64,000 nucleotides of DNA from an uncultured Erythrobacter sp. (lineage in GTDB: Bacteria > Pseudomonadota > Alphaproteobacteria > Sphingomonadales > Sphingomonadaceae). The stretch is from the NCBI RefSeq assembly GCF_958304185.1, contig NZ_OY284433.1, forward strand, positions 992,001-1,056,000, given 5' to 3'. Both the position numbers and the translations under genes were made by a program. Within the stretch, counting starts at the first letter, position 1. Each line of letters starts with the position of its first letter. The notes under the pieces are model-generated. The model had not been told where the DNA came from, made no database searches, and saw only the letters and a program-made list of their open reading frames with translations. Of the stretch, positions 1 to 64,000 are shown piece after piece.

Positions 1-623
1 GCCACCTCGAACATGGGGTTGAATAACGGACTATTCGCAATGTGCGCTGGGACTGCTTGGTCGTCGCTCTCTTTGGCACTCACATCGAAGATGTTGGACG
101 GCGAAGAAGGCCTTGGCCGTGGGGCGTTGGCTCGAGCCGGAGCCGCAGTTGCAGGCGGGGCATTCGCAGTGGATGCAAAAGAGGCCCACAATAACTCCTT
201 GGCCTCGGCATCACTAATGGCAAATTCACGTTCGGGTGTCGCAGCCGGAGTCGCGGACGATCGTAGCCGGTCTCGAACTTCAAACATCTTCTCGAGTTGC
301 TTGATCGGGTCGTTGGGCCACGTCTGCACGATGGCATGACAAGCCTTGGCATAGAGGTCGAGATCGAACCAACCTTCCGTTCCTTCCGCATTGATGATGA
401 CGTCAGTGCGGGAGGTACCTCGGGAGCGATCCGCCCCGAGCCCGAAGCCAGGAAGTTGCAGATTGACTCCTCCCTGCCTGGTGCTGACGACATCTGCGGT
501 CGGCGGCGGGTCTTCGCACGGGATATTGCGGCTCTGTGGCCCGGAGCGGGCGAATGCCGGAGTCGCACATGCGACTCCGGTCACCGTCGCAATCACGGCC
601 AGAAGCGTAAAAGCGCGTCGCAT
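1..623 (-). CDS. Putative secreted protein, truncated by window edge
   Basis: The open frame starts at 623 and runs off the left edge without a stop, so only the N-terminal ~207 residues are visible. The first ~25 residues look like a signal peptide (MRRAFTLLAVIATVTGVACA, cleavage near AFA-RSG). The mature part is proline- and alanine-rich in its second half, with a short Asp/Leu-rich segment near residue 80. The start overlaps the stop of the upstream small gene (TGATG), so the two are probably translationally coupled. I do not recognise a family. The pair sits in the presumed genomic island and may be part of a larger exported system continuing to the left. Confidence 0.6.
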   Translation of the reverse strand, partial: MRRAFTLLAVIATVTGVACATPAFARSGPQSRNIPCEDPPPTADVVSTRQGGVNLQLPGFGLGADRSRGTSRTDVIINAEGTEGWFDLDLYAKACHAIVQTWPNDPIKQLEKMFEVRDRLRSSATPAATPEREFAISDAEAKELLWASFASTANAPPATAAPARANAPRPRPSSPSNIFDVSAKESDDQAVPAHIANSPLFNPMFEV

Positions 624-913
624 CAGCGATCATCCCGCTTGCGAAGGCGACGGCCAACACGCTGGATACGTTCGGCACCCGCACGCGACGCCTTTTGGGC
701 CCCCGAGTAAATCGCCTCACCTGCCCGTGCCGCAGGAGCAGCACACCGTGCTCGGCATACGATGTAACCTGTTCCACCGTAGATGGTGCGAATGGCTGTT
801 CGAGCGGCTTTGTCTGCCTGCTGGGCTGCCGGAGAGTTGGACTGGCTCTGGGCTGCAGCTGGGACGGCGAGCAAGGCCAGTCCCATTGCTGCGAAGGTGG
901 AGATTTTAATCAT
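623..913 (-). CDS. Small secreted protein of unknown function
   Basis: A 96-residue product. The start at 913 is chosen because GAGGAA lies 8 bases upstream and the protein then opens with a signal peptide (MIKISTFAAMGLALLAVPAAAQ, cleavage after AAA-Q or AAQ). The mature part is ~75 residues, rich in Ala and Arg with two cysteines in a VCRARC motif near residue 57, and ends in a very basic tail (RRLRKRDDR). The stop overlaps the start of the next gene by one base. No family recognised; location in periplasm or outside the cell is inferred from the signal peptide only. Confidence 0.55.
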   Translation of the reverse strand: MIKISTFAAMGLALLAVPAAAQSQSNSPAAQQADKAARTAIRTIYGGTGYIVCRARCAAPAARAGEAIYSGAQKASRAGAERIQRVGRRLRKRDDR

Positions 914-1145
914 AGTGTGCTTCCTCGAAAAGCTCCGCATCAACATCGCGGAGGGTTGATGCCTCGGCACTGATTGCCTTGGCAGAGGACGAGGTACCGC
1001 AGGCCAGTTCCCAACGCATCGGCAAGGTTTCGATGATGGAAAGATCACGAACCCTATCTTTCTCTTTCCGAAAACTTCCGAAATGTTAACTATCACCGAT
1101 CGGAGCCCTATGAGTAGGCTTTGGTATGCGTTGCGAGGGGGCGGC

Positions 1146-2288
1146 ATGACAGCAGAAGAGAGTATCAAAGCCTATCTCCGCGCGCTCGGTCGGCGTGGAT
1201 GCAAGGTCGAGTTTGGCCGGAGTACTCCATTCCTAGGTCAACCAAGGAAGCATCGTAAGGTCGATGAGCTATGGACCGCTCTTGACCTAGACAAAGATTA
1301 CAAGGGTGATTGGCTTAACTTCAAACCAGGATCCCCGTATAGAGGGACCACCTTGGCAGAAGTTGGCGAGGATATTCTGAAATTGCTGCGGAATCAGTGC
1401 CAGGAGAGCTGGCGCCGCAAGGCGTATGATGGCTCAATAAGCAAGGGTCAACTTCTCGATGCTATTCACCAGCTCTGGCTGGACGATCCAGATAGCGAAT
1501 TGTCTGCATGCATCCAACTCGTCGAGCAGGTTCACAAGGCGCGTCTTGCGACTTCGCCATCCCCGAAATCATCTGGCGTTTCCGTCGTTGCGGACCAGAA
1601 AAGTGCCGCTGGGCTACCGAGTAAATTTGCCGATCCAGGCCTCATTGCCGAAGGGCGCGATGCAGAATTCATCGCTCGCCAGCTCTTTGATTTGTGCGGG
1701 GACTGGGTGCAGGGAGCAAACATACTTGGCTCCAAGAAGCTGTTAGGCATTTTTGCTGTTGCCACCATTGAAATAAAGGCTTCAAATGGCCGCCGCGTTA
1801 TTTCAGTAAAGATTGCAGATTTATTCGAAAGCTCGCTTGAAATTCATTTGGAAGATTTGATTAAAGGCAGCAATAGCGTCGTTGATATTGAGAGATTATT
1901 GCCAGATGGCAAGCCTGAAATGAGCGAAGACGATTTTTCAAAATATATCTTAAGCATCTACGACTTAGACTTCGAGCAGAATATTAATCACGATTTATTA
2001 ATGAAAATACAGAGTGAATTTCTTCAAAATTGTATCAAAACATTTATAAATATAGTCGACATTTATCTCGATCCCATGGAATCTCAGATGAAGAAATCAA
2101 TAAAATGTGGGAAATTAACGAGATCTGTAATTGATGTTGAGCACGGAGCAATATTCACAGAGCAGGTTGCTCAAGGGGCGACATGGGTTCTTGCCATAAC
2201 ATCGATTGAGAAGACGGTTTATCCATGTTTTGAGTTATTTAGAGAATCGATCATAAAATCCTATAAGGACCTTTATGAAGTAAACTGA
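1146..2288 (+). CDS. Hypothetical protein, AT-rich 3' half
   Basis: About 380 residues from the ATG at 1146, which has GAGGGG five bases upstream; in-frame ATGs at 1083 and 1110 would add 21 or 12 residues and cannot be excluded. The N-terminus (MTAEESIKAYLRALGRRG) suggests a short helical DNA-binding or adaptor segment. No catalytic motif is obvious. There is no signal peptide or membrane segment, so the protein is probably cytoplasmic. From about 1780 onward base composition drops sharply towards A+T with lysine, isoleucine and asparagine-rich codons, unlike the GC-rich chromosome to the right, which points to horizontal transfer. It stands upstream of a probable nuclease gene on the same strand. 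Function unknown. Confidence 0.6.
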   Translation: MTAEESIKAYLRALGRRGCKVEFGRSTPFLGQPRKHRKVDELWTALDLDKDYKGDWLNFKPGSPYRGTTLAEVGEDILKLLRNQCQESWRRKAYDGSISKGQLLDAIHQLWLDDPDSELSACIQLVEQVHKARLATSPSPKSSGVSVVADQKSAAGLPSKFADPGLIAEGRDAEFIARQLFDLCGDWVQGANILGSKKLLGIFAVATIEIKASNGRRVISVKIADLFESSLEIHLEDLIKGSNSVVDIERLLPDGKPEMSEDDFSKYILSIYDLDFEQNINHDLLMKIQSEFLQNCIKTFINIVDIYLDPMESQMKKSIKCGKLTRSVIDVEHGAIFTEQVAQGATWVLAITSIEKTVYPCFELFRESIIKSYKDLYEVN

Positions 2289-2455
2289 TGTCGCGCAGGT
2301 TGATGGTCGCGTCGTATAGTCAGGCGAATTAATGGTTCGGCTAAGGCCGTTGCCGTTGCCCGCCATTACGATGAGCGGTCAGGTCATTGACACAGAATGT
2401 CCAGGAGGCATTGTTCGATCCTTGTATCGGCGCACGAAGATGAATGAGGGATCGG

Positions 2456-3535
2456 ATGGCAAAGACACGACACGAATGGTGGAACGACCTAGCCAAGCTC
2501 AGCACGGTCGTCGCTGAGCTGCCGATGCCTGCCGACGAGGATTATTGGGATACTGGCAAAAACCAGGCGCTAAACGCCGTCGCTTACAACCTGAGCGGGT
2601 GCCCAGACCACAACAAGTCGATCGCGCGATGGGTCGACGAGATGAGGAACCAAGGTGTAGCACTTCCGCAAATCGGGAAACTGCTGAGCGACCTAACCAG
2701 CCGTAATACATACGGCACCTTCTCCGAGCTCGCCGCATACGGCCTACTCCTCGATGCCGCCATCCCGTTCGAGATGCAGGTCCCGATGCGGGGAACGGCT
2801 ATCCTCAATTCTAATGGATCCGATCTGGATGGCGTCTTGCAAATCGGCAACCCAGTCTACTTCGATGTGAAAGCGTTCGGACTGCACGAGTATCTCGCGA
2901 AGGAACTATCTAGAAAGCTATCGCAACAGTTCCCGTCCGACTTCGTGGCAATCGGCGGCAGCGTGGATGTCAGCGTAACCGAAATGTCGCACCTGCTGAG
3001 CAAGGATTTCACGGCGTTATGTGCAGAGCTGGCGAAACTACGCAAGGCGATTCGAGGGGCTCTCGAGATAAGACTGGAAGCAAACCAGCCCGTTCAGCTT
3101 GTCATCAACACCGCCAACCCATACGAACTGGCGAAGAATCATGCCGACTATGCGTTCAAATTCGCCAAGCAATTCGTCCGTCGCAAGCCATTTATTCTTG
3201 TGTTCGTAATCCACCCGTGGCTGGGTGGATTACGGCTTTCGACAAGCCAATCATACAACACAAAGCAATTCATGCGGAGCTTTGCGCGCCGGACGTTCAT
3301 GCAGTTCCGTTCGGACCGCACCAAGGTGCTTGGCGTGACACGAGCGACAGCATCCAAGCTCCTGTCCGGCATCATGTTCGTCGATGCCCGGCAGAAGCCG
3401 ACGACTAAACCACGAAACCATGCGCTATACCTTAACCCCTATGCCAAACACCCGATTTCCGATCTTGACCGTGATTGCCTCATAGCCGGTATAAGTGACA
3501 TGGAATTAGACGACTTCCAGTATGACGCTTACTAA
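2456..3535 (+). CDS. Putative PD-(D/E)XK-fold nuclease
   Basis: About 359 residues. The ATG at 2456 is preferred (GAGGG five bases upstream); the ATG at 2444 would add four residues. Residues ~85-145 have the layout of a PD-(D/E)XK nuclease core: a helix with Glu91 (TFSELAAYG), then Asp125 in SDLDG, then a hydrophobic strand ending in Asp137-Val-Lys139 (FDVKAFG). Those four positions would bind metal and DNA in the known superfamily. The N-terminal ~80 and C-terminal ~200 residues match nothing I recognise. There is no partner methyltransferase in view, so it is not a plain type II system. It could be a defence effector or a restriction-like enzyme for modified DNA; the fold call is an inference from motif spacing. 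Confidence 0.55.
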   Translation: MAKTRHEWWNDLAKLSTVVAELPMPADEDYWDTGKNQALNAVAYNLSGCPDHNKSIARWVDEMRNQGVALPQIGKLLSDLTSRNTYGTFSELAAYGLLLDAAIPFEMQVPMRGTAILNSNGSDLDGVLQIGNPVYFDVKAFGLHEYLAKELSRKLSQQFPSDFVAIGGSVDVSVTEMSHLLSKDFTALCAELAKLRKAIRGALEIRLEANQPVQLVINTANPYELAKNHADYAFKFAKQFVRRKPFILVFVIHPWLGGLRLSTSQSYNTKQFMRSFARRTFMQFRSDRTKVLGVTRATASKLLSGIMFVDARQKPTTKPRNHALYLNPYAKHPISDLDRDCLIAGISDMELDDFQYDAY

Positions 3536-3873
3536 CGCCTGACGTGCTCTCCCGAGAATGTGAACGCTTGCTGTAAGAAACCGACGCCAAGTGCAGTGTT
3601 AGCCAACCTCGGACCACTTGAGTCTGAAGTTTTGCGCCTTTTTCAGACTTGGCGGCTGGTTTCACCGGCTAAGTTAGCAAGCCTAATCCAAAGGATACGA
3701 AACTGCCTCATCTCAAAGGTTTTCTTTGCTTCCGGACCTTATGCTTCAGAACGGTTTAGGATGACGCAATATAATCGGTTGACCAACGACCGGGGGTCAG
3801 CTGGATCGAATTGTCAGCCCTCGCCTTGGACCAGGTGGGTCAAAACGTTTCTAAATTTTGAAGACTCATTCGA
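3536..3873. other. Gene-free interval between convergent genes
   Basis: About 340 bases between the probable nuclease on the plus strand and the HNH gene on the minus strand. A 113-codon open frame on the plus strand (3560-3901) has no ribosome binding site and no recognisable protein character. I see no clear terminator hairpin, repeat or RNA gene here. Confidence 0.5.
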
Positions 3874-5013
3874 TTACATGTCGAGTTTGCGTTTTGGGTG
3901 ATCTACAAGCCGGACTACCGACGCAATCACTGTCCGCCGATAGGTATCCCGGTCTCCTGCATGATGAAGGCGGCGATGGCAGTTGGGACATGCGGCAATG
4001 GTGTTGTCAGTGGTGTCTGGCCCACCTTGAAAGAGTGGCCGCATATGGTGAACTTCAAGGTATGAAACGCCACCTTCCTTCTTAAACGGCGCAAGCTGAT
4101 CACAGGCCTCGCAAACGCCGTTTGCCGCTTTGAGGGTCCAAGCGATAACATTCGGATCGCGGACGAACTGACTTGAGGATCCGGCGACTTTCGTAACGCT
4201 CTTCGAACCTGGCGGTGGGGGTTCTGCGTTGCTGAGCCTTTGCAACGCTGACAGCACACGAGTTTCCAGTTTTTCGGGATCGGCTGTGGGCGCTTCCAGC
4301 GCGCCTTCCCGGTCCCACTCGCGATTGATAAGTTCAATTATTGTGGCTTTCGGTGCGCCGACATTTTTCCGTGGAAGGTACCCCTGCACTATTGGAAGGC
4401 CGAGTTCTTCCATTACCGCCGAGATGTTCTGCATCCGAAACTCGTAAGCGCCCGCGCCGCGTGCCGACAGGTGAACCTCGACAACTTTTCGGCGAAGAGC
4501 ACTTTTGTTCATCTTTATCCCGGCTTGCTGGGCGAGCCAGAGTTCACGATAGGCCCGAACACAAGCCGAAAGCTCGGCTTCCGTCCAACCCCGGTCTGCA
4601 TCTGGGCCGCCAAGACCAGTTCGCGTTCCCTCGGCTCGAAATGCCCCAGTCTGTGGGTCATACTCGAGTAAGGTCATAGTCAAATGGTCCTCGGGCCAAC
4701 GCATGGCCGCTGATCGCGGGGAGGCGTCCACATCATCGGCGCGGAGCATGACGACCCGAAATTGACGGTCACCCTCCCAAACATGCTGCAAATGGCGCTT
4801 GCGGGTCGCGTTTCTCTTCTGCTTTACCCAAACTTCGAGTTTCGGATGGTCGAAGAAGTCGGCACGAACGAACCGGCCGTCGTCGTCAATCTCATCTTCC
4901 CACAGTGTGACAACCGTCACCGAGCCATCGGCGCTTTGTGCCGACCAAGCGTAGCGATCACCTGAGTGGGCGCCGAGATGTTCAAAGGCGTCGAGTGCCA
5001 GCCATTTCTTCAC
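3874..5013 (-). CDS. HNH endonuclease (McrA-like C-terminal domain)
   Basis: About 379 residues from the GTG at 5013, chosen because AAGGGA lies 7 bases upstream and it clears the upstream gene; an ATG at 5112 would add 33 residues but overlap that gene by 61 bases. The C-terminus carries a zinc-supported HNH site: Cys301-x2-Cys304, His322-His323, Asn337 and Cys342-x2-Cys345-His346 (motifs CEAC, EVHH, CPNCH). The middle, residues ~140-225, contains the ALRRKVVEVHLSAR...EFRMQNISAVMEELG segment typical of HNH restriction proteins. It is the last gene of a three-gene operon with two small probable DNA-binding proteins. Expected role: metal-dependent cleavage of foreign or modified DNA. The enzyme class is well supported, the target unknown. 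Confidence 0.8.
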   Translation of the reverse strand: MKKWLALDAFEHLGAHSGDRYAWSAQSADGSVTVVTLWEDEIDDDGRFVRADFFDHPKLEVWVKQKRNATRKRHLQHVWEGDRQFRVVMLRADDVDASPRSAAMRWPEDHLTMTLLEYDPQTGAFRAEGTRTGLGGPDADRGWTEAELSACVRAYRELWLAQQAGIKMNKSALRRKVVEVHLSARGAGAYEFRMQNISAVMEELGLPIVQGYLPRKNVGAPKATIIELINREWDREGALEAPTADPEKLETRVLSALQRLSNAEPPPPGSKSVTKVAGSSSQFVRDPNVIAWTLKAANGVCEACDQLAPFKKEGGVSYLEVHHMRPLFQGGPDTTDNTIAACPNCHRRLHHAGDRDTYRRTVIASVVRLVDHPKRKLDM

Positions 5014-5051
5014 GTGCTTGTCCCTTGGTTCTGTTCGTCCACTTACATGAA

Positions 5052-5645
5052 CTACCGAATGCCGAGGTCTGTAAGGGCGTCCACGAGCTGGGGGCGCAGT
5101 TTCCAGCGCCATTCGACGTATTCATCTGAAGGTTCGACCGGACCGTCGTCAGACACTCCCGTAGCAAGCGTGTAAGTCCAAATAGGCTGGCCGCTTGCCG
5201 AGTAGCTTTCGGATGGCGTGAATTCCAATTCCTCCGCAAGGTCTCGTGCAAGACGCCCGTACTGAAGATTCGCATACTCATAGCCATTCTTCCCCGCCGC
5301 GGATGCTAACTCAGTGGCCGTCAGGACGTAGCCGGGGGCGTTGAGATGCGCTGCCAACATGGCCAACTGTCCGTCGCTTGGGCGAATTCTTGCAAAGGCC
5401 TTCTTGACCAACTCAACGGTTGGGAAGCCGTCCTCCCTCCGTTCGCTTCGCTCTTTCAAGGCGTCGCGGTCTAGGTCCGACTTCACCGCAAGGATCGCAT
5501 CATCTGACGTAGGTCCAAAACGAATTGGCGATGCTGGGGCCTTTTGATCGAAGGCACGGGCTTCCCATTGGTTCGCCAACTTCCTCGCAACGATTTTCAT
5601 GCGGCGATAGGGCACCGATATTCTATTTGACGCCATCGCCATCAT
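5052..5645 (-). CDS. Hypothetical DNA-binding-type protein in HNH operon
   Basis: A 197-residue product starting at the ATG at 5645, which has AAAGGA five bases upstream and overlaps the previous stop by one base (TAATG). The C-terminal ~100 residues contain an LTATELASAAG-NGYEYANLQYG-RLARDLAEEL segment that I have seen attached to HNH endonucleases and that looks helix-turn-helix-like; this association is from memory. There is no signal peptide or transmembrane segment. Tight coupling to its neighbours suggests a complex or stoichiometric partnership with the HNH nuclease, for example as a specificity or regulatory subunit. Function is inferred from context only. Confidence 0.7.
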   Translation of the reverse strand: MMAMASNRISVPYRRMKIVARKLANQWEARAFDQKAPASPIRFGPTSDDAILAVKSDLDRDALKERSERREDGFPTVELVKKAFARIRPSDGQLAMLAAHLNAPGYVLTATELASAAGKNGYEYANLQYGRLARDLAEELEFTPSESYSASGQPIWTYTLATGVSDDGPVEPSDEYVEWRWKLRPQLVDALTDLGIR

Positions 5646-6091
5646 TATGTCCTTTCCGCCAACGCTACACGGAACGAGGCAGCGGTGGTCGTGGTGACCC
5701 GACCAATCCAATCTCCGCTGCTAGTCTTAGCCCACTCAATCAACGAAGCCTGTGGGTCGCCGCAGATCGTCCGTGTTCGTTTGGTGATGCCACCCAAAGC
5801 GCCGCGCAGCTGCATGCTTGACTTGCCAGTGAGCTTTGAGATGTCGGACATCAGAAGACCACCTTCACTGTCAACAATCGCCTTCAGGATCTCGACCGTC
5901 GCATCCGAACAGTTGTTCAAATAGGCTCGCGCTTGAGTGACGCTGAGCGAGGTTGCGTTGGCAGCGTCATCGCTGACGCGATTGTCGTCAGTGATCGCAA
6001 AAGAGCGAGTGACGTACTCCAGCAGTTCCTTTTGGAAGCCTGCGCTGAAATTTTGAACTTCCGGAAGTGGGATTGTGATCATCGAGGGCAT
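5645..6091 (-). CDS. Small winged-helix-like protein, first gene of HNH operon
   Basis: A 148-residue product; the ATG at 6091 has GGAGA six bases upstream. Residues ~60-120 read as a winged helix-turn-helix (ATVEILKAIVDSEGG, then LTGKSSMQLRGALGGITKRTR), with the basic ITKRTR stretch placed as in wing or recognition regions. The remainder is unremarkable and cytoplasmic. The stop overlaps the next start, so the three genes 6091 to 3874 form one coupled operon behind the promoter candidate at 6112-6140. It may recognise DNA for the nuclease or repress the operon. No named family assigned. Confidence 0.7.
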   Translation of the reverse strand: MPSMITIPLPEVQNFSAGFQKELLEYVTRSFAITDDNRVSDDAANATSLSVTQARAYLNNCSDATVEILKAIVDSEGGLLMSDISKLTGKSSMQLRGALGGITKRTRTICGDPQASLIEWAKTSSGDWIGRVTTTTAASFRVALAERT

Positions 6092-6111
6092 TGTCGTTCT
6101 CCTTGAGAATC

Positions 6112-6140
6112 GAACTATGCCCCGTTTAGTTCTATGTCAA
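6112..6140 (-). promoter_or_regulatory. Candidate sigma70 promoter of the HNH operon
   Basis: On the minus strand a perfect TTGACA (-35, 6135-6140) is followed after 17 bases by TAGTTC (-10, 6112-6117), about 20 bases before the ribosome binding site of the first operon gene. The -35 and spacing are ideal; the -10 is weak. Confidence 0.45.
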
Positions 6141-6191
6141 CAGCTTTCGTCATTTTTGGTTCAATATGGTTCTTTCACCCGTCTATGTCCG

Positions 6192-6407
6192 CTATCGAGT
6201 GAACTGATGGGTATAGCCAGTTGCACATCCGCCTGCATCCACGGCAATGGCATAATGGTAAGATCCAAAGAAAATACTCGTTTTCATCCACTGGTATAGT
6301 AGGCCGGTACCAGTCGAAGATATCGAAGTCGGTTGTCCAACTTTTTTGATGATATTTTGTATTGGCATTCCTCTGATATCGCCTAATTTCACGAATTTGT
6401 TCGCCAT
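6192..6407 (-). CDS. Small BamE/SmpA-like hypothetical protein
   Basis: A 71-residue product with a strong ribosome binding site (GGAGG seven bases before the ATG at 6407). The sequence has an initial helix ending in a Gly-Gln-Pro turn (KVGQPTSISS), a strand with LLYQWMK, another with YHYAIAVD, then GGCATGYTHQ. This order resembles the small alpha/beta fold of BamE/OmlA-type proteins, but no signal peptide or lipobox is present, so an outer-membrane role is unlikely as written. It lies alone between the HNH operon and the island end. Real gene likely; function unknown. Confidence 0.55.
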   Translation of the reverse strand: MANKFVKLGDIRGMPIQNIIKKVGQPTSISSTGTGLLYQWMKTSIFFGSYHYAIAVDAGGCATGYTHQFTR

Positions 6408-6844
6408 TTCATAACCTCCGATTTCTAAATGGTGGCGGACACCTCAGATTAAATTATGTTCAAGTAGCATACTGCGCTTTTGTCTTCTGGTTCTGTCCGC
6501 AGGTTGCTTAATTGGATGGAAAACTCGATCATTCTATGAAGCAGCCCGGCCCCACCACGCTGCAGCCGTTTCGACCAGCTTGAACCTGACACCCTCGCCT
6601 TGCGATGTTATGAATCACTCAGTCATCGTCGACTGCTGTCTGCTGACTAAGTTCGCCCCACAACCTGATACCCAGAAATCCTGCGATCTTTCGTGTGGGT
6701 ACCAAGGGGGTATCGGGCGTCTGAACTTACCTGCTTGGACATGACACGATGTGCTTCGAAATGATTGCGCCGAAAGCTCGGATTTACATTCCCTAAGAAG
6801 CTATATGATGCCAATTAACGCCATATAATTAGATGCTTAGGACA

Positions 6845-6889
6845 TTTTGTAATCAGGGGGTCACGAGTTCGAATCTTGTAGCCGGCACC
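6845..6889 (+). other. tRNA-Thr(UGU) 3' half, probable att site of integrated island
   Basis: The segment reads as an anticodon loop TTTGTAA (anticodon TGT at 6848-6850), the 3' side of the anticodon stem, a variable loop, a T arm with ACGAG/CTTGT around TTCGAAT, and an acceptor strand AGCCGGC followed by A-CC. The 5' half (acceptor, D arm and anticodon 5' stem) is absent immediately upstream. Site-specific integrases of islands and phages commonly use the 3' half of a tRNA gene, restoring the intact gene at one end and leaving the displaced 3' half at the other. The orientation here places the element to the left and the chromosome to the right. No integrase gene is in view. Confidence 0.75.
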
Positions 6890-6938
6890 GTTTTCCAATG
6901 ACCTTCTACAATGCCTCTCCCGGCACCAAGACCGGCAA

Positions 6939-6971
6939 GCTCGCCCGGTCGGGTTCCGCGAGCCCCCTTTT
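6939..6971 (+). terminator. Terminator-like hairpin
   Basis: Perfect 6-base arms GCTCGC (6939-6944) and GCGAGC (6958-6963) with a 13-base loop, followed by a C run and TTTT at 6968-6971. It lies just downstream of the tRNA-Thr 3' half, so it may originally have terminated that tRNA transcript. Confidence 0.35.
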
Positions 6972-7058
6972 AGCAAAGTAGTAGACGGCGGCTAACCTTA
7001 TTCGTAAACGTTAATTTGACGCTGCTGCTCCTATTCATAGCGCGAAGGAGTGCGCAGC

Positions 7059-7451
7059 ATGATCGGTTCAGTCGGATTGGTAGTCGCGTCAAGTATGTCA
7101 CTGGTCGCTGCCGAGCCGACCAGCATCCGGATCAACCTCGTTGCCGAGGTTCCGGTGACCTGCTCGACAGGTGCTGTCTTGCAGTCGCAGACCACGGCTA
7201 GCGGATTGCGTGCAGCCTTGGCGGGCACCTGTAACGCCGACCACGTCGTGCGTGTCACCCTTGTCGACCCCGACAACGCCCGCGCTGCGCAGCTTAACGG
7301 CGAACGTGGTTTGCGCGAGCAGGGCTCATTTCGGTTCCTTCGACCCGCATATTTTTCGCCCGTCTCTGTGCTCGAAATCGATTTCGCCGACATGCCGCTG
7401 GAATCGAGCGATCCCGGCGCCCAAATAGTGGTCGAAATCTCACCGTTCTGA
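7059..7451 (+). CDS. Putative periplasmic protein next to pilus operon
   Basis: About 130 residues; the ATG at 7059 is chosen because AAGGAG sits 8 bases upstream (a GTG at 7050 would place the start inside that site). The N-terminus is a signal peptide (MIGSVGLVVASSMSLVAA, cleavage before EPTS). The mature ~110 residues are predicted strand-rich with two cysteines (VTCST and GTCNA) that could form a disulphide, and end in QIVVEISPF. The last strand and the Cys pair are reminiscent of spore-coat-U/pilin-like beta domains, and the convergent neighbour is such a pilus operon, but the resemblance is weak. Possibly an accessory subunit; uncertain. Confidence 0.6.
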   Translation: MIGSVGLVVASSMSLVAAEPTSIRINLVAEVPVTCSTGAVLQSQTTASGLRAALAGTCNADHVVRVTLVDPDNARAAQLNGERGLREQGSFRFLRPAYFSPVSVLEIDFADMPLESSDPGAQIVVEISPF

Positions 7452-7466
7452 GCCGGCCGGCAACAC

Positions 7467-8348
7467 TCATTCGGGTTGGACGCTGATCGTGAGCACGTCG
7501 CTGTATTGACCCGCAGGGACATCGCCGAGCTCGATGATAGTCAGCGTCATCGGCATGTTGATACCATAAAGCCCGGTTGAGAGCAGTCCGTTGAACCTAC
7601 GCAGGGTCGACGGCATGAAAGTCTGCCCGAGAAGTTGCACGCTGTAGGGGATCCCTGGGGCGCTTCTTATGACCTCATGCCGCAAAAGTCCGGAATTCGC
7701 CGACTGAACAGTCATCCGCATCGGCGCATTGCCGCGCAGCTGCACGAACACGCTCTGTTGCTTGCCTGCCTCCAGATTGCCGAAATCGACCGTGTCGATC
7801 CCGTAGGTGCTGCCGAAACTGGAGGATGAACCGGCGATGTTGACCTGCGCGATTGCGACGATGTTCGCCGCGAGCCGGGCGTCTTGCTGGCTGATGACGT
7901 CATTGCCATTGTCGAGATCGTGCAGCCGCAGGGTAAACACCGCTTCGGTCGGCAGTGGCTGTGCTTGGACCGGACGGCGCACCTGCACGGAAATGTAGAT
8001 TTCGGTAACTTGGCCGTTCCCGAGCGCCAGTTCGCGGCCCGGTACTGGCGTGTCGAAGTTCGGAATTGGTACGTTATTCCAGATGAGTTCGTAGGGGACC
8101 TGCGTGTTTGTGAGCACGCGGGTGCCGAGGGTCCGGTCGGTTGCGCTAAGACCGATACGGCACGGATCGGTTCCGGTGTTGCGCAGGGTGATCCGCAGCG
8201 TGCGTTCATAGGGGGACGGGTCGAACGGATCGAGGTCAACCGCGCCCGATGTTTCGGTCAGCGTTTCGAACACGGCCTCGCAGCGCGCGTGAAGCGGCGT
8301 GGCAGCCAAAGTCAGGCAGGCAAGTGCCACCAGATTGCGTAGAATCAT
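7467..8348 (-). CDS. Csu-type pilus tip adhesin, spore coat U domain protein
   Basis: A 293-residue exported protein with a signal peptide (cleavage near LHA-RCE). It contains two beta-rich halves: an N-terminal receptor-like domain and a C-terminal pilin-type domain ending in the family signature YSDVLTISV before PE, as in spore-coat-U (SCPU) proteins. Being larger than the other subunits and encoded last in the operon, it fits the CsuE position, the tip subunit that contacts surfaces and starts biofilm formation in known Csu pili. Its start overlaps the usher stop (ATGA), so it is translationally coupled. The tip role is by position and size. Confidence 0.8.
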   Translation of the reverse strand: MILRNLVALACLTLAATPLHARCEAVFETLTETSGAVDLDPFDPSPYERTLRITLRNTGTDPCRIGLSATDRTLGTRVLTNTQVPYELIWNNVPIPNFDTPVPGRELALGNGQVTEIYISVQVRRPVQAQPLPTEAVFTLRLHDLDNGNDVISQQDARLAANIVAIAQVNIAGSSSSFGSTYGIDTVDFGNLEAGKQQSVFVQLRGNAPMRMTVQSANSGLLRHEVIRSAPGIPYSVQLLGQTFMPSTLRRFNGLLSTGLYGINMPMTLTIIELGDVPAGQYSDVLTISVQPE

Positions 8349-11300
8349 TTTGCGCCTCCGTTGTCATCCTGCGCCTGCAAGATGAGTTCGCCCAGTTGCA
8401 CAATGCCCACCTGATCTTCAGCAAGCGTGAAGACAGCTGTCCCTACTCCCGGGATCACCAGGCTGTATTCCCCTGCGACAAGCGCTTCGGCGACAATGCG
8501 TCCCGACCGATTTGTAAAGGCTTCGATGGGCGCCCTTGAGCCGTCGATCGGCGATACCGTGCCTGCGAGCAATGCTGCTGGGCTACCGTCCGGATTGCGG
8601 ACTGTAGCCACCACGATCGCAGTCGCTTCGTCGCCAACGGTGACGATGTAGCCAGTGCGCGCGCCGGGCAGGATGTTCACTGTCTGCGATGCGGATTCGA
8701 AGCCTGCCTCTTCGGTGAGCACGTCGGCCGTAATTCGGGTGGGGACATAACCACGAATCCCGCCAAAAACTGCCGGGCCGATACCATCGGACACGGCCTG
8801 CGGTCCGATTGGCGAATCGTTCAGCACCACCTTGCCCTCTGTGATGCCGCGGCCCTTTGCCACCGCCACGAAACTTCCTTCGCCAAGTGTCGGCGAGACG
8901 AGAACTCTGCCGCCCGCAGTGCCGAAACCCGTTCTTACGCTGTAGCGGGTCACGGCGGTCGCTATCGCGCTCTGTGCATCATTGTAGACGACAATGTTGT
9001 CGAGCCCGGCGATGAACCGGTTGTGGCGATATCGCAGCTGCCCGAGGACTTCCTGTCCGTTCTCTTTTGTTTCGACCGCCACCGATCCGGACAGATCGCC
9101 TACGGCCCCGCGCGGAAGTCGCTGGACCTCGGCCCGCAAGGCCTGCCGATCGCTGTCATAGGTCACTCGAGCATAGGTCGAGCGATTGCCAAGCGGCATC
9201 GAGACCGTGACGAGGAAGCGGTCCTCTGATTCCTGACCTTCTACTTGGCGCCGGTCGAAAGTGACGAACGCGGCGAGATTACCGAACCGACGGGAAGCGG
9301 TAAGCGAATAGCGCGAAATGTCGACCGCAGGGTCGCGCGCGAATTGGCGCGAATAACCGAGGCTCACATTGCTGTCTTGGTCGATCGCGAAGCCGCTTCT
9401 CACAGCCGTCTCAAGCTTGAAATCGTTGCGTGGGTCGATGATGCCGAGACTGGCGAAGTCGCGGCTGGTCGAGCGTGCATTGCCTTCGAGGAAAAACCCG
9501 CTCACGCCGCCCTCGCGCAGCGGGCGAAACTGCGTGTTCACTTCCCAGGAATAGCCCGAGCCGCGGTTCTCTAGATGGCTGAACGCCGCGCGCGCGGAAA
9601 CGAGCAGGTCGGGCCCTGCATAGATCAGTTCCCCGCCGATCTGACCGAGATTGCGGCTAACCTGTGCATTGGCACCCAATGTGAGGTTCGAAGTGGCGCC
9701 GACACGGTAGAAGCCCGATGCCACCGGGTCGCTTGTGTCATAGCTGATGCCGCCGGGCGTGAATTGCGAGGCAAAGCCCGCCACGATGCCGAATTCGGTC
9801 AACCCTTCGGCAAGGAGGTTCGCGCTGGAATAGCCACTGAAGTCAAGCCGGCGTTCGACGCCGCTGTCATCCCGGATCAGCAGTTCGACATTGTTGCCTC
9901 CTTCGGCATAGGGAATGTCGTTAATGCTGTAGGTTCCCGGATCGAACCGGATGGTTCGAAAAGGAATGCCGTTGACGATGACTTCGACCGTTGCAGACCG
10001 GTCCAGCGTAAAGTTCGTTCGCCCCTGAGGACGGATGATGCGCAGCGGATCGAGTTCCTCATAAAGCCTTTGCGCGCCAATCCCGCCGATCCGCGGAGCG
10101 CCCTGAAAGCCCTGAGTGAGATAGAGAATGTCCCCGACCGAATATCGGATCGCCTTATCCGGATCGTCCATACTGAGCCGGATGTCGCCGCGACGGACAG
10201 TCGATTCGCCTTCGCTCTCGTAAAAGGCTTCGGCATCAAGAAACACGCCATCAACGCCGCCGAGGTTGACCCACGACGCGATCCGGCCTGCTTCGCCGCG
10301 GAACCCTGTTGGCTGCCGAAAGGAATAGGCGCCGCCGAAATCGAGTGCCACCGCCATGGCAAAGGATTGCGGCTCGATATATTGAAGGTTGGCGAACCGG
10401 TCTTCCGCGAGCGAGACACTGCCCAGCGGCCGTGCGTCAGACGGTATTTCCACAATCACTTCGATCGTCGATTCGTCGAGGCTGAGGCGGAGATCGGGGG
10501 CCAACGCGGACGCTACCACCAGACCATTCACGGTCGGCAAAGCGTTCAGCCGTGCCACCACCTCGGGCCGCAGCAGCCGCCCGATAGCTGTCAGGACTGA
10601 GTCCAGTCTGACCCGCAACTGGTTGTCGGCTCCAACGATGACATTGACATCGCCGCGGTAGCTGTTGTCGACCAGCAGGGGCAGCTGCAATTCCTGTTCG
10701 CGGGGGAGAATGGCAGGTGCGCCGAGGTCCTGGGCGGCACTGGCGCTTGCCGCGAGCGTTTCAACAGGCGCTTCTGCCGAAAAGGTCCACGCCGGTGCGG
10801 CAATCGCGGCCGAACCCGGTGAAGTGGGCGCAGCATTATCGCCATAGCCAAGGGCCGGATCACTAAGCTCAAACACCTCACGGATCGGATCATATCTGAT
10901 CGGGATGCCCGCTTTATGCAGTTCGTTGAGCGGAACATGCGCGTCAAGCGCTGGCCCGCATCCGAGCCGCGCCATCTCGCTCGCTTTGAAGCGATCTTTC
11001 AGCAGGTCGAGCAGCGAACCCAATCGGATGTGCAGACCTTCAAGCGTCTGGCGAAAATCGAGCGCCCCAGCCATCTGCGCATTGATCATCGCAGGTAGCC
11101 GGGACTCAATGTCAAACGCCGAGCCGAAAGATGCCGACACCGGTTCGGGCCCAAGGGCTAGTCGTGCAGGTTGGGCCGCAACGGTCTCCTCGCGCGTCGC
11201 AGCCGTGCCCGACGCAACGGACGATGGCGATGGACGCGGGCCGTTCAGCGCAACAGCGGCGATCCGCCAATCTTCACCGCCACCGCCTTGTGCCTTAGCG

Positions 11301-11584
11301 ACTGGTTTCGCGGGCGATTCCGCCGCACGCGGCATCGTGTCTGAGCTCACCGAGTTCGCCTGCGGTGGCGGCTGCAAAACAACGCGACTGGCCTCGGTCG
11401 GCTCAACCGCTACAACCACATCGGTCGGCGTGACGGCGGCAAACAGAATGGCGCTGCCAGGTAAAAGGCTGATCACTGCGCAACGACCGATCGCGAGCGA
11501 ACTGGCTTCGCTCAACGCCCACCATCGGCGCGTACCTCCCGCCTTCGCCCGGCGATGGCCGGATGTCCTGTGTCTTCCACGCAT
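8345..11584 (-). CDS. Chaperone-usher outer membrane usher (Csu type)
   Basis: A 1079-residue outer-membrane usher that would secrete and assemble the pilins. The ATG at 11584 is supported by AAGGGGGG nine bases upstream. The last ~830 residues match an ordinary usher: N-terminal periplasmic domain (LPLLVDNSYRGDVNV from ~residue 300), a long 24-strand barrel with plug (FDPGTYSINDIPYAEGGNNVELLIRDDSG), and C-terminal domains. The first ~230 residues are extra: a basic leader, a late hydrophobic segment (residues ~25-55), a Pro/Ala-rich stretch, and a folded-looking part (~residues 140-240). Usual ushers have 800-870 residues, so this extension is unusual. Confidence 0.88.
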   Translation of the reverse strand: MRGRHRTSGHRRAKAGGTRRWWALSEASSLAIGRCAVISLLPGSAILFAAVTPTDVVVAVEPTEASRVVLQPPPQANSVSSDTMPRAAESPAKPVAKAQGGGGEDWRIAAVALNGPRPSPSSVASGTAATREETVAAQPARLALGPEPVSASFGSAFDIESRLPAMINAQMAGALDFRQTLEGLHIRLGSLLDLLKDRFKASEMARLGCGPALDAHVPLNELHKAGIPIRYDPIREVFELSDPALGYGDNAAPTSPGSAAIAAPAWTFSAEAPVETLAASASAAQDLGAPAILPREQELQLPLLVDNSYRGDVNVIVGADNQLRVRLDSVLTAIGRLLRPEVVARLNALPTVNGLVVASALAPDLRLSLDESTIEVIVEIPSDARPLGSVSLAEDRFANLQYIEPQSFAMAVALDFGGAYSFRQPTGFRGEAGRIASWVNLGGVDGVFLDAEAFYESEGESTVRRGDIRLSMDDPDKAIRYSVGDILYLTQGFQGAPRIGGIGAQRLYEELDPLRIIRPQGRTNFTLDRSATVEVIVNGIPFRTIRFDPGTYSINDIPYAEGGNNVELLIRDDSGVERRLDFSGYSSANLLAEGLTEFGIVAGFASQFTPGGISYDTSDPVASGFYRVGATSNLTLGANAQVSRNLGQIGGELIYAGPDLLVSARAAFSHLENRGSGYSWEVNTQFRPLREGGVSGFFLEGNARSTSRDFASLGIIDPRNDFKLETAVRSGFAIDQDSNVSLGYSRQFARDPAVDISRYSLTASRRFGNLAAFVTFDRRQVEGQESEDRFLVTVSMPLGNRSTYARVTYDSDRQALRAEVQRLPRGAVGDLSGSVAVETKENGQEVLGQLRYRHNRFIAGLDNIVVYNDAQSAIATAVTRYSVRTGFGTAGGRVLVSPTLGEGSFVAVAKGRGITEGKVVLNDSPIGPQAVSDGIGPAVFGGIRGYVPTRITADVLTEEAGFESASQTVNILPGARTGYIVTVGDEATAIVVATVRNPDGSPAALLAGTVSPIDGSRAPIEAFTNRSGRIVAEALVAGEYSLVIPGVGTAVFTLAEDQVGIVQLGELILQAQDDNGGAK

Positions 11585-11650
11585 TTCCGCGCCCCCCTTT
11601 CGGCCCGGTTATCCGAATGCCGGGCCTGGAGCGGTCATGATCCACGCCAT

Positions 11651-12388
11651 TCAGGAAGCACCCGGCACGCTCAAGGAAACGGTCACCAGCCCGTCCGCCG
11701 ACCAGCCTTCGGGTAGCGCCGTCGAAACCCGCCGACTCGCGAGGGCCGGGATCAAAGTGTGCTTGAGCGTCTCCCGCAAGGCGTCGCCTTCGAGAACAAA
11801 TTCCGCGCCTGCCGCGTTGGTCAGCGTGATCTTGCCAGCCGCCATCCCCTGATGCCGATTGCCTTCATTGGCGAGAACGAAATTGACCATCGGCTTGCCG
11901 TCGCTACCGGTAACGATCTCCGCGACAGAGGCGGTCATGTTCGACTTTGCATTGCGCGGTACGACGTGCACCGAGGCGGCGAAGTTGACGAGGATTTGCA
12001 CACCTGTCTGTTCGACATTCTCGAGCTTGAGCTGCGCGACCGTGACGGCGTAACCGACCGACCGCTCGACCGGCTCGCCGATGTAGCGGACCCGGAAAGT
12101 CCCGGTCTGACCCGGTTCGACGCGCATCTGACCGGGAACGAGGATAAAGTCGTCGTCGGCCCGTTTGCGCGTTTCATTGCCGAATTCGTCGATCAGGCGA
12201 CGCTCGGCATAGATTTCGACCGCGACGGGCACAGCGTCGCGATTGGTCACCCGCATCGTGGCGGTCGCTCCACGGCCGGAAGGCGCCAGATCGATGATCA
12301 GCGGCTCCACCTCGTGGGCGCGGGCGGGCGATGCCAGTATCGCCATTGCCCATAGACCCAATGCTGCCATTAACGGGATGAGCTTCAT
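11651..12388 (-). CDS. Periplasmic pilus chaperone, PapD-like
   Basis: A 245-residue protein with a signal peptide ending at ARA-HEV. Two immunoglobulin-like domains are visible: the first has the strand pattern TATMRVTNRDAVPVAVEIYAERR and a VEPGQTGTFRVRYIG segment corresponding to the G1 strand region; the second covers residues ~155-245. It should bind pilins by donor-strand complementation in the periplasm and deliver them to the usher encoded 66 bases downstream. It sits between four pilin genes and the usher, as csuC does in Csu loci. Sequence divergence from PapD is as expected for the Csu (archaic) class. Confidence 0.88.
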   Translation of the reverse strand: MKLIPLMAALGLWAMAILASPARAHEVEPLIIDLAPSGRGATATMRVTNRDAVPVAVEIYAERRLIDEFGNETRKRADDDFILVPGQMRVEPGQTGTFRVRYIGEPVERSVGYAVTVAQLKLENVEQTGVQILVNFAASVHVVPRNAKSNMTASVAEIVTGSDGKPMVNFVLANEGNRHQGMAAGKITLTNAAGAEFVLEGDALRETLKHTLIPALASRRVSTALPEGWSADGLVTVSLSVPGAS

Positions 12389-12397
12389 AAATCTCTC

Positions 12398-12931
12398 TCA
12401 GCTGTTCGGAGTGACTGACAGTGTCAGCGTGTCGGAGTATTGACCGGCGGCTAGCAACAGGAAGTTGAGATTGCCGACCGTGATGAACAATTCGCGCCGG
12501 ACGTTATTGCCGATCTGGTCTTCGACATAACTCGTCTGCGTGGCGGCGTTGGCAACCGGGGTTCCGGCAATCGTTACTGTGAAAGGAATTTCGCGGTTGG
12601 GCCCGCCCGCGCCTGTCATCAGGCGAAAACCGTTGTCACTCGCCACAGTGATGGTCGCGCTGCCGCCGTTGCAGTTCACTCCGATCCGTCCGATGGCTTG
12701 TGCGCCGGGCTGGTTGAGGTTGACGCGCACCGTTGCTGATCCCCCGGCCGCGATAGTCGACGATGCCGCGCTCTCGCCCGAGGAAGCGTACACATCGCCG
12801 GCGATGGTGCAGAGCGTGGGCACCTGCGATGCAAGGCTGTAACCGAGCCCGTCCTGCGCGCTGAGCGGCGCGAGTGACCATCCGCAGGCGACAAGCGCGA
12901 TTGCCCATCTGGCGAGGCGAGCGCGGGTCAT
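12398..12931 (-). CDS. Spore coat U domain pilin, fourth minor subunit
   Basis: A 177-residue SCPU-type subunit with a signal peptide (cleavage near LSA-QDG), a disulphide pair (TLCTIAG near residue 40 and GVNCNGG near 84) and the C-terminal motif YSDTLTLSVTPN. An N-terminal donor strand would complete the neighbouring pilin. Its start overlaps the preceding pilin stop (ATGA, 12928-12931). Ten bases separate it from the chaperone gene. Its sequence is distant from its three siblings, suggesting distinct positions in the fibre. Confidence 0.82.
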   Translation of the reverse strand: MTRARLARWAIALVACGWSLAPLSAQDGLGYSLASQVPTLCTIAGDVYASSGESAASSTIAAGGSATVRVNLNQPGAQAIGRIGVNCNGGSATITVASDNGFRLMTGAGGPNREIPFTVTIAGTPVANAATQTSYVEDQIGNNVRRELFITVGNLNFLLLAAGQYSDTLTLSVTPNS

Positions 12932-13518
12932 TGGGTCGCCTGAATGGTAACGACGACCTGATCGGTGTAGAAACCGGGCGCGAGGTTAAACAGGTTGAGC
13001 GTCCCAACATCGACCAGCAGCACCCGTTCCGTAACGGGCACGTCGGGGCCGGTATCATCGAGATAGGCAGTGGTGACGGTAAACCCTCCCGCAAGCTGCG
13101 GCAGCCCGGGAATCTTCAGCAGATATGGTATCTGCGCCGTCGGCCCGCCGGTCGGATTTACCAGCTTGAAATCGTTGAGCGTCGTGATCGTCACCGCCGC
13201 CGCCAGAGTGTTACACCGGTACCGATATGTTCCGATCGCCTGATCGCGGCTGTCGGCAAGATTGACGAGGCTTGTTGCGTTTTCCCCGCCCGCAATCGGC
13301 TCTCCGGCCGTTGTGATGCCAGCTGTGGGGAAGACCTGCCCGTCAAAGAAGCAGACCGGCGCAACATCAGCGGTGGCGATGATTGAGACGGTGTCGTCGG
13401 CCAGAACCGGCGTGCTGAAAGCCAGAGGCAGTCCGAACAGCACAGTGGCGACAGAAAGGCCGCTACGCTGCCGCTGCGGGGTGGATCGCTCGCGTTGTGC
13501 TGATCGGGCCGTGGTCAT
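12928..13518 (-). CDS. Spore coat U domain pilin, third subunit
   Basis: A 196-residue subunit of the same fold. The N-terminus has a long basic leader (residues 1-20) before a hydrophobic core ending LAD-DTV, so the true start may be an internal codon, but ATG at 13518 overlaps the upstream stop in the same ATGA arrangement as its neighbours. Conserved features are the two cysteines (APVCFFDG and RYRCNTL) and the C-terminal YTDQVVVTI strand. It probably is a minor or adaptor subunit of the pilus. Confidence 0.8.
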   Translation of the reverse strand: MTTARSAQRERSTPQRQRSGLSVATVLFGLPLAFSTPVLADDTVSIIATADVAPVCFFDGQVFPTAGITTAGEPIAGGENATSLVNLADSRDQAIGTYRYRCNTLAAAVTITTLNDFKLVNPTGGPTAQIPYLLKIPGLPQLAGGFTVTTAYLDDTGPDVPVTERVLLVDVGTLNLFNLAPGFYTDQVVVTIQATQ

Positions 13519-14078
13519 GGATTGGGGGTGATCGTAATGCGGATGGTGTCGTTATAGGTGCCGGGCGCCAGGTTGATTGGATTTGGCGCAGCCGGCAAAG
13601 CGAACTGTAACCCGCGCACCTGCTGCTGGGTCGGTCCGGGGCCGGTATTCATGATTATGGTGGTGAAATCGGCGGCGATCCCGGTTGCGCCGCCCGGCCC
13701 CAGCAGGTTGAGCCGGAACGGGATCACGTCGCTGGAGCTGCCAGCGGGATTGCGGAGCCGGAAATTGTTGTCGGTCGTCATCTGGAATGTCGCCGAGGGC
13801 GTGTTGCAGCGGGCCGTGACATCGGCGATCCGCTGCGGCGCGGTGCTGGCGAGATTCACCTGGCTGGACGCGAAATTCTGCCCGAAGGTTCCGGTGTTGA
13901 CGTCGTAGCCGATCCCGATCGCAGTGCTGTTATTGTCCGCCACCTGCCGGACGAAAGCGCTCACCTCGCACCGCTCAGCAACGGTGCCGGTGACGGTCAC
14001 CGAAACGCCATCATCGGCGGTCGCGGGTATCGAACCGATAGCGGCAAAGGCGCAGAGGAGGGCGAGCAGCTTTTTCAT
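13515..14078 (-). CDS. Spore coat U domain pilin, second subunit
   Basis: About 187 residues from the ATG at 14078, chosen because a signal peptide starts there (MKKLLALLCAFAAIGSIPATA, cleavage before DDG); an upstream in-frame start at 14171 would bury it. No good ribosome binding site precedes the ATG. Cysteines in RCEVSAF and ARCNTPS and the closing YNDTIRITITPNP identify the SCPU fold. It follows the first pilin gene after 123 bases that contain a hairpin, whereas all later genes are separated by at most 66 bases or overlap. Confidence 0.83.
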   Translation of the reverse strand: MKKLLALLCAFAAIGSIPATADDGVSVTVTGTVAERCEVSAFVRQVADNNSTAIGIGYDVNTGTFGQNFASSQVNLASTAPQRIADVTARCNTPSATFQMTTDNNFRLRNPAGSSSDVIPFRLNLLGPGGATGIAADFTTIIMNTGPGPTQQQVRGLQFALPAAPNPINLAPGTYNDTIRITITPNP

Positions 14079-14156
14079 AGGATAAGAGGTGGGGGCCAGC
14101 TTTCGAGGTGTGATCCTGAGCAGCGACGGCAAACGGGTCGTCGCACTTTTAAAGGC

Positions 14157-14192
14157 GGTCCCGAGGAGCAAACACGTCGCACCTCGGGAACC
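14157..14192 (-). terminator. Intercistronic hairpin after first pilin gene
   Basis: Arms TCCCGAGG (14159-14166) and CCTCGGGA (14182-14189), extended by a bulged GG/CC pair, sit 10 bases past the first pilin stop. On the minus strand they are followed by CCGCCTTTAAAAG, not a full U tract, so partial termination or RNA stabilisation of the first cistron is more likely than a full stop. Confidence 0.4.
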
Positions 14193-14201
14193 GACCCAGA
14201 C

Positions 14202-14744
14202 TTAGGTGTTCGGGGTGACGGTCACCGTGATGGTGTCCGAATAGTTACCCGGAGCCAGCAGCAGCGGGTTCACGGCGGAGGCGAGGCGGAAGTTGAGCTG
14301 ACGCGTCTGTTGCGCGCCGACGCCCGTGCCTGGAATGTTCTGGGTGAAGGGCGCGTTAGCGTCAGTCACAGCACCCGCCGCCGTGGTCGAAAGCAGATAT
14401 GGGATCGCGCTGGTGCCGGACTGCAACTGGAAGTTGTTCTGGGTTGCGACAGCCATGGTCGCGGCGCCCGTATTGCAGCGAACGGTAAGCGAAGCGAGCA
14501 GTTGGTTGGACGTGACACCAAGATTAACTGCGCTTGAAGCGGCAGTGACAGTGGTGGTCTGAGTGGTCGGCTCATAGCCGATCGGAGTGTCACCGGCACC
14601 GTTTGCGATTGACCGCACGTTCGCGCTTAGCTCGCAAACCGAAGCAACCGTCGCGGTGGGCGAAATCTGGACGCTGTTCCCAGCCATCGCAGGGGTGGCA
14701 GTCAGAGCGGCCGCAGCAACGGCAACCATCAGGAACTTCTTCAT
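14202..14744 (-). CDS. Spore coat U domain major pilin candidate
   Basis: A 180-residue pilin with a clean signal peptide (cleavage at AMA-GNS) and AGAGGT nine bases before the ATG at 14744. The SCPU disulphide pair is present (SVCELSA and VRCNTGA), and the protein ends YSDTITVTVTPNT. It is the first gene of the operon, the position of csuA/B which encodes the major shaft subunit in Csu pili, and the hairpin after it could raise its transcript relative to the rest. Major-subunit status is inferred from position. Confidence 0.85.
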   Translation of the reverse strand: MKKFLMVAVAAAALTATPAMAGNSVQISPTATVASVCELSANVRSIANGAGDTPIGYEPTTQTTTVTAASSAVNLGVTSNQLLASLTVRCNTGAATMAVATQNNFQLQSGTSAIPYLLSTTAAGAVTDANAPFTQNIPGTGVGAQQTRQLNFRLASAVNPLLLAPGNYSDTITVTVTPNT

Positions 14745-15229
14745 GGGACAATACCTCTTTACTTGCGCAAGGCACCATAGCCGAGCGCATTGGGGACATA
14801 TTCAAGACAGGGACCACCCCTGAATTGGGAACAGCAAAGGACTGAGAGCTTTTACAGCTCCCGTTGCATGAACATTTCTGGGGACAGATTTCTGTGCGAC
14901 CGTGTTTTGGCGGTTCCCCCCCGCTCTATGTTGAGTTCTAGCTGCGGTGAACGGTGATCTACTTCCCCAATATGGGTGGGTTTCTCTAAGTCGCGTCGGG
15001 TCGCCGCGGGATCGGCACAGCGTGGCGCGAGGACGCACAGCCAAGCATCATGGCAGTGTCCCAAAAAGGGAGAGTTTAGCTGACTTAAGTTTCCTTTCAG
15101 GGCCTCCGAGTTGACCCGACTGGGCCGAATCAGCACAAAAGTCATTGAAGAATCAGCCAACTTTGGTGGCGTGGACATTAGGCTCGCGTTAACCGTATGC
15201 CTTTGCTCCTCGGTGAATGGGGATGATCT
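14745..15229. other. Divergent intergenic region of pilus operon and LuxR-type regulator
   Basis: About 485 bases between the divergent pilus operon and regulator gene. Several short open frames on both strands lack ribosome binding sites and are not credible. The interval must contain the promoters of both units and likely operators, but I found no -35/-10 pair strong enough to mark. Confidence 0.5.
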
Positions 15230-15871
15230 ATGCTGAAAGGATCAATACGACAAAACGGCGACAATGCGGACGTCAGTCCTGTCCGCGGCAACGATATGGG
15301 TCTTGCCTTGGCGATGCCGCTACTGCTGAACGAATGGCTTTCGGCGGGCCGCAATCCCCGCCTCATCTGCGATGCTCAGCAAAGAGTTTTGTGGCAGTGC
15401 CCGAACCTCAGCCACTGGCTGGATGGGGCCAGCGCCATCAAGCTGGAACGCGAACAGCTTGTCCTGACCGACAAGCGGGCCCAGAGCGGTTTGTCCGAAT
15501 TCCTGCACTTTTCGGACAAACCCGATACGGCGATCAGCTTCAATGACGAAAAGCTGTCGCGCCGCGTGGTGTTGCAATGCCGGAGGCTGGAAGTCCCGCG
15601 CTTCACCCCCGCATTTGGCGTGCGGATCATTGCCGACGCCGCAGGACTGGAATGCAACTTCCTGCACTTCGAAGAAACCTTCGGGATGACCCGCCAGGAA
15701 TCGGCAATCTGCCGGATGCTGCTGCAAGGCCGGACCGTGCAGGAAATCGTGGATGCAGGCAGCAAGTCTCCCGACACAATCCGGTTCCACATCCGCAACA
15801 TCTACCAGAAGATCGGCGTGTCTTCGCGCGAGGCACTGTTTGCCAGCCTGCGCCCGTTCCTGTTCGACTGA
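15230..15871 (+). CDS. LuxR-family transcriptional regulator
   Basis: A 213-residue protein. The C-terminal ~65 residues form a LuxR/GerE-type helix-turn-helix: MTRQESAICRMLLQGRTVQEIVDAG, SPDTIRFHIRNIYQKIGVSSREAL, the recognition helix being TIRFHIRNIYQKIG. The N-terminal ~145 residues have no receiver-type Asp signature and no recognisable autoinducer domain, so it is an orphan sensor type. ATG at 15230 follows GGGGAT. Divergent orientation 485 bases from the pilus operon makes it the natural candidate regulator of that operon. Target and signal are unknown. Confidence 0.8.
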   Translation: MLKGSIRQNGDNADVSPVRGNDMGLALAMPLLLNEWLSAGRNPRLICDAQQRVLWQCPNLSHWLDGASAIKLEREQLVLTDKRAQSGLSEFLHFSDKPDTAISFNDEKLSRRVVLQCRRLEVPRFTPAFGVRIIADAAGLECNFLHFEETFGMTRQESAICRMLLQGRTVQEIVDAGSKSPDTIRFHIRNIYQKIGVSSREALFASLRPFLFD

Positions 15872-15936
15872 CGAAGCGGCAGGCTGCGCTCAAGCCATTG
15901 CATCGGTATCGGGGTGCCCGTGAAGCCGTTCTACAG

Positions 15937-16206
15937 TTAGTGAGAACTGCCCCCAATCACCGTAGAATGCTTTGATGAAAGCCATGCCTTTTCGGTGATC
16001 TTGAAGCCCCCACGCACGTCCTCAGCATATCCCGGATAGATGAAATTCGACTTGCTCGATTTATGTGCCTTGAGGTTGCGGACGCGCTGCAAAAATTTGG
16101 AATCCTTGCGGCTTTCCTTCGTTGCCAAATGGTCGCCTGAGAGCCTGATATTTTCAGGCAGGGCTTCAATCATGGCGGATGTTGTCATCATGCCATCCGG
16201 CTGCAC
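15937..16206 (-). CDS. Small winged-helix protein or gene remnant
   Basis: About 89 residues if started at 16206; in the same frame the coding-like sequence extends upstream for about 15 residues (NDLWKYAHLVLSVQ) to a stop codon, so the gene may be truncated at its 5' end or use a GTG. Residues ~15-75 read like the winged helix found with restriction-type enzymes: ALPENIRLSGDHLATKESRKD, FLQRVRNLKAHK and a YAEDVRGGFKITEKAW wing. It could be a stand-alone regulator or the remnant of a larger nuclease gene. No ribosome binding site was found. Confidence 0.4.
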   Translation of the reverse strand: MQPDGMMTTSAMIEALPENIRLSGDHLATKESRKDSKFLQRVRNLKAHKSSKSNFIYPGYAEDVRGGFKITEKAWLSSKHSTVIGGSSH

Positions 16207-16417
16207 GGAAAGAACCAGATGAGCATATTTCCAAAGGTCGTTGGTAGCTTAATGACTGGGATGAGGGCACCTAGCCGAAAGGCCTCTTCCGGGCGGACTT
16301 GATCCGCCCGGTTCTGCCAAATGCGGACATTCACGGTGGTTGATCTAACCGACAGTCTCTGCGCGATGTCTGACAATGCCCCGGAGCGAGAAATCGCTCT
16401 GAGGCACCGACCTGCAA

Positions 16418-18265
16418 TTACATCGAACGGCGGGCGATCCACTCATCGACGCGGCGTTCAAGGATCGACAAGGGCTGCGAACCCGAAGCAATCAGGAGGT
16501 CATGAAAACCTCTGATATCGAACTTACCACCCAGCGCGGCCTCAGCCTTGCGCCGCTGTTCGATGATCTTGATCATGCCGATCTTGTAGCCGGTGGCCTG
16601 TCCGGGCAGCGTTATGTAGCGGCGCACCTCTGACCGCGACCGTTGAAGCGGTTGGCGGCCCGTGATGTTCATGTATTCCACCGCTTCATCCTCGGTCCAG
16701 CCGAGAGCGTGGATGCCCGTATCGACCACCAGCCGCGCGGCGCGGAACAGTTCGGCATCCAGTCGCATGAAATCGGCAGCAATGTCTGGGAAAGCGCCCA
16801 TCTCCTTGCACATGGCCTCGGCATAGAGGCCCCAGCCCTCACCGAACGCGACATAGCCGGTGACCGAGCGGAACTTGGGCCCACCGCTCTGGCGCACCTG
16901 AATGTCGCCCTGCATGTTGTGGCCGGGGATCGCCTCATGACACATCAGCGTGAACATGGCTGCGGGATCGGGCGTGTTGCCGACAAGGTGGACATAGGTG
17001 CGCGCCGGGCGCGAACCATCGGGGCTCGGCGCAGAGGCATGGGCTGCCCCGCCTGCCACTTCCGAAAAGGCCGGTTCGCGCACCACCTCGATGCCATAGG
17101 CGGGCAAGGTGCCGAAATAGGGTTCGAGCAAGGTGCGGGTCTTGGTGACGAAGGCGTTGGCTGTGGCGAGATATTCGGCGCGCGCCGCGTCGTCATAAGG
17201 ACGCGGCGGGAAGAGCCGGGCGCGCTCGTTGTAAAAGGCGTGTCGATCGGCAAATCCCGCGCTCTGCGCCAGCGCATCCTGCTCCGCCTCAATTCGCGCC
17301 ACTTCCGAACGGCCAATCGCGTGGATCTGTTCCGCCGTCAGGTCGGTGGTGGTGTTGAGCTTCAGCTCGGCGGCATAATAGTCAGCGCCGCCCGGTAGCG
17401 TGATCGCCCCGACCTGGCCGCTGGGTGCATCGGGCAGTCGCGCTTCGGCCCAGGCGATCGCCCGCTGGTAAGCTGGTTGCAAGGCCACAATCGCGCTGCG
17501 CGCCTCGTCCAGCAGCGCATCGGCATCGCTGCGCGTGAGCTTGCCAGCGGCAACCAATGCCTCGGCCTTGGCCTTAACGTCTGCCCACAACGCTGCGTCC
17601 GGGCCGTCTCCGTAAGGCGCGCCGGAAATCAGCTGGCGGCTGCCTGCGATGATGGTCTCGATCTGGAAGCGCGGCACGCGGATGCCCGCCGCCTCGCTCG
17701 CCTTGGTGCGTTCGATGGCGAGATCAAGCACAGCCGGAATGCCGCGCAGCCGGGTGATGTAATTCGTCAGATCGGTGCGGTCTGCGACCGTGTGGGTGTT
17801 GACCAGAAAGTCGGGCAACTGGCTGTGTGCAGAGTACAGCCGCGAATAGAACGGTGGGCGATAGATCCGAAACGTCTGTGACAGCGCCGCGCGCTCTGCC
17901 TCAAGCGCCCAGATGTCGAAATTGACCTGCGCTTCGGGCGACAGCCGCGCGCGGTCGAACGCACTGCGCATCTTGGCCACGCTGGCTTCGCGCCAAGCGA
18001 CCTGCGCACTGGCTGCCGCATCACCAATGTCATTCCAGCGATCCCCGCCCTCTTGCATCCCCAATCGGGTGGCAAGCTGCGGCTGCAACGTTAGCCACTC
18101 GGCAAATTCCGCATCGAGAAACGCGGTCAAGCGTGCATCTTCCTGCGCAAATTCTGCGTCCGGAGCAGTGACAGCGGCGGCACCATCCTGCGCCAGCGCG
18201 GCTGCGCTCGGCAGCATCAGCGCGGCGATAACAGTGGCAAGGCTGCAAGAAAATGTGCGCTTCAT
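16418..18265 (-). CDS. DUF885 family protein, putative metallopeptidase
   Basis: A 615-residue exported protein. The ATG at 18265 has AGGAA seven bases upstream and opens a signal peptide (cleavage near ALA-QDG). The DUF885 family signature is present: around residue 440 a HEAIPGHNMQ motif, the HExxxGH zinc-binding type, preceded by a GSRPARTYVHL stretch and followed by EGWGLYAEAMCKEMG, whose Glu would be the third metal ligand. The family is predicted to be periplasmic or lipoprotein zinc peptidases; substrates are not established. It is a single-gene unit; a decayed serine hydrolase lies upstream. Confidence 0.85.
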   Translation of the reverse strand: MKRTFSCSLATVIAALMLPSAAALAQDGAAAVTAPDAEFAQEDARLTAFLDAEFAEWLTLQPQLATRLGMQEGGDRWNDIGDAAASAQVAWREASVAKMRSAFDRARLSPEAQVNFDIWALEAERAALSQTFRIYRPPFYSRLYSAHSQLPDFLVNTHTVADRTDLTNYITRLRGIPAVLDLAIERTKASEAAGIRVPRFQIETIIAGSRQLISGAPYGDGPDAALWADVKAKAEALVAAGKLTRSDADALLDEARSAIVALQPAYQRAIAWAEARLPDAPSGQVGAITLPGGADYYAAELKLNTTTDLTAEQIHAIGRSEVARIEAEQDALAQSAGFADRHAFYNERARLFPPRPYDDAARAEYLATANAFVTKTRTLLEPYFGTLPAYGIEVVREPAFSEVAGGAAHASAPSPDGSRPARTYVHLVGNTPDPAAMFTLMCHEAIPGHNMQGDIQVRQSGGPKFRSVTGYVAFGEGWGLYAEAMCKEMGAFPDIAADFMRLDAELFRAARLVVDTGIHALGWTEDEAVEYMNITGRQPLQRSRSEVRRYITLPGQATGYKIGMIKIIEQRRKAEAALGGKFDIRGFHDLLIASGSQPLSILERRVDEWIARRSM

Positions 18266-18531
18266 CTGGGTTCCTGTCGCTGACCGATGTTTGATCGAAG
18301 GTAATGTGCGCTTGGCCTAGCTGGCATTGCCAAGCGGGTGAAGGGGCTTTCGCGCCGAGCATAATGGGCGGTGCGCACCCATCGCTCCCTCAAGCTCGCG
18401 GGCCTTGGGTGAGAAGCCTTGATGGAGAAATGCGGCCTTTCGCTGGAGCGGGCGTTCGGAGCCGACAGGGCGTCCGATCGAAGATGGGTTGGCAGCGGCC
18501 ACTGCCTCGCCGCGGCGGCATAGGGCCGCAT

Positions 18532-18985
18532 TCGGAAGTTCGCGCGTTGCTTGCCGAAGCACCGCTCGGCAAGGCCACGACATTCGTCAAAGATCGTCGC
18601 GGCGCCATCCGATATCGTGAGGCACCCGGAGAAATCGGCGGTGTCTGCCAGCCGGTCGAGCGCGCCTTCGACGAGGCGCTCAATCTCGTCCTGCGATGCG
18701 CCTGCCTTGGGCCAACCTGCCGCTTTCGCGGGCGGCGATCGCCAGCTGCGTCAGGATTGCCTCCTTGGCTGCCGGATCGATCGCGGGCGACAAGATGGTG
18801 GGCGCCCACTGCTCAGTCTGCTCCGGGCTACCCGCATTAATCTGCGCGATTACCGCCGCACCGATCCGCCCCGCTTCGGTATCGGGAAGCGTTGTCCTGA
18901 CCGGCCCAGCAAGAGCTGGCGCGCCAACCAGCAGCAGCGGAAGGAAGGTGGCGCGGTAGAGGAATTTTCGGAATGCTTGTTTCAC
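18532..18985 (-). pseudogene. Broken serine hydrolase (beta-lactamase-like), frameshifted and truncated
   Basis: The GTG at 18985 has GGAGAG seven bases upstream and begins a signal peptide (cleavage at ALA-GPV) followed by ~70 residues (GRIGAAVIAQINAGSPEQTEQWA...) of the kind seen before serine hydrolase domains. The frame stops at 18680, but a shifted frame continues the protein-like sequence: ASQDEIERLVEGALDRLAD, then DFSGCLTISDG and ECRGLAERCFG, which resemble the DFSG-VLVA-DG and GLAD segments of class C beta-lactamase relatives. The catalytic SxxK and YxN parts are missing. It appears frameshifted near 18715 and cut off near 18532. Family assignment is by motif memory. Confidence 0.5.
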
Positions 18986-19303
18986 TGTCGTCTCTCCGTG
19001 GAAGGCAAAGCCATGCAGGGTTTCGACAGGTTAGATGCACCGTCAGCCGTTTTTGGATGCAGATGTGTTCACGCAAAATTCAAAGGCCAGCAGCGGGTTC
19101 CCCAAAATGGAACGAGGCCACGTGGCCCGCACTGCCCAGCCCGATTCTGGCATCGCGCCGGATGTCATGCTGCCTATCGATCCGGCGCGGATCGGACTGG
19201 CCGCCGACCCGGTGATTGAAGCGGCGGCTGGATGGTGCACCAGCGGTCGTTGAAAGGCGACGCATGCTTCTGTTGTGACGGTATCGCGCAATCGGAAATC
19301 GCA
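18986..19303. other. Gene-free interval
   Basis: About 320 bases between the broken hydrolase start and the SDR gene end. Short open frames here have no ribosome binding site or recognisable product. I see no clear repeat, RNA or terminator. Confidence 0.5.
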
Positions 19304-20083
19304 TCAGGCCGTCGGCACGGTGCCGCCATCAATCACATATTCGGTGCCCGCGATCGTGGCGGCGCGTTCGGAAGCCAGGAAGGCGATCAGGCTGGCGATC
19401 TCATCAGGTCTTGATGGGCGGCCAATCGGCACACCGCCAAGCGACTGCATGATCATTTGTCTGCCCTCCTCCACACTGACGCCCTGTTCCGCAGCGAGCC
19501 GGCGCGCCAGATCGATCGAGGATTCGGTTTCGATCCACCCGGGCGAGACCCGCACCACGCGCACGCCTTGGGCCGCGACTTCCGTCGACAGGCTTTTGCT
19601 GTAGGTCGACAGCGCTGCCTTGGCTGCAGCGTAGGCGGTGGTCGCCTCGGGAAGCGGCAATTGGCGCTGGATCGAGGTGACATGGATGACCACGCCCGAT
19701 CCGCGCGCCGTCATACTGGGCACCAGCGCCCGGTCGAGCCGGACGGCAGGCATCAGGTTGAGATCGAGCTCGCTGCGCCACTGCGCCTCGCCAAGCGCCT
19801 GATAGCCGCCCGCTGGGGCCGAAGAACCGCCGAGCATGTGAACAATGATATCGACCCCGCCGAGCCGTTTCTGTACCGCGTCGGCGACAGCGGCGCACCC
19901 TTCGGGGGTGGTTAAATCGGCGCTGATGAATTGCTCATCCGGCATCTGCTCGGCCTTACTCCGCGCTGTCGTCAGCACACGCGCGCCAAGTTCTTCGAAT
20001 AGCGATACCGTGGCTGCACCGGCTCCACGGGTGCCCGAGGTTATGAGCGCGCGCTTTCCCCCCAGCGTGATGAAGGGGATCAT
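19304..20083 (-). CDS. SDR family oxidoreductase
   Basis: A 259-residue short-chain dehydrogenase/reductase, cytoplasmic. The nucleotide-binding turn is TSGTRGAG near residue 15 (classical TGxxxGxG with Ser in place of one Gly). The active-site set is TSIQRQLP (Ser) and Tyr-x3-Lys in YAAAK near residue 150. The cofactor cannot be told from sequence alone. It overlaps the small NTF2-like gene upstream (ATGA, 20080-20083) and both diverge from a LysR gene, a common arrangement for an inducible small-molecule detoxification or degradation pair. Substrate unknown. Confidence 0.85.
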
Positions 20084-20409
20084 GGCACGATCTCCAGCGC
20101 CGCGATCCCATCGCCTTCAAGCGCGAAGAGGTAGCGCAGGTCCACCGGGCTGCCGGGGAAATTGCCGGCGAGACGGCTGGAGACGACGATCCGCCCGTCA
20201 TGCTCTGCCAGCGCAAACGGTTCGACCGTGTAGGTGTATTGGGCCGACGCATTGGCCAACCACTGCCGGATCGCCTCGTGCCCAGTATAGGTGTTGCCTT
20301 CGTCGATCACTGTTGCATCGGGGGTGAAGCAGGCGGCGAGCGATGCGGCATCGCTGTGCTTGTCAGCCGCGAAATAGCGGGCGATCGGATCGGGAAGGTT
20401 GAGGCTCAT
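20080..20409 (-). CDS. NTF2-like (SnoaL-type) protein
   Basis: About 109 residues from the ATG at 20409, chosen for its GGAG seven bases upstream. The sequence has the compact cone fold pattern: a first helix pair ([21 protein letters not shown]), the [23 protein letters not shown] segment typical of SnoaL-like/polyketide-cyclase-like proteins, then four strands ending [17 protein letters not shown]. Such proteins bind or isomerise small hydrophobic molecules or act as dimer scaffolds. It is co-translated with the SDR gene and probably regulated by the divergent LysR protein. Confidence 0.8.
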
Positions 20410-20513
20410 GTTCAGTCTCCGGTGGAGTTGCTGTGTCAGACACCCAGATAGGCCTTTGACGCCGTCCGCATAAGCAGGATAAAAGAGGATGTGATATTGC
20501 GGAATTGAGGACA

Positions 20514-21419
20514 ATGCGGAGCTACAGCCTTGCCGATTTCGATGCCGTTCTCGCGATCGGACGCAAAGGATCGTTCCGCGCGGCGGCGCTTGATCTCGGG
20601 GTGTCGACCACGGCACTCAGCAACACCATCGCCCGGCTTGAGAGCCAGCTTGGCGTCCGCCTGTTCAACCGCACCACGCGCAGCGTCGCGCTGACCGAGG
20701 CGGGGCGCCGGTTCATCGAGCAGGTATCACCCGCGCTGGGGGACATTCATCAGGCGCTCGACGCGGTCCGCGCACAGCAGGATACGCCAGCTGGCACGCT
20801 GCGGATCAACACTTTCGCCACGGCGGGACGCGAAATTCTCGCGCCGCTGGTGCTCGAATGTCTGCGGCGCTTCCCGCAAATCCGGATCGACCTGGTGACC
20901 GAGGGGAGTCTCGTCGACATCGTGGCGGACGGGTTCGATTTCGGCATCCGCAGCCGCAATCTCGTTCCCAGCGATATGATCGCCATCCCGCTCGGCCCAG
21001 TGCGGCACCATGTCGTGGTTGCGACCCCTGCCTATCTGGCAGGGCGCGAGTCGCCGCGTGTGCCTGCCGACCTGCTGGGCCACACCTGCATCCGCACGCG
21101 GCTGCCCAACGGCGCACTCCTGCGCTGGCAGTTCGAAGCCGAAGGGCAGCCGTTGCAGGTGGATGTCGACGGCCCACTCACACTTGATGAGGCAAGCCTT
21201 GCGCGGATCGCGGTGCTCGCCTCGGTCGGGATCGGCTATTTCATGGAATCCGATGTGCGCGAGGATATCGCTGCGGGAAAGCTGGTGCGGTTGCTGGCGG
21301 ACTGGACGCCGCCGCTTTCACCGCTGTGCCTCTATTATCCCAGCCGCCGCAATCCGCCCGCGGCTTTCAGGGTATTCGTCGATCTTGCGCGCGAACTGGC
21401 GCGGGCGGGATCGGCATAA
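20514..21419 (+). CDS. LysR family transcriptional regulator
   Basis: About 301 residues from the ATG at 20514 (a TTG at 20505 is a weaker option). The N-terminal helix-turn-helix is clear: [53 protein letters not shown]. Residues ~90-300 form the effector-binding domain with the usual LRINTFAT opening and [20 protein letters not shown]. LysR proteins generally regulate the divergently transcribed neighbour, here the NTF2/SDR pair starting 105 bases away. The inducer is unknown. Confidence 0.9.
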
Positions 21420-21421
21420 AT

Positions 21422-21467
21422 GGCAAAGGCCCGATCAGCCGCGCGACTGACCGGGCCCTGATTTGCC
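21422..21467. terminator. Bidirectional terminator between lysR-type gene and ohr
   Basis: Inverted repeat GGCCCGATCAG / CTGACCGGGCC (one G-T mismatch) flanked by GGCAAA and TTTGCC outer arms, placed between two convergent stop codons (21419 and 21473). The A and T runs on both sides suit termination in both directions. Confidence 0.65.
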
Positions 21468-21472
21468 GAGCA

Positions 21473-21904
21473 TTATGCCTTGGTGGTGACCGCTAGACGG
21501 ACCTCGATGTTCCCGCGCACCGCATGAGAATAGGGGCAGACAGTATCGGCCTCGGCAACCAGAGCTTCGGCGTCCGCAGCGTCCAGCCCCGGCAGCGCAA
21601 TGTCGAGCGTGACCGCCAGACCAAAGCCCTTGTCGGCGCGCGGCCCGATGCCGACCGTTGCGCTGACACTGGCATCGGCAGGAACCTTGGCGTGCTTGCC
21701 CTGCGAGCCGACGAATTTCATCGCGCTAAGGAAGCAGGCTGCGTAGCCAGCGGCAAACAACTGTTCGGGATTGTTGCCTTGGCCATTGCCGCCCATTTCC
21801 TTGGGCGTGGCCAATGCCACTTCGAAAGTGCCGTCATCGGTGCGGGCGCGGCCGTCGCGGCCGCCGGTGGCAGTGGCGCGGGTGGTGTAGAGGATCTTGG
21901 TCAT
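21473..21904 (-). CDS. ohr: Organic hydroperoxide resistance protein
   Basis: A 143-residue Ohr/OsmC-fold thiol peroxidase that reduces organic and fatty-acid hydroperoxides in the cytoplasm with lipoyl-type electron donors. The two catalytic cysteines are present: Cys57 in AGYAACFLSA and Cys123 in DTVCPYSHA. Length and the GGxxxNPEQLFAAGYAACF signature match the family. AAAGGA lies 8 bases before the ATG at 21904. It is the second gene behind a secreted alpha/beta hydrolase (35-base gap) in a unit divergent from an OhrR-type repressor, so peroxide-inducible expression is expected. Confidence 0.93.
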   Translation of the reverse strand: MTKILYTTRATATGGRDGRARTDDGTFEVALATPKEMGGNGQGNNPEQLFAAGYAACFLSAMKFVGSQGKHAKVPADASVSATVGIGPRADKGFGLAVTLDIALPGLDAADAEALVAEADTVCPYSHAVRGNIEVRLAVTTKA

Positions 21905-21939
21905 GTCGATGGTCCTTTCTGGAAGAGAGGTTTGGCGTA

Positions 21940-22956
21940 TCAGTTGCCAAAGGCAGCATGAAGACGAGCCGCACCTTGTGAAATTGCCGCGCGGGCCGGT
22001 TCACTCGCCGCCAGCGGGTTGAGCATCACGAAGTCGTGGATCGTGCCGTTGAAGCGGGTGGTGGCAACCGGCACTCCGGCTTCGATCAGGCGGCGGCTAT
22101 AGGCCTCGCCCTCGTCGCGCAGCAGGTCGTTCTCGGCAACGATGATCGTCGCCGCAGGCAGGCCCGCAAGCTGCTGCTTCGAGGCACGCAGCGGGAAGGC
22201 GAGCACGTCTCTGCGATTTTCGTCCGGGAAGTTCGCTTCTAGGAAGTAATCCATCGCCTTGCGAGTCAGGAACGGACCCTCGCCGAATGCGCGATACGAG
22301 GCATTGTCCGACACGTCGTCGGTCACCGGGTAGAACAATAGCTGGTGGCTGATCTCGGGGCCGACGCGGTCCTTGGCCATCATCGTGACGGCGATCGCCA
22401 TGTTCCCGCCGGCGCTGTCACCCGCCACCGCCAGCCGCGTAGGATCAATGCCCAGCGCCGCGCCGTTTGCCGCGACATGTTCGAGCGCGGCATAGGCCTG
22501 CTCGTTGTTGACGGGATAGCGGACTTCGGGGGCGTTGTCGTATTCGACAAAGACCACCGCCGCGCGGGCCTGTACCGCCAGTTCGCGGATCAAGTGGTCA
22601 TGGGTGTTGCGGTCGCCCATCACCCAGCCACCGCCGTGATAGTAAAGCACCGCGGGAAGATCCCCCTTCGCATTGGCGGGCCGGACAATGCGGATGCGCA
22701 CCGCGCCGGTCGGGCCGATATTCCAGATCAGATCCTGCGTTGTGGTATGGGCAGAGGCCTCAACCTTCTCGGCTTGGACTCCTGCCAGCACGGCGCGGGC
22801 ATCAGCATAGGCGAGTTCGTAGATCGGTTTGCCGGCGGCGGCAGCTTCGGCAAAGCCTGCGGCGGCCGGTTCCAGCGTTTGGGCATGGGCGGCGATAGGC
22901 GAGAGGGCCAGCAAAGCGCTGGAGGACAGAGCAGAGAGCAGGGTCGATTTGGTCAT
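21940..22956 (-). CDS. Exported alpha/beta hydrolase, HSL family esterase
   Basis: A 338-residue hydrolase with a signal peptide (cleavage near AHA-QTL). It belongs to the hormone-sensitive-lipase group: oxyanion motif HGGGW near residue 105, nucleophile elbow GDSAGGN near 180, and the later acid/His pair in NDLLRDEG and TIHDFVML near the C-terminus. It would hydrolyse short-chain esters in the periplasm. Its position between operator palindromes and ohr suggests that it is induced together with Ohr under peroxide stress, an unusual pairing that may relate to oxidised lipids; the link is inference from gene order. Confidence 0.88.
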   Translation of the reverse strand: MTKSTLLSALSSSALLALSPIAAHAQTLEPAAAGFAEAAAAGKPIYELAYADARAVLAGVQAEKVEASAHTTTQDLIWNIGPTGAVRIRIVRPANAKGDLPAVLYYHGGGWVMGDRNTHDHLIRELAVQARAAVVFVEYDNAPEVRYPVNNEQAYAALEHVAANGAALGIDPTRLAVAGDSAGGNMAIAVTMMAKDRVGPEISHQLLFYPVTDDVSDNASYRAFGEGPFLTRKAMDYFLEANFPDENRRDVLAFPLRASKQQLAGLPAATIIVAENDLLRDEGEAYSRRLIEAGVPVATTRFNGTIHDFVMLNPLAASEPARAAISQGAARLHAAFGN

Positions 22957-22973
22957 GGCTTGGTTCCTTTAAG

Positions 22974-23057
22974 ATCGTCCACGATTAGATCGTGTGCGAT
23001 ATAAATACGCCAATCAGGAGATGAGTCAACCCTTGCGATTAAATCGTGTGCGATTTA
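22974..23057. promoter_or_regulatory. OhrR-type operators in divergent promoter region
   Basis: Three related palindromes lie between the esterase-ohr unit and ohrR: ATCGTccACGAT (22974-22985), ATCGTGTGCGAT (22989-23000, arms extend to TTAGATCG/CGATATAA with one mismatch) and TAAATCG-tgtg-CGATTTA (23040-23057, perfect 7-base arms). The sequence ATCGTGTGCGAT occurs twice, one copy facing each gene. This is a typical autoregulated MarR-family layout, although the core differs from the TACAATT type described for other OhrR proteins. Confidence 0.75.
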
Positions 23058-23067
23058 TATTGAGGTG

Positions 23068-23532
23068 ATGACCGAAACCGCTCCCAATGCCTCCGCTGGC
23101 AATCCGCTGGACCAGTTCCTGTGCTTTTCCGTCTATGCGGCAGGACTGGCATTCAACCGTGTCTACAAGCCGCTGCTCGATCCCTATGGCATCACTTATC
23201 CGCAATACATCGCATTGGTGGCGCTGAGCAGCCAGGCGGGTCAGACAGTCAGCGAGCTAGGAGACAAGCTGCACTTGGAATCAAACACGCTAACCCCGCT
23301 CATCAAGCGGCTTGAAGCGGCCGGGCTGGTTACCCGTACGCGGGACAAGCAAGACGAGCGGGTTGTCCGCCTGGGTCTGACATTGGCTGGCAGCAACCTT
23401 GCAAAGACTGCTCTGGGCTGTGTCCCGGCCGAAGTTCTCACGGCAACCGGGATGGACCAAGCGGCGCTGGAAAAGCTGAACGGCAATCTTGCTACGCTGG
23501 GCGCCGCGCTCCGCGATTCAGCGGGACGATAG
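23068..23532 (+). CDS. ohrR: MarR-family organic peroxide sensor repressor
   Basis: A 154-residue MarR-family winged-helix regulator (ATG at 23068; GTG at 23065 adds one residue). The N-terminal segment LDQFLCFSVYAAGLAFNR matches the OhrR redox site, with the sensing cysteine at about residue 19 and Tyr in YAA; oxidation of this Cys by organic peroxides releases the DNA in known OhrR. The winged helix follows: YIALVALSSQAGQTVSELGDKLHLESNTLTPLIKRLEAAGLVTRTRDKQDERVVR is the family pattern in outline, including the DxR wing. It faces the esterase-ohr operon. GAGG only two bases before the ATG, with TTATAT close upstream, suggests a very short leader. Confidence 0.9.
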   Translation: MTETAPNASAGNPLDQFLCFSVYAAGLAFNRVYKPLLDPYGITYPQYIALVALSSQAGQTVSELGDKLHLESNTLTPLIKRLEAAGLVTRTRDKQDERVVRLGLTLAGSNLAKTALGCVPAEVLTATGMDQAALEKLNGNLATLGAALRDSAGR

Positions 23533-23635
23533 GGTCGATCGGCCGTCCGCCCGCCGTGACGCTCCGCAATGGCAGTCCTCACACGCTCGATATTCAGGTG
23601 ATTGCTTAGCCGCACCATAACATCTGCAACCATCA

Positions 23636-24301
23636 CTATCCCTCGTCGGCGAAGGTCACCTGCGCTGCTTCGGTGACGTGCACCCAGACCTGATAGTATC
23701 CCATTTCATGCTGCCCGCGCTTGTTGGCGACCGGGCTGGGTGAGCCGATCGGGGAATCGATCCACTGCCTGCGCACATCGCCCTCAACAATGATGCGCCG
23801 GCCGCTCAGCCGCTGCATCATCGTGAACATGTTGAGATCGGGCGGGCCGTCGGTGTAGCAGGCCTTGACGGTGATCTGCCCCTCGACCACGTCAGCCGCG
23901 CCGCACACCTGCGCACGGCGCAGCAGCGCTTGCAGCGCCTCCGGCTCGAACGCGATGGTGAGCGTGCCGAGCGTCGCATAATCCTGCCGGGAATTGACGA
24001 ACATCATGGTGCCCAGTTCGCCCTGAAAGCTCTGCCCTCCTCCGCGGATATCGAGCAGGAAGCGGCCGGGCTGGGCCTCGCCCGCGGCGGCAGAGAGTGC
24101 CATCGCCGTCGCCTCGCCCGGCGTGATGCAACCGGGTTCGCAATCGAGGAGTTCGGCGCGCACGGCTTTGAGCGGCAGGTCGGCGTCGTCGAGGTTGGTG
24201 CGAAACGAGGATAGCTGCGCCGCGCTCACAGCGTCTTCGGCCACGGCGGCAAAGCCTGGCAACGGCACGACAACCGCCAAGATCAATGCCGCGCGCAGCA
24301 C
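23636..24301 (-). CDS. Putative secreted protein of unknown function
   Basis: About 221 residues from the GTG at 24301, chosen because AGGAAA lies 7-8 bases upstream and a signal peptide begins directly (MLRAALILAVVVPLPGFAAVA, Met for GTG); an ATG at 24370 would add 23 residues with no ribosome binding site. The mature protein has a Cys pair in DCEPGCITPGEA, another Cys pair (QVCGAA and KACYTD), and a strand-rich pattern. No catalytic motif is visible. It is monocistronic, separated from accA by about 130 bases. Periplasmic or extracellular location is inferred. Family not recognised. Confidence 0.65.
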   Translation of the reverse strand: MLRAALILAVVVPLPGFAAVAEDAVSAAQLSSFRTNLDDADLPLKAVRAELLDCEPGCITPGEATAMALSAAAGEAQPGRFLLDIRGGGQSFQGELGTMMFVNSRQDYATLGTLTIAFEPEALQALLRRAQVCGAADVVEGQITVKACYTDGPPDLNMFTMMQRLSGRRIIVEGDVRRQWIDSPIGSPSPVANKRGQHEMGYYQVWVHVTEAAQVTFADEG

Positions 24302-24433
24302 GCCGGTTTTCCTAACTTCCTGAATTGCGACGCATGATGGGCGGCATTTGTGGCTATGGGCCATGAACATGGAGTGAATCCGAGAGTCCTGTGGCTTCAG
24401 CAGGGTTCCAGCCCGCGCCGAAACGCCCGCCGC

Positions 24434-25360
24434 CTAGCCCAAGCGCAGGAAGAATTCCTCGCGCTCGCGCCGCAGTTCGGCGGGCGTGAGCGCCGAGAGC
24501 GCGTTCAGTTCTGCGCGCAGGGCAAGCGTTAGTCGCTTCACGGTCTCTGCAGCATCCCGGTGCGCGCCGCCTTTGGGTTCATAGACGATACGGTGGATCA
24601 CGCCCAATTTGAGCAGGTCACCCGCCGTGACCCGCATCGCCTCGGCAGCGGTCGCAGCCTGCGCGGCGCTGCGCCACAAGATTGAGGCGCAGCCTTCAGG
24701 CGAGATCACCGAATAGACCGCGTGCTCCATCATCAGCACCCGGTTCGCCGCCGCCAGCGCAACCGCGCCGCCTGACCCGCCCTCGCCGATGATCACCGCG
24801 ATCAATGGCACGCCAAGCGCAAGGCACGCCTCAGTCGAGCGGGCGATGGCTTCCGCCTGTCCGCGCGCTTCGGCATCGACGCCAGGGAAGGCACCGGGGG
24901 TATCCACCAGCGTCACCACCGGCAGGCCGAAACGGTCGGCGAGTTCCATCAGCCGGATCGCCTTGCGATAGCCTTCGGGCCGCGCCATGCCGAAGTTGTG
25001 CTTCAGCCGCCCCGGCGTATCCTCGCCCTTCACATGGCCAATCACCACCACCTTGCGACCTTCGAACCGGGCAAAGCCGCCGATGATTGCCTGATCGTCC
25101 CCGAACACACGGTCACCCGCGATGGGCAGGAAGTCCTCGAACAGCCCCGCCACCAGCTTCTCGAACCGGGGGCGCTGGGGATGGCGGGCGACCAGCGTGC
25201 GCTGCCACGGGGTCAGCCGCGCATAGGTGTCCGCGAGCAGCTTGTCCGCCCGCTCGCGCAGCATCCGGGCTTCCTCGGTGCCTTCGGCATGGGCAGAAAG
25301 CTCCGCCACATGCTTGTCGAGCGCCTCGATCGGCTTTTCGAACGGCAGGTACTGGATCAT
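24434..25360 (-). CDS. accA: Acetyl-CoA carboxylase carboxyltransferase subunit alpha
   Basis: A 308-residue AccA, the half of the carboxyltransferase that transfers CO2 from carboxybiotin to acetyl-CoA to make malonyl-CoA. The family pattern is clear: N-terminal coiled region ([12 protein letters not shown]), then [31 protein letters not shown], the [27 protein letters not shown] region, [21 protein letters not shown], and [12 protein letters not shown] for the oxyanion hole. It lies 16 bases downstream of the malonyl-CoA reductase gene and is probably co-transcribed with it, so it would be made in step with the enzymes that consume malonyl-CoA. accB, accC and accD are not in the window. Confidence 0.95.
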
Positions 25361-25376
25361 CGCCCCGCGCAGCCCA

Positions 25377-28300
25377 TCACACCGTCATCGACATACCGCG
25401 ATAGATCCGCGCACGGTAGCGCGAGTCTTCCGCATCGGGCAGCGGCGCGCCGACGAGCAGCACGGCGCGAGCGAAACGGCGAACCTCTTCGAGATGCTCG
25501 TCGAGATCGCGCGGTTCTTCGGATTGCACCCGGCGGGTAAGGTTGATCTGGTTGACCGGCACATCATGCACCAAGCGCTCGTTCTCGACCGCCAGCGTGG
25601 CAGTGAAGGCGTGGAGCGTGGTCTTGATGAAGTTCGCCAGCGCGAAGGCCGGGGACTTGTCGCCCATCGGCACATCGGGCGAGGTCAGTACCAACTGGCA
25701 ATCATCATAGAGCGACGCCCGGCGCGAGACGCGGAAGTGGTGGGTGAGGTTGTCAGCCACGACGGTGCGGAATTCCTCCGGAGTGAGCGGATCGTCCTGC
25801 CCGAACAGCTTGCCGGGAAGCGCGGCGAAGGGCGTAGACAGGATCGTGGTCGGCTTGCCCCACTCGGTCAGCGCCTCATCCATCGCGGCTTCGATGTCGG
25901 TGGTCTTCACCAACGAGGTGAGCGAGGCGGCGGTGTCGGGATCAAGCTGCGCCTTGATCGCCTCGAAGCCCTCAGCGGTGCGGGTGATCAGCACCACGTT
26001 GGCGACATGGCAATCCTCGATGAAGGCACGCGCGGTTTCGGCGAGGTAATCGACGAGGTGTTCGCCGATGATCCACACGGTTTTGCCGCGCATCTGGTCG
26101 AGCCGCTCCTGCTTGGGGCTGCCGAACAGCTCGCGTTCGGTGGTCGAGCGTTCCACGGAAAGGCCGCCGGAGGGCATGAAGGTTTCGCCCGAAACGGCAC
26201 GGTCGGCGAGGAAGAACACGGTCGCCTGCGCCACATCATGCTCGGTCGGCATCTTGCCGAGATAGAGCTTGGACAGCACCCCGGTGCCGACCTTCTTGGC
26301 CTCCACCGCGATCTTGTCGGCGGGGAGGAAGGGCGTGTCTTCGGGCGGCACGCGCATCAGCCAATCGGCATCGGCCTCAGGCGTGGCCAGGCGATCATTC
26401 CATTCTGGCGCGTCGAGGAAGAGGCCCGCCTGCCGCAGCCGCCCGATCAGCGCGGCAGCGATGGTGGGGGTGAGCAGGTACTGATCCCAGGTGCAGGCCC
26501 CGTCGCCTTCCCGCGCGCAGGCCAGCGCCAACTCGCGCAATTCGCGCGGGTTGTTGGTGTCGTGGCTCATCTTGGTCGTGTCATTGCGGGCGAGCCGCGC
26601 CAGCACCGCCTCGACCCGCACCCCGCGCCGGATCGCCTTGATCGCGGCGGCGTGAACGGCGTTCAAACGCTTGTTTTCAAGGATCAGCTTGCCGCGCCGT
26701 TCGAACAGCCCAGGCTTGCCGCCGGTGCCGGACAGGCGGTCGCCATCGACCGGCCCCGGCGCAATCGCATTGAACTGCACCTCCGGCCCGAGATAGCGCG
26801 CCATGCTTTCCACCATCGCCCGCTGGCCTGCCTTGGACACGGCGTAATCCGCACGGTTCGGGTAGGCGACCGCGAGATACTTCTCCCCGCCGAAATAGGA
26901 CGAGACATTGAGGATGTAGCCCGAGCCCTGCGCCTTCATCAGCGGCGCGACGTGGTGCATCAGGAAGTAGTTCGACACGAGGTTCGCATCGAGCGTGTAG
27001 TTCCAGGCATCGACCCCCATGTCGACCACCATGTCCTCCGCGCCCGCGACACCTGCGTTGTTGATGAGGTAGTCGATCCGCCCGAAAGCTTTCAGCGTCG
27101 CATCGACCGCGCCCTTCAGGCTTTCAAAATTGCTGACATCGACATTGGCGAGGGTCTGGACCCGGCGTTCAACCCCGGCAAAACCGATATCCTCAAGCTC
27201 GCTGACGATCCGCGCGCGGGCCACCGCCAGCTCGCTTTCACGCCGGGCGACCATCATCACCTTGCCGCCCGCGAGCGCCAGCAGGCGTGCGACCTGTCCG
27301 CCGATCCCGGCCGAACCACCGGTAATCAGCGCGACCTTGCCGAGGTGCAGCCCGGTGATGTTCTCGGAGAAGCCCGGCATCGCCTTGCGCGCACCCGTCG
27401 CCTCGCCGATGTTCGACGGGACGTAGAGCGTGATCTCGCCGAGCTTGCTTTCCTTCAGCAGAATGCGCGCGGCGTGACCAGCGGTGAAGCGGATGTTCTC
27501 GGCCTCGGTGTTGGTGAAGCGGACGATCTGGTTGCCCCACTCCGCTTGGCGGCGACGCCCGTGCGCGGTGTCGATCTCACTCTCGTCGCGCCAGATGCGG
27601 ATCAGCTGTTCGGTCGCGGCGCGCAGGATGTGGCCGTAGATATCGCCCTTCCCGTCGCTTGCATGGCTGACGAATACGAAGCGCGGCGGTTGCAGCAAGT
27701 TGTCGTGGCGCTTCCAGTAACGGCTGAGCGTCCGCGCCAAGGCCATGTTGCCGGCGAGCTCGGCGTCCATCAGCGCCTCGACCACGCTGTCATCCGCCTC
27801 GGTGATCGCCCCGGCCAGCTCACCTGCGCTCAAAGCGGGCAGGAACAGCGCGCCGCTGACCGGCGTGCCGCCCTTGGTGTAATCCTCCAGCGCCTCTTCC
27901 ATCCCCGCCGGGTCTTTCCGGCTGAAACGGATGATGGCGAGCTTGTCACTGAGGCCGAGCGCCTTGCAGCGCTTCTCGGCAATGGCAACATCAGCCGCGC
28001 GCGGCAGGCCGAGGACGACCTCTGCCCCACACGCCAATTGCACTTGCGCAATCTCCAGCGCCTCTTCGAAATTGTCGCCCGCCGCGATCAGCACGGCAAG
28101 CCCGGTACCGTCCATCGAGCGCATTGTGGGGCGCGCCAGATAGGTCGAGCGCTGCTCCTTGCGCACGCTCATGCCGTGGGTGACTTCGAAATCGTGGCCG
28201 TTGTAGGCCGCGCTCTCGTCAGAGCCGAGGAAGACGCAAGTCGTGGCGATATCGGTCGGCGTGGGGAAGGTCTTGGCTTTGTCGCTCCCGCCGGTGGCGC

Positions 28301-29072
28301 GTTCTAGGCTCATCATGTCGAAGAATTGCGTGGCGGTAGTGCCCGCTTCGTCGCCGCGCGCGGAGTCCATTGCGGCGAAAACGTTGCGGATGCGCTCGCT
28401 CTCGATCGGGCCGGGGTAGACGAGGTTGACGCGGATGCCCTTGGGGCCGAGCTCCAGCGACAATTCGCGGCTCCACGCGTTCATGGCGGCCTTGGGAACG
28501 ACATAGGCGGCGCGCGCATAGTAAGGCGTGCGGCTGAAGATGGTCGAAACATTGATGATCGACCCGCCTTCAGGGATGTGCGGCGCGGCGGTACGCGCGA
28601 CATTCCAAGCGACGCCGAAGATATTGCGCAGCGCACCGCTGACGGTTTCGCTATCGGTGCTGCCCTGCTTTTGCAGCGCCGCGAGTTCGTCCGCAGACAA
28701 CGGCAGGTTCTCAATCGGCTGCTTCGGTCCGGCGCTTCCGGCGTTGTTGACCAGAATGTCGATCCGTCCGAACTTCGCTACCACCTCGGCAATCGCCGCG
28801 CGGACCGAGGCGATGTCCCCGCCGTCCAGCGCCACCGTGGCGAGCCGTGCAGGATCGGCGCCGGTGGCCTTGATCAGCGCCTCGGCAGCTGCCTTGGTGC
28901 GGTCGGGCGTGCGGCCCGTCATCACGACGGTTGCGCCTTCTGCAAGGTAGTGCGTGACGATATGCCCGCCCAGATTGCCAGCCGCGCCGGTGACGACGGC
29001 GATCTTGCCAGCGAGGCGGCCCGTGGTGGTTTCAGCAGGCGCAGCTTTGGTCTTCGGCTTGGACGCGGCCAT
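25377..29072 (-). CDS. mcr: Bifunctional malonyl-CoA reductase
   Basis: A 1231-residue fusion with two short-chain dehydrogenase halves, the Chloroflexus-type malonyl-CoA reductase (about 1220 residues there). The C-terminal half reduces malonyl-CoA to malonate semialdehyde, the N-terminal half reduces that to 3-hydroxypropionate, both with NADPH. The first SDR has TGAAGNLG at residues 28-35 and a Ser176, Tyr190, Lys194 set (NVSTIFS, YVVPK). The second has TGGSAGIG near residue 586 and Ser725, Tyr743, Lys747 ([14 protein letters not shown]). Start at 29072 ([13 protein letters not shown]) gives a flexible basic lead. It follows propionyl-CoA synthase by 104 bases and precedes accA by 16. Confidence 0.93.
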
Positions 29073-29176
29073 AGCACTCTCCTCACAAAATTATAGTGCA
29101 AGCGCCGTTGGCTTGCCGGATCGTTCAATCTCTGGGGAGGAGAGCGAAGAACGTTTCAATTATCGCAACGCACGCG

Positions 29177-32100
29177 TCAAGGTTTCGGTTCCCCGGTTCC
29201 TTGCGCGGCCCACGCTTCGAGCAGCGCATCGCGGCTTCTGAGGCCCATTTCGGGCAGCGCGTGGTTGACGACATAGGTCGAGCCGGTGTGCCGGTTGTCC
29301 CACATCGCTTGGTGCGCTTCGGGCAACCCGTCCCACGGCACAACCTCAGGCTCGGTCACTTCGAGCAACCCTGCGGCGATCATGTCGTTCATCCGCGCCA
29401 CTTCGTAGGCATTGCACAGGTGCGTGCCGAGGATCCTGGCGGTCGGCATCAGGACTTTACGCTGACGCGTCCAGACCTGCGGGGCGTAGAACGTGAAGCG
29501 GCACCCAGTGAGGTCTTCGGCAAAGATCACCCGCCCGGTGAAGGGCTTCACCAGTGAGGTCGAGATGCCGAGCGTGTCTTGCCCGGCGCGTTCGAACACC
29601 AGATCGGGGCTGCCGCGCGGATTGTCAGGCGAGCGCAGAATCTTGCCCACCGCCGAGCCGAAGGGCTTCATCACCCGGTCCTGATAGTCGCGCACCGCGG
29701 CCTTGAAGACCTCGATATCGGCCTTGGCATCGGGCAGGCGCGGCATGGTGTCGGGCCAGTAGAAATTGGCCCCCTCGCGCCGCCGGATCGCTTCGAGGCT
29801 GACAATGCCTTCGATGGCGTCCTCGAGTCCGAGCGATTGCAGGAATTCGCGCTGGCCATCGGTGTTGGTGGCGATGACAGAGCGCGCATTGAAACGGCGC
29901 GCGGCCTCGATCATTTCGAGCCCGGTTTCGTCGAGCAATTCGCTCGACCCCGGCCCGTAGAAGATCAGCACCGCCTCGCCGCCCCTAAGGGCTGCGCGCC
30001 GGAGCATTTCTTCGGGCGTGGCCGTCCCCGGCTTGCCCATGAAGCTGAAGTGGTAACCGGACGAAGCGCCGTAGAAGGCCAGCGTGCCGCCTTCGGCCAG
30101 CAGTTGGAACGAGCGCGGGAACGCCGTCTCGCCCGCATGGCTGACCACGTAATCGGCGAGCTTGCCGCCGTTGAGCGCCTTGAACTCCTCGACAAGCGGA
30201 ACGCCTGCGGCTTCCCAAGCGATGGCTTCGGCCTTGTCTTCCGGCACCACCGAAAAGAGGCCCGCAAAGCGCGCATCCTTGCGGTTGATCGCCCCGACTG
30301 CGCCTTGCACCTGCGTGATGAAGCTAGAGCGTTCCTCGGAGGACACCAGCCCCGTCACCTGCAAGCCCGTGCGCACCGAGGAGCGCAGCGCATCAAGCCC
30401 CGTGCCCGTCGCCGCGCCTTCGACGAACAGCGTCCGCCCCGGCGCGATCTGCAAGGTCGTGAACAGGCAGCGCGCAATCGTGCCGAGGTTCAGCACATAG
30501 CTTCCGGCCTGCTCCAGCGTCAGATCGGGCGGAACCTTGTGCATCTGCGGCGCCTGCACGGTCAGGAACTGCGCATGGCTGCCAGTCTCGGTCTCGTAGC
30601 CCTGGATCGAGAAGTCCGCATACATCGGATCATTGCCGACCAGCGGGCTAAGGAGGTCATTGGTGCCCGAATAGACCGTCACCAGATCTCCGACCTTGAT
30701 CCGCCCCTGCGCCCGCGTTTCCGAGCCAAGCGCCGCGACCAGCGCGATGCCGCCCGATCCAGTGATCTGAACGTCTTCTTCATGGCTATCGAAGGGCGAA
30801 ACCGGGATGCCGGTCAGCGCCCAGATGTCGTTAAAGTTGACCTCGCTGGTCAGCATATAAAGCAGCGCTTCGTTGGGCGCGGGCTCTGGCACCGCCACGA
30901 TCAGCTCCTTCTCATGGCTCGCCGGCGGGCCGAAGCGGGGCTGGCCCGTGTCAGGATCGCGGGCGATGCCGAAGGCATATTGGTGACGCGGGATCGGGGT
31001 CACGCCGGGATAAAACGGCGCTCCCACAGGAAGCAGATCGCCTGATGCTTCCAACGCCTGAGCACGCATTTCGTGCTCGGCATCAATCCACACGCCATCG
31101 CGCCGCACCGGAAGCGGGGGCGCAATCTTGTCCATAAACTGCTTAATACCGGTCTTGCCGCCTTCGGGGTCAACGATGGCTTCCGAGAACAGCGTGGCTT
31201 CACGCGCTGTGCCAGCCGTGATGCCCTGTTCGAGCCCCACGCGTACCGCTTCCAGCGCCCGCGCGCCAGCCTTGCCCCGCCCGGCCCAGGCAAGCTGGCG
31301 CAGGATGCGCTGGAGGAAATCGTCCTCTAGCACCGCATCAAGGCTAACATCCGCTGCAGCTTCCCAGCGCGCCGCGGCCGCCTGCCGTTCGGCAAAGGCC
31401 TGGCCGAGCGCAGAATCCGCGCCGTGCTTCACGAACTCGCGCACCGCCGCATGGGCGGCCGAGAGCGCATCATCCGCACCGCTCACCAGCTCATCGACCA
31501 CGCCGACCGCGTGCGCCGCATCGGCATCAATGCTCCGCCCACCAAGGATCAGGTCAAGCGCATCGCGCACGCCCTCTGCCCCGCGCCGGTCGAGCAGCAG
31601 GCGCGGCAGGCGCTGGGTGCCGCCGTATCCGGGGAGCAGGCGCAGGCGGATTTCGGGCTGGCCGAACCGCGCGGTCGGTTCGGCGATGCGGTAATGGCAC
31701 GCCAGCGCGAACTCCATGCCGCCGCCCAGCGCCACGCCCTGAACGGCCGCGACGCAGGGCTTGCCCATCTGCTCAATCGTGCGGAAGGCGAGGTGGGCGT
31801 TGTTGGGCAGCACCATCGCTTCTTCAACCGAGTGGATTTCCTCCAGCATCTGGCGGATATCTGCGCCCGCCACGAAGGAGCTGGTGCCTTCGCCGGTGAA
31901 GACCACCGCAACCACATTCTCGTCCCGCGCCAGCGTCGACGTGACCAGCACCAGCTCGTCAATCGCGCGCTCGTTGAGCGCATTGACCGGCGGGTTGGTG
32001 ACGGTGACGGTCGCGACCTGCTTGCCGGGTGCGACCGTGTTGTACTGCACGAGGAAATAGCGGTGCCGGTCGAACAGCGCCTGTTCGTCCGAGAGACGCT

Positions 32101-34762
32101 GCTTGCGCTGCCAATCGCCGATGACCTTGCGCAATTCGTCCAGCGATTCCGGGTTACGCAGCGTCGTAACGTCGCCGACATCCTCGCCCACCACCAGCGC
32201 GCGGACCATGCGGCGCATATACTTGCCCGAGCGGGTTTCGGGGAATTGCGAGACCTCGATAAAGTCCGCCGGCACTGCGACCGCGCCCTTTTCAGTGCGC
32301 ACAAGGTCGAACAACCGGCGCTTGTCTTCGATGGTGAGCTTTCGCCCCGCAACCGGCACCACGAAGGCCAGCGGGGTCAGCCCCTTCTCGCGGTGCGGCG
32401 CGCCGACCACCAGCACGTTGCCGACCGGCGAGTCCGGCGCGAGCGCCTTGTCGCGCAGCACTGCGCCTTCGATTTCCTCGGTTCCCATGCGGTGGCCGGA
32501 GACGTTGATGACGTCGTCCGATCGGCCATGCAGCGAGAACGAGCCGTCGTCATGCTGGATCGCGAAGTCGCCTTGGGTATAAGCCCAGGCGCCCTTCCAG
32601 CGCTTCCAGTAGCCATCTTCCCACCGGGCGGCATCACCGCGCCAATCGGGATCGACGCGGCCATCGGACACCCTGAAGCCTTCGATATCGCCCCAGATCG
32701 TGCGGGCGAGATAGGGATAGGGCGCGGCGATGACGATTTCGCCCTTCTCTCCCATGTCCGCCCGCCGCCACGGCACGCCGCCTTCATCTGCGCGGGTGAA
32801 GGGCGCTTCGGTCGGCGCGGCCGCATCGGCATCTTCAACCCAAACATCGCCCACGATCCATGGCAGCGGATAGGCGTGGGCATCGGGGCGGAGCGGGAAA
32901 TCCTCGTTGCCGAACATATGCGTCCACGCGATCCCGCCGTGTTCGGTCGCCCAGTAGCTATTAATGTAGCGCGGGGTCACGTGCTCCATCCCGAAGGCCT
33001 GCACAGACGGGCTGACGGGTTCGGCGCAGAAAGTCGCGACGCGCAGCCCGGTCATGTCATAGCGTTCAAGTTCGGCGAGGTTCGCCGGATCGGACATGAT
33101 CGCCTTAAGGAAAGTCACGCCCGCCTTGAAGATCGTGACGTTGTGCCGCTCAATCATCGAGGCGAACCGCCCCGCGTGTGGGAACACCGGCGAGCCTTCT
33201 GAGACAAGGCTCGTCACCCGCGTCATCAGCGGCGCACAGATCAGGTAGCTCTGACCCGTGATCCAGCCCGGATCGGCGACCACGAACAGCGTATCGCCGG
33301 GGCGTGCATCGAAGCTGGCCGCCATCGTCTCGGCCACACCTGCGGCATAGCCGTGGGAATGGACGATCCCCTTGGGCTTGCCGGTGCTGCCCGAGGTGTA
33401 GATGAAGAACATCGGATAATCGGCATCGACCGGCAGCGGCTTGGATGAGGCCCAGATTGCGCGGACGAAATCGCTGCCCTCCAGCGCCAGCAAGTCAGCG
33501 GCGGTCTCCACCGCAAAGCCAGCGCCCCTCGCCTTCTCCAGCACCGTCCCCAGCGCGGCATCGGTCAGTTCATGGCTCCAGCGGTCACGCTCCTCGCGCC
33601 AGATGACATCCGGCTGGTGCGTGTGGCGGCACACGATCACGGCTTCGACACGCGGCGGCAAAGTCACGAGGCTGGAGGCAATCGCGATCCGCACGCGGGC
33701 AGCGTCAGCCGTGCTGATCCGGCCTTCCGCGCCCAGATTGATCAACGCCCGGCCCACGCCGCGCATCACGTCCGAACGGTCGACGGTAATCTCGCCGCTC
33801 AGCGCCTCGCGCACGGTATCAACGATGGTGGCCGCATCGGCGGCGGGCAAACCCATGTCGAGGGCGGAAAGGATCGCCAGCGCCGTCGTCACCGGCACGA
33901 AATTGTCAAGCGCCGGGTCGGTGTAGGCGTTCTTGAACGCCGCGACCTGCGCGTTGCGATAGGAACCATCCGAGGTGACAATCACCCGCGCCCCGGTATC
34001 AGCGATGCGGTCCGACAGGGTCTTGTCAGAGAAGCCCCCGAAAACCGCCGTATAGACCACGCCCATGCGCTTGGCAGCTTCGGTCCAGTAAATCTGCGGC
34101 ACGATGCTCGGCATATTGAGCGCCATGCGGTCGCCCGGCTTCAGGCCCAGCGCCTCCAGCGCGACGGCGCATTTCGCCACTTCGAGCAGCAATTGCTTGC
34201 GACTGACGCTGAAGCAATCAATCGGCGCTCCCTTGCCGCCGAGCGCTGACATGTCCCAGCGGTCACCTTCGAAAATCAGCGCGGCTTCATCGCCATGCCC
34301 GGCGAGCACGTGGCGATCGAGTTCGGAGAAAGCGGCATTGGTGCGCCCGCCGACAAACCAGCGCCAGTGCGGGGCGTTCGACCCGTCAAAGTCGGCCGTC
34401 CACGGAGTGAAGTCAGCGGGCAGATCGGGGCTGACGGGCGCGGCGGAAGCGGCATCCCAACCGCCCCAATGGCCATCTTCACCCTTGGCGATCCACGCGC
34501 CCGAAGGGCCAACATCGCCCACGAACCAATGCATGTTGCGGGCCGCAATATCCCCATGGAAGGCGCCAGGATCAGCCAGCGCCGCAGCACGCATCGCCTC
34601 CCAGTCGGCACGTGTGCGGACAGGATTGGTCAGCGCCAAGGGCGCATTCGCAAGCAAGGTATTCACAGAAATGACGCAGTCCCCCGATTCGCAAAAAATC
34701 CGCAGTGCGCGATCCCCCACGCTCGGCGATAATGCAGCAAAATTACACAAGACAGCCGTCAT
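29177..34762 (-). CDS. pcs: Trifunctional propionyl-CoA synthase
   Basis: About 1861 residues from the ATG at 34762; TTG at 34768 and GTG at 34666 are alternatives, the GTG giving VNTLLANAPLALTNP, a more ordinary synthetase N-terminus. No good ribosome binding site fits any of them. Domain order is that of propionyl-CoA synthase: an acyl-CoA synthetase (residues ~45-870, ATP loop TSGSTGKPKG near 456, catalytic Lys in PETRSGKY near 847), an enoyl-CoA hydratase (~925-1180, catalytic Glu in GGGMEFA near 1017 and in QPEIRLR near 1037), and an MDR-type enoyl-CoA reductase (~1385-1861, VEGAATGTGLD). It turns 3-hydroxypropionate into propionyl-CoA, holding acryloyl-CoA inside the enzyme in characterised homologues. 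Confidence 0.95.
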   Translation of the reverse strand: MTAVLCNFAALSPSVGDRALRIFCESGDCVISVNTLLANAPLALTNPVRTRADWEAMRAAALADPGAFHGDIAARNMHWFVGDVGPSGAWIAKGEDGHWGGWDAASAAPVSPDLPADFTPWTADFDGSNAPHWRWFVGGRTNAAFSELDRHVLAGHGDEAALIFEGDRWDMSALGGKGAPIDCFSVSRKQLLLEVAKCAVALEALGLKPGDRMALNMPSIVPQIYWTEAAKRMGVVYTAVFGGFSDKTLSDRIADTGARVIVTSDGSYRNAQVAAFKNAYTDPALDNFVPVTTALAILSALDMGLPAADAATIVDTVREALSGEITVDRSDVMRGVGRALINLGAEGRISTADAARVRIAIASSLVTLPPRVEAVIVCRHTHQPDVIWREERDRWSHELTDAALGTVLEKARGAGFAVETAADLLALEGSDFVRAIWASSKPLPVDADYPMFFIYTSGSTGKPKGIVHSHGYAAGVAETMAASFDARPGDTLFVVADPGWITGQSYLICAPLMTRVTSLVSEGSPVFPHAGRFASMIERHNVTIFKAGVTFLKAIMSDPANLAELERYDMTGLRVATFCAEPVSPSVQAFGMEHVTPRYINSYWATEHGGIAWTHMFGNEDFPLRPDAHAYPLPWIVGDVWVEDADAAAPTEAPFTRADEGGVPWRRADMGEKGEIVIAAPYPYLARTIWGDIEGFRVSDGRVDPDWRGDAARWEDGYWKRWKGAWAYTQGDFAIQHDDGSFSLHGRSDDVINVSGHRMGTEEIEGAVLRDKALAPDSPVGNVLVVGAPHREKGLTPLAFVVPVAGRKLTIEDKRRLFDLVRTEKGAVAVPADFIEVSQFPETRSGKYMRRMVRALVVGEDVGDVTTLRNPESLDELRKVIGDWQRKQRLSDEQALFDRHRYFLVQYNTVAPGKQVATVTVTNPPVNALNERAIDELVLVTSTLARDENVVAVVFTGEGTSSFVAGADIRQMLEEIHSVEEAMVLPNNAHLAFRTIEQMGKPCVAAVQGVALGGGMEFALACHYRIAEPTARFGQPEIRLRLLPGYGGTQRLPRLLLDRRGAEGVRDALDLILGGRSIDADAAHAVGVVDELVSGADDALSAAHAAVREFVKHGADSALGQAFAERQAAAARWEAAADVSLDAVLEDDFLQRILRQLAWAGRGKAGARALEAVRVGLEQGITAGTAREATLFSEAIVDPEGGKTGIKQFMDKIAPPLPVRRDGVWIDAEHEMRAQALEASGDLLPVGAPFYPGVTPIPRHQYAFGIARDPDTGQPRFGPPASHEKELIVAVPEPAPNEALLYMLTSEVNFNDIWALTGIPVSPFDSHEEDVQITGSGGIALVAALGSETRAQGRIKVGDLVTVYSGTNDLLSPLVGNDPMYADFSIQGYETETGSHAQFLTVQAPQMHKVPPDLTLEQAGSYVLNLGTIARCLFTTLQIAPGRTLFVEGAATGTGLDALRSSVRTGLQVTGLVSSEERSSFITQVQGAVGAINRKDARFAGLFSVVPEDKAEAIAWEAAGVPLVEEFKALNGGKLADYVVSHAGETAFPRSFQLLAEGGTLAFYGASSGYHFSFMGKPGTATPEEMLRRAALRGGEAVLIFYGPGSSELLDETGLEMIEAARRFNARSVIATNTDGQREFLQSLGLEDAIEGIVSLEAIRRREGANFYWPDTMPRLPDAKADIEVFKAAVRDYQDRVMKPFGSAVGKILRSPDNPRGSPDLVFERAGQDTLGISTSLVKPFTGRVIFAEDLTGCRFTFYAPQVWTRQRKVLMPTARILGTHLCNAYEVARMNDMIAAGLLEVTEPEVVPWDGLPEAHQAMWDNRHTGSTYVVNHALPEMGLRSRDALLEAWAAQGTGEPKP

Positions 34763-34961
34763 GAGCAAGAATATGCCACGATAGCCACCTATCCCGATAA
34801 CGCCGCGTATCGAAAACAGTTCCGCACCCTTTGGCGCGATATTCTCTCGTTTGATCCTTGGGCACCGGCGCTTGGCGTTAGCCGTAACGGTTTATCAATC
34901 ACGTTTGGTCTATCAGCCGTCCTAAGTGCTGCGCAATCCAGCCCCCAAACAAGGACGAGCG

Positions 34962-37154
34962 ATGCCACTTGGCTTTCTCAAATCCGGGCGTGAGCCCAAG
35001 CGCTCCGTGCCAGACGGGCAGACCCCGGTCGTGGAACCTCGCCCCGACCGTGCCATTGTGCTGGGTGAAGTCGAAGAACTCGGCATCGGGATGTTCTGGG
35101 CGACCGACGCGGAAGGCCATCTGAGCTTCCTGTCGCAGCGCGCTCTGGTCGATCTCGGCAACGATAGCGAAACGATGATCGGCAAGCCGCTGATTCAGGT
35201 GTTTCATGATGTCGACGAGGAAGACGGCGGCCCGTCGCAGCGTAGCCTTGCCTTCAAGCTCAAGGCCCACTCCAAGCTCGACGAGCAGATCGTCGCTGTG
35301 CCCAACGGGCGCGGTGCGACGCGGTGGTGGCGGCTCAACGGACGGCCGCTGACCGACGCGGCCGGCACCTTCAAGGGCTACCGCGGCAGCGCGGTCGATA
35401 TCTCAGCGCAATATGCCTACGAAACGCAGGTCGCGCGGCAATCGCAAGTGGACGAGCTGACCGGGCTCGCCAACCGCCGCAAGCTGAACGAGCGGCTGAC
35501 TGCCATGTTGTCCGCATTTCGGGTAAGCCAGCGCAGCTGCGCGCTGATGATGCTCGATCTCGACCGCTTCAAGCAGGTCAACGACACCATGGGCCATCCC
35601 GCGGGCGACGAATTGCTCAAGCAGGTGGCCCAGCGCCTTTCCTCCATCGTCAAGGACCACGGCGAGGTTGGCCGGCTGGGCGGCGACGAATTTCAGGTGC
35701 TGCTGCCCGACATGGATGACCGGGGCACTTTGGGCGAGCTGGCCAATCGCATCGTCCAGTCGATCTCGCAGCCCTATCAGATCAATGGCCGCCGGGCGAT
35801 CATCGGCACGTCGGTCGGCATCGCGATTGCGCCCTATGACGGGGTCGAGACTGACGAGCTGACCCGTGCGGCCGACATGGCGCTGTATTCCGCCAAGGAA
35901 GCCCGCGGCGGCACCTTCTGTTTCTTCACCAGCGAATTGCGCGACGCCGCCTCCAAGACCGCGCTGTTGGGCGAACGGCTGCGCGATGCAGTGGATCGCG
36001 GAGAGCTGAAACTTGCCTATCAGCCGCTGGTCGATCCGATCACTAACGAAGTGAAGTGCTTCGAAGCGCTGCTGCGCTGGCACGACGAGGATGAAGGCGA
36101 CATCAGCCCCGCGCAGTTCATTCCCGTCGCCGAGAACGACGATCTGATCATCCGCATCGGCGAAGTCGCGCTGAAGCAGGCGTGCATGGACGCGCTCGCC
36201 TGGCCGGAGACCATCAAGGTTGCGGTCAACGTGTCGGCCAAGCAGTTCGTCCGCCCTGGTTATCGCAAGGCGGTGGCCGCGGCGCTGCAAGCGTCGGGCC
36301 TGCCGCCGGGCCGGCTTGAGCTGGAGATCACTGAAAGCGTTTTCGTCGGCGATCTGGAGACGGTCGATGCGATCTTCCGCGATCTGAAGAAGCTGGGCGT
36401 GCGCCTGGCGCTCGATGATTTCGGCACCGGCTATTCATCGCTCGGTTACCTCAAGCACGGACATTTCAACAAGATCAAGATCGACCAGAGCTTCGTGCGC
36501 GGCTGCACCGAGAATGGTGACACCAACCCTGCGATCATCACCGCCATCGTCGCGCTCGCAAAGGCGCTCGGCATGGAGACCGTGGCCGAAGGCGTCGAGG
36601 CGATGGACGAGCTGGAGCTGGTCAAGGCGCGCGGCGCAGATCTGGTACAAGGCTACATTTTCTCGCGTCCGATCACGCAGGATCAGGTGCTGGCGCAGTT
36701 TGCCGAAGGATCGGGTATGTTCCGCCCCAGCGGCCCGCCGCGCCACCGCGCTGAACGGATCACCATCTTCCGCAAGGTCGGGCTGATTCACGAGGATCAC
36801 TATTACGACGTGATCCTGCGCAACCTGTCCAAGACCGGCGCGCGGATTACCGGGCTGGCCGGGGTGCCGGTCGGGACCGACGTGGTGCTCGATCTCGGTC
36901 ACGGGCAGCTGGTGGTGAGCAAGGTGGTCAACGCGACCGAGAACAGCCAGGGTCTGAAGTTCGAAACCTCGATGATCAGCGACGGCAGCGGCGGGTTCAT
37001 GACGCGGCACCGCATCTCGCCCTATTCACTGGCCGAAGCGGGGATCCCGCTGGCGGCGCTCGGCGCAGGGGCTTTCCCGCTTGCCAAGTGGCGCGAGGCG
37101 AACAAGACCGTGCCCAAGTTCGTGCAACTGGAACTCAGCGCGCCGGGAGCCTGA
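34962..37154 (+). CDS. PAS-GGDEF-EAL-PilZ cyclic di-GMP protein
   Basis: A 730-residue cytoplasmic protein; the ATG at 34962 has AAGGA six bases upstream. Domains in order: PAS (~30-150, ending GYRGSAVDIS), GGDEF (~160-330, motif GGDEF intact at 240-244, so diguanylate cyclase activity is possible), EAL (~345-590, EALLRW at 368, NVSAKQF, ELEITES, DDFGTGYSSL, KIDQSF, EGVE, all expected metal and base residues present, so phosphodiesterase activity is likely) and PilZ (~585-700, RHRAER and NLSKTG matching RxxxR and (D/N)xSxxG). No inhibitory RxxD site is seen before GGDEF. It is divergent from pcs, about 200 bases apart, with no evident functional link. Confidence 0.93.
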   Translation: MPLGFLKSGREPKRSVPDGQTPVVEPRPDRAIVLGEVEELGIGMFWATDAEGHLSFLSQRALVDLGNDSETMIGKPLIQVFHDVDEEDGGPSQRSLAFKLKAHSKLDEQIVAVPNGRGATRWWRLNGRPLTDAAGTFKGYRGSAVDISAQYAYETQVARQSQVDELTGLANRRKLNERLTAMLSAFRVSQRSCALMMLDLDRFKQVNDTMGHPAGDELLKQVAQRLSSIVKDHGEVGRLGGDEFQVLLPDMDDRGTLGELANRIVQSISQPYQINGRRAIIGTSVGIAIAPYDGVETDELTRAADMALYSAKEARGGTFCFFTSELRDAASKTALLGERLRDAVDRGELKLAYQPLVDPITNEVKCFEALLRWHDEDEGDISPAQFIPVAENDDLIIRIGEVALKQACMDALAWPETIKVAVNVSAKQFVRPGYRKAVAAALQASGLPPGRLELEITESVFVGDLETVDAIFRDLKKLGVRLALDDFGTGYSSLGYLKHGHFNKIKIDQSFVRGCTENGDTNPAIITAIVALAKALGMETVAEGVEAMDELELVKARGADLVQGYIFSRPITQDQVLAQFAEGSGMFRPSGPPRHRAERITIFRKVGLIHEDHYYDVILRNLSKTGARITGLAGVPVGTDVVLDLGHGQLVVSKVVNATENSQGLKFETSMISDGSGGFMTRHRISPYSLAEAGIPLAALGAGAFPLAKWREANKTVPKFVQLELSAPGA

Positions 37155-37194
37155 TCGGGGCGCTGCGGTCTTCCACGTAAGACACCGATCAGGC
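37149..37194. terminator. Double-hairpin terminator between convergent genes
   Basis: A perfect 10-base inverted repeat GCCTGATCGG (37149-37158) and CCGATCAGGC (37185-37194) encloses a second one, GTCTT/AAGAC (37168-37172, 37179-37183). It overlaps the stop codon of the cyclic di-GMP gene and lies before the end of queF from the other side. It has no T run, so termination is inferred from position and strength of pairing. Confidence 0.5.
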
Positions 37195-37216
37195 AGGGGT
37201 AGCGACGCCCCGAACG

Positions 37217-37690
37217 TCACCCGCGCCCGCGATAGGTCGGCACGCCCTGATCGGGTAGCCACAGGCCAGCGGGGGGCGCGGCGCTCTGCCAGAACACGTC
37301 GATCGGAATGCCGCCGCGCGGATACCAGTAGCCGCCGATCCGCAGCCATTGCGGGCGCATTTCTTCGAACAGGCGCAAGCCGATCCCCACGGTCACATCT
37401 TCGTGGAAGCCGTTGTGATTGCGGAAACTCCCGAGGAACAGCTTGAGGCTCTTGCTCTCGACGATGGTTTCGCCCGGCACGTAGTCGATCACCAGATGCG
37501 CGAAGTCGGGCTGGTTCGTCACCGGGCACAGCGAGGTGAATTCCGGCGAGACGAACCGCACCAGAAAGGTCAGTCCGGGGCGCGGATTGGGGACGTAGTC
37601 GAGCACCGCTTCTTCGGGCGAGGCCGGCAGCGGGGTGTCGCGGCCGAGGAATTGCGGAGCGCGCGCGGGCTTATCAGGTGTGCTTTCCAT
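37217..37690 (-). CDS. queF: NADPH-dependent 7-cyano-7-deazaguanine reductase (preQ1 synthase)
   Basis: A 157-residue short-form QueF, reducing the nitrile of preQ0 to preQ1 for queuosine in tRNA anticodons. Start ATG at 37690 gives [16 protein letters not shown], the normal length (150-165). The catalytic cysteine is Cys55 in [13 protein letters not shown], with Asp62 as the general acid, and the NADPH motif E78-SKSLK follows. FHEDVT completes the T-fold tunnelling pattern. It is monocistronic, convergent with the cyclic di-GMP gene. Other queuosine genes are not in the window. Confidence 0.93.
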
Positions 37691-37834
37691 GCCGCGCTGT
37701 TGCCTTGAAGCGCGGATGGACGCAAGCGGGGAACTGGACGCAGCGGCACGCAAATCCCTATGGGGACAGCGCAGGTTCACCCTGCACCGCCCACAATTCC
37801 CGGCTTTCCCGACTCAGTTGAGCTCCACCGCGCC

Positions 37835-38935
37835 ATGAACCGCCTGCCTGCCCGCCTTTTCCCCGCTTGCCTCTCCGCCGCCGCGCTGGCGCTAGCCGCG
37901 CCGCTTGCGGCCCAGCAGCAGTCCGGCACCTTCACCCTGCCCGAACCGACGCCGACGCCCACCCCTGCCCCCGCGGGCCCAGCGGACGAGCGCGCCGGGG
38001 TGGCCATCCCGCCGCGCGCCGCGCCGAGTGCTGCGCCCTCGCCGGTGATCCTGCCGCTACCTTCGCCGAGCGCCGCACGCTCCCCCAGCCCGAGCCCGCG
38101 CGACATTCTCACCCCCAGCCCGTCAGCCGCGCCCAGGCCCGCGCCGCAAGCCAGCCCCAGCGCGCCCGCGCCTGCTGCCACGCCTTCGGATAGCGCAACG
38201 GGCGATCCGCTAACCCTCCCGCCTGCCGTGTCGCAAGTGGCGCCTGCCGCACCGGCGACCAGCCCGAGCGTGGCCGTCGGCGAACCGCTCTTCGACCTCG
38301 CCGATTGGTGGCCGCTTGTCGCAAGCGCGCTCGCTGCGATTGCGGCGCTGGGCGGGCTTGCGGCGTGGCAGCGGCGGCGCAAGCCCAAGGTGGCGCGCCT
38401 CGCGCCGCCGGTCGATGCCCGTGACACGGCGGCGCCAGCCAGCATCGATGACGCGCCCCGGCTCGATCTCACGCTCGAGATCATCTCGGCGACCCGCAGC
38501 GTGATGATGTTCACCGTGCAATACCGCCTCAACATCGCCAACCGATCAGACCGCGCCGTGACCGACCTTGCCGCCGCCGTGCAGCTCGCCTGCGCGCGGG
38601 CGAGTGCGGGCGCTGCGCCCTCCGCCCGAGCCGCGCAGGCAACGTCCGGGATCGCGCGCGTCGGCCCGCAACAGGCGCGCAGCGTCACCGGCACAGTGCA
38701 ACTCCCGCTCAGCGCCATTGCGCCTTTGCGGCAGGGGCAGACCCCGATGTTCGTGCCGCTGGTCCACGTCACGCTGGAAGGCGAGAGCCTGCCCGCACAG
38801 GCCCGCACCTTCGTGATCGGCACGCCCTCCCCAAGCGGGCGCGTCCACCCGATCCTGCTCGATGCGTCGCCGGGCGGGATCGCCGGGCTGGTCGCGCAGG
38901 CGGTGTCGCTGCCTCCAGCCTCTGCCGCTGCCTGA
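37835..38935 (+). CDS. Proline-rich membrane-anchored protein of unknown function
   Basis: About 366 residues from the ATG at 37835, which opens a signal peptide (cleavage near LAA-QQQ); an upstream frame start at 37760 has no support. Residues ~30-150 are a Pro/Ala/Ser-rich, low-complexity, probably disordered periplasmic stretch (PTPTPTPAPAG). One transmembrane helix follows (LVASALAAIAALGGLAAW, ~residues 170-187), then a basic stop-transfer (QRRRKPK) and a ~180-residue beta-rich cytoplasmic domain (LDLTLEIISATRSVMMFTVQYRLNIANRSD). The orientation, with a large cytoplasmic C-terminal domain, is predicted. No family recognised. Single gene. Confidence 0.7.
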   Translation: MNRLPARLFPACLSAAALALAAPLAAQQQSGTFTLPEPTPTPTPAPAGPADERAGVAIPPRAAPSAAPSPVILPLPSPSAARSPSPSPRDILTPSPSAAPRPAPQASPSAPAPAATPSDSATGDPLTLPPAVSQVAPAAPATSPSVAVGEPLFDLADWWPLVASALAAIAALGGLAAWQRRRKPKVARLAPPVDARDTAAPASIDDAPRLDLTLEIISATRSVMMFTVQYRLNIANRSDRAVTDLAAAVQLACARASAGAAPSARAAQATSGIARVGPQQARSVTGTVQLPLSAIAPLRQGQTPMFVPLVHVTLEGESLPAQARTFVIGTPSPSGRVHPILLDASPGGIAGLVAQAVSLPPASAAA

Positions 38936-39227
38936 TTCGCCCGCTGAGTGACGCGGCCTCCCACGCCCGCAATGCGCGGCTGTTGGAGACACATGAGACA
39001 CTGTCCAGGAAAGAAAAAACTGCCCCCACCCGTAGCCCGATCTGAATGGACGAATAGGCGGATGGGGCGGATCATTCCGGCGATCTTGTCAGCGCAGGCA
39101 CAAGTAGGAAAGCGCCTATGCTTCTGTCCCGCCGCCGCCCTTCACGCCCCCCTGCCTGCCCCCCTGCCTGCCTATTGCCTGCCCGCGCCCTTTGCGCCGC
39201 CGCCCGCGGCACGCTAGGAACCCGCAC

Positions 39228-40085
39228 ATGACCAAGCTTCCTTCTGCGCTCGTTTCGACCGAATGGCTCGCCGACAACCTTGGTGCGCCGGGCCTTGCCG
39301 TGCTCGATGCCTCATACCACCTGCCCGCCGCTGCGCGCGATGCGGGGGCGGAGTTTACCGCCGGGCACATCCCCGGCGCGCGCTTCCTCGGGCTGGCCAG
39401 CCTGTTCGATGCCGGATCGAGCGTGCCTTATGCCTTCCCCACCCCCGACCAACTCGCCGCGCGGCTCGGCCTGCTGGGGGTGCGGGGCGAGGACGCGATC
39501 ATCCTCTATGACGACAGCGCGATCCGCACGTCGGCGCGGGCTTGGTTCGTGCTGACCGCGATGGGCTGGGACAATGTCGCAATCCTCGATGGGGGTCTGG
39601 GCAAGTGGCGTGCAGAAGGCCGCGCGCTCGGCAGCGGCGCGGAGCATGGCGCAACCATCGCGCCGGCCCACCTCGCCCCGCCCCGGCGGGTGCGCAGCAA
39701 GGCCGATATGCTCGCCAACATCGCCAGCGGCCGCGAACAGGTGCTCGACGCGCGCGGGGCTGATCGGGTCTATGGCACCGGTATCGACCCGGTGCATGGC
39801 GGCCCCAATGGACGCATTCCGGGCGCGCTGAACCTGCCGTTCGGCGGCGTGCTGAACGCGGACGGCACCTACAAATCGCCGGGCGAGATTCGCGCCGCGC
39901 TGACCGCCGCCGGGATCGACCTCGACCAGCCGGTCACCACCACCTGCGGCAGCGGCGTCACTGCCAGCGTGCTGATGTTCGCGATGCACCTGATCGGTAA
40001 GCACGACACCGCGCTGTATGATGGCAGCTGGAGCGAATGGGGCGCCGACCCCGAAACGCCAAAGCTCCAAGGCCCCGCCGAATGA
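39228..40085 (+). CDS. sseA: 3-mercaptopyruvate sulfurtransferase
   Basis: A 285-residue tandem rhodanese protein; ATG at 39228 has AGGAA six bases upstream. The N-terminal rhodanese domain (~1-130) is inactive in this family; the C-terminal one (~155-285) has the catalytic loop CGSGVTAS with Cys240, the CG[S/T]G[V/T]T form that marks mercaptopyruvate sulfurtransferases rather than thiosulfate-specific rhodaneses. It moves sulfur from 3-mercaptopyruvate to cyanide or thiols. The stop overlaps the cystathionine beta-lyase start (ATGA), so the two sulfur-amino-acid enzymes are co-translated. mscS follows in the same manner. Confidence 0.92.
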   Translation: MTKLPSALVSTEWLADNLGAPGLAVLDASYHLPAAARDAGAEFTAGHIPGARFLGLASLFDAGSSVPYAFPTPDQLAARLGLLGVRGEDAIILYDDSAIRTSARAWFVLTAMGWDNVAILDGGLGKWRAEGRALGSGAEHGATIAPAHLAPPRRVRSKADMLANIASGREQVLDARGADRVYGTGIDPVHGGPNGRIPGALNLPFGGVLNADGTYKSPGEIRAALTAAGIDLDQPVTTTCGSGVTASVLMFAMHLIGKHDTALYDGSWSEWGADPETPKLQGPAE

Positions 40086-41275
40086 GCGGCGGCGATAGTG
40101 GCAAGCCGTTGAAGCCCGCCACGCGGCTGGTGCGCGGTGGGCGGCGCAAGGAGTGGACGGGGCCGGTGGTGAACCCGCCCGTCTGGCGCGCCTCCACCCA
40201 CCTTTACGACAAGGACGCCGATCGCCACAGCGCGGGCGGCAATAATGCCGACGGGCAGTTCTTCTATGGCCGCCGCGGCGCGCCGACCCAGTGGGCGCTG
40301 GCCGAGGCGCTCACCCAGATTGAGCCGGGCGCTTACGGCACGCAGCTTTACCCGAGCGGCGTGGCAGCGATTGCTGGGTGTATGCTCAGCGTGCTGAAAC
40401 CGGGTGACCGGCTGCTGATGGCAGACAACGCCTATGACCCCTCGCGTAGCATGGCGACGGGGCTGCTGACGCGGATGGGGGTGACGACGACCTTTTTCGA
40501 CCCGCGCGATCTTGACGCCTATGCCGCGCTGTTCGCCGATCCAGTGAAAGCGGTGTGGCTGGAAAATCCTGGCAGTCTCACCTTCGAGCTGTGCGATGTC
40601 CCAGCGCTTGCCGCCATCGCCCGTCAGCACGGCGCGGTCAGTATGGTCGACAACACCTGGGCCAGCCCCTTGGGCTTCGCTGCGCTGGAACACGGCTGCG
40701 ATATCGTGATGATGAGCCTGTCGAAGCACGTCGGCGGGCATTCCGATCTGATGATGGGCAGCGCCAGTGCGGGGAAGCGCTGGTACACTGCGCTGCGCCG
40801 CACCGCGCAGGAGTTGGGGCAAGTGGTTGCGCCCGACGACGCCGCGCTCGCCGCACGGGGCCTGCGCACAATGGGTCTCAGGCTGGACGCGCAGACCCGT
40901 TCGGCGCTCAGGATTGCCGAGTGGTTGGAGGCCCAGCCGCAGGTGGCTGAGGTGCTGTGCCCGATGTTGCCTTCCGCCCCCGGCCATGCCTTGTGGGCGC
41001 GCGATTTCACCGGCGGATGCGGGCTATTTGCCTTCGTGCTGGCGAGCGATGATCCGCAAGCCTCGGCCCGCGTGGCAGATGCGCTCGATCTGTTTGGGAT
41101 CGGCTACAGCTGGGGCGGGTTTGAAAGCCTCGTTTTGCCGATCACGCCCAAGACCTATCGCAGCCTGATGCCCTGCCCGACCGGAGGCAGGCCTGCGCTC
41201 CGCCTTTCTATCGGGCTGGAGGATAGTGACGATCTGATCGCCGATCTGGCGCAGGCGCTGGCGCAAGCAGGATGA
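40082..41275 (+). CDS. metC: Cystathionine beta-lyase, PLP-dependent
   Basis: A 397-residue Cys/Met-metabolism PLP enzyme; it would cleave cystathionine to homocysteine, pyruvate and ammonia. The PLP lysine lies in SLSKHVGGHSD (near residue 220), and the phosphate-binding and Tyr motifs are seen in FFYGRRGAPTQWAL and TQLYPSGVAAI. The start ATG at 40082 is inside the preceding stop. Length agrees with MetC (about 395) more than with gamma-synthases. It forms an operon sseA-metC-mscS. A related role such as cysteine-S-conjugate lyase is possible. Confidence 0.9.
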   Translation: MSGGDSGKPLKPATRLVRGGRRKEWTGPVVNPPVWRASTHLYDKDADRHSAGGNNADGQFFYGRRGAPTQWALAEALTQIEPGAYGTQLYPSGVAAIAGCMLSVLKPGDRLLMADNAYDPSRSMATGLLTRMGVTTTFFDPRDLDAYAALFADPVKAVWLENPGSLTFELCDVPALAAIARQHGAVSMVDNTWASPLGFAALEHGCDIVMMSLSKHVGGHSDLMMGSASAGKRWYTALRRTAQELGQVVAPDDAALAARGLRTMGLRLDAQTRSALRIAEWLEAQPQVAEVLCPMLPSAPGHALWARDFTGGCGLFAFVLASDDPQASARVADALDLFGIGYSWGGFESLVLPITPKTYRSLMPCPTGGRPALRLSIGLEDSDDLIADLAQALAQAG

Positions 41276-42285
41276 CCGCGCCCGCACCGACGCCGTCTCC
41301 GGACTCGTCCGAAATCGTCAGCGGCGCGGACCATCTGCGCGAGGATATTGGCGAACGCAGCGAGACTATCGGCGGGATCCTCAACCGGCTCGATAGCTTC
41401 GCGGTTGAAGTCGGTGATTGGCGTATCTCGGCGTTCGACGTGCTGTTTACGGTCGCCGCGATCCTGCTGGTGCTCGCCTTTGCCTGGGGCGCGACCCGGC
41501 TCACCCGGAGCGCGCTGCGGCGGTTGACCGCGCTCGACGGCACCCAGCGCGTGCTGGCCGAAAAGGTCGCCACCATCGTGATCTGGATCACGACCTTCCT
41601 CGTCGGGGTCGATCTGCTCGGCATTGATCTCACCGCGCTCACGGTCTTTTCGGGCGCCTTTGGTTTGGCGATCGGGTTCGGCCTGCAAAAGACCTTCGGC
41701 AACCTCATCTCCGGCATCATCCTGCTGATGGACAAGTCGATCAAGCCGGGGGACGTCATCGCCGTGACCGATCAGGCCGGGGTGCAGACCTTCGGCCAGA
41801 TCCGCAAGATCGGCATCCGCGCGATCTCGGTCGTTACCCGGGATGAGCGCGAATATCTGATTCCGAACGAAAACCTGATGATCAATCAGGTCGAAAACTG
41901 GTCCTATTCCTCCAAGAACGTGCGGGTTCAGGTGCAGGTCGGGGTGAGCTACGATAGTGATATGGCGCTCGCCGAAGAGCTGATGCTGAAGGCGGCGAAG
42001 AACGCGCGGCGCGTGCTCGACACCCCGCCGCCGACGGTGTGGTGGGGCGGGTTCGGCGACAATTCGGTCGATTTCACCATCCACTGCTGGATCAACGATC
42101 CCGAGGAAGGCGTGGGCAATGTCCGCAGCGAGGTGCTCAAGCATCTGTGGGCGCTGTTCAAGGAGCATGGGGTGGAGATTCCCTACCCCCAGCGCGATCT
42201 GCGCCTGCGGCAAAGCGGCGAGCTGGAGCGGCTGATCGGGGCGCTGGAACAGGGCGGCGAACCGCCCAAGCCCAAGGCGCAATAG
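41272..42285 (+). CDS. mscS: Small-conductance mechanosensitive channel, MscS family
   Basis: A 337-residue inner-membrane channel that opens on hypo-osmotic shock. There are about three transmembrane helices (residues ~55-75, ~95-120, ~125-150), the last being the glycine/alanine-rich pore helix FSGAFGLAIGFGLQKTFGNLISGII, which continues into the beta domain (PGDVIAVTD...GQIRKIGIRAISVVTRD). The C-terminal alpha/beta domain ends with Lys-rich residues. The start overlaps metC by the ATGA arrangement, so its expression follows the sulfur genes; whether this is functional or coincidental is not clear. Confidence 0.92.
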   Translation: MTAPAPTPSPDSSEIVSGADHLREDIGERSETIGGILNRLDSFAVEVGDWRISAFDVLFTVAAILLVLAFAWGATRLTRSALRRLTALDGTQRVLAEKVATIVIWITTFLVGVDLLGIDLTALTVFSGAFGLAIGFGLQKTFGNLISGIILLMDKSIKPGDVIAVTDQAGVQTFGQIRKIGIRAISVVTRDEREYLIPNENLMINQVENWSYSSKNVRVQVQVGVSYDSDMALAEELMLKAAKNARRVLDTPPPTVWWGGFGDNSVDFTIHCWINDPEEGVGNVRSEVLKHLWALFKEHGVEIPYPQRDLRLRQSGELERLIGALEQGGEPPKPKAQ

Positions 42286-42352
42286 TTCCGCTTCGCCGCT
42301 GCCAAACCATTCTCGCTGGAACGGATCGGCGCGCTGGCCCATTTGCCGTGTC

Positions 42353-43180
42353 ATGCAGCAGACTGGCACCATCTATCTCGTCGGCGCGGGGCCGGGTCCG
42401 GTGGACCTCCTGACCTTGCGCGCGGTCCGCCTGATCGAGCGGGCGGAAGTGATCGTCCATGACGGGCTGATCGGCCCGGATATTCTCGGCCTGGCGCGGC
42501 CCGATGCGCGGCTGATCTCGGTCGCCAAGCAGCGCGCGCGCCACACCTTGCCGCAGGATGACATCAACGCCCTGCTGGTGCGCGAGGCGCAGGCCGGGCG
42601 GGATGTCGTGCGGCTGAAAGGCGGCGATCCGTTCATCTTCGGGCGCGGCGGCGAGGAAGCCGAAACCGCCCGCGCAGCAGGTGTCCGCGTCGAAGTCGTC
42701 CCCGGCATTTCTGCTGCCAACGGCGCGGCGGCGGCGAGCGGCATTGCGCTCACCCACCGTGACGCCTCCAGCATCGTCAGCTTCGTCGCGGGCCAATGCA
42801 AGGGCCTGGCGGAACAGGACTGGTCGGGCCTCGCGGGCAAGGGCCGCACGCTGGTGATCTACATGGGCGTCTCCACCGCGCCGCAGATCGCCGAGAAGCT
42901 GATGGCTGATGGTCTCGCGCCTTCGATGCCGGTCGCCGTGATCGAGAACGCCGCGCGCCCGGAAATGCGGGTGCTGCGCGGGTTGCTGGCAGGGTTGCCC
43001 GATCTGGTGGAGCGGGAAGCGGTGCAAAGCCCCGCGCTGATCGTGATCGGCGAGGTTACGGCGCGCAACATCAGCCCCGGCCGTCATCCCAGCGAAAGCT
43101 GGGACCTAGAGCGGCAAGCGCAGTTCCTAGAGGCCCTAGGCCCCAGCTTCCGCTGGGGTGACGGAGATATCCAGCCATGA
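42353..43180 (+). CDS. cobA: Uroporphyrinogen-III C-methyltransferase with repeat-derived tail
   Basis: A 275-residue SUMT that twice methylates uroporphyrinogen III with S-adenosylmethionine, giving precorrin-2 for siroheme (and B12). Family motifs: LVGAGPGPVDLLTLRA at the N-terminus (SAM site), GDPFIFGRGGEEAE and PGISAANGAAAASGI. The core ends about residue 245 (VTARNI). The remaining ~30 residues are encoded by a palindromic repeat element (43081-43164), which explains why it is longer than the usual ~255. It heads the sulfite-reduction operon, whose CysI needs siroheme. The ATGA overlap couples it to the next gene. Confidence 0.92.
   Translation: MQQTGTIYLVGAGPGPVDLLTLRAVRLIERAEVIVHDGLIGPDILGLARPDARLISVAKQRARHTLPQDDINALLVREAQAGRDVVRLKGGDPFIFGRGGEEAETARAAGVRVEVVPGISAANGAAAASGIALTHRDASSIVSFVAGQCKGLAEQDWSGLAGKGRTLVIYMGVSTAPQIAEKLMADGLAPSMPVAVIENAARPEMRVLRGLLAGLPDLVEREAVQSPALIVIGEVTARNISPGRHPSESWDLERQAQFLEALGPSFRWGDGDIQP
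43081..43164. repeat. Palindromic repeat forming cobA C-terminus
   Basis: An 84-base element with long imperfect inverted arms: CCGTCATCCCAGCG-aa-AGCTGGGACC at the left and GGccCCAGCT-tc-CGCTGGGGTGACGG at the right. It is in frame with cobA, adding 28 codons, and its right end also supplies part of the ribosome binding site of the next gene. It resembles known intergenic palindromes of sphingomonads in layout, from memory. Confidence 0.75.
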
Positions 43181-43476
43181 AAATCCTCACCGGCAATGAC
43201 CTGCGCTCGGGCGCGGTGACCTGGTGGAACGGCACCGGCTGGTCGCTGTTCGTCGACGATGCCGTCGATGTTGGCGACGACGCCGAGGAAATTCTCGCCC
43301 GCGAGGAAGCCGCGCGCCGGGTCAACGTGCCTTACGCCATCGAGGCGACCATCGATGCAGGCGGCCACGTGCGCCCCGCGCACATCAAGGACCGCGTGCG
43401 CGCGCTCGGCCCGACGGTGCGGCGCGACCTTGCCGTGCCGACTGCCAACAAGACCGGCTGGGACTGGGTGATCTGA
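43177..43476 (+). CDS. DUF2849 domain protein, sulfite reduction operon
   Basis: A 99-residue protein of the DUF2849 group, recognised by its position and the pattern MKILTGNDLRSGAVTWW...GWSLFVDDA, DVGDDAEEILAREEA, VNVPYAIEATIDAGGHVRPAHIKDRVRALGPTVR. Length matches the family (about 100). It overlaps cobA (ATGA) and the cysI start (TGATG), so it is fully embedded in the operon, and in alphaproteobacteria it is regularly found there. It presumably helps sulfite reductase maturation or electron supply, which is unproven. Confidence 0.85.
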   Translation: MKILTGNDLRSGAVTWWNGTGWSLFVDDAVDVGDDAEEILAREEAARRVNVPYAIEATIDAGGHVRPAHIKDRVRALGPTVRRDLAVPTANKTGWDWVI

Positions 43477-45155
43477 TGTATAAATATGACCAATACGACC
43501 AGGCGATGGTCGATGCCCGCGTTGAGGAATTCCGCGATCAGGCCCGCCGCCGCCTCGAAGGCAAGCTGACCGAGGATCAGTTCAAGCCGCTGCGGCTGAT
43601 GAACGGGCTGTACTTGCAGCTCCACGCCTACATGCTGCGCGTCGCCATCCCCTATGGCACGCTCGATGCGCGCCAGATGGAGGCGCTGGCCGACATCGCG
43701 GAGATGTATGACCGCGGCTATGGCCACTTCACCACGCGTCAGAACATCCAGTACAACTGGATCAAGCTGGAAGACGCCGCCGATATCCTCGCGGATCTGT
43801 CGAAGGTCGAGATGCACGCCATCCAGACCAGCGGCAATTGCATCCGCAACATCTCCGCGGATCACTTCGCGGGCGCTGCCGCCGACGAGGTGGTGGACCC
43901 CCGCCCCTATGCCGAGTTGATGCGCCAGTGGTCGAGCTTCCACCCGGAGTTCACCTACCTGCCGCGCAAGTTCAAGATTGCGGTGATCGGCTCCGAAATC
44001 GACCGCGCGGCGATGCGCTTGCACGATATCGGCATCCGCATCGTCAAGCGGGATGGCGCAATCGGCGCGCAGTTCTATGCCGGCGGCGGCATGGGCCGCA
44101 CCCCGATGATTGCCCCGCTGATCCGCGACTTCGTGCCGCTCGACCAGCTGATCACCTATGCCGAGGCGTGCCTGCGGGTCTACAACCGCTACGGTCGGCG
44201 CGACAACAAGTACAAGGCGCGGATCAAGATCCTCGTCCATGAACTGGGCGCGGCGGAATACACCCGGCAGGTCGAGGAAGAATTTGCCCATATGCTGAGC
44301 GTTGGGGTGGAGCCGCCGCGCGAAGAATTGGCGCGGATTGCGGCGCATTTCGCACTCCCCGAACCTCTCCGCCGTCCCGGCCCCCGAGCCGGGACCCCGC
44401 TCACTCCCGAGCGGATCAAGGACATCGGGGTCCCGGGTCAAGCCCGGGACGGGGGGTTCGAGGCTTGGGCATTGAACAACACACACCCCCACCGTCACCC
44501 CGACTACGTCTCCGCTGTCATCAGCCTCAAGCCCGCAGGCGGCATCCCCGGCGATGCGACCGCCGACCAGATGCGCGTCGTCGCCAAGCTGGCGCGCGAC
44601 TACAGCTTTGACGAGCTGCGGGTGATGCACACGCAGAACCTGCTGCTCCCCCATGTCGCCATCGCCGATCTGCACGCTGTGTGGAGCGCACTCGACGCGG
44701 CGGGCATGGGCTCGCCGAACATGGACACGATCGAGGACATCATCGCCTGCCCGGGGCTCGACTACTGCTCGCTCGCCAACGCCCGCTCGATCCCGCTCGC
44801 CCAGCGCATCTCGGAGCGCTTCGCCGCTTCGGGTCGCACCGAAGTGGTCGGCGAATTGAAGCTGAAGATCTCCGGCTGCATCAACGCCTGCGGGCACCAC
44901 CACGCGGGCCACATCGGCATCCTCGGCGTCGACAAGAAGGGCAAGGAGAACTTCCAGCTCTCGCTCGGCGGGTCGGAGGCCGAAGACGTCAGCCTCGCCA
45001 AGATCACCGGCCCCGGCTTTGACGAGGACGGCGTGATTGCCGCGGTCGAGAAGGTCACGGATGTTTATCTCGCCACCCGCGCGGATGGCGAGCGCTTCCT
45101 CGATACCTACCGCCGTATCGGCATGGAGCCGTTCAAGGAGGCGCTTTATGGCTAA
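43476..45155 (+). CDS. cysI: Siroheme sulfite reductase, hemoprotein type, with in-frame repeat insertion
   Basis: About 559 residues from the ATG at 43476 (MYKYDQYDQA), overlapping the upstream stop. Reduces sulfite to sulfide with six electrons. Two ferredoxin-like lobes are visible; the siroheme-side motif FTTRQNIQYNWI is near residue 90, and the 4Fe-4S/siroheme cysteines are Cys-x5-Cys (ACPGLDYCSLAN) and Cys-x3-Cys (SGCINACGHH). Between residues ~299 and ~326 an 81-base palindromic element is inserted in frame (RRPGPRAGTPLTPERIKDIG...), lying in the linker between the lobes, so the fold is likely tolerated. A nitrite reductase alternative exists for this family, but cysH in the operon favours sulfite. 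Confidence 0.92.
   Translation: MYKYDQYDQAMVDARVEEFRDQARRRLEGKLTEDQFKPLRLMNGLYLQLHAYMLRVAIPYGTLDARQMEALADIAEMYDRGYGHFTTRQNIQYNWIKLEDAADILADLSKVEMHAIQTSGNCIRNISADHFAGAAADEVVDPRPYAELMRQWSSFHPEFTYLPRKFKIAVIGSEIDRAAMRLHDIGIRIVKRDGAIGAQFYAGGGMGRTPMIAPLIRDFVPLDQLITYAEACLRVYNRYGRRDNKYKARIKILVHELGAAEYTRQVEEEFAHMLSVGVEPPREELARIAAHFALPEPLRRPGPRAGTPLTPERIKDIGVPGQARDGGFEAWALNNTHPHRHPDYVSAVISLKPAGGIPGDATADQMRVVAKLARDYSFDELRVMHTQNLLLPHVAIADLHAVWSALDAAGMGSPNMDTIEDIIACPGLDYCSLANARSIPLAQRISERFAASGRTEVVGELKLKISGCINACGHHHAGHIGILGVDKKGKENFQLSLGGSEAEDVSLAKITGPGFDEDGVIAAVEKVTDVYLATRADGERFLDTYRRIGMEPFKEALYG
44372..44452. repeat. Palindromic element inserted in frame in cysI
   Basis: 81 bases bounded by CCGTCCCGG (44372-44380) and CCGGGACGG (44444-44452), with inner repeats. 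Its right part (GGTCCCGGGTCAAGCCCGGGA) is shared with the intergenic element at 46383-46462. The length is a multiple of three and no stop is created, so the gene continues through it, adding 27 residues in the inter-lobe linker. Confidence 0.8.
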
Positions 45156-45603
45156 AGACATCGGCACCAGCCCCGACGAAGTGCAATTCCGCTTCCGTGA
45201 CGATGAGCCCGTCGATCACGGTACTGTGACAGTCGACGCCTGCTGCGACCAGACCAACGCCGCCGCCGTCCGGATCGAACCGGGCGACGATGCGCGGCTG
45301 CTATTGCCCTTCCTTGATCGCCTCGCGCTGGTCGAAGTCAACTTCCCGAGCTTTGGCGACGGGCGTGGCTATTCGGCAGCGCGCATCCTGCGCGAGGCCG
45401 GCTATACCGGCGAATTGCGCGCCGTGGGTCAGGTGTTGATCGACCAGCTCAGCCATATGCGCCGCTGCGGGTTCGACAGTTTCGCCCCCGACAAGCGCCT
45501 CGATGAAGACGACGCCGCACGTGCCTTTGCGACGTGGGACAACGTGTATCAGCGCGCGGCCGATGCGCGCCGGACCATTGCGGACAAGCGCCATGAAGCC
45601 TGA
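45148..45603 (+). CDS. DUF934 protein, sulfite reductase partner
   Basis: A 151-residue DUF934 protein; the ATG at 45148 has AAGGAG a few bases upstream and overlaps the cysI end by 8 bases. Typical family elements: a lead with DDEPVD, LLPFLDRLALVEVNFPSFGDGRGYSAARILRE, GYTGELRAVGQVLIDQL, MRRCGFDSF. It is always near cysI and cysH in proteobacteria and is thought to be needed for sulfite reduction, perhaps as an electron-transfer or assembly factor; the exact mechanism is not established. Its end overlaps cysH by 11 bases. Confidence 0.88.
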   Translation: MAKDIGTSPDEVQFRFRDDEPVDHGTVTVDACCDQTNAAAVRIEPGDDARLLLPFLDRLALVEVNFPSFGDGRGYSAARILREAGYTGELRAVGQVLIDQLSHMRRCGFDSFAPDKRLDEDDAARAFATWDNVYQRAADARRTIADKRHEA

Positions 45604-46378
45604 CGTTTCCATCGCCAAGATCGGGATGATCGCGCACACGCCCGACATCCTCAACCTCGCCCCCCGCTTTACCGAGCATGATGCGGTGCGCCTCAACAAT
45701 ATGTTCAGGGGCAGCAGCACGCACGAAATGCTCGCGAGCGTGATCCGTGACGGGCTCGCGGGCGACCTCGCGGTGGTCTCCAGTTTCGGCGCGGAGAGCG
45801 CGGTGTTGCTGCACCTGATCGCGAGCGTCGATCCGTCGGTGCCGGTGCTGTTCCTCGATACGGGCAAGCATTTCCCTGAAACACTGGAATATCGCGATTT
45901 ACTGGTGGAGCGGCTCGGCCTCAATCTCGTGGTGCTGACCCCCGACGCTGAAGAGCTCGCCAAGAAGGACGAGACCGGCCTCAGGTGGTCTTACGATCCC
46001 GATGGCTGTTGCGAGATCCGCAAGGTGCGCCCGCTCGAAAAGGCGATGGCGCAGTACGACGCCAGCTTCACGGGTCGCAAGGCGTTCCAGGCCGCGACCC
46101 GCGCCAACCTGCCGCGCTTTGAGGTGGACACCTCGGACGCGCAGGGGCGGCTCAAGATCAACCCGCTGATCGATTGGGACGCGGGCCAGATCGAAGGCTA
46201 CTTCATCCAGCACGATCTCCCCCGCCACCCGATGATCGCGCAAGGCTATCCTTCGATCGGCTGCTCGCCCTGCACCTCGCAGGTCGCGCCCGGCGAAGAC
46301 CCGCGCTCGGGCCGGTGGAAGGGCTGGGACAAGACCGAATGCGGCATCCACAAGCCGGGCGAGGAGCCGTTTCTTTAG
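45593..46378 (+). CDS. cysH: Assimilatory (phospho)adenylylsulfate reductase
   Basis: A 261-residue reductase making sulfite from adenylylsulfate with thioredoxin. The double cysteine pair Cys139-Cys140 (DGCCEIRK) and Cys224-x2-Cys227 (GCSPCTSQV) would bind a 4Fe-4S cluster, the mark of APS rather than PAPS reductases. The nucleophile is Cys250 in ECGIH. SSFGAESAVLLHL is the nucleotide-binding (PP-loop) region. ATG at 45593 lies inside the DUF934 gene, the last of five coupled genes. It therefore probably uses APS directly, needing no APS kinase. Confidence 0.92.
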   Translation: MKPDVSIAKIGMIAHTPDILNLAPRFTEHDAVRLNNMFRGSSTHEMLASVIRDGLAGDLAVVSSFGAESAVLLHLIASVDPSVPVLFLDTGKHFPETLEYRDLLVERLGLNLVVLTPDAEELAKKDETGLRWSYDPDGCCEIRKVRPLEKAMAQYDASFTGRKAFQAATRANLPRFEVDTSDAQGRLKINPLIDWDAGQIEGYFIQHDLPRHPMIAQGYPSIGCSPCTSQVAPGEDPRSGRWKGWDKTECGIHKPGEEPFL

Positions 46379-46382
46379 AACC

Positions 46383-46462
46383 GTCGTCCCGGACTTGATC
46401 CGGGACCGCTATCAGCCAAGCGCCACGTTTCGAGCGGTCCCGGGTCAAGCCCGGGATGACGA
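46383..46462. repeat. Palindromic element downstream of cysH
   Basis: About 80 bases with arms TCGTCCCGGACTTGATCCGG...and GGTCCCGGGTCAAGCCCGGGATGACGA, overall palindromic, between convergent cysH and the NAD-epimerase gene. It shares 21 bases with the element inside cysI. Its stem could also terminate transcription from both sides. Confidence 0.8.
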
Positions 46463-46470
46463 TGTAGCGC

Positions 46471-47388
46471 CTAAAGCCACCCCTCGCGCCGGTACCACTC
46501 CGCCGTCGCCTTCAGCCCTTCCTCGCCCTCAATCCGCGGCTGCCACAGCCCCGGCGGCGGCTTGCGGTCGAAGCGTGACACCCAGTTGGGGTGCGCCATA
46601 TAGCCCACGCGGTCGGCGGTGAGTTTCGCGCGGTCGCCGCGCAGCAGGCGGTCGGCAGTGGCAGTGGCCTCCAGCACAGCGCGCGGCAGGTGCGGGGCGA
46701 AGACCGAGCGCTTGCCCACGGCGCGGCCAATCGCTTGCGCCAGTTCTTTGTGGCTCCACCCGCCCTCGCGCCCGTCGTCGGGTTCGTAGGTCTGCTTCTT
46801 GGTCGAAGCCGCATTGCCTGCCGCCAGCGCCACCAGCAGGCGGGCCAAGTCATCGGCGTGAATGATCGAACTCGCCCCGCCCGGCGGGAGCGGCACGAAG
46901 CCCCACTTCGCGGTGCGGAACATCTCCAGATAATCGACATCGCGCGGGCCATAGACGCCGGGCGGGCGCACCGTGGTCCAGTCGAGGCCCGAAGCTTCCA
47001 CCAGCGCCTCGGCCCGCGCCTTTGACGCGCCATAGGCCGACAGTTCGGGCTTCCGCGCCGAAAGCGAGGAGACGAACACCAGCCGCCGCCCGCCTGCCTG
47101 CTTCATCGCCGCGATAACATTGGCGGTGCCGGTGACGTTGGCGGCTTCGAACTCGGCGGGGTCAGGCGTGTTGGTCAGCCCGGCGACATGGATCACCGCG
47201 TCGGCCCCGGCGACCAGCGCCGCAAGCGCCGCCGCATCCCCCAGATCGCCGCGCACCCACTCCACACCCGCGCGCGCCGGTTGCTCGCGCCGGGCGAGCG
47301 CACGCACCTGATGCCCCTCGGCCAGCGCCGCATCCAGCACCGCGCTGCCGACAAAGCCGGTCGCGCCGGTGATGGCGATGAGGCTCAC
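46471..47388 (-). CDS. NAD(P)-dependent epimerase/dehydratase-like protein
   Basis: A 305-residue extended-SDR protein, cytoplasmic. Motifs: TGATGFVGSAVL (Rossmann TGxxGxxG) at the N-terminus, HVAGLTN, SSLSARKP and Tyr-x3-Lys in YGASKARAEALV near residue 118, and RPPGVYGPRD. The C-terminus (~200-305) is the substrate part, ending RREGWL. It overlaps proB (ATGA 47385-47388) and is transcribed after it. The substrate is unknown; possible roles are sugar nucleotide or steroid-type dehydrogenase. Confidence 0.87.
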   Translation of the reverse strand: MSLIAITGATGFVGSAVLDAALAEGHQVRALARREQPARAGVEWVRGDLGDAAALAALVAGADAVIHVAGLTNTPDPAEFEAANVTGTANVIAAMKQAGGRRLVFVSSLSARKPELSAYGASKARAEALVEASGLDWTTVRPPGVYGPRDVDYLEMFRTAKWGFVPLPPGGASSIIHADDLARLLVALAAGNAASTKKQTYEPDDGREGGWSHKELAQAIGRAVGKRSVFAPHLPRAVLEATATADRLLRGDRAKLTADRVGYMAHPNWVSRFDRKPPPGLWQPRIEGEEGLKATAEWYRREGWL

Positions 47389-48503
47389 AGCAAGACCATG
47401 TGATCGCGATGGATCACGCAGGAGCGCGGGGCGTAGCCCAGCCGCTCGGCCTGATCCTCGGCGCGCTTGCCGGCGATCAGCTGCATTTCGGCGGCATCAT
47501 ATTCGGCGAGGCCCTGCGCTAACCGCTCGCCCTTCAGGCTCAGCACGCTGACCAGATCGCCGCGCCGGAACTGCCCGGAAATGCCGACGACGCCCGCTGC
47601 CAGCAGGCTCGCGCCGCCCTTCAGCGCCTCGGCACAGCCCTTGTCGACGCGCAATTCGCCCGCAGGCGCGAGCCGCCCGCCGAGCCATGCCTTACGGGCA
47701 GAATCGGCGCGCACCGGCAAAAACAGCGTCCCCGTCCCTGCGCCGAGTGCATGGGCAATCGGCGCATCATGCGTGCCATTGAGGATCGCCAGCGCGATGC
47801 CTGCGCGCGTGGCGATCTGCGCGGCTTGCAGCTTGGACACCATCCCGCCCGAACCCAAGCCCGAGGACGAAGCCCCGCTCGCCATCGCCATCACTTCCGG
47901 CGTCACGGCGTCAACCGTGGGGATTAGCGCCGCGCCAGCCTCATGCGGGTCGCGGTCATACAGCCCGTCGACGTCGGACAGCAGCAGCACCAGATCGGCA
48001 TTGGCCGCCTGCGCCACCCGCGCGGCCAGCCGGTCGTTGTCGCCGAAACGGATCTCCTCAGTCGCAACCGAATCGTTTTCGTTGATGACGGGGATCACGC
48101 CCGCTTCCAGCAGTCGGTCGAGTGTGGCCGAGGCGTTGAGGTACCGCCGCCGGTCTTCCAGATCGCCCAGCGTCAGCAGCATTTGTGCGGCCGTGATGCC
48201 CTCTCCGCCCAGCGCCCGCGACCACAAATCCGCCAGTGCAATCTGGCCCACGGCCGCAGCGGCCTGCGCATCGGCGAGGCTTCCGCGCCCGCCTTTCGCC
48301 AGCCCCAGCCGCGCCGCGCCCAGCGCAATCGCGCCGGAGCTTACCACGATCACCTGCGCGCCCGCCTGTCGCAGCGCCGCCAAATCGCCCGCCATCCGCG
48401 TCAGCCACCCCTCACGCGCCTGCCCGCCGCCAACCAGCAGCGCGCTGCCGATCTTGACCACGATCCGCCGCGCGGCGGTGATGTCTTGCAGGCGGGTCAG
48501 CAT
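47385..48503 (-). CDS. proB: Glutamate 5-kinase
   Basis: A 372-residue ProB, the first step of proline synthesis (glutamate to glutamyl 5-phosphate with ATP). The amino acid kinase domain covers residues ~1-255 (VVKIGSALLVGGG, VIVVSSGAIALG, NENDSVATEEIRFGDNDRLAARVA, LLSDVDGLYDRDP, GSGGMVSKLQAAQIA) and a PUA domain covers ~275-372. The ATG at 48503 is followed by an amino acid kinase-like N-terminus. It lies 7 bases after obgE, in the order obgE-proB-epimerase. The proC gene lies separately at 55783-56583. Confidence 0.95.
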   Translation of the reverse strand: MLTRLQDITAARRIVVKIGSALLVGGGQAREGWLTRMAGDLAALRQAGAQVIVVSSGAIALGAARLGLAKGGRGSLADAQAAAAVGQIALADLWSRALGGEGITAAQMLLTLGDLEDRRRYLNASATLDRLLEAGVIPVINENDSVATEEIRFGDNDRLAARVAQAANADLVLLLSDVDGLYDRDPHEAGAALIPTVDAVTPEVMAMASGASSSGLGSGGMVSKLQAAQIATRAGIALAILNGTHDAPIAHALGAGTGTLFLPVRADSARKAWLGGRLAPAGELRVDKGCAEALKGGASLLAAGVVGISGQFRRGDLVSVLSLKGERLAQGLAEYDAAEMQLIAGKRAEDQAERLGYAPRSCVIHRDHMVLL

Positions 48504-48510
48504 GAGCCGA

Positions 48511-49575
48511 TCAGAGCGGCGACCAGTCGCTGGCGTCTTCCTCGTGCTCGACCTCGACCGCCTTGGTCTCGGTCGAGGTGCGATCCGGCAGGTAGCCCAG
48601 CACCGCGTCGAGCAGTTGCGGGATGCCCGCGCCGGTCACGCCCGACACCGCGAACACCTTGTCCGCGCCTGCGGCCAGCAGTTCCTCGCTATAGGCCTCG
48701 ACCAGTTCGGCATCGGCCAGATCGAGCTTGTTCAGCACCACCAGCCGCGCCTTGTCCTCAAGGCCCGCGCCGTAGGCGGCCAGTTCATCCTCAACGATGC
48801 GCATCGCTTCGGCGGGGTCGGCGTCTTCGGTGCCGGTGATGTCGATCAGGTGAATCAGCACGCGGCAACGCTCGATATGGCCGAGGAACCGGTCGCCGAT
48901 CCCCACGCCTTCCGCCGCGCCTTCGATCAAGCCGGGGATGTCGGCCAGCACGAATTCGCGGCCCTTGTGACGCACCACGCCCAGCTTGGGAACGAGGGTG
49001 GTGAAGGCATAGTCGCCGACCTTAGCGCCCGCGTTCGACACAGCATTGATGAAGGTCGATTTGCCCGCATTGGGCAGGCCAACAAGCCCCACGTCCGCCA
49101 GCAGCTTCAGCCGCAGCCACAGCCAAGCCTCCTCACCCGGAATCCCATCCTGGTGCTGACGCGGCGCGCGGTTGGTGGAGGTTTTGTAGCTGGCGTTACC
49201 GCGCCCACCGATCCCGCCTTCGAGGAAGACGACGCGCTGTCCGACTTGCGTGAAGTCGGCGAGCACCTCGTCCTTGTCTTCGGAGAGGATCTGCGTGCCG
49301 ACCGGCACCTTGATGACGAGCGGCTTGGCGCTCGCACCAGTGCGGTCCTTGCCCATACCATGCCCGCCGCGCGGTGCCTTGAAGTGCTGGGAATAACGGA
49401 AGTCGATCAGCGTGTTGAGGCCGGCGACGGCTTCGAACACGATATCGCCGCCCTTGCCGCCGTTTCCGCCGTCAGGGCCGCCATATTCGACGTACATCTC
49501 ACGCCGGAACGAGACGGCCCCGGGGCCGCCTCCGCCGGACTTCACATAGATTTTGGCTTGGTCGAGAAAATGCAT
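48511..49575 (-). CDS. obgE: Obg GTPase
   Basis: A 354-residue Obg/CgtA GTPase that acts in late 50S ribosome assembly and stress control. The N-terminal glycine-rich Obg fold (~1-158, GGGGPGAVSFRREMYVEYGGPDGGNGGKGGD) is followed by the G domain: GLPNAGKST (P-loop), DIPGLIEGA (G3), NKLD (G4). The C-terminal tail (about residues 335-354) is short and acidic (VEVEHEEDASDWSPL). It heads the obgE-proB-epimerase unit. The expected upstream rplU-rpmA genes are not next to it. Confidence 0.95.
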   Translation of the reverse strand: MHFLDQAKIYVKSGGGGPGAVSFRREMYVEYGGPDGGNGGKGGDIVFEAVAGLNTLIDFRYSQHFKAPRGGHGMGKDRTGASAKPLVIKVPVGTQILSEDKDEVLADFTQVGQRVVFLEGGIGGRGNASYKTSTNRAPRQHQDGIPGEEAWLWLRLKLLADVGLVGLPNAGKSTFINAVSNAGAKVGDYAFTTLVPKLGVVRHKGREFVLADIPGLIEGAAEGVGIGDRFLGHIERCRVLIHLIDITGTEDADPAEAMRIVEDELAAYGAGLEDKARLVVLNKLDLADAELVEAYSEELLAAGADKVFAVSGVTGAGIPQLLDAVLGYLPDRTSTETKAVEVEHEEDASDWSPL

Positions 49576-49623
49576 CGCGGGCGCATAGGCAATTTTTGCT
49601 GCGATTGCGAGAGGAATGGCAAA

Positions 49624-50538
49624 TCAGAGCCTCGCGATGAAGGGGTGGAGCCGTTCGGGCACCGCATCGGGCGTGTGGATCAGGCAGGCGAGCACCTCGG
49701 CGCTTTCGACTAGCCGGGGGCCGGGGCGGTTGAACAGGTGGTGGCCGTCGACGGCAAACACTCGCCCATCACGCACGGCGCGCAAGCCCTGCCAACGTGG
49801 CTGGGCGAGCAGGGCGCGCGCCTCGGGCAGGGTTTGAGCGAGCTGGTAGCCGCACGGCATCAGCGCGATGATCTCGGGATCAGCGGCGGCGATGCTGCCG
49901 AATTCGATCCAATGCGAATGCATGCCCGGATCGGCGAGCAGCGGGTCGGCCCCTGCTGCGGTGATGAGTTCGGGCACCCAATTGCCCGCGACCATCAGCG
50001 GCTCCATCCACTCAACCGCGAGCATCTTCGGCCGAGCCCGAGGCGCAGCGGGAAGCGCGCCCAGCCCTGCTTTCATCCGCGCCACGGCTTCCGGGGCGCG
50101 CTCCGGCACGCCCGCAGCGACCGCCACCCGGTGGAGATCACCGAACACGTCCGCCAGATCATCGGGCGCCAGCGAAACCAGCACCGGCGGCGCGCCCACC
50201 CATGTCGCCAGCGCCTCCTCCAGATCGGCGGGCGTCACCGCGCACACCGCGCATTGCGCCTGCGTCAGGATCACATCAGGGCGCAGCGATTTCAGCAGCG
50301 CAGCATCGACATCATAGACCGACAGGCCTTTCTCGACGATTGCCTTCACCCGGTCCTCGATCGCTTGGGACGAAAGGCCCTTTTCCAGCTTGGTGGAGGT
50401 GCAAACCGGCAGTGCCTTGACCGCCGAGGGGAAGTCACACTCGTGCGAGCGCCCCACAAGATTGTCCTGCAATCCCAGCGCCACCGCGATTTCGGTGGCG
50501 CTGGGAAGCAGCGAGACGATGCGCAAGGGCTCGCTCAT
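49624..50538 (-). CDS. btuF: Cobalamin ABC transporter substrate-binding protein
   Basis: A 304-residue protein from the ATG at 50538 (MSEPLRIVSLLPSATEIA), which overlaps the upstream stop. It belongs to the BtuF/FepB-type helical-backbone binding proteins: IVSLLPSATEIAVALG, SHECDFPSAV, VLVSLAPDDLADVFGDLHRVAVAAG. It lacks an obvious signal peptide, so the true N-terminus could be upstream or the protein could be cytoplasmic, a point that is odd for this family. It belongs to the riboswitch-controlled btuB operon. btuC and btuD are not in the window. Confidence 0.82.
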   Translation of the reverse strand: MSEPLRIVSLLPSATEIAVALGLQDNLVGRSHECDFPSAVKALPVCTSTKLEKGLSSQAIEDRVKAIVEKGLSVYDVDAALLKSLRPDVILTQAQCAVCAVTPADLEEALATWVGAPPVLVSLAPDDLADVFGDLHRVAVAAGVPERAPEAVARMKAGLGALPAAPRARPKMLAVEWMEPLMVAGNWVPELITAAGADPLLADPGMHSHWIEFGSIAAADPEIIALMPCGYQLAQTLPEARALLAQPRWQGLRAVRDGRVFAVDGHHLFNRPGPRLVESAEVLACLIHTPDAVPERLHPFIARL

Positions 50539-51065
50539 GCGGCGTGCTCGCCATTGGCCAGTGCAGGAATGCGCGCCAGCACCTGCCAGCCGAGCCACAG
50601 CGCGCCAAACCACAGCGCATCGTTGAGCGCGATCTGAGCAACGATTCCGGGCGTGAACATCGCTGTGTCGCCAAACGGCAGGGCATAGGCGAACAGGCTA
50701 ACCTCGAAAGCTGCAAACGCGGCGAGGAAGGCCAGCACCGCGTTCGCGCCCCGCCCCGCCCCCTGCCGCGCCAACACGCCGGCTGCGGCGAAGGCGATCA
50801 GGCTTGATGCGAGCAGAGACAGCCCTGCGGCAAATGTCGGCCCGTCCCACGGGAAGCCCATCAGCCCGAAGCCAAGCACCTGATTGCCAAGCCAGCACAG
50901 CCCCACCGCCGCCAGCCCGCGCCGCGCAGGCATGGCGAGCGCGGCGATGGTGGCGATGGCCGCAAACGGCATCATGCAGGCAAGCACGGTGCTGCCCGAC
51001 AGCGTGGTCGCCGCAAGCACCGCAGGTAGCGCCAGCGCGGCGAGAGATTTGGTATGATCGGTCAT
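50535..51065 (-). CDS. Hydrophobic membrane protein in cobalamin uptake operon
   Basis: A 176-residue integral membrane protein with about five transmembrane helices (residues ~8-30, 32-50, 75-100, 108-130, 145-165). Glycine, alanine and leucine dominate and charged residues are few. It starts at the ATG 51065, 13 bases after the btuB stop, and overlaps btuF (ATGA). Its place in the riboswitch-controlled operon suggests a role in cobalt or B12 uptake, for instance a substrate-capture membrane subunit, but I recognise no family signature. The function is by context only. Confidence 0.75.
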   Translation of the reverse strand: MTDHTKSLAALALPAVLAATTLSGSTVLACMMPFAAIATIAALAMPARRGLAAVGLCWLGNQVLGFGLMGFPWDGPTFAAGLSLLASSLIAFAAAGVLARQGAGRGANAVLAFLAAFAAFEVSLFAYALPFGDTAMFTPGIVAQIALNDALWFGALWLGWQVLARIPALANGEHAA

Positions 51066-51078
51066 GTCCTATCTCCCC

Positions 51079-53037
51079 TCAAAACCGCGCCTCGACGCCC
51101 ACCGCCGCAGAGCGACCGGGGGAGACGAAGCTGAACACCTGCTCGTAGCGCTCGTCCAGCAGGTTATCGACGCGGGCGAAGGCACTAAGCTGATCGGTCA
51201 GCCGCAACCGGGCGTTCAAGTTGATGAGGGTGTAGTCATCGAGATTCACCCGCACCGGCACGAAGCTCGGATCGATGAAGGCGACATCGGGCGTTGCGCC
51301 ATTGTGCCGCACCACCAGCGTCGCCGAGGCGGCGTCGCCCGGTGCGGTCCATGTCAGCGCCGCGCTGGCGATGTGCTGCGGACGGCGCACTTCCTCAACC
51401 CCGTTCTCCTCGGCATCGAGATAGGAATAGGCCGCGTCGAGGCTCCATTGCGCGGCCAGCCGGGCATTGAGCGACACCTCAACCCCGCGCTGCTCGCTGA
51501 CGGTGGTGCGGTTGGCGGGCGTGGCGATGAAGTTCGGCGGCGGGAAGGTGGTGAAGATCTCGCCTTCCAGCTCGCTGTCGAAGTAGGTCACGGCAAGGCT
51601 GGCGTTGGAGCCAAGCTGCTGATCGATGCCGACTTCCCACCCGGTCGACTTTTCGGGGCGGAGCGCGGCATTGCCGATGAAACGCCCATCAACGAAGCCG
51701 TAAAGCTCGAAGAAGCCGGGGTTCTTGACGCCTGATCCTGCCGCCGCGCGTAGCCGGGTGGTGTCGGTGATCCGATACCCCGCGCCCACACGAAAGGTGG
51801 TGGCATCGCGGAACAGGTCGTTGATATCGTGGCGCAGCGCCGCGCTGAGATCGAAAGCCTCGCCGGAATAGCGATATTCGCCGACCAGCCCGACCTGCTC
51901 GATCTCGCGCCGCCCGGTGAAGGCGAAGCCGCCGGGGGTGGTATTCCGAAAGCCCTCGACCTCGTAATCGGCGGCGAAGGTGAGGTTGTGCTGATCCGCC
52001 AGTGCGAAGGCGCTGACATAGGAAGCCTTCACCCGATCCCCCTCGCTCCCGCTCGACTGACCGAAAGCGCCGAAAGTCTCGCGCGTCACGTCGGCGATCT
52101 GGGCGGACAGATCATGCGTCCAGCGCCCGTCCAGCGTCTCCAGCTTCGCGCCGACGAGGGCGTAGATTGCCTCGTTGGTGAAGCGGCTGCCGGGGCTGTC
52201 GATGGTGAAGCCGAAGGTGGGGCTGGCGGGGTCGAAATCGCTGTCGTTGAACTGGCCCTCGGTGCGGATGAAGCGGGCGGCGGTGCGCAGGGTGAGGCTA
52301 TCCGTCACTCCCACGCTGCCCTTGCCCGAGACTGTGTAGCTGTCGCGACCAATGTCGCGCGAGCCGCCCCGTGCGTTGGGCTGGCCATCGGTGCTGACGA
52401 CAACGGCGCTGAGGGCTGCGTCCCACCATTCCCCCACGGCGCCATAGTGCAGCGCGCCATTGACGGTGGCGTCAGTGCCGCCTTCGACCCGCGCGGCCAA
52501 ACCGGGGACACTGCGCCCACTTGCGGTTTCATAAGCGATCACGCCGCCGATCGCATCGGGGCCATATAGCGCCGACTGTGGCCCGCGCAGCACTTCAAGC
52601 CGCGCGCCGATCTCGGCTTGCAGCGTGCCAATGTCGAACTCGCCCGCGAAGGGATCGGAGACTTCGATCCCGTCGACCAGCACCAGCACATGATTGGCCT
52701 CGGCACCGCGCAAGCGGATCTGGGTCTGGCCTGCAATGCCAGCAACGGAGACGCCAGGGACGTCACGCAGGATATCGGCGATGTCGCGCGTCTGGCGCTG
52801 GTCAAGCTGGCGAGGGGTGATGACGGTCACCGAGCCAGTGTAGTCCCTTACCGAAGTCCATTCACCGGCACGCGACGCTCTGACGAGGATGTCTTTGTCT
52901 TCGATTTGTCCGATCGGAAGGATGACGTTTTCGTCCCGCCGGTCTTCCACAACCGCGTCCGGATCCTGCGCCACAACCGGCACAGCCCAAACCAGCGCCG
53001 CCCCAGCGACGCTGCACAACAATTTCAAATTTCTCAC
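51079..53037 (-). CDS. btuB: TonB-dependent vitamin B12 receptor
   Basis: A 652-residue outer-membrane receptor with a signal peptide (cleavage at VVA-QDP). The plug domain (~40-160) has VTVITPRQLDQRQTRDIADILRDVPGVSV and the LEVLRGPQSALYGPDAIGGVI pattern, with a TonB-box-like DKDILVRASR region near residue 48. The 22-strand barrel follows, ending in Phe (VEARF). BtuB identity is supported by the cobalamin riboswitch about 130 bases upstream and the membrane protein and btuF genes downstream. It imports cobalamins into the periplasm with TonB energy. Confidence 0.92.
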   Translation of the reverse strand: MRNLKLLCSVAGAALVWAVPVVAQDPDAVVEDRRDENVILPIGQIEDKDILVRASRAGEWTSVRDYTGSVTVITPRQLDQRQTRDIADILRDVPGVSVAGIAGQTQIRLRGAEANHVLVLVDGIEVSDPFAGEFDIGTLQAEIGARLEVLRGPQSALYGPDAIGGVIAYETASGRSVPGLAARVEGGTDATVNGALHYGAVGEWWDAALSAVVVSTDGQPNARGGSRDIGRDSYTVSGKGSVGVTDSLTLRTAARFIRTEGQFNDSDFDPASPTFGFTIDSPGSRFTNEAIYALVGAKLETLDGRWTHDLSAQIADVTRETFGAFGQSSGSEGDRVKASYVSAFALADQHNLTFAADYEVEGFRNTTPGGFAFTGRREIEQVGLVGEYRYSGEAFDLSAALRHDINDLFRDATTFRVGAGYRITDTTRLRAAAGSGVKNPGFFELYGFVDGRFIGNAALRPEKSTGWEVGIDQQLGSNASLAVTYFDSELEGEIFTTFPPPNFIATPANRTTVSEQRGVEVSLNARLAAQWSLDAAYSYLDAEENGVEEVRRPQHIASAALTWTAPGDAASATLVVRHNGATPDVAFIDPSFVPVRVNLDDYTLINLNARLRLTDQLSAFARVDNLLDERYEQVFSFVSPGRSAAVGVEARF

Positions 53038-53164
53038 GGATTCCTCCCGTCATCAGCAACATGGTGGCCGCGAGGAGTTTGATCCCCCCACAGCCCAGCG
53101 ATGTCGCTCACAACGAAAGTGTTTTTCCGCGCCTGGCCAATCCCTGAGCCAAGCAAAGAGCGAC

Positions 53165-53340
53165 ACGCCCCGGTCGGTCTCCTGGCTCACGGATCAACGC
53201 ATCCGGTGCTCACCTTCCCAGAGCATTGCTGCTCCAGTGGCTGCCCCTTATGGGGGCGCGCTACCTGATACTCACCGCTTACAGTTGCAGGGACAGCTGC
53301 GGAATCAAACCGCATTCCCGTTACCGAAACGCGTTCTTGT
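53165..53340 (-). promoter_or_regulatory. Cobalamin (AdoCbl) riboswitch
   Basis: On the minus strand, the region contains in order the riboswitch landmarks: GGGAATGCGG..., TCCGCAGCTGTCCCTGCAACTG and TAAGCGG, the B12-box core GCCACTGG, GGGAAGG, then ATCCGTGAGCCAGGAGACCG near the 3' end. This fits the class I cobalamin aptamer. It lies in the 5' leader of btuB, ending about 130 bases before its start, so high cobalamin should shut down the btuB-membrane protein-btuF operon. The 5' limit is approximate. Confidence 0.93.
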
Positions 53341-53345
53341 GTTAG

Positions 53346-53487
53346 GCGCTCGCCTCCGCGAGCGCAATACGCGCCATAAGGCGCGGCGGCCGGTCGGCCT
53401 TGCGGCGCTACGCGCCGTTACCGCGTCAATTCGCAAAGTTGGTTGGATGAACCTCGGCCCAAAGGGCCGCAAGGCCGACCGGCCGCC
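53346..53487. repeat. Highly structured inverted-repeat block
   Basis: Contains a perfect 8-base hairpin GCGCTCGC/GCGAGCGC (53346-53365), GCGCC/GGCGC (53371-53384), GGCGC/GCGCC just after 53404, and a perfect 22-base inverted repeat with arms 53385-53406 and 53466-53487 separated by 59 bases. It lies between the cobalamin riboswitch and tRNA-Ala. It has no protein coding evidence and probably is a mosaic of mobile palindromic repeats; the btuB promoter must also lie here. Confidence 0.7.
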
Positions 53488-53584
53488 CGAGCTTATGCGA
53501 GGAAAGCCAAGCAGCGCGGACGCGCTGCGCCCGGCGCTTGAGGGCGAAAACAAGGAATCCAGTTTAGGGGCAACGCCCCGAAAC

Positions 53585-53660
<76 letters not shown>

Positions 53661-53777
53661 GTTCCAGGTTTTCGCGCCCGCCTATCCGATCAGGGAGCGG
53701 GCGAGCGCGCGCATTAGCGAGAAGCACGGACCCTTGCAACGCAAGATTTTGCCGCCCGCGCCCGCTCAACCTTGCGA

Positions 53778-54707
53778 TTATTGCCCGGATTTGCGCTCGG
53801 CCGGTGGTGCAGCCATCGGTTCGATGATCGGCTGCGAGACCACACCCTCATTGACCGGGATCACGGGCACCGGAAGCCCGGTCACAGGGTCGATCACGGT
53901 CTGCACCGCAACAGTCGGCACAGCGACGCCGCTGGCGCGGGCCTGCTGCACGGCGACCCAGCCGGGCTGCGAGGCGCCATAGAGCGTGCCCCACTTGTCG
54001 TCCCAGCTTGCCGAGGCTTGCTGATAGGCCTCGTAATCGGTGAAGAACTGATCGAACGGCATCAGCAGGCCATCAAAATTGGCCCGGGCAAAGGCGAGCA
54101 GATCTGTCGGCGGTGCGGCCAGCGCGCGGTTCGCCATGTCGAGCGTGGCGCGGCAGAACCCGGCGCGGGCGGCGGGCTCGGCGAAGAAGTTGTAGACCTG
54201 AGTGGTGTAGCCATCGCGTGCCACCATCGCATCGCGGCGAACCCGGAAGCGGCTGGTGTAGCTTTTCTCGAGCCGGTCATTGACAGCTTTCAGCGATTTG
54301 ACGTTCTTGGTCAGGAAGGCGCGATAACCTTCGAGGATCGGATCATATTCGGCTGTGAGGCAATTGAGCGCCGCAACATTCCAGGCCGAGCGCAGGTTCC
54401 AGATCAGCTGGTCATCCGACAGGTCGCTGTTGACGGTGACGCGCCGCCCATCAGGCCCGCGCGGGGGGATATCCATCACATAATGCGCGCCGCCGGGCGG
54501 AAGCGGGCGGTACGGCACGGCCTCGACCACCACCGGGGCGGGCGGCGGAGGGGGCGGCGGAGGGGGCGGCGGTGCCGGGGTAGCGCAGGCTGCGAGCAAC
54601 GCGCCGCCTAGGGCCAGAGTGGTGATCGCCAAGCCGAGCGGCGTGCGCGTGCTGGTGCGTTCCTGCGCCAATGAAGGGGACGGGGACGTGTGCGGGGCCG
54701 CGCTCAT
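53778..54707 (-). CDS. Putative lipoprotein of unknown function
   Basis: A 309-residue protein from the ATG at 54707, with AGGAGAGG 8-10 bases upstream. An N-terminal basic stretch precedes a hydrophobic core and a lipobox ALLAAC (residues ~37-42), so it is a lipoprotein after signal peptidase II. It is followed by a polyproline tract (eleven prolines), then about 200 residues with a helical region (NLRSAWNVAALNCLTAEYDPILEGYRAFL, CRATLDMANRALA), which is sphingomonad-like and of unknown function. The C-terminal ~45 residues are Pro/Val-rich. It is separate from the BI-1 gene upstream, with a terminator between them. Confidence 0.78.
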   Translation of the reverse strand: MSAAPHTSPSPSLAQERTSTRTPLGLAITTLALGGALLAACATPAPPPPPPPPPPPAPVVVEAVPYRPLPPGGAHYVMDIPPRGPDGRRVTVNSDLSDDQLIWNLRSAWNVAALNCLTAEYDPILEGYRAFLTKNVKSLKAVNDRLEKSYTSRFRVRRDAMVARDGYTTQVYNFFAEPAARAGFCRATLDMANRALAAPPTDLLAFARANFDGLLMPFDQFFTDYEAYQQASASWDDKWGTLYGASQPGWVAVQQARASGVAVPTVAVQTVIDPVTGLPVPVIPVNEGVVSQPIIEPMAAPPAERKSGQ

Positions 54708-54820
54708 TGAAATAACCTCTCCTGCTGCGGGCTGTGCTGCCACTGGCGGGGCAAGCATATGCGCCCCCGGCTTGCTCCAACCTGAAGCGTCTGGGATAGC
54801 CGCCCCGGCGGACAAAGCAA

Positions 54821-54851
54821 ATGCCCGGAGCCTATGGAAGGCCCCGGGCAT
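54821..54851 (-). terminator. Rho-independent terminator of BI-1 family gene
   Basis: Perfect 8-base arms ATGCCCGG (54821-54828) and CCGGGCAT (54844-54851) with an inner GCCT/AGGC stem; on the minus strand the hairpin is followed by TTTGCTTTG. It lies between the BI-1 stop (54898) and the lipoprotein start (54707). Confidence 0.75.
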
Positions 54852-54897
54852 CCGACATTTCAACACCTGTGTCAGGCATTTGCCTGATGCAGATTAG

Positions 54898-55641
54898 TTA
54901 TTCCCGGTTGCCGAGGAAGCTCAGCAGGAACTGGAACATGTTGATGAAGTCCAGATAGAGGCTCAGCGCGCCGAGAACGACGGCCTTGCCAGCAAATTCG
55001 GTGCTGCGCAGATACTCATACTCGGTCTTCAAGCGCTGCGTGTCATAGGCGGTCAGACCTGCGAAGATCAGCACGCCGATGAAGCTGATGGCGTAATGGA
55101 ACGCAGGGCTTTGCAGGAACAGGTTGATAACCATCGCCACGATCAGGCCGATCACGCCCATGATCAGGAAGCTGCCCATGCCGGACAGGCTCCGCTTGGT
55201 CGTGTAGCCATAGAGCGACAGGCCGGCAAAGGCCGCCGCGGTGGCGAAGAAGGTCGTCGCGATCGAGCCGCCGGTGTAAACCAGGAAGATCGACGAGAGC
55301 GACAGGCCCATCAGCGTGGCGAAGCCCCAGAACATCAGCTGGAGCGTAGCGGTGCTGAAGCGGTTGGCGCCAAAACTCATCGCAAAGACGATGGCGAGCG
55401 GCGACAGACCGACGACCCAGCGCAGCGCGGTGAAGTGAATCGTCTCCGCAACCCCGGTGCTGAACGCCAGCAGCGCCACAATCCCCGTCAGCAGGATGCC
55501 CGACGTCATGTAATTGTAGATCGAGAGCATATGCTTGCGCAGACCCTCGTCATAGCCCGCGCGGCCGGCGACGTCGCCTCCGGCGCGGGGCACGGAGCCC
55601 ATACGCTGCGCATTGCGCGAGGTGTCATTCCAGTCAGCCAT
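54898..55641 (-). CDS. Bax inhibitor-1 (BI-1/YccA) family membrane protein
   Basis: A 247-residue protein from the ATG at 55641 (MADWNDTSRNAQR). About seven transmembrane helices follow, in the BI-1 pattern: YNYMTSGILLTGIVALLAF, PLAIVFAMSFG, LMFWGFATLMGLSLSSIF, and the last FAGLTAYDTQRLK with conserved Asp that in other BI-1 proteins takes part in pH-gated calcium leak. C-terminus ends LSFLGNRE. Role in bacteria is uncertain, possibly protease modulation or ion leak. Monocistronic. Confidence 0.9.
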   Translation of the reverse strand: MADWNDTSRNAQRMGSVPRAGGDVAGRAGYDEGLRKHMLSIYNYMTSGILLTGIVALLAFSTGVAETIHFTALRWVVGLSPLAIVFAMSFGANRFSTATLQLMFWGFATLMGLSLSSIFLVYTGGSIATTFFATAAAFAGLSLYGYTTKRSLSGMGSFLIMGVIGLIVAMVINLFLQSPAFHYAISFIGVLIFAGLTAYDTQRLKTEYEYLRSTEFAGKAVVLGALSLYLDFINMFQFLLSFLGNRE

Positions 55642-55782
55642 TGCGAAACCCTTAGCCTTTCCTATCGGAGCGCGGAAACGCCCGCGCTCTCCAATGGAAG
55701 GAATATCGGAGTTTCCTCGGCGCATTTCAAGCGAAACCGGATTGCAAAGCGTGCAATCCATTCAGCTTAACCGATGTTAATC

Positions 55783-56583
55783 TTAACTGCCTTGCGACAG
55801 CGCCGCACCTTTGTCGCGGGTGGCCCGCAAAGTGTCGGTCAGCAAGCGGCGCAGGACAGCGTTTTCGTCGAGCACGTTGAGGCCTTCGCGGGTCATCCCG
55901 CCGGGGCTGGCGACCCGGTCGGCGAGCGTGGCCGGCCCGACATCCGATGCCGCCGCCAACGCCGCCGCGCCCTCGACCGTGGCGAGCGCAAGGCTGGCTG
56001 CGGTGGCCTCGTCCAGCCCGAGGTCGATGGCCGCACCCGCCAACGCGTCAATGAACCGATAGACGAAGCCCGGCCCTGACCCAGCGAGCGCGGTGACGAG
56101 ATCGAATTGCGCCTCGTCCTCTAGCCACACGGCGCTGCCGAGCGTGTCGAACAGCGCGAAGGCGGCGGTGCGGGCGGCATCGTCAAGTCCGGCCTCGCAC
56201 AGGATCACCGGTGACTTGTTGATGCGCGCGGCAAGGTTCGGCATCACCCGGACATGGGCGGCGGCGTAGGGGAAGGCTTGGCCGAGCTGGCCGAGCGTGA
56301 TCCCGGCGAGCAGCGAATAGATCGAAACACCCTCGCCCGTCAGCGCCTGAAGCCCGGGCCCGAGCGTGCCCAATTGCTGCGGCTTGAACCCGAGCAGCAC
56401 GGCATCATGCCCCGCACCCGCGGCGTCTTCCGCGCTGCGATAGAGCGCCACGCCTTCCGGCGCTGCGGGCAAGGCGGGATCGAGCACCGCAAACCGCGCC
56501 GGGCTCTCGCCCGCTGCCAGCCATCCAGCCAGCATCGCTCCGCCCATATTACCGCAACCGATGATGAGGAGCGTCTGTGTCAT
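55783..56583 (-). CDS. proC: Pyrroline-5-carboxylate reductase
   Basis: A 266-residue ProC, the final step of proline synthesis (NADPH-dependent reduction of pyrroline-5-carboxylate). ATG at 56583 gives MTQTLLIIGCGNMGGAMLAG, the family dinucleotide-binding motif. Later signatures are LLGFKPQQL, YAAAHVRVMPNLAA, ALAGSGPGFVYRFIDALAGAAI, DRVASPGGMTREGL. It is close (13 bases) to the YbjN-family gene upstream, thus probably one unit. Confidence 0.94.
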   Translation of the reverse strand: MTQTLLIIGCGNMGGAMLAGWLAAGESPARFAVLDPALPAAPEGVALYRSAEDAAGAGHDAVLLGFKPQQLGTLGPGLQALTGEGVSIYSLLAGITLGQLGQAFPYAAAHVRVMPNLAARINKSPVILCEAGLDDAARTAAFALFDTLGSAVWLEDEAQFDLVTALAGSGPGFVYRFIDALAGAAIDLGLDEATAASLALATVEGAAALAAASDVGPATLADRVASPGGMTREGLNVLDENAVLRRLLTDTLRATRDKGAALSQGS

Positions 56584-56596
56584 GCGCGGCAGGCTC

Positions 56597-57103
56597 TCAG
56601 GCCTCGCCCGCCGCGTCAACCATCGCCGCATCCAGTGCCTCGCGCGGGGTCTTGCCGCCCCACAGCACGAACTGGAACGCCGGGTAGAACCGGTCACATT
56701 CGTCGATCGCGCATTCGACCAGCGCCTGCGCCATGTCGATGCTCAGCCGCCCGTGATCGCCCAACAGTGCGCCGTGGCGGTAAAGCAGCACGTCGCCGTT
56801 CGACCAGATGTCGAAATGACCGAGCCACACCTGTTCATTGACGAGGCACAGCAGCTCATAGGCGGCCCCGCGCTTGTCCTCCGTCACGCGAATATCGGGC
56901 AAGCACAGGAACTGAAGCACACCGTCTTCGGCCCGCCAGATCGCGCGCAGCTGGTAATTGGCCCAGCTGCCCTGCACTTCGCCCGTCATCTCGTCATCCG
57001 AGACCAGCTCACACGGCCATCCGCGCGCGGCAAACAGGCTGGCGAGCATTTCGACGGGGGCGGCATCGTCCTCGGCGGAATAGTCCATGTCTTGCACTCT
57101 CAT
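56597..57103 (-). CDS. YbjN-domain protein
   Basis: About 168 residues from the ATG at 57103; an internal ATG at 57088 is an alternative and neither has a strong ribosome binding site. The YbjN/sensory-transduction-regulator domain is clear: AAPVEMLASLFAARGWPCELVSDDEMTGEVQGSWANYQLRAIW in outline, and the C-terminal helices LVNEQVWLGHFDIWSNGDVLLYR. This family is chaperone-like with an open surface groove and is often next to proC or accessory genes in alphaproteobacteria. Function remains unclear. Confidence 0.85.
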   Translation of the reverse strand: MRVQDMDYSAEDDAAPVEMLASLFAARGWPCELVSDDEMTGEVQGSWANYQLRAIWRAEDGVLQFLCLPDIRVTEDKRGAAYELLCLVNEQVWLGHFDIWSNGDVLLYRHGALLGDHGRLSIDMAQALVECAIDECDRFYPAFQFVLWGGKTPREALDAAMVDAAGEA

Positions 57104-57262
57104 GGCCGGGGGAACGCGGGGGGGAAGGTCGTCTGCACCATTGGGGCAACGCATGAACGGGTTGGGGTGCGATTGGCAATCACCCAGGTCAGGGCGGCTG
57201 GGGAGAACCGGATAGAGCTGTGCAAAGCCTGTGCAAAGATCGTGCACAGATAGCGGGAAACT

Positions 57263-58732
57263 CTATTTAACTGGCTGAATTTCTTCGCCTTCTGGGCTGA
57301 CATAGAGGAAGCTGTCGATCCCCTTGGCCTTGAGCTCGCGCAACAGGGCCTGAGCCTTGTCGCGATTGTCGATCGGCCCGGCCAGCAAGCGGTTCGCCTC
57401 ACCCCAGCGAGTGGTGTGCGGCTTGAGCTTGGCGAGCGGTGCGCCGCCTTCTTTCGCGATGCGCCGCCAGTCGAACCCGAGCGCCTTGACGTTCTTGCCA
57501 GTCGCCACCTGCACCCAGACGCGGCTGGGATGGACCGGCTTGGGCGGTTCCTTGGGCTTGGCCTTTTCAGGCGGCGGTGGGGGCAGTTCGCGCTTCACCG
57601 TGATTCGCGAAATATCGACCACGTCGCCGCTGGCCCGCGCATCGGGGAGCGGGGCGTTGACGAGGTCGGCAAAGGCATCGGCCACGCGCACTGGCGGTGC
57701 GGGTGGCGGTGCAGGCGGCATCAGGGGAGCCGCAACTGAGGTCGGCGCGGGCGGGATGGCGGCGACGGTCGTGACTGTGACCGGAGCAACCGTCGCGACC
57801 CGGGTCGGTTCAGGCGCAGGCAAAGGCGCAGGTGCGGGCGTTTGGGCGGCGGGGGGGGGAACGGTCCGCGAATCCAGCAGCGGGCCGGATGGTTCGAGCC
57901 GGCTCCCTGCCCGCTCTTCCGCCGCAAAGCGCGCCAGGCGGGGATCATCGCGCCCGATATCGGCCGCGCGCGGGAAGATTCCGAGATTGGCGGCAGCGGC
58001 CTGCTGCGGCTTGGTCAGGCGCGGCATATAGCCGAGGTAGGGCACCAGCCGGGTCGCCAGATCGCGCGGCATCACCTGCTCGACAATCAGGGTCGCGCGG
58101 TCGCTTTCGCCCATGATCGCAAGGCCGAAGGCGCGCGCGCGTTGTGCAGCCATATCGCGCTTGTCGAGCAAGGGCCGCAGTGTCTCCTCAAACCGCGCGC
58201 GGTTGCCTGAGATCGCGAAGCTTACCGCGAGCCTGCGGCGCGCCTCGTCATTGCGGGGATCAAGCGCGAGCGCGCGGGCATAGGCGGTTTGCGCGGTGGC
58301 CTGTTCGCCGATGAGATCGAAACTGAGCGCCTGATCGGTCAGCACGGCACGTTCATCCGCCCCGCCCGCCAATGCACGCTCGAATTGCTGTAAGGCCTCA
58401 CCCGCGCGGCCAGCGCGCAGATAGACCGAGCCCAACCCCAGCGCAGCACCGGGATGCCCTGGATCGACGTCCGCCGCGCGGCCGAAGAATCCGATCGCCG
58501 CTTCCAGATCCTCGACGCCGAGGGATGCCTGCCCTGCCTCGATCAAGGCGTCGCGGTCACGCGGCGTCTTGGCCAGTGCCACCAGCGCGCGGTTGAGGCG
58601 CTGGACTTCGGGCGCGGGGAGCGCCTGCACGACGGGTCGAGAAATGGTCTCCTGCGCCGCCACGGCAACGGGCACCCCGCCAAGCAGGGCAGCGTTTAAA
58701 GCCAGAACGGAAAGGCGCGACACCATGGTCAT
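57263..58732 (-). CDS. Exported TPR and SPOR domain protein
   Basis: A 489-residue protein. The N-terminus is a signal peptide (cleavage near AVA-AQE). Residues ~40-205 have TPR-like repeats (ALGLGSVYLRAGRAGEALQQFERAL). The middle is Pro/Ala-rich. Residues ~405-489 form a SPOR domain (VHPSRVWVQVATGKNVKALGFDWRRIAKE...LLAGPIDNRDKAQALLRELKAKGIDSFLYVSPEGEE), which in known proteins binds denuded septal peptidoglycan. Being next to ftsZ (93-base gap, same strand), it is a good candidate for a divisome factor; that role is inferred. Confidence 0.87.
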   Translation of the reverse strand: MTMVSRLSVLALNAALLGGVPVAVAAQETISRPVVQALPAPEVQRLNRALVALAKTPRDRDALIEAGQASLGVEDLEAAIGFFGRAADVDPGHPGAALGLGSVYLRAGRAGEALQQFERALAGGADERAVLTDQALSFDLIGEQATAQTAYARALALDPRNDEARRRLAVSFAISGNRARFEETLRPLLDKRDMAAQRARAFGLAIMGESDRATLIVEQVMPRDLATRLVPYLGYMPRLTKPQQAAAANLGIFPRAADIGRDDPRLARFAAEERAGSRLEPSGPLLDSRTVPPPAAQTPAPAPLPAPEPTRVATVAPVTVTTVAAIPPAPTSVAAPLMPPAPPPAPPVRVADAFADLVNAPLPDARASGDVVDISRITVKRELPPPPPEKAKPKEPPKPVHPSRVWVQVATGKNVKALGFDWRRIAKEGGAPLAKLKPHTTRWGEANRLLAGPIDNRDKAQALLRELKAKGIDSFLYVSPEGEEIQPVK

Positions 58733-58825
58733 GCTCTAGCGTGCCTGTTGCCGCCCGCCAGTGGCCCGTTGGCGGCGCGCGACCAACAGCGCCGCACGCG
58801 CGCCGGACGGCGTTACGGCCGTGGG

Positions 58826-60520
58826 TTACTGGTTGTTCTGCCGTCCAAGGAAGCGCGGAATGCTGAGCGCCGGGCTATCGTCGCCGTCATCATCGTCCTC
58901 GTCATCGCGCGCGTTGCTGCGCGACAGGTTGGCCATGCGTTCGAACAGCGTGCTGCCGGCGCCCGAACCGCTGCCACCGTCTTCGCTCCCGCCGCCCAGC
59001 AGCGACCGGCGACGTCCGCCGCCAAGTTTGGCTTCGACCGGACGGTCCTGCGCCGCCAGACGGTCGGCATTGGCGAGCAGATCGTCTTGCACCGGCTCGT
59101 CCTCGTAAGCGGAATAGCTTTCGCCAAGATCGAGCGTGCCTTCATTGTCCGCAGCAGGCGCGGGAGCCGCAGCTTCCGGTTCGCCATAGGGGCTGGCCTC
59201 GTCCGCGCTGCGCAACCCGGCGAGCGGATCGACGATGTCATCGACATCGTCGTCATATTCGTTGCTATAGTCGTCACCGGCCTGCATGCCGCTGAGCTCG
59301 AACGGCGCGGCCGGCGGGTAATCGGCGTCTTCCGCCTCGTCCGACAGATCGAGCGTCTCTTCTTCATAGCTGGCGGTCGCGGGCGCGGGAGCCGCAGGCG
59401 GTTCATAGGCCGCCGGAGCTTCAGGCTCGGGCGCTTCGTCCACCGGCGGCAGTTCGGTGAGGCCTTCATCTTCCGAAAGCTCCAGCACCGGACGCTTGGG
59501 CGCACGCGACGCGCCGAGCGAGACTGAATGCGACCGCTCGACATGGCCGATGGCGCTCTGTTCGATCCCGGTGGCAACCACCGAAACGCGGATCTTGCCC
59601 TTGAGATCGGGGTTGAAGGCGCTGCCCCAGATGATGTTCGCGTCTTCGTCCACCAGCTCGCGGATGTGATTAGCGGCTTCATCGACTTCGAGCAGACGCA
59701 TATCTTCGCCGCCGATGATCGAGATGATCACCCCGCGCGCGCCGGCCATGCTCACGCCGTCAAGCAGCGGATTGGCGATGGCCTGTTCGGCCGCGTCGAG
59801 CGCGCGGTTTTCACCCTCGCCCTCACCGGTGCCCATCATCGCCTTGCCCATCTCGCTCATGACAGAACGGACATCGGCAAAGTCGAGGTTGATCAGGCCC
59901 GGCATCACCATCAGATCGGTGATCGAGCGCACGCCCTGCTGGAGCACTTCGTCAGCCAGCTGGAACGCTTCCTTGAAAGTGGTCTCAGCCTTGGCAACCA
60001 GGAACAGGTTCTGGTTGGGGATCACGATCAGCGTGTCGACCTGGCTCTGGAGTTCCTCGATCCCGGCTTCGGCCGCGCGCATCCGGCGGGTGCCTTCGAA
60101 CAGGAACGGCTTGGTCACAACGCCGACGGTCAGCACGCCCATGCGGCGCGCCGCTTCCGCGATCACAGGCGCAGCGCCGGTGCCGGTGCCGCCGCCCATG
60201 CCAGCCGCGATGAAGCACATGTTGACGCCTTCGAGCGCCCGTTCGATTTCGGCGACGGTTTCTTCTGCCGCGGCCTTGCCCACTTCGGGACGAGCGCCCG
60301 CGCCGAGGCCGCCGGTGATGTCCGGGCCAAGCTGGATGCGCCGCTCAGCCGGTGACGTGGCGAGCGCCTGCGCATCGGTGTTGGCGACGATGAATTCGAC
60401 GCCCTCAATCTCGGCAGCAATCATGTTCGCAATCGCGTTGCCGCCGGCCCCGCCGATCCCGATCACGGTGATGCGGGGACGCAGATCGTCAGTCACCGCG
60501 GGTCCGATATTGATGCTCAT
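58826..60520 (-). CDS. ftsZ: Cell division protein FtsZ, long-linker form
   Basis: A 564-residue tubulin-like GTPase that forms the division ring. The ATG at 60520 has GGAGGACA upstream. The GTPase core (~1-320) has the tubulin signature [18 protein letters not shown] at the N-terminus and the T7 loop [11 protein letters not shown]. About 220 further residues form an acidic, Pro/Ala-rich C-terminal linker, and the protein ends with a conserved peptide [14 protein letters not shown] that binds FtsA. The linker is typical of alphaproteobacteria. It closes the cluster ddl-ftsQ-ftsA-ftsZ; a 154-base gap precedes it and may hold its own promoter. Confidence 0.97.
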
Positions 60521-60674
60521 CAGCTTGTCCTCCAGGCGCAGGTGCAGGAATTTCTCATACTACGGCCCGCGGTTAGTGTCTGTGACATAATCATGGTGTA
60601 TATTTTATACCGACGATGTCCTTATCCACAGTGCAAGGTTTTATCATTCGTCGGCAGAAGCTTGTGCGGCGCGG

Positions 60675-62000
60675 CTAGAAGTACTCCTTCACGGCCCGCA
60701 CCAGCCGCGCCAGCAGCGCCATCATTCCGGTTTCGCGTGCGAACGCACGGTACACCCCGCCTCGTCCAGCGCCCACCGCGCGGATATCGACCGGGTCTTC
60801 GGCAGCATAGAGGCACAGGCCCGCCAGCGTCGCAAAACCGGGCGCGTGGTGTGCTTCGGGCATCCCGGACAGCTGCGGCGGACGGCCAAGCCGCACGGGT
60901 TGCCCCAGCGCGCCCTGCATGAAATCGGCCATCCCGGCGAGCTCTGCCCCGCCGCCGGTCAGCACCACCTGACCCGCGCGGGATCCGGCAAAGCCCATGC
61001 TTTTGAGCGCTTTGCCGATCTCCCCGGTCAACACGGAAAGCTGCTGTGTCACCACCGCGACCAGTTCGGCGCGCAGGATGCGGTTCTTGTCGTCCGCGCC
61101 GCGGGCGAGCGGACCAACCTGCGCGCCCTCTCCGCCTCCCTCTCCGGGGCCATTGACCGGAATGAGTTCGCGGTGATCGGCCGGGCTGGCGATGGCCGAG
61201 CCAGCGACGCATTTGAGGCGCTCAGCCTGCGAGCGGCGGATACCGAAGCTGCTGGCGATGGCATCGGTGATGTCCGCCGATCCCATCGGTACCGCGCGCA
61301 AGCCCAGCAGCATCCCGCCCGCAAACACTGCGACATTGGTGATATCCGCGCCGATCTCGACCAGCGCAACGCCGAGTTCGCGTTCTTCGGGGGTGAGGCA
61401 GGCATGACCCGCTGCCAGCGGCGCGGCCACCACGCCTTCGACTTCGAGATGCGCGCTCTGCACCGCTTCGGTCAGGTTCCTGACCGGCGCGCCGTCCGCC
61501 AGCATCACATGGATATCGACGCCCAGCCGCTCGGCATGGAGCCCGCGCGGGTTCGCGACGCCGTGCGCGCCGTCCAATGTATAATGCGCCGGCTGCGCAT
61601 GAAGCACCCGGCGGCCATCGGGCTGGATCATGTCCTGCGCCTGGATCAGCAGCTGCTCGACATCCTCATCCTCGATCCGCCGTCCGCCGATCTCGATATC
61701 GACCGCGACCACATGGCTGGCGAGGCCAGCTCCGGCGCAGGCGATCCACACGCTTCGGACGGGGGTATTGGCGCTCTTCTCCGCGCGTTCGACCGCATCG
61801 CGGATCGCGTGGGCGGCGGCGGTCATGTCGGTGACATAACCGCGCTTGATCCCGGCGCTGGCGCGGTGGCCGGAGCCGAGCACCTGCAATTCACCGTTCT
61901 CGGTCTCGCCCATGATCATCGCCGAGATACGGAAGCTCCCGACATTGACGGCGGCATAGGTGCGCGCAAGGCGGCGCGGAGTGGCAGGGCGTGAAGCCAT
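60675..62000 (-). CDS. ftsA: Cell division protein FtsA
   Basis: A 441-residue actin-like ATPase that links FtsZ to the membrane. Start at 62000 (MASRPATPRRLARTYAAVNVGSF) is supported by the one-base overlap with ftsQ. The actin-fold motifs include VNVGSFRISAM (phosphate 1), VALVEIGADITNVAVF (phosphate 2) and VVLTGGGAELAGM (adenosine). The SHS2 1C insert lies around residues 85-165. The C-terminus ends in an amphipathic helix-like stretch MMALLARLVRAVKEYF that would attach to the membrane. Confidence 0.95.
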   Translation of the reverse strand: MASRPATPRRLARTYAAVNVGSFRISAMIMGETENGELQVLGSGHRASAGIKRGYVTDMTAAAHAIRDAVERAEKSANTPVRSVWIACAGAGLASHVVAVDIEIGGRRIEDEDVEQLLIQAQDMIQPDGRRVLHAQPAHYTLDGAHGVANPRGLHAERLGVDIHVMLADGAPVRNLTEAVQSAHLEVEGVVAAPLAAGHACLTPEERELGVALVEIGADITNVAVFAGGMLLGLRAVPMGSADITDAIASSFGIRRSQAERLKCVAGSAIASPADHRELIPVNGPGEGGGEGAQVGPLARGADDKNRILRAELVAVVTQQLSVLTGEIGKALKSMGFAGSRAGQVVLTGGGAELAGMADFMQGALGQPVRLGRPPQLSGMPEAHHAPGFATLAGLCLYAAEDPVDIRAVGAGRGGVYRAFARETGMMALLARLVRAVKEYF

Positions 62001-62926
62001 CAGGTGGTCTCCCCTTCGTCCGTCGCGCCCACGACCTTCGGCTGGGTGACGCCTTCCGGCAGGCGCAGATACAGCCGCGGCGGCGTGCGCATATCGAAGG
62101 CCAAGACCTTGCCGCCGAGCAGCCGGTTCTGCCCATCGAGCTTCGCAAACTTGACCAACGCGGTCGCGGATTCCACTTCGCCTTCGGGCAGCGCGAGCAA
62201 TTGCCCGGTGCGGAAGGTGAGGTTCCAACGGCGGTTGCCGACCCATTCGGCGGCTTCGACCTTGGGCGCCAAGGCAGGCGCAGCGGCAAGCAGGGTTTCG
62301 AGGCTACGCGCCTGCTTGCCCGCACCCGGCCCGGCGAGCCGCAGCATCCCCTTGGCTTTCTCCGCCGCGACCGGCTCAAGCTCAACCCCGGCGGCGTCAA
62401 TCAGCATCAGCCGATCCGGCCGTTCGAGCACCGCGTGCGGCTGACGCTCGACGATATCGATCGCCAGCGTATGCGGCAGCTGGATCGAGACCCGCGCGTC
62501 CTTGACCCACGGCAGCGCCCGCAGTTCCGCGCGCAGCTTGGCCAAGTCGACGTCTGGCATCGCCTGATTGCGGGTGGCGAGCGCGCGGGCATAGACCTGC
62601 TGTTCGTCCATCCGCGAGGTGCCGGTGACGCGCACATGGCGCACTTCGAACCCCGCATCGGCAGCAATCCGCGCCACCTGCGCCTGCGCCAATGCGGGCA
62701 CACCGGCCAGACTGGCGATTACGAAAGCGACACCCACGCCGGTGCCGATGATCATGGCGAGCCAGATGCGGCTCCACTGTTCTTCGGTGAAAGGCAGCAC
62801 GCCCATCGCCTTGTCGAGAATGCCGCTCGCCTGCCCCCGCGCGCGCCGGGCGGTCTGGCTTCGGCTCTGCGACTTGGCTGCGCGGCGTACCCCGGTGGTG
62901 CCGCTACGCCTGATCTGCTGTGCCAT
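62000..62926 (-). CDS. ftsQ: Cell division protein FtsQ
   Basis: A 308-residue bitopic protein: cytoplasmic basic tail (residues ~1-60), one transmembrane helix (~57-77, IWLAMIIGTGVGVAFVIASL), then a periplasmic POTRA domain (FEVRHVRVTGTSRMDEQQVYARAL) and the FtsQ beta-domain (LPWVKDARVSIQLPHTLAIDIVERQPHAVLE). It recruits FtsL and FtsB to the divisome. AAGGGGGG precedes the ATG at 62926, which lies 23 bases inside the 3' end of ddl. Its stop overlaps the ftsA start. Confidence 0.95.
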   Translation of the reverse strand: MAQQIRRSGTTGVRRAAKSQSRSQTARRARGQASGILDKAMGVLPFTEEQWSRIWLAMIIGTGVGVAFVIASLAGVPALAQAQVARIAADAGFEVRHVRVTGTSRMDEQQVYARALATRNQAMPDVDLAKLRAELRALPWVKDARVSIQLPHTLAIDIVERQPHAVLERPDRLMLIDAAGVELEPVAAEKAKGMLRLAGPGAGKQARSLETLLAAAPALAPKVEAAEWVGNRRWNLTFRTGQLLALPEGEVESATALVKFAKLDGQNRLLGGKVLAFDMRTPPRLYLRLPEGVTQPKVVGATDEGETT

Positions 62927-63896
62927 TGCCGCCCCCCTTTGCCTGTTTCGCCGCGTGCACCCGCAAGGCTTCCGCTACCAGCATCTCGACCAGATCGGCA
63001 TAAGGGATGCCGCTATGGGCCGCCTGTTCGGGCACGAGGCTGAGCGGCGTCATGCCCGGCTGGGTGTTTGTTTCGAGCACGAAGAGCCCATCTTCGCCCG
63101 CTTCGTCATCCCAGCGGAAATCGGTGCGGCTGGTGCCGTGGCAACCCAAGACCTGATGCGCCTTGACGGCATAGGCCTCGCACAGAGCAGTGATTTCGGG
63201 CGGGAGCTTGGCCGGGAAGACGTGGAGCGTGCGGCCCTCGGTGTATTTGTGCTCGTAATCGTAGAAACCGTTTTCGATCACCAACTCGGTGACGCCCAAT
63301 GCACGCGGGCCGTCGGGGCCGTCGAGCACGGCAGCGGTCAATTCGCGGCCCTTGATGAAAGGTTCGGCGAGCAACTCGGCGAATTCCTGCCACGGCCCGC
63401 GCGCGTCCGGGCTGATCGGGTTGCCGACATTGCTCTCAGCGGTGACGATGGCGACGCCCACGGAGGAACCTTCATTGACCGGCTTCAGCACATAGGGGCG
63501 CGGCAACGGATCGCGCTCGTAAAGCTCCTCGCGCGTCACGATCCGTCCGCCGGGCATTGGGATGCCGTGGGGCACCAGCGCCTGCTTTGTCAGCTGCTTG
63601 TCAATCGCGATCACCGATGTGGCGAGGCCCGAATGGGTATAAGCGAGGCCCATCAGATCGAGCATCCCCTGCACCGTCCCGTCCTCGCCCGGCACGCCGT
63701 GGAGGGCGTTGAAGACGACATCAGGCTTTGCTTCATGGAGGCGCAACGCGACATCGCGGCCCATGTCGATCCGGGTGACGCGGTGGCCCTTGCTCTCAAG
63801 CGCATCGGCCACGCCCGCGCCGCTCGTCAGCGAAACGGGGCGTTCGTTGGCCCAGCCGCCCATCAGGACTGCAACGTGGAGGGGGGACTTAAGCAC
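62904..63896 (-). CDS. ddl: D-alanine--D-alanine ligase
   Basis: A 330-residue ATP-grasp ligase making D-Ala-D-Ala for peptidoglycan. The GTG at 63896 with GGAG ten bases upstream (MLKSPLHVAVLMGG) is preferred; an ATG at 63983 would add 29 residues read through a repeat. Motifs: LMGGWANERPVSLTSG, HGVPGEDGTVQGMLDL, PYVLKPVNEGSSVGV, FPAKLPPEITALCEAYA, and FVLETNTQPGMTPLS for Mg2+ binding. It is the first gene of the visible division cluster and is followed by ftsQ with an overlap; murB or murC would be expected further right. Confidence 0.95.
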   Translation of the reverse strand: MLKSPLHVAVLMGGWANERPVSLTSGAGVADALESKGHRVTRIDMGRDVALRLHEAKPDVVFNALHGVPGEDGTVQGMLDLMGLAYTHSGLATSVIAIDKQLTKQALVPHGIPMPGGRIVTREELYERDPLPRPYVLKPVNEGSSVGVAIVTAESNVGNPISPDARGPWQEFAELLAEPFIKGRELTAAVLDGPDGPRALGVTELVIENGFYDYEHKYTEGRTLHVFPAKLPPEITALCEAYAVKAHQVLGCHGTSRTDFRWDDEAGEDGLFVLETNTQPGMTPLSLVPEQAAHSGIPYADLVEMLVAEALRVHAAKQAKGGGNGTADQA

Positions 63897-63908
63897 GGGA
63901 CCAAAACT

Positions 63909-63998
63909 CCGTTCGCCCTGAGCTTGTCGAAGGGCCGTCCTTCTTCTGAAGCGGGCAAAAAGTGAAGTACGGGGCTTCGACAAGCTCAGCCCGAACGG
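63909..63998. repeat. Sphingomonad-type inverted repeat upstream of ddl
   Basis: A 90-base imperfect palindrome with arms CCGTTCGccCTGAGCTTGTC... and ...GACAAGCTCAGCCCGAACGG. From memory this is a very common dispersed repeat of Sphingomonadales (GACAAGCTCAGCCCGAACGG). It lies at the window edge, partly in the 5' region of ddl, and the ATG at 63983 falls in it, which argues against that start. Confidence 0.75.
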
Positions 63999-64000
63999 TG

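Follow-up and report, generated by a model that had tools for sequence, protein, structure and literature searches.

The reactions of acetyl-CoA carboxylase, malonyl-CoA reductase (MCR), propionyl-CoA synthase (PCS), propionyl-CoA carboxylase (PCC) and methylmalonyl-CoA mutase (MCM) are well established, and the first steps encoded by the pcs-mcr-accA unit described here are the same as those of the 3-hydroxypropionate (3-HP) bicycle of Chloroflexus and Roseiflexus. According to the locus tags in an excerpt of PMC3150298, the accA/accD, mcr and pcs genes of Chloroflexus aurantiacus lie apart. A Roseiflexus MAG (L151) carries them in the order accD-accA-mcr-pcs-accC, a fuller linkage than the present one, which shows that pcs-mcr-accA is not the only linked arrangement; there, however, accA stands with accD before mcr, whereas here it stands alone after mcr. 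The enzymes of the unit are of known kinds, already described from the same bacterial group. The MCR is the same bifunctional enzyme as that of Porphyrobacter dokdonensis (PDB 6k8s and 6k8v), with a nearly identical printed C-terminal alignment, and the PCS is the same three-activity enzyme as PDB 6eqo, which we take to be the PCS of Erythrobacter sp. NAP1. Compared by description rather than by gene neighbourhood, neither of these is accompanied by any mention of a linked accA in the excerpts consulted. Within the excerpts of the open-licence literature that was searched, no description of a proteobacterial accA joined to pcs-mcr was found, and the pathway terms are absent from the Erythrobacter comparison of PMC4919336.

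In the 64,000-nucleotide stretch of DNA analysed here (the window), from an uncultured Erythrobacter sp., open reading frames and domain profiles place pcs, mcr and accA next to one another on the minus strand with their domains intact (Table 1). The gaps of 104 bp (pcs-mcr) and 16 bp (mcr-accA) agree with those given in an initial annotation of the locus, and its claim of three fused activities in PCS and two in MCR is borne out by the domain profiles and solved relatives. The PCS chain contains AMP-binding, ECH_1 (enoyl-CoA hydratase) and ADH_zinc_N (zinc-type reductase) domains and matches 6eqo with 2861 bits over query residues 52-1860, an alignment read residue by residue as far as the C-terminal part. 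MCR has two SDR stretches, with 6k8s, 6k8v and 8hi4 as solved relatives, and its full-length match to the bifunctional 8hi4 covers query residues 16-1231. The residues mutated in the Roseiflexus MCR (S731, R746, Y749, K753, R785, L795 and R799; excerpt of PMC10470521) correspond, through an ungapped stretch of the alignment, to S725, R740, Y743, K747, R779, L789 and R793 here. All seven are invariant in 13 of 13 aligned sequences; the loss of key residues, which the annotation had held out as evidence to the contrary, is thus not seen for MCR.

Table 1. Features of the pcs-mcr-accA locus (window coordinates).
Feature	Position	Strand	Basis
pcs, propionyl-CoA synthase	29177..34768 (open frame)	-	Pfam/NCBIfam domains, PDB 6eqo, start alignment
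mcr, bifunctional malonyl-CoA reductase, 1231 aa	25377..29072	-	PDB 6k8s, 6k8v, 8hi4; catalytic residues
second accA, acetyl-CoA carboxylase carboxyltransferase alpha subunit, 308 aa	24434..25360	-	NCBIfam equivalog; adjacency in 23 genomes
promoter-like pair TTGCTC-17-TAATTT before pcs	34740..34768	-	by eye; alignment of 9 loci

Translation of pcs probably does not begin at the ATG at 34762, since the frame above it is interrupted by a stop in four of nine aligned Porphyrobacter-type loci (L068, L115, L122 and L124), it is straddled by two promoter-like hexamers recognised by eye (TTGCTC, 34768-34763, and TAATTT, 34745-34740, 17 bp apart), and the homology to 6eqo begins at residue 52. The coding start is likely the ATT at 34672 or the GTG at 34666. 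Upstream of pcs, TTGC is conserved in seven of the nine loci and TAATTT in six; an automatic sigma-70 scan of 23500-36000 returned no promoter (1.6 expected from shuffles), which counts against the pair. Terminator-like sites in the same interval numbered 7 against 8.6 expected, so that nothing there rises above chance, and neither a PpsR-type (TGT-N12-ACA) nor an FnrL-type site was found upstream of pcs in the nine loci.

In 23 genomes (Porphyrobacter/Erythrobacter, Novosphingobium, Sphingomonas psychrolutea and further relatives), accA comes after pcs/mcr, and the attachment of accA that had been singled out at this locus is therefore a regular feature of the unit in several genera. The mcr-accA spacing ranges from -7 to 49 bp over these genomes, and in five of them the stop codon and a GTG/TTG codon overlap by 4 bp. 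Among the 30 genomes of the family with MCR, pcs lies directly upstream of mcr in 28, the remaining two being cut by contig ends. In Blastomonas, Sandarakinorhabdus, Halieaceae and others, pcs likewise immediately precedes mcr on the same strand, but no accA was found past mcr where the contig continues, within the stretch examined. An accA near mcr is absent, within that stretch, from 19 of the 30 family genomes, which means that the pathway does not need a linked accA. Glacieibacterium frigidum (G072/L162) has an accA 2 kb from mcr, which is of the housekeeping type and was consequently not counted as an operon accA. On a Porphyrobacter MAG contig (L125), mcr is followed by an integrase frame, and accA is absent from the 1 kb visible.

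The operon accA arises by two changes on the best tree and by one in 66% of bootstraps; as one clade the operon copies give an AU p of 0.30, those of G284 and G173 having no resolved placement at the tree base, and these results are compatible with a single origin. General horizontal transfer is not supported, as MCR and operon AccA identities correlate at 0.95 over 16 genomes (120 pairs); on the same pairs the correlation is 0.91 both for MCR and for operon AccA against housekeeping AccA.

The operon AccA scores at the equivalog level (PRK05724.1, 426 bits with the cut-off at 357; TIGR00513, 373 bits with the cut-off at 319) and has 8uxz among its solved relatives. It is one of two AccA proteins in the window's genome, a point missing from the initial annotation, and is 64% identical to the housekeeping copy encoded elsewhere. 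Since only one residue separates the two groups at the 85% level (R54 versus K) and their constraint is alike (median omega 0.107 for operon and 0.112 for housekeeping accA, eight sequences each), the two copies look equivalent. A specialised operon AccA is not supported by this single difference, and its shorter N-terminus also occurs in the housekeeping copies of G173 and G284. Both genes are present in 16 of the 23 genomes with operon accA, and in three near-complete genomes (G030, G113 and G219) the housekeeping gene is missing from its old site, leaving the operon copy as the sole accA, an indirect sign that its product may be an active carboxyltransferase subunit with AccD. These comparisons are best explained if the operon AccA is interchangeable with the housekeeping one and replaced it in one lineage. 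The accD, accB and accC genes did not accompany accA to pcs-mcr, and accD has a single above-cut-off match, located elsewhere, in each of 14 genomes tested (14/14). The proposal that accA ties malonyl-CoA supply to its use goes too far in one respect, as a lone accA makes no dedicated carboxylase.

The searches suggested in the initial annotation located MCM (G000:C1:559022-560551), a PCC-type carboxyltransferase (G000:C1:562243-563688, the PCC label coming from its score class and its position near MCM) and reaction-centre genes (G000:C4:189148-190805) in the window's genome. MCM occurs in 29 of the 30 MCR genomes and the PCC type in 16 of the 18 tested, while G219 has neither. Reaction-centre genes are present in all 27 near-complete family genomes with mcr (27/27) versus 27 of 251 without it, and PF00124 in 28 of 30 MCR genomes versus 27 of 268 others; p-values for this association are inflated because it was counted on related genomes. 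A role as a substitute for acetate assimilation is weakened by PF00463 (isocitrate lyase family) matches in 45 of 48 genomes, a profile that also catches relatives such as PrpB.

Taken together, we consider it reasonably likely that the unit is an accessory operon encoding the first part of the 3-HP bicycle, up to propionyl-CoA, in an aerobic anoxygenic phototroph, in which a co-expressed AccA couples malonyl-CoA supply to its use. Acetyl-CoA carboxylase would form malonyl-CoA, MCR would reduce it with NADPH to 3-hydroxypropionate, PCS would convert this with ATP and NADPH into propionyl-CoA, and PCC and the B12-dependent mutase, both encoded on the chromosome, would lead on to succinyl-CoA. 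ATP and reductant from light would pay for the pathway, so that CO2 would be co-assimilated with organic carbon, as an accessory way of spending reductant and not as full autotrophy. We infer from the genes that operon AccA is co-expressed with MCR, joins the AccD, AccB and AccC that both copies would share and serves flux in this direction; it would raise or time the alpha subunit together with MCR, and malonyl-CoA would be made when it is consumed. In favour of this count the intact enzymes, the pcs-mcr order, the tight mcr-accA spacing, the equal constraint and the loss of housekeeping accA, together with the PF00124 co-occurrence, the presence of MCM and the PCC type, and the daytime rise of 3-HP bicycle genes in Porphyrobacter ULC335 (excerpts of PMC10674011). 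Against it count the linkage of accA alone, the 19 genomes without a nearby accA, the absence of PpsR- and FnrL-type sites before pcs, the lack of MCM and PCC type in G219, and the phototrophs of cyanobacterial blooms, in which, according to excerpts of PMC11089705, 3-HP bicycle markers were seen but a propionyl-CoA carboxylase gene was not.

The main rival to a co-assimilation operon is that accA is a passenger, which was the neighbour of pcs-mcr at the time the unit arose or was transferred and has survived as a functional but redundant copy; either copy could be lost by chance, and supply and use would have no special coupling. This is possible, though we find it doubtful: the apparent equivalence of the copies fits it, as do the failure of accD, accB and accC to come along and losses in both directions (the housekeeping copy from G030, G113 and G219, the operon accA not seen in L125), but most genomes with the operon accA retain both copies (16/23), mcr and accA stay close together, in some cases overlapping, across distant genera, and Roseiflexus has its own accD-accA linkage to mcr-pcs. 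It is improbable that the main role of the unit is to let PCS exploit 3-hydroxypropionate or related C3 acids from outside the cell, MCR playing a minor part. PCS does start from free 3-hydroxypropionate, and a reductive route of this kind is known from Rhodobacter sphaeroides; mcr, however, follows pcs wherever the family contigs allow (28/30), and the presence of accA suggests that the starting point is malonyl-CoA. A complete autotrophic 3-HP bicycle is most improbable, even though every first-cycle step has a candidate gene, including MCM and the PCC type (label inferred), as Porphyrobacter sp. ULC335 is described in excerpts of PMC10674011 as being without a full carbon fixation pathway.

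More tentatively, in one lineage of sphingomonad phototrophs a handover of accA to the pcs-mcr operon may have taken place, with the housekeeping copy deleted, and in G219 a rewiring may have shifted the propionyl-CoA outlet away from PCC/MCM and towards the methylcitrate cycle. If the handover is true, a single AccA, expressed in step with the phototrophic pathway, would have to serve both the making of membrane lipids and the co-assimilation of CO2 after deletion of the housekeeping gene, and with a pathway copy standing in for an essential lipid gene such genomes would be a natural complementation experiment. The rewiring, if true, would provide a natural route from acetyl-CoA and CO2 to pyruvate without the B12-dependent mutase. 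Being compact, pcs-mcr-accA could also find use as a ready-made part for producing 3-hydroxypropionate or propionyl-CoA. How aerobic anoxygenic phototrophs take up CO2 while lacking a full fixation cycle is poorly explained; in these bacteria the unit forms a conserved genetic link from malonyl-CoA supply to a partial 3-HP pathway, and, with mcr and reaction-centre genes so tightly associated, the idea that light pays for CO2 co-assimilation can be tested in the cultured Erythrobacter donghaensis, E. colymbi and Sphingomonas psychrolutea.

As the initial annotation had described, pcs, mcr and accA adjoin one another on the minus strand, with gaps of 104 bp (pcs-mcr) and 16 bp (mcr-accA). In a structure-database comparison the propionyl-CoA synthase matched 6eqo (2861 bits, residues 52-1860), and the malonyl-CoA reductase (MCR) matched full-length 8hi4 as well as both halves of the enzyme from Porphyrobacter dokdonensis: 6k8s (1422 bits, printed alignment nearly identical) and 6k8v (1139 bits, score only). 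At 426 bits, accA passes the equivalog cut-off of 357. According to an excerpt of the Roseiflexus MCR study (PMC10470521), Ser731, Arg746, Tyr749, Lys753, Arg785, Leu795 and Arg799 were mutated. Through the ungapped part of the structure-match alignment these correspond to S725, R740, Y743, K747, R779, L789 and R793 in the window, and all seven are invariant in 13 aligned sequences; the loss of key residues, named initially as what would speak against the unit, is not seen in MCR. Among the matches listed, Porphyrobacter and Erythrobacter records give MCRs 92-96% identical to that of the window, which therefore most likely comes from this group. Identity to the window's pair is about 51-61% for the pcs-mcr in a record titled Klebsiella pneumoniae MAG (locus L146), probably a mislabel.

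The genes are in place within the limits first drawn (24434-34762), but ATG 34762 is doubtful as the pcs start. A promoter-like pair straddles it, with TTGC kept in seven and TAATTT in six of nine aligned Porphyrobacter-type loci, and stop codons interrupt the frame above it in four (L068, L115, L122, L124); the automatic promoter scan reported none at this pair. The candidate alternative start codon, preceded by a G-rich stretch, is ATG in three of the nine (L114, L117, L118) and ATT in six including the window, where GTG 34666 is a further candidate. Judged from sequence, AUU is a possible start codon of pcs.

Features of the window around the unit
Feature	Position	Strand	Remark
Candidate AUU start of pcs (ATT 34672)	34664-34680	minus	G-rich ribosome-binding stretch just before
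GGDEF-EAL gene	34926-37154	plus	divergent from pcs; same family at that place in genome G260
Tetrapyrrole methylase, nitrite/sulfite reductase and PAPS reductase genes	42353-46378	plus	in a row
Periplasmic binding protein gene	49624-50613	minus	in riboswitch-TonB stretch 49624-53343
TonB receptor gene	51079-53037	minus	after cobalamin riboswitch
Cobalamin riboswitch	53155-53343	minus	before TonB receptor gene

Of the family's 298 genomes, 30 gave an MCR match, and pcs lies directly upstream of mcr in 28 of these 30, the contig ending in the other two (G231, G022). Directly downstream lies accA in nine (the window's genome G000, G260, G256, G030, G284, G113, G173, G219, G022) and 2 kb away in G072; G250, whose contig ends inside mcr, was left unjudged, and no accA was found near mcr in the available stretch of the remaining 19. 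Among the 80 named loci listed, accA directly follows mcr in at least 15, from Porphyrobacter, E. donghaensis, E. colymbi, Novosphingobium sediminis, other Novosphingobium, Sphingomonas psychrolutea and MAGs. The attachment of accA, earlier called notable, is not confined to the window and recurs in several genera and at least 23 distinct genomes (the G256 contig being common to both sets). All 23 have a spacing of -7 to 49 bp between the stop codon of mcr and the codon that aligns with Met1 of the window AccA; since the latter is no start codon in some genomes, the true start there lies a few bases off. The mcr stop overlaps a GTG or TTG by 4 bp in five. In the Porphyrobacter MAG contig L125, an integrase-like frame (2625-3679, label read from translation) stands after mcr where relatives have accA, which was not found in the 1 kb visible past mcr. 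A Roseiflexus MAG has the order accD-accA-mcr-pcs-accC, in contrast to pcs-mcr-accA here. In each of 14 genomes tested, accD gave a single above-cut-off match, never adjoining the unit.

The window's genome (3.29 Mb, 5 contigs) holds two accA genes, 64% identical to each other. Its housekeeping copy is flanked by XerD-like and M48-protease-like genes (labels read from translations), a site that also houses accA in five same-genus genomes without mcr. At a cut-off of E 1e-60, 16 of the 23 genomes carry two copies and seven the operon copy alone: G030, G113 and G219 (99-100% complete), G256 (82%), G022 (67%), and G308 and G309, which have no completeness figure. In G173 and G284 the housekeeping gene lies between trmB-like and M48-like genes. 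The old site in G030, G113 and G219 retains its Rieske-type, trmB-like, M48-like and mutT-like neighbours, with about 3, 78 and 12 bases, respectively, from matched trmB end to M48 end, and no accA match better than E = 1 there; the operon copy must therefore serve lipid synthesis in these genomes. The evidence that operon accA encodes a working AccA is indirect but strong.

Operon and housekeeping copies separate in a tree of 61 rows, whose unresolved base holds the G284 and G173 operon copies. The best tree requires two changes of operon accA state, 66% of bootstraps a single one, and the AU test gave p = 0.30 for keeping the operon copies as one clade; a single origin is compatible with the trees but not proven. 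The Sphingomonas psychrolutea operon copy groups with those of Novosphingobium and Porphyrobacter (100/96), whereas the housekeeping copy of this species falls outside the Novosphingobium-Erythrobacter clade (100/99), a conflict that points to transfer of the unit; otherwise the distances fit common descent. Operon and housekeeping accA are equally constrained, with a median omega of 0.107 and 0.112, respectively, against 0.073 for mcr; each value comes from the 28 pairs among eight sequences, taken from the nine Porphyrobacter-type loci without L117. The pathway and enzymes were already known in this bacterial group; new relative to the open-access literature, as far as searched, are the constant second accA recurring over several genera and its takeover of the housekeeping role in some genomes.

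The reaction-centre L/M family PF00124 occurs in 28 of 30 MCR genomes against 27 of 268 without MCR (Fisher p 8e-22, inflated by relatedness), the exceptions being G022 (67% complete) and G190 (88%). Among near-complete genomes the counts are 27/27 and 27/251, and by genus 10/11 and 17/85 (p 7e-6, likewise inflated by relatedness). Excerpts of a study of Porphyrobacter sp. ULC335 describe key 3-hydroxypropionate (3-HP) bicycle enzymes, genes up-regulated in daytime and no full carbon fixation pathway (PMC10674011), and one on bloom phototrophs infers the 3-HP bicycle with propionyl-CoA carboxylase (PCC) missed (PMC11089705). Genome searches of the kind proposed initially recovered methylmalonyl-CoA mutase (MCM) in 29 of 30 MCR genomes and a PCC-type carboxyltransferase (in the window's genome labelled from score class and place near MCM) in 16 of 18 tested, all but G219 and the incomplete G256. 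G219, which has pcs-mcr-accA, yielded neither MCM nor the PCC type, but prpB, prpC and prpD are neighbours in it (L243, 3632-7262; prpB and prpC exceed their cut-offs, while prpD, at 894 bits, stays under its own of 950), so the methylcitrate cycle is probably its outlet for propionyl-CoA. The riboswitch-TonB-binding protein stretch of the window probably serves uptake of B12, which the mutase would need, and the 42353-46378 cluster is ordinary sulfate assimilation.

A substitute for the glyoxylate shunt the unit can hardly be, since PF00463 matches 45 of 48 genomes. We propose that it would provide CO2 co-assimilation paid for by light, together with an outlet for reductant, and that accA, if co-expressed with pcs and mcr, would keep malonyl-CoA supply in step.
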